Virus record (IMG/VR): IMGVR_UViG_3300001748_000007
Span: 1 to 41,011 of that record
Source: a virus
Length of the DNA stretch: 41,011 bases
Reading direction: 5' to 3' (one strand)
Position numbers and translations under genes: made by a program. The notes under the pieces were generated by a model that saw only the letters and a list, made by a program, of their open reading frames with translations, did not search any database and was not told where the DNA came from. Positions 1 through 41,011 of this stretch are shown in pieces (the first letter of the stretch is position 1; every line of letters starts with the position of its first letter).

Positions 1-571
1 ACAAATCAAATCCAAGTTTTCTTAGTCGGTTTCTTATTTTAATATTACAGAGACCGAAAACTGCATCGTACCTCCCAAACCTTTCATCATCTTCAGATAG
101 TTTTCTATCGTAGTATTTGGAATTTGTGAATGGTGCAATATCGCCCCAAAACCAACCTTCATAAAATCGATGTTCTGTACTCAACTCTTCATAAAGAACT
201 TCTGAATCATCTTTATAATCCTCCATAAACAAATCAAAGTGTTTATAGATAGACTCAACTACTTCTGGGTCAGCAGGATTATCTTTTTTATATTGAAGTT
301 TCAATTCATTGAACTTTTCATTCTCAAGTTTTGTTTCATAGTTTGCTTCTGCAAGAGTCTTTGTTAGTAACTCTGCAATCTCATCAATAAGCACTTGTGG
401 AGCATTTAATTCCACTAATCGATCATGTCTTTCTTGAAGATTCGCTTTCCATTCTCTCTGACGAGTGAGTTCATCTTCAATGATTTCGGGTTGGGGTCTC
501 ATATGGAGTTCTTTTCTCCAACCGATTCCCCCCATTCCTCGTTTCCTTGGTGTTTCATTTCTACTTTTCAT
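1..571 (-). CDS. Hypothetical protein, 3' end outside window
   Basis: I do not recognise this gene. An open frame starts at ATG 569-571 and runs without a stop to the left edge, giving at least 190 residues, so the C-terminus is missing. A strong ribosome binding site (AAGGAGAT) sits 3 bases before the ATG, and the upstream ATPase gene stops only 9 bases away, so the two are probably co-transcribed. The protein starts with a basic stretch (MKSRNETPRKRG), then has a charged helical middle rich in Glu, Lys and Leu (about residues 30-125). An aromatic stretch around residues 135-150 contains RFYEGWFWGD. There is no signal peptide, membrane segment or enzyme motif I can name. That it is a real gene rests on the ribosome binding site, the tight spacing and the continuous frame; the function is unknown. 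Confidence 0.75.
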   Translation of the reverse strand, partial: MKSRNETPRKRGMGGIGWRKELHMRPQPEIIEDELTRQREWKANLQERHDRLVELNAPQVLIDEIAELLTKTLAEANYETKLENEKFNELKLQYKKDNPADPEVVESIYKHFDLFMEDYKDDSEVLYEELSTEHRFYEGWFWGDIAPFTNSKYYDRKLSEDDERFGRYDAVFGLCNIKIRNRLRKLGFDL

Positions 572-580
572 AACATCTCC

Positions 581-1708
581 TTAGAAAGGAACTGGATCAG
601 TAACTTCTTCATCGCTCGTCATAACACCTGCATCGATCTTCGCGTAGAGTTCGCGGAACGATTGCTTGGTGTCGTCATCGAAACGATTGATACACATGTC
701 AATGGCAGTCATACGATCTTCAAAGATGCTGTATGCCTTGGCAATGTGAACCAGACGACGAGTTGAGATCACCTCATCAACCCCACCATCGTAGAAAGTC
801 TTACGAATGATGTCTGCCCAATCGACCAACTTCTCACAATACTCAGTGTCGGTGACATCAAGGTCAGCAAACACTTTGCCGAGAATCTTCTTCTCGATTG
901 CAGGTGTTGGATAGTCTTGCTCACAAGTGATTGGGAAACGCTCAAGGAATGCCTCGTTCATCACGTTAGTGCCGATGAATCGTCCATCTTCTGAACCCTT
1001 ACCCTTGGTGTTACCAGTTGCGACAACTGTGAAACCGTCAGCAGGTTTAATGAACTCACCAGTCTTCTTGATGAAGTATCCCTTACCTTCAAGGATTGAC
1101 TGAAGACACATAATCTTCGCAGGGTTTGCAAGATCAATCTCGTCGAGGAGTAGGACTGCACCCTTCTCCATTGCGGCAATCACCGGACCTTTGAAGAACT
1201 TGGTCTCACCATTGACGAGTCGGAAACCACCGATCAAGTCATCTTCGTCAGTCTCAAGTGTGAAGTTCACACGGATCACTTCGCGACGAGTCTTGGCACA
1301 TGCTTGCTCAACAGAGAAAGTCTTACCGTTACCACTCAGACCAGTCACATACACTGGATAGAACATGCCAGACTTGATGATCTTCTCAACAGTCTTGTAG
1401 TTGCCGAATGGAACGAACAGAGGATCATTCTCAGGTACGAGGTTCTCTTTGAACCCATCGAACTCAGCAGTCAGAGTCGCAGAAGTATTTGCGACTGGTG
1501 CTTCCTCAACACGAGGAGCAAACTTCAGAAGCATCGGAACTTCGTAAAGACCGCGCCCAACGCGCATGTCTTTGTTATTGAAAATGAAGGATGGTTTGCG
1601 GAAACCTTTCTCTTCGCAGAGATCAACGATCTGTGCCTTGGTTGCCGTAGTACCGAACTTCTCATTGATTGCCTCGATCAAGGCAGTTTGTGGACGATTC
1701 AAATTCAT
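581..1708 (-). CDS. cobS: MoxR/CobS-type AAA+ ATPase
   Basis: This 375-residue protein is an AAA+ ATPase of the MoxR/CobS group. The Walker A motif GLSGNGKT is at residues 123-130 and Walker B LLLDEID at 186-192. A sensor-1-like VVATGN follows near 229, with an Arg-finger-like ERFP after it. The N-terminal 100 residues look like a small separate domain. Marine T4-like phages commonly carry a relative annotated cobS, after the ATPase subunit of aerobic cobaltochelatase. That subunit works with the VWA protein CobT to insert cobalt into the corrin ring. Here the gene immediately upstream encodes a VWA protein, so the ATPase-VWA pairing is intact. No CobN-like chelatase subunit is visible, so a chelatase role is only one option; a MoxR-type chaperone or remodelling role for the pair is at least as likely. 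The symbol reflects phage usage, not proven chemistry. Confidence 0.8.
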   Translation of the reverse strand: MNLNRPQTALIEAINEKFGTTATKAQIVDLCEEKGFRKPSFIFNNKDMRVGRGLYEVPMLLKFAPRVEEAPVANTSATLTAEFDGFKENLVPENDPLFVPFGNYKTVEKIIKSGMFYPVYVTGLSGNGKTFSVEQACAKTRREVIRVNFTLETDEDDLIGGFRLVNGETKFFKGPVIAAMEKGAVLLLDEIDLANPAKIMCLQSILEGKGYFIKKTGEFIKPADGFTVVATGNTKGKGSEDGRFIGTNVMNEAFLERFPITCEQDYPTPAIEKKILGKVFADLDVTDTEYCEKLVDWADIIRKTFYDGGVDEVISTRRLVHIAKAYSIFEDRMTAIDMCINRFDDDTKQSFRELYAKIDAGVMTSDEEVTDPVPF

Positions 1709-1735
1709 AATATATTTCCTCTCTCAATCAACATA

Positions 1736-1763
1736 GGTAGTGTCTCATATTCGACACTACCTG
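1736..1763 (-). other. Intergenic stem-loop between VWA and ATPase genes
   Basis: A perfect 10-bp inverted repeat (AGGTAGTGTC at 1736-1745, GACACTACCT at 1754-1763) with an 8-base loop lies in the 74-base gap between the two genes. On the minus-strand transcript it is not followed by a U-tract, so it is not a typical intrinsic terminator. It could be an RNA processing or stability element that sets the ATPase:VWA ratio, or an operator-like palindrome. Confidence 0.55.
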
Positions 1764-1782
1764 TACAATGGTATTTTTCTAT

Positions 1783-3990
1783 CTATGCCACCATTTCGAT
1801 AAATGATGACAATAACACTCGTGAAGTCTTGCGACCTGCATTTGCTTTCTTGAATGCTTGGCGAATCGCGCCAACCTTGGCATCATCCGCAACCTCAATC
1901 GCGCCATTTGAAGTCTCAAGGTTCTTACCGCCTTGGAGCGCAAAGAACTTGTCATACCCACAGTTTGGAATCGTGGTGAACTTGTTCTTCTTGAGATCTT
2001 CGTTTAGTTTAGATACTTGCTCAAAGGACAATCCTGCACTACGCAGATCAGACATCAACGAACGCTTGTTCTGTGGAAGGATGCGGTATCCAATCGCGTT
2101 TGATCCAGTGTGATCGCGGAACATCTCAAGCAATGCCTTAGTGTAACCGTTGCGCTCTTGCAGACGGTACTGCTTCTTAGTCACTGGGTCAATGAACTTG
2201 ACGATGTTGTACTTTACACCAAGATGCCAGATTGCGACATTACTGCGAATGCTTCCACTGAATGAAACAATCTTTGCTTCAATCGGGTGTGAGTCACCAT
2301 CTGTCAAGAATACAGTGTTCACGATGTCGAGACGGTTTGTCTTCTTGAACTCTTTGTGAATCTGGATACCTGCCATGATTGCATCATCAAGTGGCGTACC
2401 GCCTAAGTAGAACTCCCAAGGCAAGTAGTATGACACATCCTTGCTGTAGTTCTGACCGATTGCCAAAAGCATCTGTGCCATCTTGGTGAACTCACCACGA
2501 CTCATCCGATTGTTGAAGAACTCCATCAACTTGAATCCACACTTGTACTGGAGTGTATTGACTTCAACATCGTTGACTTCTCGATTAGGAGTTGCATCAG
2601 CAGAGGTACTAAACCGATCAGAGAACGCATACACACGGTATGGGATGTTGACTTGACGACAGAACATCACGAGGTTCAACAACTGATCAATCGTAGGTTT
2701 CATGTGCTTGTGCATTGAACCAGACCAATCGAGGTAAAGCACCATGCCGTGGTTCTTACCTTCTGGAGTCACAGACATCTTGCGGAAGATGTCGTCAGAG
2801 AACTTGTAGTTGTTCATCTTCACTGGACAGATCACACCAGTCTTTGCGAGAGTCGTGCGAGCATACTCAGATGCCTTCTTTTTCATCTCAAACTCTTTGA
2901 CCATGTAGTTCACAGTCTTCTTGTTGTCGCGCTGAAACTCGCTCCACAACTTCTCACCGTAGTTTGCGAGGTGTGGTTTAGTCTCACCGTATCCGCTTGG
3001 ATTGTCACCGAATGTCATTACCTTCTTGTAACCGATGATCAGATCATCAACCTTGTTCATGTTCAAACGCAGATTGTATGCCTTGGTGTTCTCATCGTTA
3101 CCAAACTCTTTGCGAATGTTAGAGTGTAGTGCTTCTTCAGTCTTAGAGATTGGTTCATCAGAGTAGTTGTCTAACTCACCATCAGTCAGTTCTGAAGATT
3201 CTCCATCATCTTCTTCCTCGCCTTCACCGTCTTCATCAGAAGGATCAGTCCCATCCTCTTCTTCATCGGCATCTTCGCCAGTGTCTGTGCTTTGCGACTC
3301 GTTGCCTTCCTGCTCCTCATCACCATCGTTATCCATCTCCCAATCGTTTTGACCGAATCCATCAGTCTCAACCTCTTCGGTTTGATCTTGACCTTCATCG
3401 CGCATTTGCTGTTGTTCTTGCTCTTGTTGCTCGCGCTCTTCTTCTTTCTTTGCTTTCTCTTGAGCAAAGAGACGATCAGCAATGTCTACCACTTGTTCCC
3501 AAGTCGTACACTCGCGAATCTCATTGATCCACTGCATCTCGTCTTTCTCGATGCGAACACCACAAGTTTCACCCAACTTGAAGTAAGTATTTATTCGATC
3601 AATCAAATCAAACTCATTGATCTCGTCAAGGTTCGCACCAAAGAAACCATCAGCAAACAGTTTGCGATAACTCTTGATGAAGTTTCGACGCAGACCGGGG
3701 TACTTGTTCTGAATCATACGCTCGATGCGAGCATCTTCGATCACATTAAGGAAAGACTTGTACGCACGACCACGGTCACACACAGCATCGTGCCAACCGT
3801 CTTCTGGAGTGTAGAGTGCGTGTCCAACCTCGTGACCGATGAAGTGATCGTAGTTGTCGCCAGTGAGATCATCCCACAATGGCAGAGTCAGCACTCGATC
3901 TTTCACATTGAAAGATGCTGTTGGTGCGTTCTCATGAACCACTGTGATGTTCTCAGTGGCAAGGAGTTTAGCGAGAATGTCTTTGTTCAT
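1783..3990 (-). CDS. VWA-domain protein with HExxH metallopeptidase-like N-domain (CobT-like)
   Basis: This 735-residue protein has three visible parts. The N-terminal region carries a zinc-metallopeptidase signature HEVGH at residues 53-57. Downstream acidic residues in NVIEDARIE (about 82-90) could supply a third metal ligand. Residues 183-275 are extremely rich in Glu, Asp and Gln and are probably disordered. The C-terminal half is a von Willebrand A domain with the MIDAS motif DWSGS at 421-425. An acidic linker before a VWA domain is typical of CobT and of MoxR-partner proteins, and the next gene is the matching AAA+ ATPase. The pair probably acts as an ATP-driven remodelling or metal-insertion machine in the host cytoplasm. 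The protease motif suggests that it may also cut a target; whether it is active is not known. Start ATG 3990 follows GAGAGGTAA and lies 20-30 bases downstream of a sigma70-like promoter. Confidence 0.75.
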   Translation of the reverse strand: MNKDILAKLLATENITVVHENAPTASFNVKDRVLTLPLWDDLTGDNYDHFIGHEVGHALYTPEDGWHDAVCDRGRAYKSFLNVIEDARIERMIQNKYPGLRRNFIKSYRKLFADGFFGANLDEINEFDLIDRINTYFKLGETCGVRIEKDEMQWINEIRECTTWEQVVDIADRLFAQEKAKKEEEREQQEQEQQQMRDEGQDQTEEVETDGFGQNDWEMDNDGDEEQEGNESQSTDTGEDADEEEDGTDPSDEDGEGEEEDDGESSELTDGELDNYSDEPISKTEEALHSNIRKEFGNDENTKAYNLRLNMNKVDDLIIGYKKVMTFGDNPSGYGETKPHLANYGEKLWSEFQRDNKKTVNYMVKEFEMKKKASEYARTTLAKTGVICPVKMNNYKFSDDIFRKMSVTPEGKNHGMVLYLDWSGSMHKHMKPTIDQLLNLVMFCRQVNIPYRVYAFSDRFSTSADATPNREVNDVEVNTLQYKCGFKLMEFFNNRMSRGEFTKMAQMLLAIGQNYSKDVSYYLPWEFYLGGTPLDDAIMAGIQIHKEFKKTNRLDIVNTVFLTDGDSHPIEAKIVSFSGSIRSNVAIWHLGVKYNIVKFIDPVTKKQYRLQERNGYTKALLEMFRDHTGSNAIGYRILPQNKRSLMSDLRSAGLSFEQVSKLNEDLKKNKFTTIPNCGYDKFFALQGGKNLETSNGAIEVADDAKVGAIRQAFKKANAGRKTSRVLLSSFIEMVA

Positions 3991-4016
3991 ATGTGTTACC
4001 TCTCATTTACAGAACC

Positions 4017-4045
4017 AGTTTAATCGATTCTTTGGAGTAGGTCAA
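4017..4045 (-). promoter_or_regulatory. Sigma70-type (early) promoter for the VWA-ATPase operon
   Basis: Read on the minus strand, TTGACC (4040-4045) and TAAACT (4017-4022) are separated by exactly 17 bases. They lie in the 108-base gap between the methyltransferase stop and the VWA start at 3990. The predicted start of transcription is near 4010. The rest of the gap is AT-rich, with no other element that I see. Confidence 0.6.
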
Positions 4046-4098
4046 CACCTAAATGCAAAAAAGTTAAGATTATTTTGTTATAAGCATAGAACTAAAAG

Positions 4099-5271
4099 TT
4101 ATAAGGGCAGGGTAGCACCCAAAGTTCTCTTGCCCTCAATGATACCTTCGATGCGTCTCTCAACCATCTCAACATACTCTGGATTGAGTTCGCACATAAT
4201 CGAGTTGCGATCATGTAGATACGCAACACCTGCTGTTGTACCAGAACCACCAAATGGATCAAGCACTGTCCCACCTTCTGGACAACCTGCGAGAATACAG
4301 GGTTCAATCAGTTCTGATGGGAATGTGGCAAAGTGAGCACCTTTGAATGGTTTTGGAGGAATAGTCCATACACTACGCTTATTGCGAACTCGATTGCCCT
4401 CCTCGTCCTTAGTCCAACGGGCATGTCCTGATGCCGCCAAACTATTAGGGTTGCCATTTGGCATAATGTCAGCATTGGCGTACTTGGGACTACCCTTCAA
4501 CTGCTCGTCTTTTCGTCCATCATAAGCGGCAGGTTCACGGATTGCTTCGTAATCAAAGTAATATTTTTTGCTTTTAGATAGTAGAAAGATATACTCATGT
4601 GCTTTCGTACAACGATCTTTGACTGACTCTGGCATCGGATTTGGTTTGTTCCAGATAATGTCTTGGCGTAGATACCAACCGTCTGCTCGTAGTGCGAATG
4701 CTACCATCCAAGGAATGCCAATCAAGTCTTTTGCTTTGAGATCACCCCCCATCTTCATCTTCTGAAGAGCACCCTCAGTTGTTCCCTTACTTGTTGCTTG
4801 CTTAGAGTTCTCATCTACATTTGGAGAACCGTCACTATTGCGTCCTTTACCAGAACCTGCATACGAATCACCAAGGTTCAACCAGACTGTGCCATCGTCA
4901 CGCAATACACGACGAATCTCGCGGAATAACTCAACTAATGTCTGAACGAACTCTTCTGGTGTCTCTTCTAATCCGATCTGAGAGTCTTTACGAACTGCAC
5001 CACACTTTTTACACACATCCTTGTAGATAGCATCACCAACAGCATGCCCTTTATCGTCCATTCCTTTGTGACCAGTTGATGTTGAGTCACCAACCTTGGA
5101 GTCTCGCATGTGATTACAATCAGCACTACCACCTTCCCAAGTGGCAGTACCGTAGTCTCGTAATCCAAAGTATGGCGGTGATGTCACCACCGTGTTCACA
5201 CTCTGATCGGGGAGAGACTTGATCGTCTCACGATTGTCCCCAACCAGAACCTCATAACGAACTTTATTCAC
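4099..5271 (-). CDS. Site-specific DNA methyltransferase (beta-class amino-methyltransferase)
   Basis: This 390-residue protein is an S-adenosylmethionine-dependent DNA methyltransferase that modifies the exocyclic amino group of adenine or cytosine. The catalytic motif IV is TSPPY at residues 30-34. The AdoMet-binding motif I, DPFGGSGTT, is at 338-346 near the C-terminus. This order (IV before I) is the beta class, and the SPPY form is common in N4-cytosine and some N6-adenine enzymes, so the base cannot be told apart here. A Cys/His group (DCNHM near 52 and CKKC near 88) could bind zinc. No restriction endonuclease partner is present, so it is probably an orphan enzyme protecting phage DNA from host restriction. 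It begins with GTG at 5271, overlapping the upstream stop by 4 bases (GTGA), so translation is coupled to the kinase-nucleotidyltransferase gene. Confidence 0.88.
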   Translation of the reverse strand: MNKVRYEVLVGDNRETIKSLPDQSVNTVVTSPPYFGLRDYGTATWEGGSADCNHMRDSKVGDSTSTGHKGMDDKGHAVGDAIYKDVCKKCGAVRKDSQIGLEETPEEFVQTLVELFREIRRVLRDDGTVWLNLGDSYAGSGKGRNSDGSPNVDENSKQATSKGTTEGALQKMKMGGDLKAKDLIGIPWMVAFALRADGWYLRQDIIWNKPNPMPESVKDRCTKAHEYIFLLSKSKKYYFDYEAIREPAAYDGRKDEQLKGSPKYANADIMPNGNPNSLAASGHARWTKDEEGNRVRNKRSVWTIPPKPFKGAHFATFPSELIEPCILAGCPEGGTVLDPFGGSGTTAGVAYLHDRNSIMCELNPEYVEMVERRIEGIIEGKRTLGATLPL

Positions 5272-6059
5272 TTATCGTATCCCATTTCCTTACGAATCTT
5301 TGTGGCAGAGATGTCATGAATCTCATCAGTGAATACTTCTTGCTCGATCTTGTACCCTACATCGCGTCCATAGGTAATGTTGACGACATTCGGTACGAGC
5401 ATGATTGTGTACTCATTGTTATAAGTATACCCGTGTTCGCTCAACTTTTCAATGATTTTTTCTTTGACGAACTCAAAGTCAAATGGGTTAGAATCGTTCC
5501 AACCTTGACAATCTCGTACTTGGATTGCGACTTGCCCTGTCTTTGCTAATGCGCGTTCAAACAGTGCCAAGTGTCCATCGTGGAATGGTTGCCACCGTCC
5601 AAGCATCTGAGTCGTTTCCTTTCTCCAACTGAATGGTTGTAGATGCTCAGAGATCAACTGTGACTGTGCGTCTGACTCCATTGCTTCAAACCGAAAGTCG
5701 ATGCCATCGAAAGCACCCATCTCGTTCATTGGATACTCAAACAAAGCATTGGTGTCTTCGTAACGCCCTTCTTCGATGGTATCCATAAACACAACCACAT
5801 CCGCATCCACGATGTCACGCAGTGCTTGTGTAGGACAAACAAAGTCAAGGATTGCCCACTGCTTCTTAGAGTCCTTTCCAAGTTGCTTCATGCGCTCTGC
5901 TTGGCGACGACGACCCATCTCTGAGAAGTCCCAATCGTTGAACATCTCACGCACTTGATCTGCGTTGTAGTGATCTGCGTCCAACTTCTTAGACAGTTTG
6001 TTGGCGAGAGTGGATTTACCACTCCCCGGCAATCCGAATACTAAGATTGTCTTTGCCAT
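5268..6059 (-). CDS. Bifunctional P-loop kinase / NMNAT-like nucleotidyltransferase
   Basis: This 263-residue protein fuses two enzyme domains. Residues 1-140 form a P-loop kinase with Walker A GLPGSGKST at 9-17 and a HYNADQVR segment at 30-37 like that of adenylylsulfate kinases. Residues 150-263 are a cytidylyltransferase/NMN adenylyltransferase-type domain. They carry GRWQPFHDGH (154-163), the family's HxGH nucleotide-binding signature, and ISATKIR (250-256), its second signature. NadR of enterobacteria also joins an adenylyltransferase and a kinase, but in the opposite order. A role in NAD salvage or in making an activated nucleotide is therefore plausible but unproven. Start ATG 6059 overlaps the previous stop (TAATG), and the end overlaps the methyltransferase start, so it belongs to one tightly coupled operon. 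Confidence 0.82.
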   Translation of the reverse strand: MAKTILVFGLPGSGKSTLANKLSKKLDADHYNADQVREMFNDWDFSEMGRRRQAERMKQLGKDSKKQWAILDFVCPTQALRDIVDADVVVFMDTIEEGRYEDTNALFEYPMNEMGAFDGIDFRFEAMESDAQSQLISEHLQPFSWRKETTQMLGRWQPFHDGHLALFERALAKTGQVAIQVRDCQGWNDSNPFDFEFVKEKIIEKLSEHGYTYNNEYTIMLVPNVVNITYGRDVGYKIEQEVFTDEIHDISATKIRKEMGYDK

Positions 6060-6349
6060 TATTCATCTACCTCTGGGAATCGATACTCAACATCATAACC
6101 GCCTTTGCGATCAGTAAACCAATCGTCTTCACGATCATAGTCGTGCTCTGCGATAAAGTCATAGAACTTGTCGAACTCTTCTGGTTCAATCGGTTCATCT
6201 GGTTCATACATGTCATTATCCATCGCGAATCCGATGTCTTGGAATCGTTCTAATGAACCGAACTCCTCGATAATGTCTTGCTCTTCAATCACATAAGTCA
6301 TGTAAGAATGAACTTGGTGATACTCAATACGCTGTACGGTTATGCTCAT
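6059..6349 (-). CDS. Small acidic hypothetical protein
   Basis: This 96-residue protein has no motif I recognise. It is strongly acidic, with clusters such as YEPDEPIEPEEFDKFYDF and EHDYDREDD, and has many Tyr and Phe residues. No membrane segment or Cys pair is present. Its start overlaps the deformylase stop by 4 bases (ATGA), and its stop shares a base with the next start (TAATG). This position makes it a genuine translated gene of the early block. Its composition resembles phage-encoded DNA-mimic or host-takeover proteins, but that is only a resemblance in charge. Confidence 0.75.
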   Translation of the reverse strand: MSITVQRIEYHQVHSYMTYVIEEQDIIEEFGSLERFQDIGFAMDNDMYEPDEPIEPEEFDKFYDFIAEHDYDREDDWFTDRKGGYDVEYRFPEVDE

Positions 6350-6867
6350 GCCGCATTCCTCTTTCTCAGTTTTATCAACTTTTTCTGCTGTCGCCTTGCT
6401 TGGTCTAAATGATACCTAGACATCCGATCCAAGTAGGTTACACCTTGTAAATGATCATACTCATGTTGAAATGCACGTGCGGTAAATCCTGTAACTTCTG
6501 CAGTTTCAACAACACCTTTCGGGTTAGCAAATCTAACACGAATTTTATCATATCTCTTTACTTTACCAAATAATCCTTCCCATGTCAAGCATCCTTCTTC
6601 ACCCAACAAGATATTTTTACTATGATCTACAATTTTTGGATTGACAACACAGATGATTTCTTCTGGAGTATCTGGATGTCCAATAACGAACACTTGGTAT
6701 GGTACACCAACTTGGTTTGCTGATAGTCCAACACCGCGCTTTGCTACCATAGTAGCACAGAGATTCTCAACAAACTCTTCTAAATCAAATGGGGGATTGT
6801 CAAAGTCCCATCGCTCAGTTTTCTTTCTGAGGCATGGGTGTGAGGGGGGAACGAGTTTTAGAATCAT
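6346..6867 (-). CDS. def: Peptide deformylase
   Basis: This 173-residue protein removes the formyl group from the N-terminal methionine of new proteins. All three family motifs are present: GVGLSANQ at residues 45-52, EGCLT at 91-95 (Cys93 is a metal ligand) and HEYDH at 135-139 (two His ligands and the catalytic Glu). The length is normal for a bacterial-type enzyme. Marine T4-like phages, especially cyanophages, often encode one. Phage versions usually lack the long C-terminal tail of host enzymes, and this one ends in a basic helix (RRQQKKLIKLRKR). It overlaps gene 46 by ATGA and is followed by the acidic gene with the same overlap. Confidence 0.95.
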   Translation of the reverse strand: MILKLVPPSHPCLRKKTERWDFDNPPFDLEEFVENLCATMVAKRGVGLSANQVGVPYQVFVIGHPDTPEEIICVVNPKIVDHSKNILLGEEGCLTWEGLFGKVKRYDKIRVRFANPKGVVETAEVTGFTARAFQHEYDHLQGVTYLDRMSRYHLDQARRQQKKLIKLRKRNAA

Positions 6868-8582
6868 AATGCCATCCTGCTGAAGTTTTTCACTTTTTCA
6901 AATCGAATCTGACTGCGGAACTTGTCAGTCAGTACATCGCCCTTGTGAGAGATCACGAATACATTAGTGTCACCGCCAATCTCTTGGAGAAGTTTAAGGA
7001 ACTCATCGCACCCACTTGTATCAAGTGATGCGTCAAATACTTCATCCAAGATAAGCAAGTTGGTGTTTGTACTATTCTTGAGTTTGGCGACTGCCCTCCA
7101 TGTAAATAGTAAGGCAAGGTCAATACGCATCTTTTCTCCCTCGGAGAAACTAGCATAAGAAAACTCATCACGATAACGACTCTTAATAACCTCATTGAAC
7201 TCCTCATCTAACTCAAAGTTCACAAAGAAATCTAACGATGCCAAGTATTTATTGACTAACTTGTTGATGATTGGGACATACTGTCGAATAATCTTTTTCT
7301 TAATGCCACCATCTTTCAGCATCTCTGTAGCAATTTTGAGTACCTCAAAGTCCTTTGAAAGGGATTCTTTTCTGGTCTCATACGATTCAAGTTGCGTTTC
7401 AAGTTCAAGTATTTTCGTACTAGGACTGTCTTCGGTCTTTTCATGTCCTTTCGATAAAGATTCCAGTTTACTCGTGAGTCTGTCGATGTTACTCTGGTAA
7501 GTCTCCATAGACGACCTGCAATCACGCCAGTATGCTTGGTGTTCGGTAATCTTTGACTGAGTAGTGGTAATCCTAGAAAGTTCCTCGTTAAGCGCAGTCT
7601 GCTGTTCTTCCAGTTTCTGTATCGCTTCTCTGGTTTCCGACTCAATCTGTTGCGTTCTTTCAATGTGACTTGCTTTTTCCACAGCATCGATAACCTGTTC
7701 GCATGTCGGACAGTTGTCGTTCTTTTCATAGAATCGAATCCTCTTCTCTGCTTTCGTAATCTTGTCGTGCAGTTTCATCATCAGTTCAGAAACCTTTGCC
7801 GACTTTGCGTTTACCTTATCCGAATCAGAAATCGACGCAGACAACTCTCCAATCGTTTCATGATGCTCATGCTGTTGTGTTTCTGTGGATAGATACTGCA
7901 AAGACCACTCTTTGATCTCGTCTATCAGTTCTTGCCTCTGCTTTGTGATATCAGCGTTCAATTTTTCCAGATACTCTTTCTGTACACTGATCTTCTCACC
8001 AAGCAACTCAATCTGATACTCCACCTCTTGCTTCTCGCTTTTATTAGTTGCTAACCGATCCTTCAGCAATGTGTTCATGTGACTGAAGATTTGAATGTCC
8101 AGTAAGTCTTCAATCACCTCACGACGATCCTTTGTCGTAAGTTGCATGAAGGGAGTGAATGATGCGTTACCTAACACGACGATTTGGGTGAAAGATTTAT
8201 AATTCAGTTTGAGAATGGTATCTTCAAACTGAGTCTGGTAATCTCGTATCGATCCCGGTTGGTCAATGAGGTTGCCGTTCTTGAAAATCTCAAACACAGC
8301 AGGTTTAATGCCCCTACGCACCATGTACTCCACATTACCAATAGTGAACTCGATCTCTGTCATGAGACCCTTCTCATTGATACTGTTGAGCAGTTGGTTC
8401 TTGTTGATGTTGCGGAATGGTTTGTTGAATAGTACAAAGCACAACGCATCGAGAATGGTAGACTTACCTGCTCCATTCTCTCCAGTGATAATCGTAGATG
8501 GGGAACGATCCATCTGAATCTCAGTGAAGACATTCCCTGTTGAAAGCATGTTCTTCCAACGCAGTTTCTTAAACTTGATCAT
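6864..8582 (-). CDS. gp46: Recombination endonuclease subunit gp46 (Rad50/SbcC-like)
   Basis: This is the SMC-like ATPase subunit of the T4 gp46/gp47 complex, which resects DNA ends for recombination-dependent replication. Walker A GENGAGKST is at residues 34-42. A long coiled coil runs from about 175 to 430, with the zinc-hook CPTC at 291-294 in its middle. The ABC signature SFSEGEKMRIDL is near 480 and Walker B LLILDEVFDAS near 512. At 572 residues it is close to T4 gp46 (560). It starts 3 bases after the gp47 stop, the usual 47-46 order, and is followed by an ATGA overlap with the deformylase gene. Confidence 0.96.
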   Translation of the reverse strand: MIKFKKLRWKNMLSTGNVFTEIQMDRSPSTIITGENGAGKSTILDALCFVLFNKPFRNINKNQLLNSINEKGLMTEIEFTIGNVEYMVRRGIKPAVFEIFKNGNLIDQPGSIRDYQTQFEDTILKLNYKSFTQIVVLGNASFTPFMQLTTKDRREVIEDLLDIQIFSHMNTLLKDRLATNKSEKQEVEYQIELLGEKISVQKEYLEKLNADITKQRQELIDEIKEWSLQYLSTETQQHEHHETIGELSASISDSDKVNAKSAKVSELMMKLHDKITKAEKRIRFYEKNDNCPTCEQVIDAVEKASHIERTQQIESETREAIQKLEEQQTALNEELSRITTTQSKITEHQAYWRDCRSSMETYQSNIDRLTSKLESLSKGHEKTEDSPSTKILELETQLESYETRKESLSKDFEVLKIATEMLKDGGIKKKIIRQYVPIINKLVNKYLASLDFFVNFELDEEFNEVIKSRYRDEFSYASFSEGEKMRIDLALLFTWRAVAKLKNSTNTNLLILDEVFDASLDTSGCDEFLKLLQEIGGDTNVFVISHKGDVLTDKFRSQIRFEKVKNFSRMAL

Positions 8583-8585
8583 AGA

Positions 8586-9647
8586 TTAAACTTCAAAGTG
8601 CAATGCTTCAGTATACAATGATTTCATGAGTGAGTCAAGTTTTTTCTTTGGCACATTGTCTGGCATTCCATCAATGTACTTAGACAGAATCGTCATGGTA
8701 TCCTCTGCCTCGTTCACCAAATCATCATCGTCTTCTAAGTCCAGATTGAGATGATCCTCTACGACTTGGACGCTGATGGGTTCGACTTTGAGGAGTTTGT
8801 CCATGAACTTATCGAACCAATACGGATTGCCACTGGAGTGCTTGACGACTTTGACATATGTGCCTTCGTAAGCGGAGAAGTCCTGATCAAGCAACTCGTC
8901 CATCGTTTTCCCTTCGTCATTATAGAACACCTTGTTAAACATCGAGTACGGGTTTCGTATGAACTCCAGTTCCCTAGTCTCTGTGTCGTAAATATGAAAA
9001 CCTTTCGGGTCTTGGTAGTCGCTCCATGTGAGTTCATAAGGACACCCCAAATAATCAATGTTGCCAGTGGTTGACTTGTGATGAAAGTGACCAGACATCA
9101 CACGATCAAATCGCTTGAAGTCCGAAATCTTCATACCGTGATCATTCATGTTGCCTCGATCCATGAGACACCCTGCGATCTCAAAGTGACCGAACACAAC
9201 TTGTGCTTCAGTGGTCTTCAGAAAATCCATTGTGTCAGCATAGTTACTGTTGTTGATCCATGGCACAATCGCGTGTGCCACATCATCAAAAAGAACCTCT
9301 TTGACCTCTGAGTAATACTTGACACCAGTGCTGTCAAACAACTCTTGCATTGCGTTGATCTCGTTGGTGTTCTTGTATGGCACATCGTGGTTGCCTACGA
9401 TGACATGCAGATCAATGTTACGGTACAGACACGGTTCGATGAACCCTTCTTTAAGTCGTCTTAGAGTGACATAAGAAATGTACTTCCTCCGATCAACAAT
9501 ATCACCCAAATGAAGTACAGTGCTGATTCCTCGCTCATCCAAAGTAGGGAAGAAAAGATTACTATAAAACTTATCAAAATAGTCAAGGAAACTAAGATTA
9601 TCATTCCTGACTCCCCAATGCGTATCAGTTACTAATGCTATCTTCAC
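8586..9647 (-). CDS. gp47: Recombination endonuclease subunit gp47 (Mre11/SbcD-like)
   Basis: This is the metallophosphoesterase nuclease subunit that pairs with gp46. The metal-binding motifs appear in the expected order: DTH (8-10), GDIVDRR (48-54), GNHD (85-88), GH (153-154) and GHFHH (186-190). The length, 353 residues, matches the T4 protein (339). The start is GTG at 9647; it gives the canonical opening MKIALVTDTHWG and overlaps the end of gene 55 by 23 bases. The C-terminal third (about 250-353) would be the gp46-contacting cap region and has an acidic patch (DLEDDDD). Confidence 0.95.
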   Translation of the reverse strand: MKIALVTDTHWGVRNDNLSFLDYFDKFYSNLFFPTLDERGISTVLHLGDIVDRRKYISYVTLRRLKEGFIEPCLYRNIDLHVIVGNHDVPYKNTNEINAMQELFDSTGVKYYSEVKEVLFDDVAHAIVPWINNSNYADTMDFLKTTEAQVVFGHFEIAGCLMDRGNMNDHGMKISDFKRFDRVMSGHFHHKSTTGNIDYLGCPYELTWSDYQDPKGFHIYDTETRELEFIRNPYSMFNKVFYNDEGKTMDELLDQDFSAYEGTYVKVVKHSSGNPYWFDKFMDKLLKVEPISVQVVEDHLNLDLEDDDDLVNEAEDTMTILSKYIDGMPDNVPKKKLDSLMKSLYTEALHFEV

Positions 9648-10191
9648 TCTTTACTCGCTTCTTCTTGCGTCTTTTGTGTTCTTCAAAATTTTGAATAAAG
9701 TCGGACATATATTCTTCTGTCCACTCTCCATATTTTACACCATCATTGTAGTCTTGTCCATAGTCATGTGATTGTCGATCACTGACTTCACCAAAAATGT
9801 TTGCGTTTTCGGTTGCCTTGTATTTGGTGTAGAGGTGCTTCTTTTCTTTTTGAATTCTTCGTAAAAACGCATAGTAGATAATCTGAGTAAAGTATGCAAA
9901 AGGGTTGCTCGATTTCTCTGGATTAAAGTTGTCGATGTATTGCAAACTGTTCTCGATACCGTCTGAGATCATCTCTTCACGGAACGAGTAGTTCACAAAG
10001 TTTGGTTTGTAAGATAGGTGTGTCGCAATCTTCATAATACACTCTGCGATGTACATCGGCACAATCGGACGAGGTTCATCGTTGTCCTTTGCCTTCTGTA
10101 CTGATTCGCGAAACTCCACCATTGCTTCTAGGAACTTTTTATTGTCCACATAGTAGGGTTTTTTTCTTTTCTCTGCTCTAGTCTCTGCCAT
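9625..10191 (-). CDS. gp55: Late-transcription sigma factor gp55
   Basis: This 188-residue protein is the divergent sigma factor that directs host RNA polymerase to T4-type late promoters. T4 gp55 is 185 residues. The core NPFAYFTQIIYYAFLRRI (96-113) is the region-2-like segment, typical of phage gp55 proteins, that contacts polymerase and melts the promoter. The preceding helices (about 45-92) are also conserved in style. A basic tail (KRRKKKRVK) follows near the end. Its location in the early block, downstream of uvsY-uvsW, fits synthesis before the late genes. The TATAAATA elements found throughout the structural module are its expected targets. No gp33-like co-activator is seen in this window. 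Confidence 0.93.
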   Translation of the reverse strand: MAETRAEKRKKPYYVDNKKFLEAMVEFRESVQKAKDNDEPRPIVPMYIAECIMKIATHLSYKPNFVNYSFREEMISDGIENSLQYIDNFNPEKSSNPFAYFTQIIYYAFLRRIQKEKKHLYTKYKATENANIFGEVSDRQSHDYGQDYNDGVKYGEWTEEYMSDFIQNFEEHKRRKKKRVKSEDSISN

Positions 10192-10192
10192 A

Positions 10193-10570
10193 TTAATGTA
10201 CCGTATTTGCTGATAATTCTACAGGTTGCCCAAACTTTTCCATCCAAGAATCGTCTACCTCTACATCTGATTCTTCTTCTGGTTCGTCAATTGAAGCATT
10301 CCCTTTGAGTACGCCAAGCGATCTCACATAATAGGCATTGATTTCCTCGTCCACTTCTGCCACTGCGACCACATGATTTGTATTCAGATTAACCATATTA
10401 ATACTCTTCGTCAGAGGAACCCATGTCATTGCGACCATCATTGGTCTTCCATTTTGACTTTCTCCAATCTCAAGTAAAAGAGGTTCGAGAATACTTGTCG
10501 TGCTTTCATCTTGATGCACGATCTCTGCGATGATTGTCTCACCATTCGTGAGTTTTATGATTGAGTTCAT
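10193..10570 (-). CDS. Hypothetical protein, possibly Sm-like N-terminal fold
   Basis: This 125-residue protein sits between uvsW and gene 55, overlapping uvsW by ATGA and ending 1 base before gene 55. The first 30 residues (starting MNSIIKLTNGETIIAEIV) have the alternating pattern of an Sm/LSm-type beta barrel: a strand, a turn with NGE, then another strand. This is suggestive only. The C-terminal 40 residues are acidic (EPEEESDVEVDD) and probably disordered. I know of no defined function. The conserved position suggests a role in early regulation or in recombination and replication. Confidence 0.72.
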   Translation of the reverse strand: MNSIIKLTNGETIIAEIVHQDESTTSILEPLLLEIGESQNGRPMMVAMTWVPLTKSINMVNLNTNHVVAVAEVDEEINAYYVRSLGVLKGNASIDEPEEESDVEVDDSWMEKFGQPVELSANTVH

Positions 10571-12024
10571 TCCCCTACCTTTATGTTGTAGATTTTGTAA
10601 TCAAATTCTTCTTCGTTGTAAATCTTCACTCGTTCAGCAAAGTGCTTAATCGTATGATTAGTGTAAGATTTATATGACAAATCGTCAGAAATATCATATA
10701 ATGTCGCAAATTCTTTACTATCACTTTTTCTTAGTGCGCGACCTATTGACTGAAGATTGCGAATACGAGACTTAGAGGGGGAAGCAAATATGACATTATG
10801 GAGGTTACGAATGTTGATTCCTGTGGAGAAAGTGCCATAAGATGCCACAATAATGGCATTGTCTGATTGCTCAACTCTATGTCTAATCTCTTCCCGTGTA
10901 TTTGCATCGATACCCCCATGCACGAAATAAACTTCTTTATCCGACTCATTTATACTATTGTACAATATTTGACCGTGTTTGTCAACCATTTGATACAGAA
11001 CTAAAGTATTGCCCTCGCGTGTGAGCGCGAGGTTCTTGATGAACTTATTGCGGTACTCGTTGGCAATCAGAAACTGAATCTCGTCTTGATAGTTAGACTG
11101 CTTCATCTGCTTACAAGTTCCCTCTGGATACTTGAGCACCAATGCCTTGATACGAAAGTCTGACAGCGTACCAGACTCGATCAGTTCTTTTGTCTGGATC
11201 ACTTTCATCACTGGACCGAACAGACCTTCTAATACTAACTTATTTGTCTGTGTCCCGTCAAGTGTTCCTGTGAGTCCAAACCGCCACTTACACGCATCCA
11301 ACTTTGTCATGATCTTGGTGAGCGAGGTTGCCTTGAACTGGTGTGCCTCATCCCCAATGACTACATCGAACTGGTCAAACCATTTCTTGGGTTGCTTATA
11401 GATGGACTGCCATGTGCTGATAAAAATCTGTGCCTCATCGTTGTTTTTCTCTTGACCTTCCATAATAAGATGTGTATAATAGAACTGTTGGTTCTCAGAA
11501 TACTCTATAAAGTCTGTATTCATCTGATGTACCAAAGACGTAGTAGGTACGATAAGGAGTGCCCTTTGGCACTCCCCTTGCGTAAGCAAGTATTTTAAAA
11601 TACAATAGATGATGAACGACTTGCCAGAGGCAGTCGGTGAAAGGATCAAAGCACGATGAACACGCAAAGCATGAGCAATTGCTCTGAGTTGGTAATCTCT
11701 GGGGGAGTATTTACCTTTGAGGAATTCTTCCAACTCATTCAAAGGGATGTCGTTAACATGATTGAGTCCCCCATGTACGACACATTCATAGTCCCTATCT
11801 TGGCAAAACTTTTCAACACGACGAACGAGACCCTTGTAGAGTGTCTGACTCGCAGTATTGAACAATCGTATCTTACCGTCCCACATGCGATTTTTATATG
11901 AGGGCATGAACTTCGCACCGGGTACTTCAAAGGTAAAGTAGTCTGAAAGTTCTTGTGCCAACCCTCGATCACATTCAATCTTCACATTTACTTCATCCTT
12001 GGGTAGGATGTCGATTCTATCCAT
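10567..12024 (-). CDS. uvsW: DNA/RNA helicase UvsW
   Basis: This is a superfamily 2 helicase that remodels branched DNA and removes R-loop origins late in T4 infection. Walker A SPTASGKS is at residues 129-136, DEAH at 225-228, the motif III-like GLTGTLDG near 252 and motif VI SIGRALRKS near 430. The first 100 residues are the N-terminal DNA-binding module of UvsW. At 485 residues it is close to the T4 protein (503). Its start overlaps the end of uvsY by 8 bases, so the two recombination genes are coupled. Confidence 0.95.
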   Translation of the reverse strand: MDRIDILPKDEVNVKIECDRGLAQELSDYFTFEVPGAKFMPSYKNRMWDGKIRLFNTASQTLYKGLVRRVEKFCQDRDYECVVHGGLNHVNDIPLNELEEFLKGKYSPRDYQLRAIAHALRVHRALILSPTASGKSFIIYCILKYLLTQGECQRALLIVPTTSLVHQMNTDFIEYSENQQFYYTHLIMEGQEKNNDEAQIFISTWQSIYKQPKKWFDQFDVVIGDEAHQFKATSLTKIMTKLDACKWRFGLTGTLDGTQTNKLVLEGLFGPVMKVIQTKELIESGTLSDFRIKALVLKYPEGTCKQMKQSNYQDEIQFLIANEYRNKFIKNLALTREGNTLVLYQMVDKHGQILYNSINESDKEVYFVHGGIDANTREEIRHRVEQSDNAIIVASYGTFSTGINIRNLHNVIFASPSKSRIRNLQSIGRALRKSDSKEFATLYDISDDLSYKSYTNHTIKHFAERVKIYNEEEFDYKIYNIKVGE

Positions 12025-12448
12025 TCGTAAATCTTAACCAATCAATTGCATTTTTAATCTGAAACCCTCGGTTGTTGATACTCTTGAGAATTGACTCAAG
12101 GTAGTTGACTTTCTCTTGCTGTAGTGCTAACTTGAGATTCAGATCAATAAAAGTATCATCCGATTCAATATATGTATCTACTTCGTTCTTGAGGATTTTC
12201 TTATAGAACTGATCGCGACCCAAATCCTCTAACTCATCTTGGTCTAACTCACCAAGGTAGTATTCGGTCAGAGTTCTCTTCAGTTTAGAACGCTGTGCAA
12301 ACATGCGCTTGAGTTGTGCGTTTTCACCCATAAAGATTTTGAGATATTTATTGTGAATCACAGGTATCTTGGTAGATTCCTCTCCAAGTTCTGTCTCATC
12401 CATTTTGCAATCTTTGTCCCATTCGGACACGATGTCTTCAATCTTCAT
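12017..12448 (-). CDS. uvsY: Recombination mediator UvsY
   Basis: This 143-residue protein loads the UvsX recombinase onto gp32-covered single-stranded DNA. T4 UvsY is 137 residues. Recognition rests on the N-terminal IVSEWDKDCKMDE pattern, the helical Lys/Arg-rich middle (KLKRTLTEYY), the C-terminal ending AIDWLRFTNG, and the position next to uvsW. It is the first gene after a near-consensus sigma70 promoter, so it probably leads the whole early/middle operon down to 4099. UvsX itself is not in the window. Confidence 0.93.
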   Translation of the reverse strand: MKIEDIVSEWDKDCKMDETELGEESTKIPVIHNKYLKIFMGENAQLKRMFAQRSKLKRTLTEYYLGELDQDELEDLGRDQFYKKILKNEVDTYIESDDTFIDLNLKLALQQEKVNYLESILKSINNRGFQIKNAIDWLRFTNG

Positions 12449-12475
12449 AATAAATCCATAAGTAAAATATTGTAT

Positions 12476-12504
12476 AGTATATCAGATTATACGATGGTTG
12501 TCAA
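12476..12504 (-). promoter_or_regulatory. Sigma70-type (early/middle) promoter before uvsY
   Basis: On the minus strand TTGACA (12499-12504) and TATACT (12476-12481) are separated by exactly 17 bases, which is nearly the bacterial consensus. The -35 box lies inside the last codons of the preceding gp3-like gene, and the -10 box is in the 38-base gap. Predicted initiation is near 12469, about 20 bases before the uvsY start. This marks the late/early transcription boundary of the window. Confidence 0.72.
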
Positions 12505-13017
12505 TTCGTACTTACGATAAGCAAAGTTGACATCTGCTTGAAGATATTCAATATCAGTGTTATCGATGTTAAATGACAACGATGTCAAAGACACTGGGTA
12601 CATGTCGATGAACTGAACCTCAATGTTTGGTTGGAAGTTGGATGTGGTAATGATCAGAGAACCATCTGAGTACACATCGCCTTGCGGTAGAAGTCCATTG
12701 CCAGAACGCAATGCGGAAGACTGTGAGAAGTTATCTGGATAACCAAGACCGATCAACCAATCGTAAATCTCGCGGAAGTTCTTCATGTCCTCATCGACAC
12801 GGAAGCGTAGGTTCAATGCACCGAATACCAGTTTATCACCGGGTACTGGTAGTTTGATAAAGGTATTCTCGACAGTATCTACTTGTCCCAATGTGATGTC
12901 TGGGAGTTCAGCAGACGTACAGAAATAGTTAACATGGGGAAGACGCTTGATCGCGAACTTAAACCCAATCGGTGACAGAAAACTTTTATTGTCTGGTTGT
13001 GAACCTTGAAGTGCCAT
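12487..13017 (-). CDS. gp3: Tail completion / tube-like protein gp3
   Basis: This 176-residue protein has the tail-tube-family look: a PIGFKFAIKRLPHVNYFCTS opening strand region, then ELPDITLG and a C-terminal beta pattern ending FAYRKYELTTIV. T4 gp3, which caps the tail tube and stabilises the sheath end, is also 176 residues. Marine T4-like phages place gene 3 between gene 23 and uvsY, exactly as here. A second tube-fold protein (183 residues) at 19232 sits next to the sheath gene and is the better gp19. A second copy of gp19, or gp54, cannot be fully excluded. The gene has its own late promoter and is insulated from gene 23 by a terminator. Confidence 0.72.
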   Translation of the reverse strand: MALQGSQPDNKSFLSPIGFKFAIKRLPHVNYFCTSAELPDITLGQVDTVENTFIKLPVPGDKLVFGALNLRFRVDEDMKNFREIYDWLIGLGYPDNFSQSSALRSGNGLLPQGDVYSDGSLIITTSNFQPNIEVQFIDMYPVSLTSLSFNIDNTDIEYLQADVNFAYRKYELTTIV

Positions 13018-13040
13018 GGTGTACCCTCATTTTGATACTA

Positions 13041-13048
13041 CTATTTAG
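13041..13048 (-). promoter_or_regulatory. Late promoter variant CTAAATAG before gp3
   Basis: CTAAATAG on the minus strand lies between the gene 23 terminator and the gp3 start at 13017. It resembles the T4 late box TATAAATA. The same 8-mer recurs upstream of gene 20 and of the oxygenase operon, always between genes. Confidence 0.55.
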
Positions 13049-13052
13049 GCAT

Positions 13053-13078
13053 AAAAAAAGAGGGACTTGCGTCCCTCT
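13053..13078 (-). terminator. Intrinsic terminator after major capsid gene 23
   Basis: On the minus strand an 8-bp GC-rich stem (AGAGGGAC / GTCCCTCT) with a GCAA tetraloop is followed directly by a run of T residues. This is a textbook rho-independent terminator. A second small hairpin (CTGATT-CTA-AATCAG, 13087-13101) lies between it and the gene 23 stop. Confidence 0.92.
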
Positions 13079-13111
13079 CCAAAATGCTGATTTAGAATCA
13101 GTCTTTTTATC

Positions 13112-14479
13112 TTACATCAAGTTAGTTACCTTGACGATGCGGTAGTAGATGTTACCATCTCCGCTACCCAAACGAGCAGCAACACCGTTGCCATCGTTAG
13201 TTGCGAAAGGATTAGCGACCATGCCGTAGCGAGTCTTGAATCCGATCTTAGGTTGGAAAGTATTCTCTCCAACTGCACGAACCATCTGGAGTGGTACGTA
13301 TGGGCAGTAGAACAATCCAGCATCAAAGGCATTGGAACCTTTGTAACCGATTGTGTAGTAGTTGTTAGTTGCATCTGAGAAGTATGGATCGATGTATACA
13401 CGGATACGACCATTCAGAACACCTGCGAATGTGTTGCCAGTGTCGTCAACTTGCAAGTTGTTAGACAGTGCAGGAGTGTAATCCAAAACACCTGCCATCT
13501 GAAGTGCAGAAGCAACATCAGAAGAAGTGATCAGGACGTTACCCTTACCGCGACGAGTTGCTTTCGCAATTTCGTTAGCGTCACGCTCGATCTGGAACAT
13601 CAGACCCTTGAACTTCTCAACTGACCAACGACCGTTTGAATCTGTATCCAAGTCGAAAGTACCAGAAGTTGTAGTGTTCTTAGTAGCACCTGCAACTGCT
13701 GAGTAGTTGATAGTACGGACAACTTCACGATTGATTTCTGCCAAGATTTCAGCAGACAAAATGTTGCTGAGTTCTTGCTCTGCATCCAAACCATGGATTG
13801 CCTTGAGGTCTTGAGCGAGTTCCATTGTGTACTCTGCCTTCAAAGCACGAGTTACCGCAGTTACCGCAACCTTCTCGATTGAGAATGCCATTTCAGCAAA
13901 CTGAGGACCACCTGCTGAACCTAACTGTTCTGCTTGTGAAGTAGAAAAACCAGTGTGAACGTTGTATGAACCACCAGAACCGATTTCACCAGTACCACGA
14001 TCATTAGGATCAGTACCGATTTGGTTGTTAGACAGTGTAGCGTTTGCAGCAAACGTGTTACCAGAGAATGATGCATCTGCTTCGTTGAAGAGTGCTTCAG
14101 TTCCAGTCTGGTTAGTGTAGCGTGAACGCATTGCAAAGATCAGTCCAGTAGGACCAGTCATTGGTTGTACACCACAGATATCGTATGCAATGAGGTTAGG
14201 CATTGAACGACGAACCAGTGAGATTAATACTGGATCGAAAGTATCGATAGAACCATCAGACGCAGTAGAAGAAGAACTTCCCATTGCGTTAGTTGGTGCT
14301 TCACCTAACAGTGATACGCCATGTGCGCCACCTTGTTGGTATGCTTGCTCACGAGCAGATACCATTTGGTTTTCCAGAAGTTGAGCAGTCACACTACGCT
14401 TGTGTAAGTCCTTGATCGGTTCAAGGTCCGCATGCTCAAGGACTGGTTGCCACTTTTGAATAAGAGCATCAGTTGCCAT
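13112..14479 (-). CDS. gp23: Major capsid protein gp23
   Basis: This 455-residue protein is the T4-type major head subunit. The signature LISLVRRSMPNLIAYDICGVQPM (about residues 87-109) is characteristic of gp23. The N-terminal 60 residues would be the delta peptide removed during maturation: LLGEA at 58-61 fits the gp21 protease rule (Leu/Ile-x-Glu, then a small residue), giving a cut after Glu60 (T4 cuts after 65). The protein is shorter than T4 gp23 (521), as usual in marine relatives. A strong ribosome binding site (AAGGAGAA), its own late promoter and a terminator fit very high expression. No gene 24 vertex protein follows. Confidence 0.97.
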   Translation of the reverse strand: MATDALIQKWQPVLEHADLEPIKDLHKRSVTAQLLENQMVSAREQAYQQGGAHGVSLLGEAPTNAMGSSSSTASDGSIDTFDPVLISLVRRSMPNLIAYDICGVQPMTGPTGLIFAMRSRYTNQTGTEALFNEADASFSGNTFAANATLSNNQIGTDPNDRGTGEIGSGGSYNVHTGFSTSQAEQLGSAGGPQFAEMAFSIEKVAVTAVTRALKAEYTMELAQDLKAIHGLDAEQELSNILSAEILAEINREVVRTINYSAVAGATKNTTTSGTFDLDTDSNGRWSVEKFKGLMFQIERDANEIAKATRRGKGNVLITSSDVASALQMAGVLDYTPALSNNLQVDDTGNTFAGVLNGRIRVYIDPYFSDATNNYYTIGYKGSNAFDAGLFYCPYVPLQMVRAVGENTFQPKIGFKTRYGMVANPFATNDGNGVAARLGSGDGNIYYRIVKVTNLM

Positions 14480-14514
14480 TGTTATTTCTCCTTAGAGGTT
14501 TTTTTACCTAATTG

Positions 14515-14522
14515 TATTTATA
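14515..14522 (-). promoter_or_regulatory. Late promoter before gene 23
   Basis: A perfect TATAAATA on the minus strand in the 48-base gap between genes 22 and 23, about 36 bases before the gene 23 ATG at 14479. It matches the T4 gp55-dependent late consensus. Confidence 0.85.
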
Positions 14523-14527
14523 AATTG

Positions 14528-15628
14528 TTACTTTTTGATCGAACGAGAGATAGCATCCATGTATGCCTTCATCTCTGGAGCGACTGTAGGTTCGTTTTCT
14601 TCTTCCAGTTCAACTGGTTCTGAATCGAATGAAGTGTCCTCAGAGAGTTCTTCTTCTTGTGGGAAGTAGTTCTCTTTGATTGTCTCCAACTTCTTCGCAT
14701 AGTCTTCAGCAGATTCAAACTCAACGCCTTCAGCGAGAGACTTCATCTTGACTACTTGTGATTCAGTCAGACCTTCAGTTACATCGCGCAGAACAACTGA
14801 TTTCTTTGCTTCAGCAAGTTCCTTACGAGTAGCGATGTTCTTTTCAACTTCTTCGTTTACAGATTCTTCCAATTCAGCAACCTTTGCTGCGAGTTCGTCA
14901 ACTAGGTCAACTTTCTCTTCTGGGATGTCGATATATGATTCAGTGAACAAGTTACGCAGACCAACCATGAAGTTCTCAGTGATTTCTGCTTTGATACCTT
15001 GCTCAACAGCGAGTTCATTTTCTTGCATCCAAGACTCGACTACGTACTCCATGTAGTCGTCTAAACGTGCAGTCATTGACTCGACGATCTCTTCTTTCTC
15101 TGCTTCCAGTTCTGCTTCCAGATCAACGGTGACTGTTTCCAGAATCTCGTTAACCTTTGACACAACTGCTGCTTCAAAGATAGTAGTTGCTTTAGAAGTG
15201 AAGTCTTCGCTCAGTTCAGAACCTGCGAACATTGCTTCTACATCTTCTGCGACATTTACGTCTTCAGCAGAGATTTGCTTGATTTCTTTGATTGAAGTAG
15301 CAGTATTTGATTCTTCTTCTGCTTCAACAGACTCGCCATACATAGCATTCATCATTTTGCCGTAGTTTGCTTTCAGCGCAGAAGCATTCATTTGCTTCAT
15401 AGCATCTGCCATAGCAGTGATCATTGCTACTTTAGTCTTTGGCACTTCAGATGGTGAACGCTTTGGTGCTGCTTTCTTTTCAGCATCAGCATCTTTACCT
15501 TCCGCACCCGGTGCGTCTACTTCCTTGGTTGATGGATCAGGTACTTCTGATGGATCACCGAAAGATGCTTTCACTTCTTCCAGTTGTCCTTCTTCTTGAT
15601 CCAACATTTCCAGTTCTTTATCGGACAT
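14528..15628 (-). CDS. gp22: Prohead core scaffolding protein gp22
   Basis: This 366-residue, Glu- and Ala-rich, helical protein lies between the prohead protease and the capsid gene, the fixed place of gene 22. It would form the internal scaffold and be degraded by gp21 at maturation. Residues 1-75 are acidic and low-complexity. Residues 130-290 form long charged helices with little sequence constraint, and the C-terminus ends in PEMKAYMDAISRSIKK, typical of marine gp22 proteins. It is longer than T4 gp22 (269), the usual marine form. It has an AAAGGAGAT ribosome binding site and two late boxes upstream. Confidence 0.92.
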   Translation of the reverse strand: MSDKELEMLDQEEGQLEEVKASFGDPSEVPDPSTKEVDAPGAEGKDADAEKKAAPKRSPSEVPKTKVAMITAMADAMKQMNASALKANYGKMMNAMYGESVEAEEESNTATSIKEIKQISAEDVNVAEDVEAMFAGSELSEDFTSKATTIFEAAVVSKVNEILETVTVDLEAELEAEKEEIVESMTARLDDYMEYVVESWMQENELAVEQGIKAEITENFMVGLRNLFTESYIDIPEEKVDLVDELAAKVAELEESVNEEVEKNIATRKELAEAKKSVVLRDVTEGLTESQVVKMKSLAEGVEFESAEDYAKKLETIKENYFPQEEELSEDTSFDSEPVELEEENEPTVAPEMKAYMDAISRSIKK

Positions 15629-15657
15629 GTTGTTATCTCCTTTACGGTTTAGTCATT

Positions 15658-15676
15658 TATTTATAGAGTATTTATA
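15658..15676 (-). promoter_or_regulatory. Tandem late promoters before gene 22
   Basis: Two perfect TATAAATA boxes on the minus strand, at 15669-15676 and 15658-15665, are 11 bases apart in the gap between genes 21 and 22. The nearer one is about 30 bases from the ATG at 15628. Confidence 0.8.
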
Positions 15677-15680
15677 AATC

Positions 15681-16334
15681 TTAGAGTTTCGATAGAAAAT
15701 CGCTAAAAACTCGCAACTTTGCTTCTTCTAATTCTTTGGTTGAAGCAGTCTTAATTTCTTTCTCGTAAGAAGCAATTGATGCTTCTTTGATAAGACCGTT
15801 GTCCCATACCCATTCTTTACCTTCCATGATGCCGTTGACAAATGCATCTGGTGCGGATGGGTCAGCAACAATGTCACCTGCTGTGGCAAGATAGAAATCT
15901 TTTTGAACTTCGTTTACACCTTGGCGATTCTGCTTGAGAGAACCCATGCCACGAGAAGACACTGCTAACTGTCCTCCATCGTCCATGATACCCTTGACAA
16001 TCGCACCCATCGGTGTTTCTGCTAAAATCTTTGCACGACCTCTGAAGTTAGAACCGTCACGCTTTAGATCAGTAATCAAATGAGATACACGCTCAAGGTT
16101 GATGGTTGGTCCGCTAGGGTGTCCCAACTCGCCATATGCACGATTCTTTTCGACATACTCTTTGTTGTAACGCTGTACTTCTTTATCCAAGACTTCCGCA
16201 GGATACATACGACCATTACGGTTATTGATGTCTCCTTGCATAAAGATGCCTTCGATGAAGTAGTTCTTCTTACCATCTTCTTTTGCTTCAGAGATGTACT
16301 GAATGTCTTCGTTGAGTTCTGTGATCAGTTTCAT
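15681..16334 (-). CDS. gp21: Prohead core protease gp21
   Basis: This 217-residue serine-type protease matures the prohead by cutting scaffold and shell proteins. T4 gp21 is 212 residues. Typical segments are QGDINNRNGRMYP (33-45), GELGHPSGPTINLERVSHL (68-86, candidate catalytic His72) and LAVSSRGMGSL (123-133, candidate catalytic Ser126/127). An internal site YISEA (13-17) fits the enzyme's own cleavage rule and could mark self-processing after Glu16. The start overlaps the preceding gene by ATGA and has a GAGGT ribosome binding site. Confidence 0.96.
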   Translation of the reverse strand: MKLITELNEDIQYISEAKEDGKKNYFIEGIFMQGDINNRNGRMYPAEVLDKEVQRYNKEYVEKNRAYGELGHPSGPTINLERVSHLITDLKRDGSNFRGRAKILAETPMGAIVKGIMDDGGQLAVSSRGMGSLKQNRQGVNEVQKDFYLATAGDIVADPSAPDAFVNGIMEGKEWVWDNGLIKEASIASYEKEIKTASTKELEEAKLRVFSDFLSKL

Positions 16335-16615
16335 GAACTTACCTCTGCCACCTTTGTGCCGAACACCCCTGCTGCGGCAGTGATCTCGTCCTTTGGTCTT
16401 TTGCGAACTGTTACCACTTCATTCGCATTCAAGCGAATAGAAACTTGTCCACCCGGATAGTTACCATGCAGTCCAGTATCTGTTGGATCAGCAGTGTTTG
16501 CGATTGTGATTGTTCTTGCTGAACTGTCGTTTGTAATACGAACAGCAGTCGCATCAAAGACATTGTTTCCTGATGCAGTGAAAGCAACAGTATTTGCTAA
16601 TACTTTAATTGCCAT
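16331..16615 (-). CDS. Hypothetical head-region protein
   Basis: This 94-residue protein lies between the 280-residue unknown and gene 21. A GTG codon 3 bases upstream is also open, but I choose the ATG at 16615: it gives an 8-base spacing to GGAGGT, shares a base with the upstream stop (TGATG), and yields the MAIKV opening seen in other virion proteins here. The sequence is a run of short beta-strand-like stretches (VRITNDSSARTITIANT, then QVSIRLNANEVVTVRKRP), resembling small decoration or beta-sandwich proteins. I do not recognise a family. The context suggests a minor capsid or decoration component. Confidence 0.78.
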   Translation of the reverse strand: MAIKVLANTVAFTASGNNVFDATAVRITNDSSARTITIANTADPTDTGLHGNYPGGQVSIRLNANEVVTVRKRPKDEITAAAGVFGTKVAEVSS

Positions 16616-17457
16616 CACTTACCTCCGAATGCCACATCCATCAACTTCATGAACACTTCTGGAGACTTTTCGATTTGGTCTGCCATCTTTGCTTTGTTCT
16701 TGTCGTTAATCTTCTTGTGTAGATTGAGCATCGCGTTAGCAGTTGTCATGTCTACTTTAAGGGTCTTGCCGTTTTCAAACTTGACCTTACCTGCTGACTT
16801 GTCCTTGACAATCTTTTGCAATGCATCCATTACCTTGCCTTCAACGAGTTCAACATCTTCTTTGATTCGTGCTTTAGGTTTCTTAGACGCATGCATGTGT
16901 GCTTCTGCTTTAGTAACCTTCATCTCTGCAACTGGAACAAATCTCTCAAGTCCATGCTTGAACATTACATCGTACCACTCAACATGCCCAAACTCGTCTG
17001 GTTCTGCATGCTCTTCTGAGATACAAGTGCCTTCGCCATACTGCTCATGCACAACATTCTTTGCACACAAATGCTGACGGTTAGCAGGGTTATCTTGATT
17101 GTCTTCCAAACCTTCTTTGATAGGGTTGACTGGTTTCATATCGCCTTGCTTTCTATCAGCACCACGCTTAGAATCACCGCCACCAGTAGGTTGGTTCACA
17201 TCAGACGAACCTTGCTTCTGTGTAGGTTCACCGTTGTTTGGTTGAATGGTGACTTCTTTTACTGAACCATTAAATACATGGTCTTGACCGGGAACGGCAT
17301 AGTAGTCATTTTTTTGCACCATGTGCTGATTGGCAAAGTCTTCCTCACCCTTTGAGCGAGGTTTGTATCCCTTTACTTCAGCATCGTCGTCTTTAGGTGC
17401 AACATAGTCTGCGGCAGGTGCTTCCGCGATATATGCACTAAACTTCTTGATCGCCAT
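16615..17457 (-). CDS. Hypothetical head/core protein with possible gp21 cleavage site
   Basis: This 280-residue protein sits between the small core gene and gene 21. The N-terminus, MAIKKFSAYIAEA, contains Ile-Ala-Glu followed by Ala (10-13), which fits the gp21 cleavage rule, so it may be processed in the prohead. Residues 15-115 are polar and low-complexity (Gln, Lys, Asp, Pro) and probably disordered. Residues 125-190 form a compact region with several Cys and His residues (HLCAKNVVHEQYGEGTCISEEHAEPD and a later HMHASKK). The last 70 residues are Lys-rich helices. No family is recognised. It overlaps the upstream gene by 20 bases and has AAGGGGA before its ATG. Confidence 0.78.
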   Translation of the reverse strand: MAIKKFSAYIAEAPAADYVAPKDDDAEVKGYKPRSKGEEDFANQHMVQKNDYYAVPGQDHVFNGSVKEVTIQPNNGEPTQKQGSSDVNQPTGGGDSKRGADRKQGDMKPVNPIKEGLEDNQDNPANRQHLCAKNVVHEQYGEGTCISEEHAEPDEFGHVEWYDVMFKHGLERFVPVAEMKVTKAEAHMHASKKPKARIKEDVELVEGKVMDALQKIVKDKSAGKVKFENGKTLKVDMTTANAMLNLHKKINDKNKAKMADQIEKSPEVFMKLMDVAFGGK

Positions 17458-17647
17458 CGGTTTCCCCTTGGATTTCTACTTCTTCTTCTGAATCTGATGA
17501 CATGAAGGACGATGCTACTTCAATCTTTTTCAAGTTGACTGCATCATGCACCTTATCCATTAAAATGTCATTCACAGCATTACGGAATGTGGAGGCATCT
17601 CCATCCATTGCCGCTTGTACTGCGTCTTGTGTAGTGTAATCGCTCAT
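17438..17647 (-). CDS. gp67: Prohead core protein, gp67/gp68-like
   Basis: This 69-residue protein lies directly after the portal gene, where T4 carries the small core genes 67 and 68. The central segment ILMDKVHDAVNLKKIEVASSFM (about 29-50) is a pattern I associate with these marine core proteins. The tail is very acidic (SDSEEEVEIQGETDGDQEV), like T4 gp67. I place the start at ATG 17647, 5 bases after AGGAGATT, rather than at the upstream in-frame TTG at 17665, which lies almost on the late promoter. Assignment between 67 and 68 is uncertain. Confidence 0.72.
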   Translation of the reverse strand: MSDYTTQDAVQAAMDGDASTFRNAVNDILMDKVHDAVNLKKIEVASSFMSSDSEEEVEIQGETDGDQEV

Positions 17648-17666
17648 GTCGTAATCTCCTGTCAAC

Positions 17667-17674
17667 TATTTATA
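17667..17674 (-). promoter_or_regulatory. Late promoter before the gp67-like gene
   Basis: Perfect TATAAATAG on the minus strand in the 32-base gap after gene 20. It is 20 bases upstream of the ATG at 17647, which supports that start over the TTG at 17665. Confidence 0.8.
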
Positions 17675-17679
17675 AATTG

Positions 17680-19158
17680 TCACATCTCGTCTTCATCAGA
17701 CGGTTCATCTGCGATTTGCTGATCGATTTCTTCGATCTCGTCTTCGGTCTGCATGAGAATGTTCTTACGAACCCACTCAGCAGAGTAATACTTTCCAACA
17801 TACTCATCGATGTCGCGGAGTGTATTCAAACGCTCACGCATGATCTCTGCATTCTTCAGTTCTGAGAAATGGTTGTCTTCAAGGAAGTCGTAGTAAATCT
17901 GACCCTTGACCTCGTTCCATTCTTGCTTGGTAATGATACCCTTCAAAAGCAACTGTCGTTCTAACAGAATGTGGAATAACTCACTAAACCGATAACGCAG
18001 ACGCGCAATAAACTTTGAGAACTTGAGTTCGTCACGAGTGATCTCAGACGCACGACCCAAGTTAAATGAGTTATCTGCTTCTAAACGAGACATCGGTACA
18101 TTCAGTGACTGATACAGTTTTCTTTGGAAGTATTGAACATCTTCGATCTCACCAAGGTTCTGTCCACCCGGTAATGTTGAAATCTCTGTGCCTTTACCAC
18201 CTTCACGACGAGGCAACCAATAGTCTTCAAGCATCGTGAGAAACTTACGATCATCACGGACTTCGCCAGTGTTTGCATCGTAGACTAACTTGTTCTTGTG
18301 CTTGACCATCATGTCACGCAGATACTGCTCTGCCTTTGCTTTCGGCAAGTTACCCACATCGATGTAGAAGATTCGACGCTCTGGGGCACGAGCGAGACGA
18401 TAGATGACTGTGGCATCTTCCAACATACGGAGTTGATTCAGTGGTTTGACTGCCTTGTGCATGTAGGACAGAATCATCTTATTGTTCTGATCCATGATGC
18501 CAGAATGACAGTATGCGATTGAATCTGGTGCAACCTTGACACCTTGATTGCCCGCAGTAATACCTTTGGCAGAATAGACAAAGTATTCATTGTACTTCTT
18601 GTTGAATACTTCTTTGGAAACTTGGTTTTGATTGTCGCGTTTTTCGACACGGACTTTCTTGATCTTTCGTGGATCAATGAATCGCAACTCTTGAATGCCT
18701 GCACGAGGTTGCTTATTATCAATCATAATGTGATAGTATAATCGACCATCGACATACCAGTTACGGAAGATGTCGTATGCACGATTGTGGAAGTTAAGCA
18801 TGTTTAGGATTTCGTCAAACTCTTCACGAATACGATCTTTAATCTGATCATCCATCTCCTCGACATTATCAAGGACAATAGAGACAGGTGCATCGTATTC
18901 TGTTCCAACGATTGCTTCGTTTACGATGTCATCAACTGCTCGCTCACACTCAGGTTGTGATGCCATCTCACGATAGCGAGTAATGAGTTGTGCTTCGTTT
19001 TTTGCTGTGTTGTTAACATCAACGGTAGTGCCATAGACACCACCTTCTGCCACTGCGAGAGTGCCATCATCGTTTGGTGGGGGAGCGAAAGATACTACAT
19101 TAGGTTTTGTTTCTTCGTCTTTCTTTCCTATGGTAAAACCAAAGAGTTCGATTGCCAT
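17680..19158 (-). CDS. gp20: Portal vertex protein gp20
   Basis: This 492-residue protein is the head-tail connector, a dodecamer through which DNA is packaged. Typical segments are YREMASQPECERAVDDIVNEAI (about 63-84), the stretch YMHKAVKPLNQLRMLEDATVIYRLARAPERRIFYIDVGNLP (about 233-273) and GGQNLGEIEDVQYFQRKLYQSLNVP near 340. T4 gp20 is 524 residues. The acidic C-terminus (ADEPSDEDEM) is common in marine forms. The ribosome binding site is GAGGA. A terminator-like hairpin containing a late box lies just upstream. Confidence 0.97.
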   Translation of the reverse strand: MAIELFGFTIGKKDEETKPNVVSFAPPPNDDGTLAVAEGGVYGTTVDVNNTAKNEAQLITRYREMASQPECERAVDDIVNEAIVGTEYDAPVSIVLDNVEEMDDQIKDRIREEFDEILNMLNFHNRAYDIFRNWYVDGRLYYHIMIDNKQPRAGIQELRFIDPRKIKKVRVEKRDNQNQVSKEVFNKKYNEYFVYSAKGITAGNQGVKVAPDSIAYCHSGIMDQNNKMILSYMHKAVKPLNQLRMLEDATVIYRLARAPERRIFYIDVGNLPKAKAEQYLRDMMVKHKNKLVYDANTGEVRDDRKFLTMLEDYWLPRREGGKGTEISTLPGGQNLGEIEDVQYFQRKLYQSLNVPMSRLEADNSFNLGRASEITRDELKFSKFIARLRYRFSELFHILLERQLLLKGIITKQEWNEVKGQIYYDFLEDNHFSELKNAEIMRERLNTLRDIDEYVGKYYSAEWVRKNILMQTEDEIEEIDQQIADEPSDEDEM

Positions 19159-19180
19159 TTGTTTTCCTCAATAATAAACA

Positions 19181-19213
19181 GGGGCGACTTCTATGCTACT
19201 ATTTAGTCGCCCC
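19181..19213 (-). terminator. Terminator-like hairpin between genes 19 and 20
   Basis: A perfect 9-bp inverted repeat (GGGGCGACT at 19181-19189 and AGTCGCCCC at 19205-19213) encloses a 15-base loop. The following minus-strand sequence TGTTTATTATT is only moderately T-rich, so termination may be partial. The element lies between the gene 19 stop and the gene 20 start. Confidence 0.7.
19199..19206 (-). promoter_or_regulatory. Late promoter variant CTAAATAG before gene 20
   Basis: CTAAATAG on the minus strand, located in the loop and first stem bases of the hairpin at 19181-19213 and about 40 bases before the gene 20 ATG at 19158. It is identical to the elements before gp3 and before the oxygenase operon. 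Confidence 0.5.
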
Positions 19214-19231
19214 TTCAATCACTTTTGCGGG

Positions 19232-19783
19232 TTAGATTCCGCCCGCGTTACCAGTTTGACCACCTGATACTTGCCAGTAGTCGTATACAAAGGTAACTCC
19301 AAACTCTTCGATAGAATCTCCTTGATCCCACCCAAGGGTAATTTCCGCAACCGCAGTTGGGAAGATACCTACAAAGTCGTATACACGCAGAATCTCACCA
19401 GTCTTAGAATACTGAGTGACCTGTGCGTTTGCTTTATAGAGTGAAGGTGCTGTACCGCCCGCATTGTTTAAGTTGCCTTGGAAAGAGTTGATCGCATTTG
19501 ACCACTGTTCCATAGCATTGCGGATTGCAAAGTCTTCATCGTTGATGATCGTTGGTGACCATTCAGCAAAAGTACGAGTACCTGCTAACTTGATGTTACG
19601 ACCATAGTATGGTACTTCAATCGCACTCAAAGTTGCTTCTGGAATAGTTGCTGCTTTGCACAGGAATGGAACCTGTGCATCGGCAACACCGTTGATCGGG
19701 TTAGTAATCTGCACTTGGAACAGTGAGGGACGAGCACCGCCCGCCTTTAATGCCCCTGCGAATTCGTTTACATTAAACGCCAT
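19232..19783 (-). CDS. gp19: Tail tube protein gp19
   Basis: This 183-residue protein forms the inner tail tube. It opens with MAFNVNEFAGALKAGGARPSL and has the family segments FLCKAATIPEATL (about 40-52), YYGRNIKLAGTR (59-70) and VGIFPTAVAEITLGWDQGDSIEEFGVTFVYDYW (about 137-169). T4 gp19 is 163 residues. It lies between the sheath and portal genes, the T4 order 18-19-20. A late box overlapping the sheath stop and an AAGGAGA ribosome binding site precede it. Confidence 0.95.
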   Translation of the reverse strand: MAFNVNEFAGALKAGGARPSLFQVQITNPINGVADAQVPFLCKAATIPEATLSAIEVPYYGRNIKLAGTRTFAEWSPTIINDEDFAIRNAMEQWSNAINSFQGNLNNAGGTAPSLYKANAQVTQYSKTGEILRVYDFVGIFPTAVAEITLGWDQGDSIEEFGVTFVYDYWQVSGGQTGNAGGI

Positions 19784-19803
19784 TTCGTTCTCCTTTTATC
19801 CTT

Positions 19804-19811
19804 TATTTATG
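19804..19811 (-). promoter_or_regulatory. Late promoter CATAAATA before gene 19
   Basis: CATAAATA on the minus strand overlaps the stop codon of gene 18 (TAA at 19807-19809) and lies about 20 bases before the gene 19 ATG at 19783. It differs from the T4 late consensus only at the first base. Confidence 0.6.
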
Positions 19812-21729
19812 TCGCACGACCAACGATTTCAGAGAACTCAACGCCTGTTCTAACAGCAACAAAGTTCAACTGAATGAAGTTGATAGAACGAGCAGGTTTA
19901 ATGTAGATGTCGCCAACAAACTCGTTGCGGTCAATGACTTCACCAGTGTTGTTTGTGCCATCGCACACAACAGCAAAATCAGTAATACCACGACGACCTT
20001 GGACATCACGCAAGAACGGTTCTACCAAGTTCTTGAACTGTGCGCGTGTGAACTCATCGTTGAACTCAAACAATGTGAACTGCGAGGCAGTTGAGATTGC
20101 TTTCTCAAGTACGATGAACAAACGACGAACATTGATTCGATCAAACGCAGAAGGTTGTGCCAACAATGTCTTATCACCATAAAGAACTGTGCCTTGTCCG
20201 GGGAATGTAACAACTGGGTTAATGCCCTTCTTGTACAGTTGATCGCGATCTGCTTTTGATGGGTTAAACGCTAACTTGACAACATTCTTGACATTACCAC
20301 GGTTGAATCCCGCAGGTGAGAACCAAGGATCACGAGTCAAATCAGTCTGAACCATGAGACCTGCTGTATCAGCATTCAGTGGTACATAGCGATACACATC
20401 GTTGTACTTATCGTATTGATACTTCCAACCAGAATCCATCACTGCATATGAAGATGATGGAAGTCCATCACGGAACGAGATGACATCATCACGCTCTTTA
20501 CCTTCGAAACCGTTGTTGTTTACAACATCTGCTCGCTCTGGAGAGAGTACAACAATACAGTCTTTGCGAGTATCTGCAATGTTTGTGATCAGATGAGTTG
20601 CCAAAGTAGTATCTGCATCAGCACCCAGAATTAGTGAAACATCAACATCTTCGCTTGACTTAAATTTATTGTATGATGCAATCTTTTGAGCAGATGATAA
20701 CTGAGTACCGTCCTTACCCTTAGTCATAGAATTAGTTATTGGTAAATTAGAACCTGCTAAGTATGAATTTCCGACAGTTGTTGATATGCCACCTGAACTT
20801 GTCAAGTTGCTATTGTGAGCACCCCACCAAATGTATGATGATTGCTGATTAATAACGTCTTTGTAATAGTTAGTTGCACCAGTGTCTGTCTTCGCATCAG
20901 ATGCTTGTGATACATTCTGATACACTTCAAGGACAGTGCCTTGTGCACCAGAGAACTGACCATCTTCGTCGATGACTGCAACATGAAGTGCATCGCCAGT
21001 AACACCTGCTGTATTTGCATACGCAGTTGTAGTTGGTGCTGTGTCAAACTCACCGAAATACTCCCAACGACGAGTGATGTTTGGAGTGTAGTTAGAAACT
21101 GTATTACCAGTGTAGTTTGAATTCAGTGTAATTGTGTTTCCAGAAACCGCAGAAATCTTACGAGACTCATTATCTGGTCCAAGAAGAATCAAATCCCCAA
21201 CAACAAACTGGGTTTCAGCATTTGAGGTGCCTTGCCCATCACCTGCTAAAGTTACAGTTGCTGAATTGCGAGTTGCATAGTAGGAAGTAGTAACTGTTGA
21301 CTGCCATGCATTAGCATTGTGACAAACAGAAACCTTCAGCGAGTTACCCAGATCACCCGGATACTTGGCAACCCAATCGCCATGTGTAGATTTGTGTGTG
21401 TAAGTTTCGTTGTAGTATTCTTCGTTTTCAATGAAAGCACCAACTGTGCCAGTAGCGGCATTGTTTGCAGATGCGTTACCACGAACTACATAAAGTTGAT
21501 TACCGTATGCAAGGAAGTTTGCCGCGGTGAAGAAATCAGTTGCGGTGTTTGCATTTGGTTTATTAAAAATATTTACAAGACGATCTTCAGAATCAACGAG
21601 TACGCGCTGATTTACTGGTCCCCACTTGAAGTTACCTGCGACTGCACCTTCAGTTGTGCTCACCGCAGGGACGACAGTGGTTAGATCAATCTCACTAACA
21701 TTAACGCCCGGTGATACTTGGAAAGGCAT
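19807..21729 (-). CDS. gp18: Tail sheath protein gp18
   Basis: This 640-residue protein is the contractile sheath subunit. The opening SPGVNVSEIDLTTVVPAVSTTEGAVAG and the C-terminal block NVRRLFIVLEKAISTASQFTLFEFND, followed by the EPFLRDVQGRRGITDF region, are classic sheath signatures. T4 gp18 is 659 residues. The middle (about 120-400), containing SYIWWGAHNSNL, is the more variable protruding part. It lies between terminase and tube genes, has its own late promoter and an AAGGAGAT ribosome binding site. Confidence 0.97.
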   Translation of the reverse strand: MPFQVSPGVNVSEIDLTTVVPAVSTTEGAVAGNFKWGPVNQRVLVDSEDRLVNIFNKPNANTATDFFTAANFLAYGNQLYVVRGNASANNAATGTVGAFIENEEYYNETYTHKSTHGDWVAKYPGDLGNSLKVSVCHNANAWQSTVTTSYYATRNSATVTLAGDGQGTSNAETQFVVGDLILLGPDNESRKISAVSGNTITLNSNYTGNTVSNYTPNITRRWEYFGEFDTAPTTTAYANTAGVTGDALHVAVIDEDGQFSGAQGTVLEVYQNVSQASDAKTDTGATNYYKDVINQQSSYIWWGAHNSNLTSSGGISTTVGNSYLAGSNLPITNSMTKGKDGTQLSSAQKIASYNKFKSSEDVDVSLILGADADTTLATHLITNIADTRKDCIVVLSPERADVVNNNGFEGKERDDVISFRDGLPSSSYAVMDSGWKYQYDKYNDVYRYVPLNADTAGLMVQTDLTRDPWFSPAGFNRGNVKNVVKLAFNPSKADRDQLYKKGINPVVTFPGQGTVLYGDKTLLAQPSAFDRINVRRLFIVLEKAISTASQFTLFEFNDEFTRAQFKNLVEPFLRDVQGRRGITDFAVVCDGTNNTGEVIDRNEFVGDIYIKPARSINFIQLNFVAVRTGVEFSEIVGRAT

Positions 21730-21778
21730 TTTTTATCTCCTTCTCATTAAAGAGTTCATTTTTATAATTTCGTTCAAG

Positions 21779-21786
21779 TATTTATA
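21779..21786 (-). promoter_or_regulatory. Late promoter before gene 18
   Basis: Perfect TATAAATA on the minus strand in the 68-base gap between genes 17 and 18, about 50 bases before the ATG at 21729. A second related box (CTAAATAA, 21794-21801) overlaps the gene 17 stop codon. Confidence 0.8.
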
Positions 21787-21797
21787 AAAACGGTTAT

Positions 21798-23843
<2,046 letters not shown>

Positions 23844-23847
<4 letters not shown>

Positions 23848-24680
23848 GATCCATGCCCATGTCGATCTATTCCATCAAAATAATCGTCTTTCTCAAATGT
23901 AATACCGTAGTCGCTGTTCGCACTGATTGATGATGTGGCAATCGATGCGGTTGCGTTTGTTGTTGGTGAACCGTTGGCAAGAAGACCCGGATTCAAATCA
24001 AGTCGTACATTGTTAGGTGCGCCAACAATATTGTTTGCAGACAGATCAACGATGGTGCGCTTAATAACGCCTTTGTTCGTAGTCGGTCCAAATAAATACC
24101 CCTTGACAGTGAAGTTAAAAGTGTATAAAATAGCACGACGAGTCAGAAAGTCTGCTTCATATGTATCTTCAATCTGCATGTCTTTTAAAATCGTTGGCAC
24201 ATCGTACTTATCACCAATCTCTGGCACAAGGTTCAGAGTGTGAGTCCATTCTGGTCTAAAGAACGGAAGAATCTGTTCGACGACTTGAACTGCATCTTCT
24301 TGGTTGGCAAACATACCGTGTAGTGTGAAGTCCAAGTCGTATGGAGTCGGTGTCCAAGCAGAACGGAGTGTGTCGTTGTCTGAGGTACGAATACCGACAT
24401 TACGAGTCAGTTTGTTCAGTCCTCGTTCTGGTGCGTATGATACATTCGTCATTTCAAATGCCAAACGAGGCAACTGAATCGCAACATCTCTGTCGAGGTT
24501 TGGATCAGCACGTAATCGTGCTAAAAACTTTTCGCGAGGACCGTATGCGATTGGCACACGAATCGTTTGCGTTGCAGTACCTGCATTGTTGTAGCGAACG
24601 ACATCAATGTCATTGAACATGTTTCCGAACATGATGACATACTTTCGTAGTATGCCGTGATAATAACTATGACCAAACAT
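23844..24680 (-). CDS. gp15: Tail terminator / sheath completion protein gp15
   Basis: This 278-residue protein caps the tail tube and sheath and joins the tail to the head; T4 gp15 is 272 residues. I place the start at ATG 24680, which shares a base with the gene 14 stop (TAATG), giving MFGHSYYHGILRKYV, rather than at the TTG 6 bases upstream. Family features are FNDIDVVRYNN, VPIAYGPREKFLARL and LPRLAFEMTNVSYAPERGLN in the first 100 residues. It is followed by gene 16 with an ATGA overlap. Confidence 0.93.
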
Positions 24681-25435
24681 TACCAATTACTCCCTTCAGA
24701 GAACGGATTGATTTCAGTAAAGTCAATGAAACTGATATTAGAGGTTGCACCAAAGAACTCATTGTTTGCTTGATTGTCTGTTGTCTCAATTCTATATTCT
24801 TCTTGTACGATTGCAAATCCATTTTCAAAGACAAGACGATCTCCTACTTCTGTAAGCAGTTCAAGACCTTCTTTAACACCTGAGTAAGTATCTTCAATCG
24901 CATCAATATCTGCGATGCCAGTGTCGATAATTTCGTGACTGTATTCAAAGAGTTCAAGTGTGAGATCGTAGGTTTGCAAACTTCCCATCTGATAGAAGAT
25001 TGCTTCGTGCTCGACAAACTTAACCTCAAAGATTTTACCATTGAGTGGGAAGTAGATAAGATCGCCTTCTGACGGACGTGCTACACCTTCTGCCTCATCA
25101 ACTGGAGTGGTATCTTCAACTGCGAGTTCTTCGCCAAAGCGACGACGCGAAACTGTAAGAACCATCTCATCACGAATCTCCAATCCAAACTTAGAAAGGA
25201 AGTCGCCATCCCCTTGGAATCCATCCACAGACTTGATGTACATCTCCACAGGATAGGCATTTTCAAACTTCGACAACACATCCTCATGAAATAGATTATC
25301 TTCTTTCACGAGTGTGCGTGGCAAGTAGAACACTTCAATACCGTAAATCTTGATCGATTCAATGATCAGATTCTCAATAAGGTTCTGCTCTTGCGTGAAC
25401 GCATAGTTGTTGAAGTAGAGGTTTGTTGTTGGCAT
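24680..25435 (-). CDS. gp14: Neck protein gp14
   Basis: This 251-residue protein belongs to the head-completion/neck complex with gp13; T4 gp14 is 256 residues. Recognisable parts are the N-terminal NLYFNNYAFTQEQNLIENLIIESIKIYG and the YLPRTLV segment (about 37-43), and the C-terminal ending NISFIDFTEINPFSEGSNW typical of gp14. It starts 4 bases after the gene 13 stop and ends with a TAATG overlap into gene 15. Confidence 0.93.
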   Translation of the reverse strand: MPTTNLYFNNYAFTQEQNLIENLIIESIKIYGIEVFYLPRTLVKEDNLFHEDVLSKFENAYPVEMYIKSVDGFQGDGDFLSKFGLEIRDEMVLTVSRRRFGEELAVEDTTPVDEAEGVARPSEGDLIYFPLNGKIFEVKFVEHEAIFYQMGSLQTYDLTLELFEYSHEIIDTGIADIDAIEDTYSGVKEGLELLTEVGDRLVFENGFAIVQEEYRIETTDNQANNEFFGATSNISFIDFTEINPFSEGSNW

Positions 25436-25439
25436 TTAA

Positions 25440-26183
25440 TTACCCAATCATGTCCATCGCGGGCATTGAGTAGTTGTTTACAACTTCTTCTTCTAACCGC
25501 TTAATTTCCTCATCTGCTTCGTTCCAGATTTGCTGTCCATTGAACTGCACACCACCGGGCAATTGCATCCCTTCAAACTTCTTCATGTTCTCGCCCCATT
25601 GACGTTTGAATAGTTGTGTAGTATATTGTCGTAACCAACGATCACCCCAAACAGATGTGTAGGTGTCTGGGTCAAGTACACGATATGCTTCGATGATGAG
25701 ATACTCACCGACAACAGTGCGAGTGTTCCAATCCATGTCGATAAACAAACGATCCATGTGACGATTGAAACGCAGTGGTTGCTTACCAACGAAAATCTCT
25801 TCCATCAGTGCTACTCGACGCATAGACTCAGTATAGTTTACAAACTGAGCATGCGACCAATCGTAGATTTCGTTGAGTGTAATCTGATAGCGTAGGTTGA
25901 ATAGATTATTAGCATTGAGTCCAGTGCCAATAGGAAAGACGTTAATAACACCATTGATGTTAGTAGGAATATCAATGTAACCGTTTGTCTGATCTGATGA
26001 TGTGACTTGGTGCTTGTAGTAAGTTCTTTCCACACCATCATAGTGATAGTCGCGATAGAATTCAAGAGCATCGTCTATGCGATCTTGCATCTGATCTTCA
26101 TCGATGTTGATCTCAATAACCGGATGCCCAAGTCTACGGAGACAGTAGTTTTTTAAATCTGTTCTGCTTCTTGGATTTGCCAT
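25440..26183 (-). CDS. gp13: Neck protein gp13
   Basis: This 247-residue protein is the head-completion protein that sits under the portal. The opening MANPRSRTDLKNYCLRRLGHPV, then INIDEDQMQDRIDDALEFYRDYHYDG, is characteristic of gp13. It is shorter than the T4 protein (309), as in other marine phages. It leads the polycistronic series 13-14-15-16-17 and has a perfect late box about 30 bases upstream, separated from the ATG by a small hairpin. Confidence 0.93.
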   Translation of the reverse strand: MANPRSRTDLKNYCLRRLGHPVIEINIDEDQMQDRIDDALEFYRDYHYDGVERTYYKHQVTSSDQTNGYIDIPTNINGVINVFPIGTGLNANNLFNLRYQITLNEIYDWSHAQFVNYTESMRRVALMEEIFVGKQPLRFNRHMDRLFIDMDWNTRTVVGEYLIIEAYRVLDPDTYTSVWGDRWLRQYTTQLFKRQWGENMKKFEGMQLPGGVQFNGQQIWNEADEEIKRLEEEVVNNYSMPAMDMIG

Positions 26184-26192
26184 TTTTATAAT

Positions 26193-26212
26193 CCTAACAC
26201 TAATCTGCTAGG
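26193..26212 (-). other. Small hairpin in the gene 13 leader
   Basis: A 7-bp inverted repeat with one G-U pair (CCTAGCA / TGTTAGG on the minus strand) with a 6-base loop lies between the late box and the gene 13 start. There is no clear T-tract of terminator length. It may shape the 5' end of the mRNA. Confidence 0.4.
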
Positions 26213-26214
26213 AC

Positions 26215-26222
26215 TATTTATA
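26215..26222 (-). promoter_or_regulatory. Late promoter before gene 13
   Basis: Perfect TATAAATAG on the minus strand in the 49-base gap between the last propeller gene of the array and gene 13. Confidence 0.82.
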
Positions 26223-26232
26223 TGTTTTGGAT

Positions 26233-27207
26233 TTAGTCTTGTTGACCTGCCGCAGCAAATCTTGTTTGCGATAAATCACCGACATCAGTCGCATTGGCAT
26301 CTGTTGCGAAAGGAAACTTGTCGATTGTGTTGACAAGAAAACCGCCAGAAGCGTACCCATTGTCGGATGAAGATTGACCTGCCGCATCTTGTCTTGCTTG
26401 TGTTAAATCACCAACATCAGTCGCATTGGCATCTGACGCAAATGGAAACTTGTCGATTGTGTTGACTGCAGGTGGTGCAAAACCGCCAGAACTGTATCCA
26501 TCTGTCGATGAAGATTGACCTTGCACCGCCGATCTTGCCTGTGTTAAATCGGCAACGTCAATCGAATTGGCATCGGTTGCAAATGGAAACTTTTCGATTG
26601 TGTTGACTATTGATGGTGTACCACCGCCAGAAAAGTACCCATTGTCGGATGAAGATTGACCTGCAAGATATGCTTTTGCTACTGTCATATCGCCAACATC
26701 TGTCGCATTGGCATCACTTGCAAAAGGAAACTTGTCGATTGTGATAACTCGTGATGGTGTAGCACCGCCAGAGGTGTATCCATTATCGAATGAGGATTGA
26801 CCTGCGCCACCATCTCTTGCTTGTGTTAAATCACCAACGTCAGTCGCATTGGCATCAGACGCAAAAGGAAACTTGTCGATTGTGGTGACTCGTCCCGGTG
26901 CCGAGGGTGACTCACCGCCAGAACTGTATCCATTGTCGGTTGAAGATTGACCTGACGCATAATATCTTGCTTGTGTCAAATCACCAACGTCAGTCGCATT
27001 GGCATCTGATGCAAATGGAAACTTGTCGATTGTGTTGACTCGTGGTGGTGAACCACCACCAGAAGCATACCCCGACACAGTGCCTGACATAGGAGGAGGA
27101 GGTGGTTCTGCATCCACCAAAACAAATCCATCAGGAACCGACACTTTTTCTAGAGAAGAAGTTAAATCGTCATCGAATACTGTTGTACCGCTTACTTTTA
27201 TTGCCAT
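26233..27207 (-). CDS. Six-bladed kelch-like propeller protein 1 (putative adhesin)
   Basis: This 324-residue protein has an N-terminal module of about 36 residues (MAIKVSGTTVFDDDL...), a polyproline linker (EPPPPPMSG) and six repeats of about 45 residues, ending GQQD. Each repeat reads roughly GQSSxDNGYxSGG, a variable Pro-rich loop, VNTIDKFPFA, then DANATDVGDLTQAR and a 4-residue variable loop. The GG doublet and spacing resemble kelch beta-propeller repeats, so I infer a six-bladed disc. Blade 4 is the most degenerate (IEKFPFATDANSIDVADL), and blade 6 has the shortest loop. Unlike genes 2 to 4 it ends with CAACAAGACTAA, as does the last gene of the other array. A virion receptor-binding role is inferred from position between fibre and neck genes and from the variation pattern. 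Confidence 0.85.
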   Translation of the reverse strand: MAIKVSGTTVFDDDLTSSLEKVSVPDGFVLVDAEPPPPPMSGTVSGYASGGGSPPRVNTIDKFPFASDANATDVGDLTQARYYASGQSSTDNGYSSGGESPSAPGRVTTIDKFPFASDANATDVGDLTQARDGGAGQSSFDNGYTSGGATPSRVITIDKFPFASDANATDVGDMTVAKAYLAGQSSSDNGYFSGGGTPSIVNTIEKFPFATDANSIDVADLTQARSAVQGQSSSTDGYSSGGFAPPAVNTIDKFPFASDANATDVGDLTQARQDAAGQSSSDNGYASGGFLVNTIDKFPFATDANATDVGDLSQTRFAAAGQQD

Positions 27208-27212
27208 ATCTC

Positions 27213-28196
27213 TTAATCCTGTTGACCTGCCGCGGAACTTCTTGCTACTGTCAAATCACCGACATCTGTCGCATTGGCATCAGTTGCAAAAGGAAACTTG
27301 TCGATTGTGTTGACACTTGGTGGTGCATCACCGCCAGAAGTATATCCATCTGTCGATGAAGATTGACCTGTCGCAACATCTCTTGTTTGTGATAAATCAC
27401 CGACATCAGTCGCATTAGCATCAGATGCAAACGGAAACTTGTCGATTGTGTTGACTCGTCCTGGTGGTGCTGCTCCGCCAGAGGCGTATCCATTATCGGT
27501 TGAAGATTGACCTGCGGAACCACTTCTTGCCACTGTTAAATTACCAACGTCAGTCGCATTAGCATCAGATGCGAAAGGAAACTTGTCGATTGTGTTGACT
27601 CGTCCTGTTGGTGCAAAACCGCCAGAACTGTATCCATCTGTCTCTGAAGATTGACCTACCACATAATTTCTTATTTGTGTTAAATCGCCAACGTCAGTCG
27701 CATTGGCATCACTTGCAAAAGGAAACTTGTCGATTGTGTTGACTCGTGGTGCTGCATAACCGCCAGAACTGTATCCATCTGTCTCTGAAGATTGACTCGC
27801 CAAATTATTTCTTGCTTGTGTTAAATCACCAACGTCAGTCGCATTGGCATCTGTTGCGAAAGGAAACTTGTCGATTGTGGTGACTCGTGGTGGTGCATCA
27901 CCGCCAGAAGTGTATCCATTGTCGGTTGAAGATTGACCTGCCGACTGCCTTCTTGCTTGTGATAAATCACCAACATCTGTCGCATTGGCATCTGATGCAA
28001 ATGGAAACTTGTCGATTACGTTGGATGTTGGATTACCGCCAGAAGTATATCCTGACACAGTGCCTGACATAGGAGGAGATGGTGGTACAAGAAACTCTGG
28101 AGCAAGCAACTCCGCGTCAAACTCTAAACCTTCACCTGTAACAGAGATTGTTTGATCATCCCATTCTATTTTGTCTTTATAGATTTTTATTGACAT
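27213..28196 (-). CDS. Six-bladed kelch-like propeller protein 2 (putative adhesin)
   Basis: This 327-residue paralogue has the class A N-terminal module (MSIKIYKDKIEWDDQTISVT then FDAELLAPEF), a PPSPPMSG linker and six blades. It is separated from gene 1 by only 5 bases (GAGAT), so the ribosome binding site of gene 1 lies in the junction. Blade loop sequences include RQSA, NNLA, NYVV, SGSA, DVAT and SSAA after the conserved TQAR-type motif. The second of these and its flanks are nearly identical to the second in gene 3 at DNA level. The function is inferred as for its relatives. Confidence 0.85.
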   Translation of the reverse strand: MSIKIYKDKIEWDDQTISVTGEGLEFDAELLAPEFLVPPSPPMSGTVSGYTSGGNPTSNVIDKFPFASDANATDVGDLSQARRQSAGQSSTDNGYTSGGDAPPRVTTIDKFPFATDANATDVGDLTQARNNLASQSSETDGYSSGGYAAPRVNTIDKFPFASDANATDVGDLTQIRNYVVGQSSETDGYSSGGFAPTGRVNTIDKFPFASDANATDVGNLTVARSGSAGQSSTDNGYASGGAAPPGRVNTIDKFPFASDANATDVGDLSQTRDVATGQSSSTDGYTSGGDAPPSVNTIDKFPFATDANATDVGDLTVARSSAAGQQD

Positions 28197-28201
28197 ATCT
28201 C

Positions 28202-29176
28202 TTAATCCTGTTGACCTGCCGGAGCACTTCTTGCTTGTGTTAAATCACCGACATCAGTCGCATTGGCATCTGTCGCGAATGGGAACTTGTCGATTGTGGT
28301 GGCAAATGGTGGTGCAAAACCACCAGAAGTGTATCCATTTTCGGATGAAGATTGACCTGCCACACTACTTCTTATTTGTGATAAATCACCAACGTCAGTC
28401 GCATTGGCATCAGTTGCGAAAGGAAACTTGTCGATTGTGTTGACTCGTGTTGGTGTAGCACCGCCAGAACTGTACCCATTGTCGGATGAAGATTGACCTG
28501 ATAGGTTACTTCTTGCTTGTGTTAAATCGGCAACGTCAGTCGCATTAGCATCTGTTGCGAAAGGAAACTTGTCGATTACGTTGACTATTGGTGGTGTACC
28601 GCCAGAAGTATATCCATCTGTCGATGAAGATTGACCTGCCGCACTATATCTTCCTTGTGTTAAATCACCGACATCGGTTGCATTGGCATCGGTTGCAAAT
28701 GGAAACTTATCGATTATGTTGCCTATTGCCGGTGCTGCACCGCCAGAACTGTATCCATCTGTCGATGAAGATTGACCCGCCAAATTATTTCTTGCTTGTG
28801 TTAAATCACCAACGTCAGTCGCGTTGGCATCTGATGCAAAAGGAAACTTGTCGATTGTGTTGACAAATGGTGGTGCATTACCGCCAGAACTGTATCCATC
28901 TGTCTCTGAAGATTGACCTGCCTGTTGTGCTCTTGCTTGTGTCAAATCACCAACATCTGTCGCATTGGCATCTGTCGCGAATGGGAACTTGTCGATTGTG
29001 GTGGCAAATGGTGTTGCACCGCCAGAAGTGTATCCCGACACAGTGCCTGACATAGGAGGTGCAGGGGTGATTCTTCCTAATGTTCTAATATCGCCATCAA
29101 ACTCAAAACCATTGTCAGTAACAGTTAAGGTATAGTCATCGAATTCAATTTTTTCTGGGTAGATTTTTATTGCCAT
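28202..29176 (-). CDS. Six-bladed kelch-like propeller protein 3 (putative adhesin)
   Basis: This 324-residue paralogue has a class A N-terminus (MAIKIYPEKIEFDDYTLTVT then FEFDGDI), a TPAPPMSG linker and six blades. Its 4-residue loops read AQQA, NNLA, YSAA, SNLS, SSVA and SAPA. The Pro-rich loops vary from TPPIV to AAPAIGN. Blades 1 and 6 share the same FATTIDK strand. It is one of three consecutive class A genes with identical 5-base junctions, which points to tandem duplication. Confidence 0.85.
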   Translation of the reverse strand: MAIKIYPEKIEFDDYTLTVTDNGFEFDGDIRTLGRITPAPPMSGTVSGYTSGGATPFATTIDKFPFATDANATDVGDLTQARAQQAGQSSETDGYSSGGNAPPFVNTIDKFPFASDANATDVGDLTQARNNLAGQSSSTDGYSSGGAAPAIGNIIDKFPFATDANATDVGDLTQGRYSAAGQSSSTDGYTSGGTPPIVNVIDKFPFATDANATDVADLTQARSNLSGQSSSDNGYSSGGATPTRVNTIDKFPFATDANATDVGDLSQIRSSVAGQSSSENGYTSGGFAPPFATTIDKFPFATDANATDVGDLTQARSAPAGQQD

Positions 29177-29181
29177 ATCTC

Positions 29182-30171
29182 TTAATCCTGTTGACCTGCC
29201 AACTCCCTTCTTGCTTGTGTCAAATCACCAACATCTGTCGCATTGGCGTCTGATGCGAAAGGAAACTTGTCGATTGTGTTGACATTTGGTGGTGCATAAC
29301 CGCCAGAAGTGTATCCATTGTCGGTTGAAGATTGACCTACTGTCAACCTTCTTGTTTGTGTTAAATCACCAACGTCAGTCGCATTGGCATCTGATGCGAA
29401 AGGAAACTTGTCGATTGTGGTGACTGCACTAGATGGTGCATAACCGCCAGAACTGTATCCATTTTCGAGCGATTGTTGACCTGCCGCACTATTTCTTGCT
29501 TGTGTTAAATCCCCAACATCAGTCGCATTGGCATCTGTTGCAAAAGGAAACTTGTCGATTGTATTGACTCGTCCCGGTGCCTCACCGCCAGAACTGTATC
29601 CATTGTCGGTTGAAGATTGACCTGCCATCAACCTTCTTGCTTGTGTCAAATCACCGACATCAGTCGCGTTTGCGTCAGTTGCAAATGGAAACTTGTCGAT
29701 TGTGGTCCTTGGTGTGGGTGTATTACCGCCAGAAGTGTATCCATTGTCAGATGAAGATTGACCTGCCGAACCTTCTCTTGCTTGTGTTAAATCACCGACA
29801 TCTGTCGCATTGGCATCTGTCGCGAATGGGAACTTATCGATTGTGTTGCTATGTGGTGGTGCAAAACCGGCAGAAGTGTATCCATCTGTCGATGAAGATT
29901 GACCTGCCATCAACCTTCTTGCTTGTGTTAAATCACCGACATCAGTCGCATTGGCATCTGTCGCAAAAGGGAACTTGTCGATTGTGTTGACTGTTGATGG
30001 TGAAGCACCGCCAGAAGTGTATCCAGACACAGTACCTGACGCAGGAGGTGGTGGTAAAGAATAAGATAGTGCTGTGATAGTGCCATCAAACTCGAAACGA
30101 GATTCTGCGGAAGAATATGTGAGCGTATAATCTCCTAACTCAATTCTATCATTGTAGACGCGAATTGCCAC
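29182..30171 (-). CDS. Six-bladed kelch-like propeller protein 4 (putative adhesin)
   Basis: This 329-residue paralogue is the first gene of the four-gene array and starts with GTG at 30171, one base after the stop of a 42-residue ORF. It has a class A N-terminus (MAIRVYNDRIELGDYTLTYS then FEFDGTI) and an SLPPPPASG linker. The linker keeps the Pro run but has Ala where the others have Met. Blades 1 and 3 carry the same loop RLMA, and blade 5 has RLTV, evidence of duplication within the gene. One blade has SAGFAPP instead of SGG. A late box 160 bases upstream may drive the whole array. Confidence 0.85.
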   Translation of the reverse strand: MAIRVYNDRIELGDYTLTYSSAESRFEFDGTITALSYSLPPPPASGTVSGYTSGGASPSTVNTIDKFPFATDANATDVGDLTQARRLMAGQSSSTDGYTSAGFAPPHSNTIDKFPFATDANATDVGDLTQAREGSAGQSSSDNGYTSGGNTPTPRTTIDKFPFATDANATDVGDLTQARRLMAGQSSTDNGYSSGGEAPGRVNTIDKFPFATDANATDVGDLTQARNSAAGQQSLENGYSSGGYAPSSAVTTIDKFPFASDANATDVGDLTQTRRLTVGQSSTDNGYTSGGYAPPNVNTIDKFPFASDANATDVGDLTQARRELAGQQD

Positions 30172-30172
30172 T

Positions 30173-30301
30173 TTATAAGTCCTCTATGATTTCCTTTAAA
30201 ATCAAAAATGCTTCCATATCTTCCATTTTAAATTTCATCAACACTTCAATAAGTTCATTTAGATCTAGTTCTTCAATTTTGTTTGCAATTTCGATTTCCA
30301 C
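30173..30301 (-). CDS. Small 42-residue helical protein
   Basis: This short ORF fills the 134-base gap between the small oxygenase gene and the propeller array. It starts with GTG at 30301, 4 bases after the oxygenase stop, with AAGAGAG upstream, and ends 1 base before the next gene's GTG. The product, VEIEIANKIEELDLNELIEV then LMKFKMEDMEAFLILKEIIEDL, is an acidic, leucine/isoleucine-rich helical peptide with heptad-like spacing. It could be a small chaperone or coiled-coil partner for the adjacent fibre proteins. It is supported by the tight packing and by a late promoter 28 bases upstream; no family is recognised. Confidence 0.62.
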   Translation of the reverse strand: MEIEIANKIEELDLNELIEVLMKFKMEDMEAFLILKEIIEDL

Positions 30302-30305
30302 AGTT

Positions 30306-30866
30306 TTAATCTCTCTTGAATATGTTACTATTTATAATAATACGAGGGTTTAGTGCAGGTGTTGTGCTTGCGTGTAATATTGAACCATCAAACAAAACAA
30401 CTTGTCCTCGTCGAGGGGCAATGCGATCAATAATCTTGTTGCCATCAAACATCAGCGTATCTCCGTCTACATTATTCACATAATAGATCATCACCCAATG
30501 AGGAGACTTATAATCGTTATGTGGCACATCCACACGATCTTTTTCCGACAATCCATATTGTGGCAGAGTCAATCTAGCACGACATCTGAAAATATCTGAC
30601 AAGTCCAAGTTCATTTGCAGTTTGTCAAATGCTTCTAAAAAAATAGGACAAATCAAGTCGTACTTACTATCTCGAATCGTCTTTTGTTCATTGTTGTTAA
30701 AGTGTTTGTTCAGAAAGAAATTGTATGAAAACCCAGAGGTATTCCTACCGTTTGGGTTGTTTCCTACACTAATCTCTGGTACGAAAGTCCATTTTAACTT
30801 AGCACACTCTTCAAATACGTAACTAGAATATTTATCACCGATTACATTATCTATTACCTTAATCAT
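30306..30866 (-). CDS. 2OG-Fe(II) oxygenase (prolyl-4-hydroxylase-like)
   Basis: This 186-residue protein is a single-domain iron and 2-oxoglutarate dependent dioxygenase. The metal triad is visible: HND (His116, Asp118) and His165 in SILHASTTP, and Arg175 in NPRIIINSN would bind 2-oxoglutarate. The spacing and the DGNKIIDRIAPRRGQVVLFDG stretch before the distal His match the prolyl-4-hydroxylase-like group common in marine T4-like phages. Its substrate is unknown; neighbouring fibre proteins are candidates. It overlaps the methyltransferase stop by ATGA, and its 3' end contains a late promoter box. Confidence 0.85.
   Translation of the reverse strand: MIKVIDNVIGDKYSSYVFEECAKLKWTFVPEISVGNNPNGRNTSGFSYNFFLNKHFNNNEQKTIRDSKYDLICPIFLEAFDKLQMNLDLSDIFRCRARLTLPQYGLSEKDRVDVPHNDYKSPHWVMIYYVNNVDGDTLMFDGNKIIDRIAPRRGQVVLFDGSILHASTTPALNPRIIINSNIFKRD
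30329..30336 (-). promoter_or_regulatory. Late promoter inside the 3' end of the oxygenase gene
   Basis: Perfect TATAAATAG on the minus strand, 28 bases upstream of the GTG of the 42-residue ORF. It would drive that ORF and the four-gene propeller array. Confidence 0.7.
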
Positions 30867-31600
30867 AACTTTAAATTCACTCTCGGATGCGGAAATATAT
30901 CTATCGGAGTCATTCGTATCATTGCCGTACTGTTCTGTGCTCGGTCTTTATTTTCTATGATATGCTCTACACTGAACCGATGACTCGAAACAATCTGTTG
31001 CAACTCGTGTGGGTTGCTCGACAACTCCAACATTGACAAAGGCACTTGGTTCATGTTAAACAGTTCCACAGTCTTTTCAAGCATACTCATACTGGAAAAG
31101 TTAGTCGAGGCACTGTCAATAAACAGAACAGAATCTGCACTCATCTTTGGCAGATACTGCACCAACAACTTCACGATGTCATACACAGAGTGCGCGAAAT
31201 CAGAAAACAAAATGTCAATAGTGTCTTCAACATCCACCACATCAATTCGTTTATTAACAAACTGAATTTGATTCTCAAACTCAAAAGTCTTTATGAGACT
31301 GTTGATATACGTTGCATAGTCTTCACGGTAGTACGAACTAAATCTCGGTGCTACTTGAGAAATTCTCTGCCACTCTGAACCATCATCAACTGTAATGAAG
31401 GAACCAAACCCGTTTTCTTCCATTGCCAGTGCTGACCACAACATTGCTGTGCCAACACCAGTTCCTAGTTCAACCACGGTGTTTGGTCTTTTCATTTTAA
31501 TCAACGAGTACAGAAAAACTGAAAAGTCCTCTGTACCGTAGATTGTTCCGATAGAATCGGTCAGTTGTTTTATATGTGAGATTTTCTCATATAACTTCAT
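30863..31600 (-). CDS. Class I SAM-dependent methyltransferase
   Basis: This 245-residue protein has the AdoMet-binding motif VVELGTGVGTAMLW (about residues 42-55), an acidic strand end FITVDDGSEW (about 69-78) and a DILFSDFAHS motif (about 129-138), in the order of a Rossmann-type class I methyltransferase. I see no DNA methyltransferase catalytic motif. The target is therefore more likely a protein, sugar or small molecule. Location inside the oxygenase operon between propeller arrays suggests a virion-modifying role, but this is inference. It is coupled by ATGA overlaps on both sides. Confidence 0.82.
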   Translation of the reverse strand: MKLYEKISHIKQLTDSIGTIYGTEDFSVFLYSLIKMKRPNTVVELGTGVGTAMLWSALAMEENGFGSFITVDDGSEWQRISQVAPRFSSYYREDYATYINSLIKTFEFENQIQFVNKRIDVVDVEDTIDILFSDFAHSVYDIVKLLVQYLPKMSADSVLFIDSASTNFSSMSMLEKTVELFNMNQVPLSMLELSSNPHELQQIVSSHRFSVEHIIENKDRAQNSTAMIRMTPIDIFPHPRVNLKL

Positions 31601-31932
31601 GAATTTTGTGAAACGAAATTATCGTACCACTGTTCTGCCATTGTCGTGACTTCTGCATCAGTCATTGCTTCTGGTTCAGCATCTGGGTTTTCCATATCCA
31701 TTTCGTTCATCATAGGATTGGTTGCATGCATTCCAAGTGTACGAGTCACGAACTGTTCTTTGGTTAAAGTTTTGATTGAGTCTGGTACATAATAATCTCT
31801 TTCGTCATCGATCCAACCAACATAGGTATGATCTGCTGAATTGTACCAATGCCCTCGATCTCCGATAAAACCGGGAATTTCTGCTTTGCTATTACCATTT
31901 ATTTTTTGAAGCATGTATTCAACTACTGCCAT
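31597..31932 (-). CDS. Hypothetical protein of the tail-fibre region
   Basis: This 111-residue protein has an aromatic N-terminal half (PGFIGDRGHWYNSADHTYVGW, then IDDERDYYVP) and an acidic Met-rich C-terminal part (NPMMNEMDMENPDAEPEAMTDAEV). Similar small proteins occur near fibre genes in marine T4-like phages as far as I recall, without known function. Its start shares a base with the upstream stop (TAATG) and its stop overlaps the methyltransferase start (ATGA). It could be a fibre-associated or assembly protein; no motif proves this. Confidence 0.75.
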   Translation of the reverse strand: MAVVEYMLQKINGNSKAEIPGFIGDRGHWYNSADHTYVGWIDDERDYYVPDSIKTLTKEQFVTRTLGMHATNPMMNEMDMENPDAEPEAMTDAEVTTMAEQWYDNFVSQNS

Positions 31933-32906
31933 TACTCTTCCTCCTGACTACTTTTTGGTAGTGCTAATTTGCTGTTATAAGTGATTTCTTCTGTTGGGTC
32001 TGGATCATAACCAAGAAGTTCCATTCTCTTCACATCAACCTTGTGCACAGTAATTAATTCATCTGCTAATTTATCTACGAATTCAAAAAGACCAGAACTG
32101 TCCCAAGACTCTTGGGATGCTTCTGACTCAACATACTTTTTCAAGATGTGTTGGAGTTTACCTACATTAACTCCAATTTGTTCTACGTATTCTTGCTCGC
32201 CTTTTGAGATGTGCCCTGCTTGGCGTATATCACGAATACATTGTACTAAACTTCTTTTCATATGAGTTTTAGATTCAAGCAACTCGACATCTTGCTCACT
32301 GAACTCACTGACTTTCTCTTTGAGATCTTCGTAAATTTCTTGAAGGGCAAGCACATCTTTCATTGCACCTTCAATGTAAGTCATGGACTCAACTGCTTTT
32401 TCTTTCAGTTCTGCGAGTTTGATTTTAAGTTCAACCTCTCTCCAATAGTCCATATCAGATGTGTCTTGCAACTCGTCTTGAAGTTTGCAAATCTTTGCTT
32501 CGTTCTTGACGTGTCTCCACTTTGCCTCGGACAGTGCAGTTTTCTTCTTAGTCATTTCCGCAGAAATCTGACGCATATTTTTGATAGGACTGTGGTATGA
32601 AAAGTTGATGTGCTTCCAAGTCCATTGTGAATGAGAGTGATTCCAGATATTTTCCAACTGTCCTACATTTTTCATTGCTGCATCTACAAGTTGAGTGTTC
32701 TCACTCAAAGTTCTTCCACCAAAACTTGGTAGGTTAGTTGTAGTGCCTCGTCCAAACACAGTGGCAAGAGGGATCTTCAACTTTTCTGGATCTGCCACCA
32801 CAATATCATTGTTTGTACGAATGTCTTCAAATACCGAAATAGTATTCATTTTAGACTCTTCTAACTCTTGTGCAATCTGCACTTCTTCTTTCACTTTTGC
32901 TGTCAT
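31932..32906 (-). CDS. Hypothetical coiled-coil protein of the tail-fibre region
   Basis: This 324-residue protein begins at ATG 32906, preceded by AGGAGAT and 1 base after the upstream stop; a longer in-frame start at 32951 lies inside the upstream gene and is less likely. A conserved-looking part near 65-130 contains GGRTLSENTQLVDAAMKNVG, then WNHSHSQWTWKHINFSYHSP. Residues 130-245 form a long coiled coil of Lys/Glu-rich helices. The C-terminus is acidic. I recall similar proteins next to fibres in marine myoviruses, but with no function assigned. An intragenic late box lies 100 bases upstream. Confidence 0.78.
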   Translation of the reverse strand: MTAKVKEEVQIAQELEESKMNTISVFEDIRTNNDIVVADPEKLKIPLATVFGRGTTTNLPSFGGRTLSENTQLVDAAMKNVGQLENIWNHSHSQWTWKHINFSYHSPIKNMRQISAEMTKKKTALSEAKWRHVKNEAKICKLQDELQDTSDMDYWREVELKIKLAELKEKAVESMTYIEGAMKDVLALQEIYEDLKEKVSEFSEQDVELLESKTHMKRSLVQCIRDIRQAGHISKGEQEYVEQIGVNVGKLQHILKKYVESEASQESWDSSGLFEFVDKLADELITVHKVDVKRMELLGYDPDPTEEITYNSKLALPKSSQEEE

Positions 32907-32907
32907 A

Positions 32908-34185
32908 TTATCTAAATCTCCTAGAACCATGAACCCAGATGACAAGAGCATATCTCTCGCCTTTTGTAATATTGGTCACTTTATGTGGCATATAACTTGG
33001 AAAACTATTTATAGATCCTTGCTCACGAGTTGCCTCAAAAATGTTGCCGTGATCGTTGACGACTAAATCGCATTCTTCATATTCATTAGGATCAGTCAGT
33101 TGAACGGTCACACTAATCTTTCTTGTTGCTACTGGACCGCGACCTGCATCTACGTGCCAATCGTAATGCCCCTTGACTTCATCATCACTTGTATAATGAA
33201 TCAATTGCAAACCGTGGACAATACCTGAAATCTCATAGTCGTAATGTTCTTGATTAAGAACTGAAATAATCTTACAAAGTTTTTCGAAAATCCAACGGTT
33301 TTCTTCGTCGTTTTCCAATACGAAAATATTTGCCTTACGAATTTCTTGTTCAAACTTACCTTTGTGATCACCACCTACTGTTGCATCTGCGTGGTATAAA
33401 TCTTTTGTCAGATTAACAATTCGGTCGCACTCTTCTTTGGTAAACATCAGTTCTGGCATATGTTTTGAGTTAATGCCAATGTATCCGGGTAAAGTATCAT
33501 CACTGCTTGGAATATACACTGAGTCATAATGAGGTCTTGAAACCTTTACTTTTTTTTCAGTTATTTTAGGAGTTTCATCAAGTTGTTGTTGTTCTTGATG
33601 ATGAACCACATTAGGAGTGGGTCGTTTGCCTCGTGTGCGACTATCACCTGCTTCATCTGCATAAGGACCATCTAGATCGACATAATGTAAGAATACTTGT
33701 ACATGCCACTTGCCCTTGAACTCGTTTCTCCAATGCAATAACTCACACCCTTTATAGACTGCGAGTTCACCTACGTCCAACTGAACTGGAACTTGATGTT
33801 TTTCACCATTTGAGAAGAAGATGGGGTATACTGACTTGCCATCAAAACCAAGAGTCATCGTAGCAGAAATTTCACACGCAGGACGATCTTTGTGTTTTTT
33901 CAGCACTTCGCCGGGACGATAAATGCGAGCATACGCATAAGTGGGAGCAAGAAGACGACCGATTTGATTACCGATTGGAACTGCAAACTCGTGTAGCAGT
34001 TCTTCCATATGTGCATCACCATACACAGCATCCGATTTAGGGCATTGGTCATCACGAACTAATTTGTTTGAATCGTATAGACTAAACATATGATGTGTTA
34101 AAAAGTTTGCACGATCTTGTGTAATCGCATTCGAAAGAACAACATATCCATTGTCTTCAAAATAGTCTTTAATTTCACTTCCCAT
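32908..34185 (-). CDS. Two-domain 2OG-Fe(II) oxygenase
   Basis: This 425-residue protein appears to hold two dioxygenase modules. The N-terminal one (about 1-175) has His98/Asp100 in KKHKDRPAC and His151 in ELLHWRNEF. The C-terminal one (about 235-425) has His344/Asp346 in DWHVDAG, His401 in YMPHKVTNI, and Arg411 as the probable 2-oxoglutarate ligand. A polar linker with Gln runs (residues 178-215) separates them. The C-terminal module looks like a prolyl-4-hydroxylase/PiuC-type domain. Two active sites in one chain could hydroxylate two positions of one target. Its start shares a base with the 187-residue gene's stop (TAATG). Confidence 0.83.
   Translation of the reverse strand: MGSEIKDYFEDNGYVVLSNAITQDRANFLTHHMFSLYDSNKLVRDDQCPKSDAVYGDAHMEELLHEFAVPIGNQIGRLLAPTYAYARIYRPGEVLKKHKDRPACEISATMTLGFDGKSVYPIFFSNGEKHQVPVQLDVGELAVYKGCELLHWRNEFKGKWHVQVFLHYVDLDGPYADEAGDSRTRGKRPTPNVVHHQEQQQLDETPKITEKKVKVSRPHYDSVYIPSSDDTLPGYIGINSKHMPELMFTKEECDRIVNLTKDLYHADATVGGDHKGKFEQEIRKANIFVLENDEENRWIFEKLCKIISVLNQEHYDYEISGIVHGLQLIHYTSDDEVKGHYDWHVDAGRGPVATRKISVTVQLTDPNEYEECDLVVNDHGNIFEATREQGSINSFPSYMPHKVTNITKGERYALVIWVHGSRRFR
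33006..33013 (-). promoter_or_regulatory. Intragenic late promoter box
   Basis: Perfect TATAAATAG on the minus strand inside the 3' end of the two-domain oxygenase gene, about 100 bases upstream of the 324-residue coiled-coil gene. It may be fortuitous, but the 9-base match equals those used before structural genes. Confidence 0.42.
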
Positions 34186-34748
34186 TATCTAACTCCAATA
34201 TTAAAACTAATACTAATTCTATCTTCATCACTTTGATTCATTTCCACATAATGCTCCATCCAACTAGGAAACATGATACACGCAAGATTTTCCGGTTCTA
34301 TCGAATAGTTCTTTTCTCGAATCACTTTCATCTCTGAACGAATCATGGGATTCACAAGAATCAATCGTCCAGAATCTGGTGGAATCTTCAAATAAAACAC
34401 CCCCGAGAGTTCGCCTTCGTGCGTGTGTGCCATATTCATATTGTATTTATGATTAACATTTGCCCACATAGACTGAACATAAACTTCACGTTTGGTATAC
34501 GATTCTAATATTTCACTTGACAACTTTCTGATAATTGATGCAAACTCACGAAAGATGCCGTGAGAGTGGAGGTTGTCATCAGACTGCCATCCCCCCATAT
34601 TACTTTTCACTTGGGATGGCATCGTCTCTTTCATTTTCATAATTGTGTCAATGTAGTCAATTGCGTGATATTGCTCTGTATTTAGTATAAACCCCCAAAT
34701 CGGAGATTGAAACACATTATGTTGACTTGGATGTTCTTTGCCGTACAT
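34185..34748 (-). CDS. 2OG-Fe(II) oxygenase (TIGR02466-like)
   Basis: This 187-residue protein fits a phage/marine group of putative 2OG-Fe(II) oxygenases. The pattern is VNHKYNMNMAHTHEGELSG, with His108/His110, then VFYLKIPP, FPSWMEHYVEM (His166) and DRISISFN (Arg177). The conserved beta-jelly-roll spacing between the first His cluster and the distal His supports this. The substrate is unknown. It leads the seven-gene coupled operon between the two propeller arrays and has the CTAAATAG late box 37 bases upstream of its ATG. Confidence 0.82.
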   Translation of the reverse strand: MYGKEHPSQHNVFQSPIWGFILNTEQYHAIDYIDTIMKMKETMPSQVKSNMGGWQSDDNLHSHGIFREFASIIRKLSSEILESYTKREVYVQSMWANVNHKYNMNMAHTHEGELSGVFYLKIPPDSGRLILVNPMIRSEMKVIREKNYSIEPENLACIMFPSWMEHYVEMNQSDEDRISISFNIGVR

Positions 34749-34784
34749 TATATTTTCACCTTACCATTTTCATAAAAGAATACA

Positions 34785-34792
34785 CTATTTAG
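34785..34792 (-). promoter_or_regulatory. Late promoter variant CTAAATAG before the oxygenase operon
   Basis: CTAAATAG on the minus strand in the 60-base gap between the two-gene propeller array and the 187-residue oxygenase gene. No terminator is visible in this gap, so read-through from the array is also possible. Confidence 0.55.
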
Positions 34793-34808
34793 TTCTGAAA
34801 ATTAAATA

Positions 34809-35786
34809 TTAGTCTTGTTGACCTACCCCGCCAAGAAAACTTCTTCCTTGTGTCAAATCACCAACGTCAGTCGCATTGGCATCGGTTGCAAATGGAAACT
34901 TGTCGATTACGGTTTGTCTTGGAGCAGCACCACCAGAAGTGTATCCATTGTCGGATGAGGATTGACCTGTCAAATAATTTCCTGCTATTGTTATATCACC
35001 AACATCAGTCGCATTGGCATCGGTTGCAAATGGAAACTTGTCGATTGTGTTGACATTTGGTGGTGTAGCACCGCCAGAAGTGTATCCATTGTCGGATGAA
35101 GATTGACCTGCCGGAGCACTTCTTGCTTGTGTCAAATCACCGACATCTGTCGCATTGGCATCTGATGCAAAAGGAAACTTGTCGATTGTGGTGGTAAGTG
35201 ATGGTGATCTACCGCCAGAAGTGTATCCATTGTCGGATGAAGATTGACCTGTCGCAGAATATCTTGCTTGTGATAAATCACCAACATCAGTCGCGTTGGC
35301 ATCAGACGCAAATGGAAACTTGTCGATTGTGTTGACTGCTGGTGGTGCAAAACCGCCAGAACTGTATCCATTGTCGTATGAAGATTGACCTGCCGAACCA
35401 AATCTTGCTTGTGTTAAATCGCCAACATCTGTCGCATTGGCATCTGTTGCAAAAGGAAACTTGTCGATTGTGTTGCGACCTGAGAAAGGTGCATAACCGC
35501 CAGAAGTGTATCCATTGTCGGATGAGGATTGACCTGCTGGGCGCGTTCTTGCTTGTGTCAAATCACCAACGTCAGTCGCATTGGCATCTGATGCAAATGG
35601 AAACTTGTCGATTACGTTGGATGTTGGTGGTGCAGAACCGCCAGAAGTGTATCCCGACACAGTTCCTGACATAGGAGGAGGATCTAACAAATGAATGAAC
35701 CCTGTGTCGGTTTCCATAGTGACACTAACAAAGTTTCCTTCTTTGTCGTCGTTTACTGCATCTGTACCATTTATTTTATATGCCAT
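34809..35786 (-). CDS. Six-bladed kelch-like propeller protein 5 (putative adhesin)
   Basis: This 325-residue paralogue has a class B N-terminal module (MAYKINGTDAVNDDKEGN...), a DPPPMSG linker and six blades. Loops after TQAR-type motifs are TRPA, FGSA, YSAT, SAPA, NYLT and an expanded SFLGGV. One blade has DITIAGN in place of DLTQARN. The blade beginning GYSSGGFAPPAVNTIDK is the same as one in gene 1. It ends CAACAAGACTAA, like gene 1, marking the last gene of its array. Confidence 0.85.
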   Translation of the reverse strand: MAYKINGTDAVNDDKEGNFVSVTMETDTGFIHLLDPPPMSGTVSGYTSGGSAPPTSNVIDKFPFASDANATDVGDLTQARTRPAGQSSSDNGYTSGGYAPFSGRNTIDKFPFATDANATDVGDLTQARFGSAGQSSYDNGYSSGGFAPPAVNTIDKFPFASDANATDVGDLSQARYSATGQSSSDNGYTSGGRSPSLTTTIDKFPFASDANATDVGDLTQARSAPAGQSSSDNGYTSGGATPPNVNTIDKFPFATDANATDVGDITIAGNYLTGQSSSDNGYTSGGAAPRQTVIDKFPFATDANATDVGDLTQGRSFLGGVGQQD

Positions 35787-35791
35787 ATCTC

Positions 35792-36760
35792 TTAATCCTG
35801 TTGACCTGCCGGACCACTTCTTGCTTGTGTTAAATCACCGACATCGGTTGCATTAGCATCGGTTGCGAAAGGAAACTTGTCGATTGTGGTGACATTTGGT
35901 GGTGCATTACCGCCAGAAGCATACCCATCTGTCGATGAAGATTGCCCTGCCGTAGCACTTCTTACTTGTGTCAAATCACCAACGTCAGTCGCATTGGCAT
36001 CTGATGCAAATGGAAACTTGTCGATTGTGGTGACTCGTGGTGGTGCAAAACCGCCAGAAGCATACCCATCTGTCGATGAAGATTGACCACCTGAGAGACT
36101 ACTTCTTGCTTGTGTCAAATCACCAACATCAGTCGCATTGGCATCGGTTGCAAATGGAAACTTGTCGATTACGTTGCTTTGTGGTGGTCGAAATCCGCCA
36201 GAAGCGTACCCATTTTCGGATGAAGATTGACCTGCAGGTGATAGTCTTGTTTGTGTTAAATCACCGACATCAGTCGCATTGGCATCTGTTGCAAAAGGAA
36301 ACTTGTCGATTGTGTTTAGTGTTGGTGGTGCATAACCACCAGAACTGTATCCATTTTCGGATGAAGATTGTCCTGCCGCACCATATCTTCCTTGTGTTAA
36401 ATCACCAACATCAGTCGCATTAGCATCAGTTGCGAAAGGAAACTTGTCGATTGTGGTGACAAATGGTGGACGTCCACCAGAAGCGTATCCATTGTCGGAT
36501 GAGGACTGACCTGCCGGAATATATCTTCCTTGTGTTAAATCACCAACATCAGTCGCATTAGCATCTGTTGCAAAAGGAAACTTGTCGATTGTGTTGACAC
36601 CCGAAAATGTTCCGCCAGAATTATACCCCGACACAGTGCCTGACATAGGAGGAGGAACAAGCACCTCCAACGGATTTCCTGCCGCAATAGTAATCGTATC
36701 TTGACCGACAAGTTCTCTACTGTCCGATACTACATTAGTACCACCAACTTTAATTGCCAT
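35792..36760 (-). CDS. Six-bladed kelch-like propeller protein 6 (putative adhesin)
   Basis: This 322-residue paralogue has a class B N-terminus (MAIKVGGTNVVSDSRELVG...), a VPPPMSG linker and six blades. Loops read YIPA, YGAA, LSPA, SSLSG, SATA and SGPA. Its ATG at 36760 overlaps the end of the long S74 fibre gene by 11 bases, so the array is coupled to fibre translation. The same 5-base junction (GAGAT) joins it to gene 5. Confidence 0.85.
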   Translation of the reverse strand: MAIKVGGTNVVSDSRELVGQDTITIAAGNPLEVLVPPPMSGTVSGYNSGGTFSGVNTIDKFPFATDANATDVGDLTQGRYIPAGQSSSDNGYASGGRPPFVTTIDKFPFATDANATDVGDLTQGRYGAAGQSSSENGYSSGGYAPPTLNTIDKFPFATDANATDVGDLTQTRLSPAGQSSSENGYASGGFRPPQSNVIDKFPFATDANATDVGDLTQARSSLSGGQSSSTDGYASGGFAPPRVTTIDKFPFASDANATDVGDLTQVRSATAGQSSSTDGYASGGNAPPNVTTIDKFPFATDANATDVGDLTQARSGPAGQQD

Positions 36761-37034
36761 TCATCACTTCCTTTTCAAGTGCGTCCAAACGAGTTTGTAG
36801 TTCTTTGTTGCTCTCAATCAAAAATGCAATCAGTCCTAAGTAGTTCACAGTTTTGTCGCCTGAGTTGCTTTCTTTAACCAACTCAGGAAGTACTTGTTCA
36901 AGTTCTTGTGCAATAACACCAAAGGTATTCTTACCAGTTTCTTTCCAAGTGAATGAACGTCCTTGTAATTGACTTACTACATCAGATGCATTTTCGATAG
37001 ACTCAATGTTCTCTTTGTACTTCTCATCAGACAA
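36750..37034 (-). other. Peptidase_S74 domain region of the fibre gene
   Basis: This is the coding segment for the C-terminal autocleaved chaperone. It has SDEKYKEN, then FTWKETGKNTFGVIAQELEQ and a terminal coiled coil (FLIESNKELQTRLDALEKEV), the normal order for this domain. The propeller array starts inside its last codons. Confidence 0.85.
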
Positions 37035-40000
37035 AGAGTTGAAGTCTGTAGCATTTAGTGTACCAGAAGATGGGTTGAAATACAACTTTGATGCGTTAAT
37101 AAATGCGTTGTCTTGTGTGCCTGATGTTTCTGCTGTGAAGATCACATTGTAATCTACATCATCAGATTTGCTTTCAACGGTAGCACCTGCTGATACAGTA
37201 GACCAAGTGAATGTACCGTCTCCATCGGATTCAAGGTATTGACCTGCTGAACCATTGCCAGAAACATTTAGTTCTGCCGCACCGACTGAGTTATCAGTGA
37301 TGGTTGCCGCATTGACTGTTGACAGTGTAGCAAGTGAACCTAATCCAAGATTTGAACGAGCAGTCGATGCATTGTCGAATGTATTATCACAAGTACGACT
37401 ATCACTGAGTCGAGCATCGTTACCTTGACAAGCAGTGCCTGAACTAGTTCCATAGTCAACTGACAATGTATGAGCAATCCCTTCACCCGAAGTTGCCCCC
37501 GATGAAGTTAAACCAGTTCCACCAGTAATCGTTGCAACATAGTTACCAGTGGTATGTGTACCAAGCGTTACTGAGTTGTTTTGCTGAGTTACTGCGATAG
37601 ATACTGAGTTGGATGAGAAGGCAGTTGCGCCACCTGCAACAGCACCAGTAATCGCAACGGTAGCAGTTGCACCTAACTTTTGACCAAGGTTAGTCGCAAC
37701 AGTAGTTGCAAAGTTAGCATCATCGCCAAGTGCCGCAGCAAGTTCGTTCAGCGTATCCAATGCGGCAGGGGCAGAGTCTACAATACCTGCGACTGCGTTA
37801 TCAACATAAGTCTTATTTGCCGCATCTGTACCAGATGATACTGTGTCTACGCCTTGAATACGACCAGTACCACCCAATACGATGTCGCCACCAGAGACTG
37901 TGAGATCGCCTGTGAGTGTTACATCATTTGGAAGTCCAATCGTGACTGTTGCGTTTTCTGACCCAGAACCAGAAACTTCGATTTCGTTGGTAGTGCCAGA
38001 AATGCCTGATACATAGTTACCAGTGGTGTCTGTAGCAAGTGCAATTTGATTTGTGGTGTTGAACTGACCAATTGCAATTTCTGAAACTAATTTACGTTTC
38101 TGAGAACCATTGTCAAGATAAACCAGTTCATCTTCAGCACCCACGATGTCAGCAGTACCGTCTGTCAATTCAGACAAATCTACATCGACTGTTATGCTTC
38201 CTGATGAGGTAACAGGACCACCAGATACATCGATTAAATTGCCTGCTGTAAGATTTACTGATGTAACAGTACCAGTTGTGGTTGAGAATCCAGCATCATT
38301 GTTAAATCCAGAGATGTTAATGTTGCCTTTCGTCAACTTCTTTTGCGCGTTTGCGTCATCAACAACAACAAAGAAATCACCATCGCCATCTGAGGTAGAA
38401 GTAGTCAATTCGGATAAATCTACATTAACCGCATCAGCAGTTACATCGATAAGAGTTCCTGCTCCAACATTTACTGTTGTTGTTCCACTTGATGTAACCG
38501 TACCACCACCAGTGAGACCATCCCCCGCGCCTACGGTGTGAGAGGTTACTGTACCAGTTGTAGTAGAGAATCCCGAATCGTTATTAAAGATACTTAATCC
38601 AATCTCACTTGCTGCTTTGCGACGATCAGCACCTGCGTCGAGTACGATGAATTCATCAGTGCCTACCATTGTTTGGGTCATGTCAGTTAATTCAGATAAG
38701 TCAACTGAAATTGTTCCGCTTGAATATGCAATACCAGTTCCACCAGAAAGGTGATCATCTACATCGCTATCTGTATATCCCGCAGGAACATCTTTAAATG
38801 TGAATGTTCCATCACCATCTGATGCCAAATACTGATCCACCGAACCATTACCAGTAACCTTCAGTTCTGCCGCACCAACTACATTTGATGCAATATCTGT
38901 AGAGATTGATACTGCATTGGATGAGAAAGCAGTCGCACTTGCAGTGACATCTCCAGTTAAAGTGACTGTTGCAGTTGCACCCAACTTTTGTCCGATGTTT
39001 GTAGAAACGGTTGTTGCAAAGTTAGCATCATCGCCAAGTGCCGCGGCAAGTTCGTTCAGCGTATCCAATGCGGCAGGAGCAGAATCTACAACACCCGCGA
39101 CTGCATTGTCAACATAAGTCTTGTTTGCGGCATCTGTGCCAGAAGATACTGTATCAATACCTTGAATGCGACCAGTACCACCAAGCGTAATGTCTCCACC
39201 AGAGACTGTGAGATCGCCTGTGAGTGTTACGTCATTCGGCAACCCAATTGTGACTCCCGCAGTTTCGGAACCTGATCCAGAGACCTCGACTTCGTTAGTA
39301 GTGCCAGAGATGGTTGCAATGTAATTACCTGTTGTATCCGTGCCAAGTGCAATTTGATTTGTGGTGTTGAACTGACCAATTGCAATTTCTGAAACTAATT
39401 TGCGTTTCTGAGAACCATTGTCGAGATAGACTAATTCGTCTTCACCACCCACAATAGCATCAGTACCATCTGTCAATTCAGATAAGTCTACATTGACTGT
39501 TATACTGCCTGATGAAGTAATAGGACCACCAGATACATCAATCAGATTACCTGCTGTAAGATTTACTGATGTAACAGTACCAGTTGTAGTAGAGAATCCC
39601 GAATCGTTATTAAAGATACTTAATCCAATCTCGCTTGCTGCTTTTCGTCTATCAGCACCTGCGTCGAGTACGATAAACTCATCAGTACCAACCATAGTGG
39701 CAGTCATGTCTGTCAATTCACTTAAATCGACAGAAAGTGTGTGTGCTATGCCTTCGCCAGAAGTTGCTCCAGTTGATGCAATACCAGTTCCACCAGTAAT
39801 TGTTCCGACATAGTTACCAGTGGTATGTGTACCAAGCGTTACTGAGTTGTTCTGCTGAGTTACTGCAATGGAAACCGCATTAGAAGAAAATGCTGTTGCA
39901 CCACCTGCAACTGCTCCAGTAATCTCCACAGTTGCAGTTGCACCTAAACGAGCATCGGCAAGTGCTTGTGTATTCGCGACAGTCATACGGTTGTCTAATG

Positions 40001-41011
40001 CATCTTGTAAACCATCAACATTAGAGATGACATGATTGTGTGAATCATCTGCAACTGTTGCTATGATTGTAATGTCTTGACTACCATCAAAATCGGCACT
40101 ACCAGATAAATCGCCACCCAAAGCAATCTCACGAGCAGTAGATAATGCTGCAGCAGTGTTCGCTTGACCTTCAATTGTTGCATTGATTGACCCAGTAACA
40201 GTAATATCACCTGTGACAGAAACATCACCACTGAAATCACCATCGTCTGCATACAATTTACGCCAACGAACTGATGTAGTTCCTAAATCTTCCGCGCTAT
40301 CTGTATTAGGGATTAGATCACCAGAAACTAATTGCTCCGATCCTAATGTCCAACGATCATTTCCTTCATCATAAATGAAAGAAACATCTGAGTCCGAACC
40401 ACGGTTGACAATAATTCCTGCGTCTTCGCTTGCAGGCGTTGCTCCATTCAAGTCTGAGTTTAGAGTGATCTTAGTATTAGCAATATTAACTTCTTCAGAG
40501 TTAACGGTTGTGGTTGTTCCTGATACGATAAGATTTCCAGATACAACTACGTTTTCTCCGACACTTAATTGTCCTGCTACAGTGACATCATCCGGTAATC
40601 CAATGGTAACAGAAGCACCTTCTGATCCAGAACCAGAAACTTCAACTTCATTAGCAGTACCAGAGATTGTCGCAACATAGTTACCAGTAGTGTGGGTTCC
40701 GAGGTCAACAGAGTTGTTCTGTTGAGTAACAGCGATTGAAACCGTATTACCAGAAAAGGCAGTCGGACCACCTGCAACATCACCAGTAATCTCCACAGTT
40801 GCAGTTGCACCTAAACGAGCATTGACCAGTGCTTGAGTATTTGCTACAGTCATACGATTATCGAGGCGTGTAACTGTATTTGCTTCGTGGTTGGCAACAA
40901 TAGCACGGATAGCAGTGTTTGTTGAACCAATACTAGTTAATGCATTTGTAATACGAGTGTTTGCAGTGATAATAGAACTATCAACGTTTGCCAAGCGAGT
41001 TACTGTGTTTG
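36750..41011 (-). CDS. Long tail fibre with C-terminal S74 chaperone, 5' end outside window
   Basis: The frame is open to the right edge, so the N-terminus is missing; at least 1,419 residues are present. The body is a Gly/Ser/Thr/Ala/Val-rich beta-repeat protein with recurring units such as VTGDITVTGS, NKTYVDNAVAG, ALDTLNELAAALGDD and GTVTSVNLTAG, typical of phage fibre shafts. The last 94 residues, from LSDEKYKENI to the end, are a peptidase_S74 intramolecular chaperone. These domains trimerise the fibre and then cut themselves off at the Ser of the LSD motif, with a Lys in the dyad. Large segments are duplicated internally. It is probably the main long or side fibre, with the propeller proteins as possible accessory tips. 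Confidence 0.9.
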   Translation of the reverse strand, partial: NTVTRLANVDSSIITANTRITNALTSIGSTNTAIRAIVANHEANTVTRLDNRMTVANTQALVNARLGATATVEITGDVAGGPTAFSGNTVSIAVTQQNNSVDLGTHTTGNYVATISGTANEVEVSGSGSEGASVTIGLPDDVTVAGQLSVGENVVVSGNLIVSGTTTTVNSEEVNIANTKITLNSDLNGATPASEDAGIIVNRGSDSDVSFIYDEGNDRWTLGSEQLVSGDLIPNTDSAEDLGTTSVRWRKLYADDGDFSGDVSVTGDITVTGSINATIEGQANTAAALSTAREIALGGDLSGSADFDGSQDITIIATVADDSHNHVISNVDGLQDALDNRMTVANTQALADARLGATATVEITGAVAGGATAFSSNAVSIAVTQQNNSVTLGTHTTGNYVGTITGGTGIASTGATSGEGIAHTLSVDLSELTDMTATMVGTDEFIVLDAGADRRKAASEIGLSIFNNDSGFSTTTGTVTSVNLTAGNLIDVSGGPITSSGSITVNVDLSELTDGTDAIVGGEDELVYLDNGSQKRKLVSEIAIGQFNTTNQIALGTDTTGNYIATISGTTNEVEVSGSGSETAGVTIGLPNDVTLTGDLTVSGGDITLGGTGRIQGIDTVSSGTDAANKTYVDNAVAGVVDSAPAALDTLNELAAALGDDANFATTVSTNIGQKLGATATVTLTGDVTASATAFSSNAVSISTDIASNVVGAAELKVTGNGSVDQYLASDGDGTFTFKDVPAGYTDSDVDDHLSGGTGIAYSSGTISVDLSELTDMTQTMVGTDEFIVLDAGADRRKAASEIGLSIFNNDSGFSTTTGTVTSHTVGAGDGLTGGGTVTSSGTTTVNVGAGTLIDVTADAVNVDLSELTTSTSDGDGDFFVVVDDANAQKKLTKGNINISGFNNDAGFSTTTGTVTSVNLTAGNLIDVSGGPVTSSGSITVDVDLSELTDGTADIVGAEDELVYLDNGSQKRKLVSEIAIGQFNTTNQIALATDTTGNYVSGISGTTNEIEVSGSGSENATVTIGLPNDVTLTGDLTVSGGDIVLGGTGRIQGVDTVSSGTDAANKTYVDNAVAGIVDSAPAALDTLNELAAALGDDANFATTVATNLGQKLGATATVAITGAVAGGATAFSSNSVSIAVTQQNNSVTLGTHTTGNYVATITGGTGLTSSGATSGEGIAHTLSVDYGTSSGTACQGNDARLSDSRTCDNTFDNASTARSNLGLGSLATLSTVNAATITDNSVGAAELNVSGNGSAGQYLESDGDGTFTWSTVSAGATVESKSDDVDYNVIFTAETSGTQDNAFINASKLYFNPSSGTLNATDFNSLSDEKYKENIESIENASDVVSQLQGRSFTWKETGKNTFGVIAQELEQVLPELVKESNSGDKTVNYLGLIAFLIESNKELQTRLDALEKEVMNGN
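37660..39590 (-). repeat. Internal direct duplication in the long tail fibre
   Basis: About 600 bases (near 37660-38280) recur with high similarity 1,309 bases away (near 38970-39590). They encode the same succession of NKTYVDNAVAG, LNELAAALGDDANFATTV and ELVYLDNGSQKRKLVSEIAI units. Further partial copies lie at 38540-38700 versus 39580-39700, and at 37435-37690 versus 39730-39990. Confidence 0.8.

Follow-up and report, generated by a model that had tools for sequence, protein, structure and literature searches.

Phage adhesins decide which bacteria get infected. In T4-like phages, modular tail-fibre adhesins (gp37/gp38 and the Gly-rich adhesins) are encoded near the long fibre gene, exchange their tips as modules and recognise the host with hypervariable loops. 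Kelch proteins have been annotated as virion structural proteins in jumbo phages (11-22% sequence identity), and one of them, CBB_552, was detected by mass spectrometry in the virions of phage CBB (PMC5259590). A search of the literature on the propeller family described here and on phage kelch adhesins returned only such CBB-type precedents. The propeller repeat genes of this family are still annotated as hypothetical, and kelch repeats tend to be lost from short-read assemblies (PMC9238414). Here, we analysed a whole virus record of 41 kb (41,011 nucleotides, hereafter the window) that contains six tandem propeller genes.

Results

Organisation and genomic setting of the array

The six genes, P1 to P6, are encoded on the minus strand and are transcribed in the order P1, P2, P3, P4, P5, P6. 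They form two groups: P1 (35792..36760, 322 aa) and P2 (34809..35786, 325 aa) come first, followed by P3 (29182..30171, 329 aa, GTG start), P4 (28202..29176, 324 aa), P5 (27213..28196, 327 aa) and P6 (26233..27207, 324 aa). The groups are separated by a cassette on the same strand (30306..34748), which encodes three proteins of the 2OG-Fe(II) oxygenase type, one Methyltransf_24 protein and two proteins without Pfam match. All six open reading frames are intact and co-oriented, and each has its own start codon. The proteins start with an N-module of 44-49 aa that runs into a proline-rich end and the residues SGTVS, after which the repeats follow. Splitting at the GYxSGG motif yielded 36 repeats of 41-50 residues (typically about 47), and together with the list of open reading frames this confirmed the original prediction of six genes for proteins of 322-329 aa that combine an N-module with exactly six repeats. 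The tandem repeat is detectable at the DNA level as well. Based on their N-modules, P1, P2 and P6 belong to one class (class 1) and P3, P4 and P5 to another (class 2).

Directly upstream of P1 lies the gene for a long tail-fibre-like protein of 1414 aa (36750..40994, minus strand) with a C-terminal Peptidase_S74 intramolecular chaperone (Pfam PF13884, 5.3e-15) and PHROG matches to tail and tail-fibre proteins; the start of P1 overlaps the end of this gene by 11 nt. On the other side, the array is followed by the gene for a putative T4 neck-type protein (25440..26183, minus strand, no Pfam match), which served as syntenic marker and adjoins a T4_neck-protein gene (24680-25435). Eight matches to the T4-type late promoter were detected in the window, compared to 0.76 expected. 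Two of them, both with the sequence TATAAATA on the minus strand, are located about 160 nt upstream of P3 (30329..30336) and between P6 and the neck-type gene (26215..26222).

The region recurs in two further IMG/VR contigs with 99.95-99.98% identity over 11.8 and 21.0 kb, which are possibly not independent samples; one of them, at 102 kb, is the longest contig known for this phage. Within the propeller array, there are no exact repeats of at least 70 nt. We found no propellers near the neck-type gene in the 74 syntenic loci other than these two contigs of the same phage, many of which extend only briefly upstream. In this slot, a sister phage whose neck-type protein is 98% identical encodes a collagen-like S74 fibre and a 2OG oxygenase, together with one glycosyltransferase-like and one Gly-rich adhesin-like protein. 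Since close relatives lack the propeller genes at this place, these genes are dispensable to the lineage.

Predicted fold and relation to kelch domains

An AlphaFold2 model of P4, based on an alignment of 120 family members, shows six blades of four strands each (mean pLDDT 95.4, pTM 0.87) and a small beta N-module that is connected to the disc by a linker of low confidence. The run for P1 with a smaller alignment (60 sequences) reached a pLDDT of 44, so that P4 is the sole directly modelled fold of the six. We regard the P1 run as uninformative in this respect, because the heads of P1 and P4 are 79% identical. The five paralogues other than P4 probably adopt the same fold, given their sequence identity of 69-74% to it. 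A Foldseek search of the P4 model against the PDB returned designed SAKe6 kelch proteins and the kelch domains of Keap1, KLHL3 and KLHL12 as top matches, with TM-scores to the target of 0.80-0.93, rmsd values of 1.7-2.7 Å and 15-21% sequence identity. The closed, kelch-like propeller that had been proposed is thus borne out by the P4 model and its structural matches.

The relation to kelch proteins, for which profile searches of the blades had been suggested, is visible in structure and not in such profile searches. The family profile had no match to PDB sequences at E≤1, and Pfam kelch families did not match the propeller proteins at E≤10. Pfam hits to THDPS_M (above its cut-off), DUF4907 and DNase_NucA_NucB cover short pieces of the repeats only and were rejected as spurious. 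The Gly-Gly doublet that closes strand B within GYxSGG is almost invariant in the window blades (first Gly in 35 of 36, second in all 36). The kelch-typical Tyr of strand C and Trp of strand D are absent from the blades, in which strand C reads IDKFPF, with Phe, and strand D DVGDL.

Variable loops and signs of selection

The BC and DA loops of a propeller lie on one face. In the propeller proteins, both the loop that joins strands B and C after GYxSGG (BC) and the one that joins strands D and A after LTQAR (DA) are hypervariable, while the core is almost invariant. Entropy peaks at both positions were found in the 36 window blades as well as in 1092 blades of the family; variability is moderate in the AB loop, and the CD loop is conserved. 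Comparison of the window blades gave a pN/pS of 0.10 for the core, of 1.43 for the DA loop and, at the two ends of the BC loop, of 1.8 and 3.5; these values are rough because paralogous blades are highly divergent and recombine. In Keap1, DA and BC loops build the ligand pocket (PMC4668279), and the variation in the phage proteins is concentrated on the matching face.

We considered a diversity-generating retroelement as source of this variation and rejected it. The loop bases show no adenine-only targeting pattern, and no reverse transcriptase (RVT_1) was detected in 16 records, including contigs of 201, 183 and 155 kb, by a search that detected the enzyme in control genomes.

Homogenised blades and exchange of heads

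Codon identity of the blade core in the window is 0.746 within a gene, 0.753 between blades that occupy the same position in different genes and 0.754 elsewhere. Between genomes, it decreases to 0.47. As the values within the window are equal in all comparisons, far above those between genomes and above the 0.43 expected from codon usage, the blades form one homogenised pool. Furthermore, three pairs of identical 9-mers were found in DA loops of different blades, whereas 0.41 would be expected (P 0.014).

The N-modules of the window paralogues share only 23-50% identity. The phages L043 and L061 are near-isogenic, with 92-99.6% identity in nearby flanks; the N-modules of their corresponding genes are 82, 100 and 79% identical and the heads 58, 87 and 51%. 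Across 50 gene pairs from different phages, selected for N-modules at least 65% alike, the median identity is 78% for the N-modules and 59% for the heads, compared to 55% for random pairs of heads. The anchor hence persists between phages while the head turns over. Class-1 N-modules also form the beginning of S74 tail-fibre proteins that adjoin the arrays in L043, L061 and L056, and of a 2491-aa fibre-like protein in AG-345-L05. A search of the class-2 N-module against phages gave no match, and no solved homologue of the N-module was found. Both classes together account for only 81 of the 182 N-modules in the family.

Blade and gene numbers in the family

We counted blades in the unique complete open reading frames of 66 loci from relatives and of 18 longer regions. 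Exactly six blades were present in 182 of 189 frames. Four of the seven exceptions stem from Synechococcus phage S-SKS1 and are apparently frame-broken, possibly double heads; the other three are divergent or partial sequences, some blades of which the profile splits or fails to recognise. This supports the original view that the constant blade number reflects selection on a closed disc. The disc is nearly always C-terminal, with 0-2 residues behind it in 178 of 182 frames. The N-regions range from 23 to 507 residues and include, by eye, collagen-like, IPT-like and fibre-like sequences. The polyproline linker noted earlier is present in the window proteins but is a local trait, as the joiner elsewhere in the family is usually FQG-[ST]-[VI]-S.

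A family of near-copies had been thought peculiar to this phage, which was not borne out: the 14 long contigs that were searched carry 3-12 propeller genes each, and these counts are minima because some contigs stop inside an array. Multi-copy arrays are therefore typical of the whole family, and the expansion is a family trait. The repeats of the three proteins scanned match the profile phrog_19111 (E 3.8e-31 to 9.8e-34). Most of the other propeller-bearing contigs tested encode terminases that are only 45-68% identical to that of the window phage, and the propeller cassette has therefore spread among T4-like lineages. A cellular origin was rejected, as only five short MAG contigs match, which are probably viral contamination.

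Discussion

Proposed tail-borne heads on separate anchors

We propose, with a probability of roughly three in four, that the six genes encode the heads of tail adhesins, which sit on separate anchors and are diversified by recombination and selection. In each protein, a short N-terminal anchor that is specific to the gene would be joined by a flexible linker to a six-bladed, kelch-type disc at the C-terminus, and the conserved core would hold this disc together. Across the six blades, the BC and DA loops could then form one variable surface for the binding of host-cell structures, either a receptor or a glycan. Different anchors may dock to separate sites on the tail or its fibres, so that several heads would be displayed simultaneously. 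Recombination among the near-identical blades and among whole heads, combined with diversifying selection on the loops, would change the heads and leave the anchors in place.

Two features expected of receptor-binding proteins were found. The genes are located with tail-fibre genes in a late structural region, as indicated by the S74 fibre gene that P1 overlaps, the neighbouring neck genes and the late promoter motifs. Secondly, a conserved attachment module is combined with a variable recognition domain, as seen in the decoupling of anchors and heads and in the N-module that is shared with S74 fibres; this N-module presumably attaches the protein to the virion. An adhesin repertoire, as suggested originally, is thus the best reading of the locus, in which the proteins would be part of the virion and would bind receptors.

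Alternatively, the discs may decorate the tail or capsid, comparable to the whisker-bearing phage CBB, and bind environmental glycans or particles loosely and without a specific receptor. The annotation of the jumbo-phage kelch proteins as structural and the presence of CBB_552 in the virion are in line with this, and a set of copies on differing anchors would fit a decorating role. However, the fibre overlap, the N-module common to S74 fibres and the adhesin-like content of the slot in the sister phage point to tail fibres, and the raised pN/pS and the turnover of heads on fixed anchors suggest specific recognition. We therefore regard decoration as unlikely.

It is considerably less probable that the proteins are intracellular or secreted effectors that bind host proteins for takeover or superinfection exclusion, similar to the kelch subunits of eukaryotic E3 ligases. 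Protein binding is a classic role of kelch discs, and the variable face of the phage discs corresponds to the pocket of Keap1. However, the genes are placed among late virion genes, next to a tail fibre and close to matches to the T4 late promoter. Furthermore, the N-modules and some of the longer N-regions resemble structural or fibre proteins of phages, and the propeller proteins showed no signal or effector domain.

Slightly less credible still is an expression switch, in which an inversion or retroelement system dedicated to this purpose swaps silent or alternative tips at a single anchor site. The adjacent near-copies and the shared DA-loop 9-mers would fit, but the six frames are intact, co-oriented and separately started, the search of 16 records gave no reverse transcriptase, and the N-modules differ and persist separately. 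The original prediction had left open whether the array is a mixed set of tips or a reservoir for switching. Intact separate frames with distinct, persistent N-modules fit a mixed set better; the reservoir survives as an evolutionary mechanism, considering the homogenised blades and the turned-over heads.

Finally, an array made or scrambled by short-read assembly is highly improbable. Kelch-repeat phage proteins are 9 times commoner in long-read than in assembled data (PMC9238414), which indicates that such arrays assemble badly. Near-identical arrays in other contigs and the lack of exact repeats of at least 70 nt nevertheless speak against collapse or chimerism during assembly, and the frames are intact in 182 complete six-blade genes.

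If the heads are indeed tail adhesins, many phages possess an evolving set of recognition proteins with multiple heads. It would offer a natural test case for a closed repeat disc that recombines its blades freely at a fixed blade number. More tentatively, and with a chance that we place a little short of even, these proteins may represent a widespread, so far unannotated class of recognition systems, with many kelch discs per virion, each on a conserved anchor, and a genome-wide homogenised pool of blades that is recombined under strict selection for six blades. A binding face that is repeated six times would thus be varied without a retroelement.

Comparison with known systems

Kelch proteins of phages are already known, while a multi-head array with a shared pool of blades is, as far as our searches show, undescribed. 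The closest relatives are the phrog_19111 and phrog_27227 proteins of S-SKS1 and related phages, which have homologous repeats and likewise occur in multiple copies. The S-SKS1 proteins are only 36% identical to those of the window and annotated as hypothetical, and their open reading frames contain 3, 5, 8 and 9 blades instead of six, apparently due to broken frames and possibly double heads. Keap1, KLHL3, KLHL12 and SAKe6 resemble the phage discs in their six four-stranded blades, the Gly-Gly end of strand B and the ligand face built by DA and BC loops. The phage discs differ from these kelch propellers in their low sequence identity (15-21%), the missing Pfam kelch match and the missing Trp of strand D; compared to the Keap1 type, their blades are near-identical among themselves and an N-module takes the place of the BTB domain. 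The jumbo-phage proteins (CBB_550/552/554 and those of phiPA3, Noxifer and BcepSaruman) are likewise kelch-type discs of phages, one of them in the virion, whereas a homogenised array or an exchange between anchors and heads is not described in the text consulted. With gp37/gp38 and the Gly-rich adhesins of T4-like phages, the array shares the type of location, the exchange of tips and the hypervariable loops; it is distinguished from them by an unrelated fold and by several paralogous tips that occur together, each with its own anchor.

An identical junction, GGCAGGTCAACAGGATTAAGAGATATG, recurs between the propeller genes on the minus strand at window positions 27208-27212, 28197-28201, 29177-29181 and 35787-35791. 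It is a possible site of whole-gene recombination. A small unlisted reading frame of roughly 40 codons (window 30172-30305) immediately precedes the propeller gene P3. Five of the six propeller proteins (window 26233-36760) were matched by the Pfam family THDPS_M above its curated cut-off, over stretches of 10-40 residues. We judged these matches to be spurious and they represent a trap for automatic annotation.

The two propeller groups are separated by a cassette (window 30306-34748) that includes three 2OG-Fe(II) oxygenase-type genes and a methyltransferase gene. One product, a protein of 425 amino acids, appears to contain two oxygenase-type domains. In a sister phage (L125 622-3050), a collagen-like fibre has two neighbours of related type, one a 2OG oxygenase and the other a glycosyltransferase/2OG-like protein. 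Such enzymes may modify prolines or glycans of fibres. Elsewhere in the window (581-3990), an AAA ATPase and VWA-like protein pair was judged by eye to be CobS/CobT-like.

Among relatives, repeat counts of 8, 9 and 3 were detected in ORFs of L120 3817-8352 and L073 14920-16143 (Synechococcus phage S-SKS1). These ORFs seem to be parts of longer genes whose frames are broken and whose products may be double six-blade heads, with a linker after blade six. Proteins of 955 and 968 amino acids with many kelch-like GYxxGG repeats adjoin tail-fibre genes in AG-345-L05 (L209 15582-22834) and are probably multi-disc relatives. In another contig (L038 8600-10867, G009), the propeller follows a fused N-region of 471 residues, part of which is rich in glycine. 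Since the best terminase match of this contig shows only 24% identity, the propeller head may have passed to phages beyond the T4-like group.
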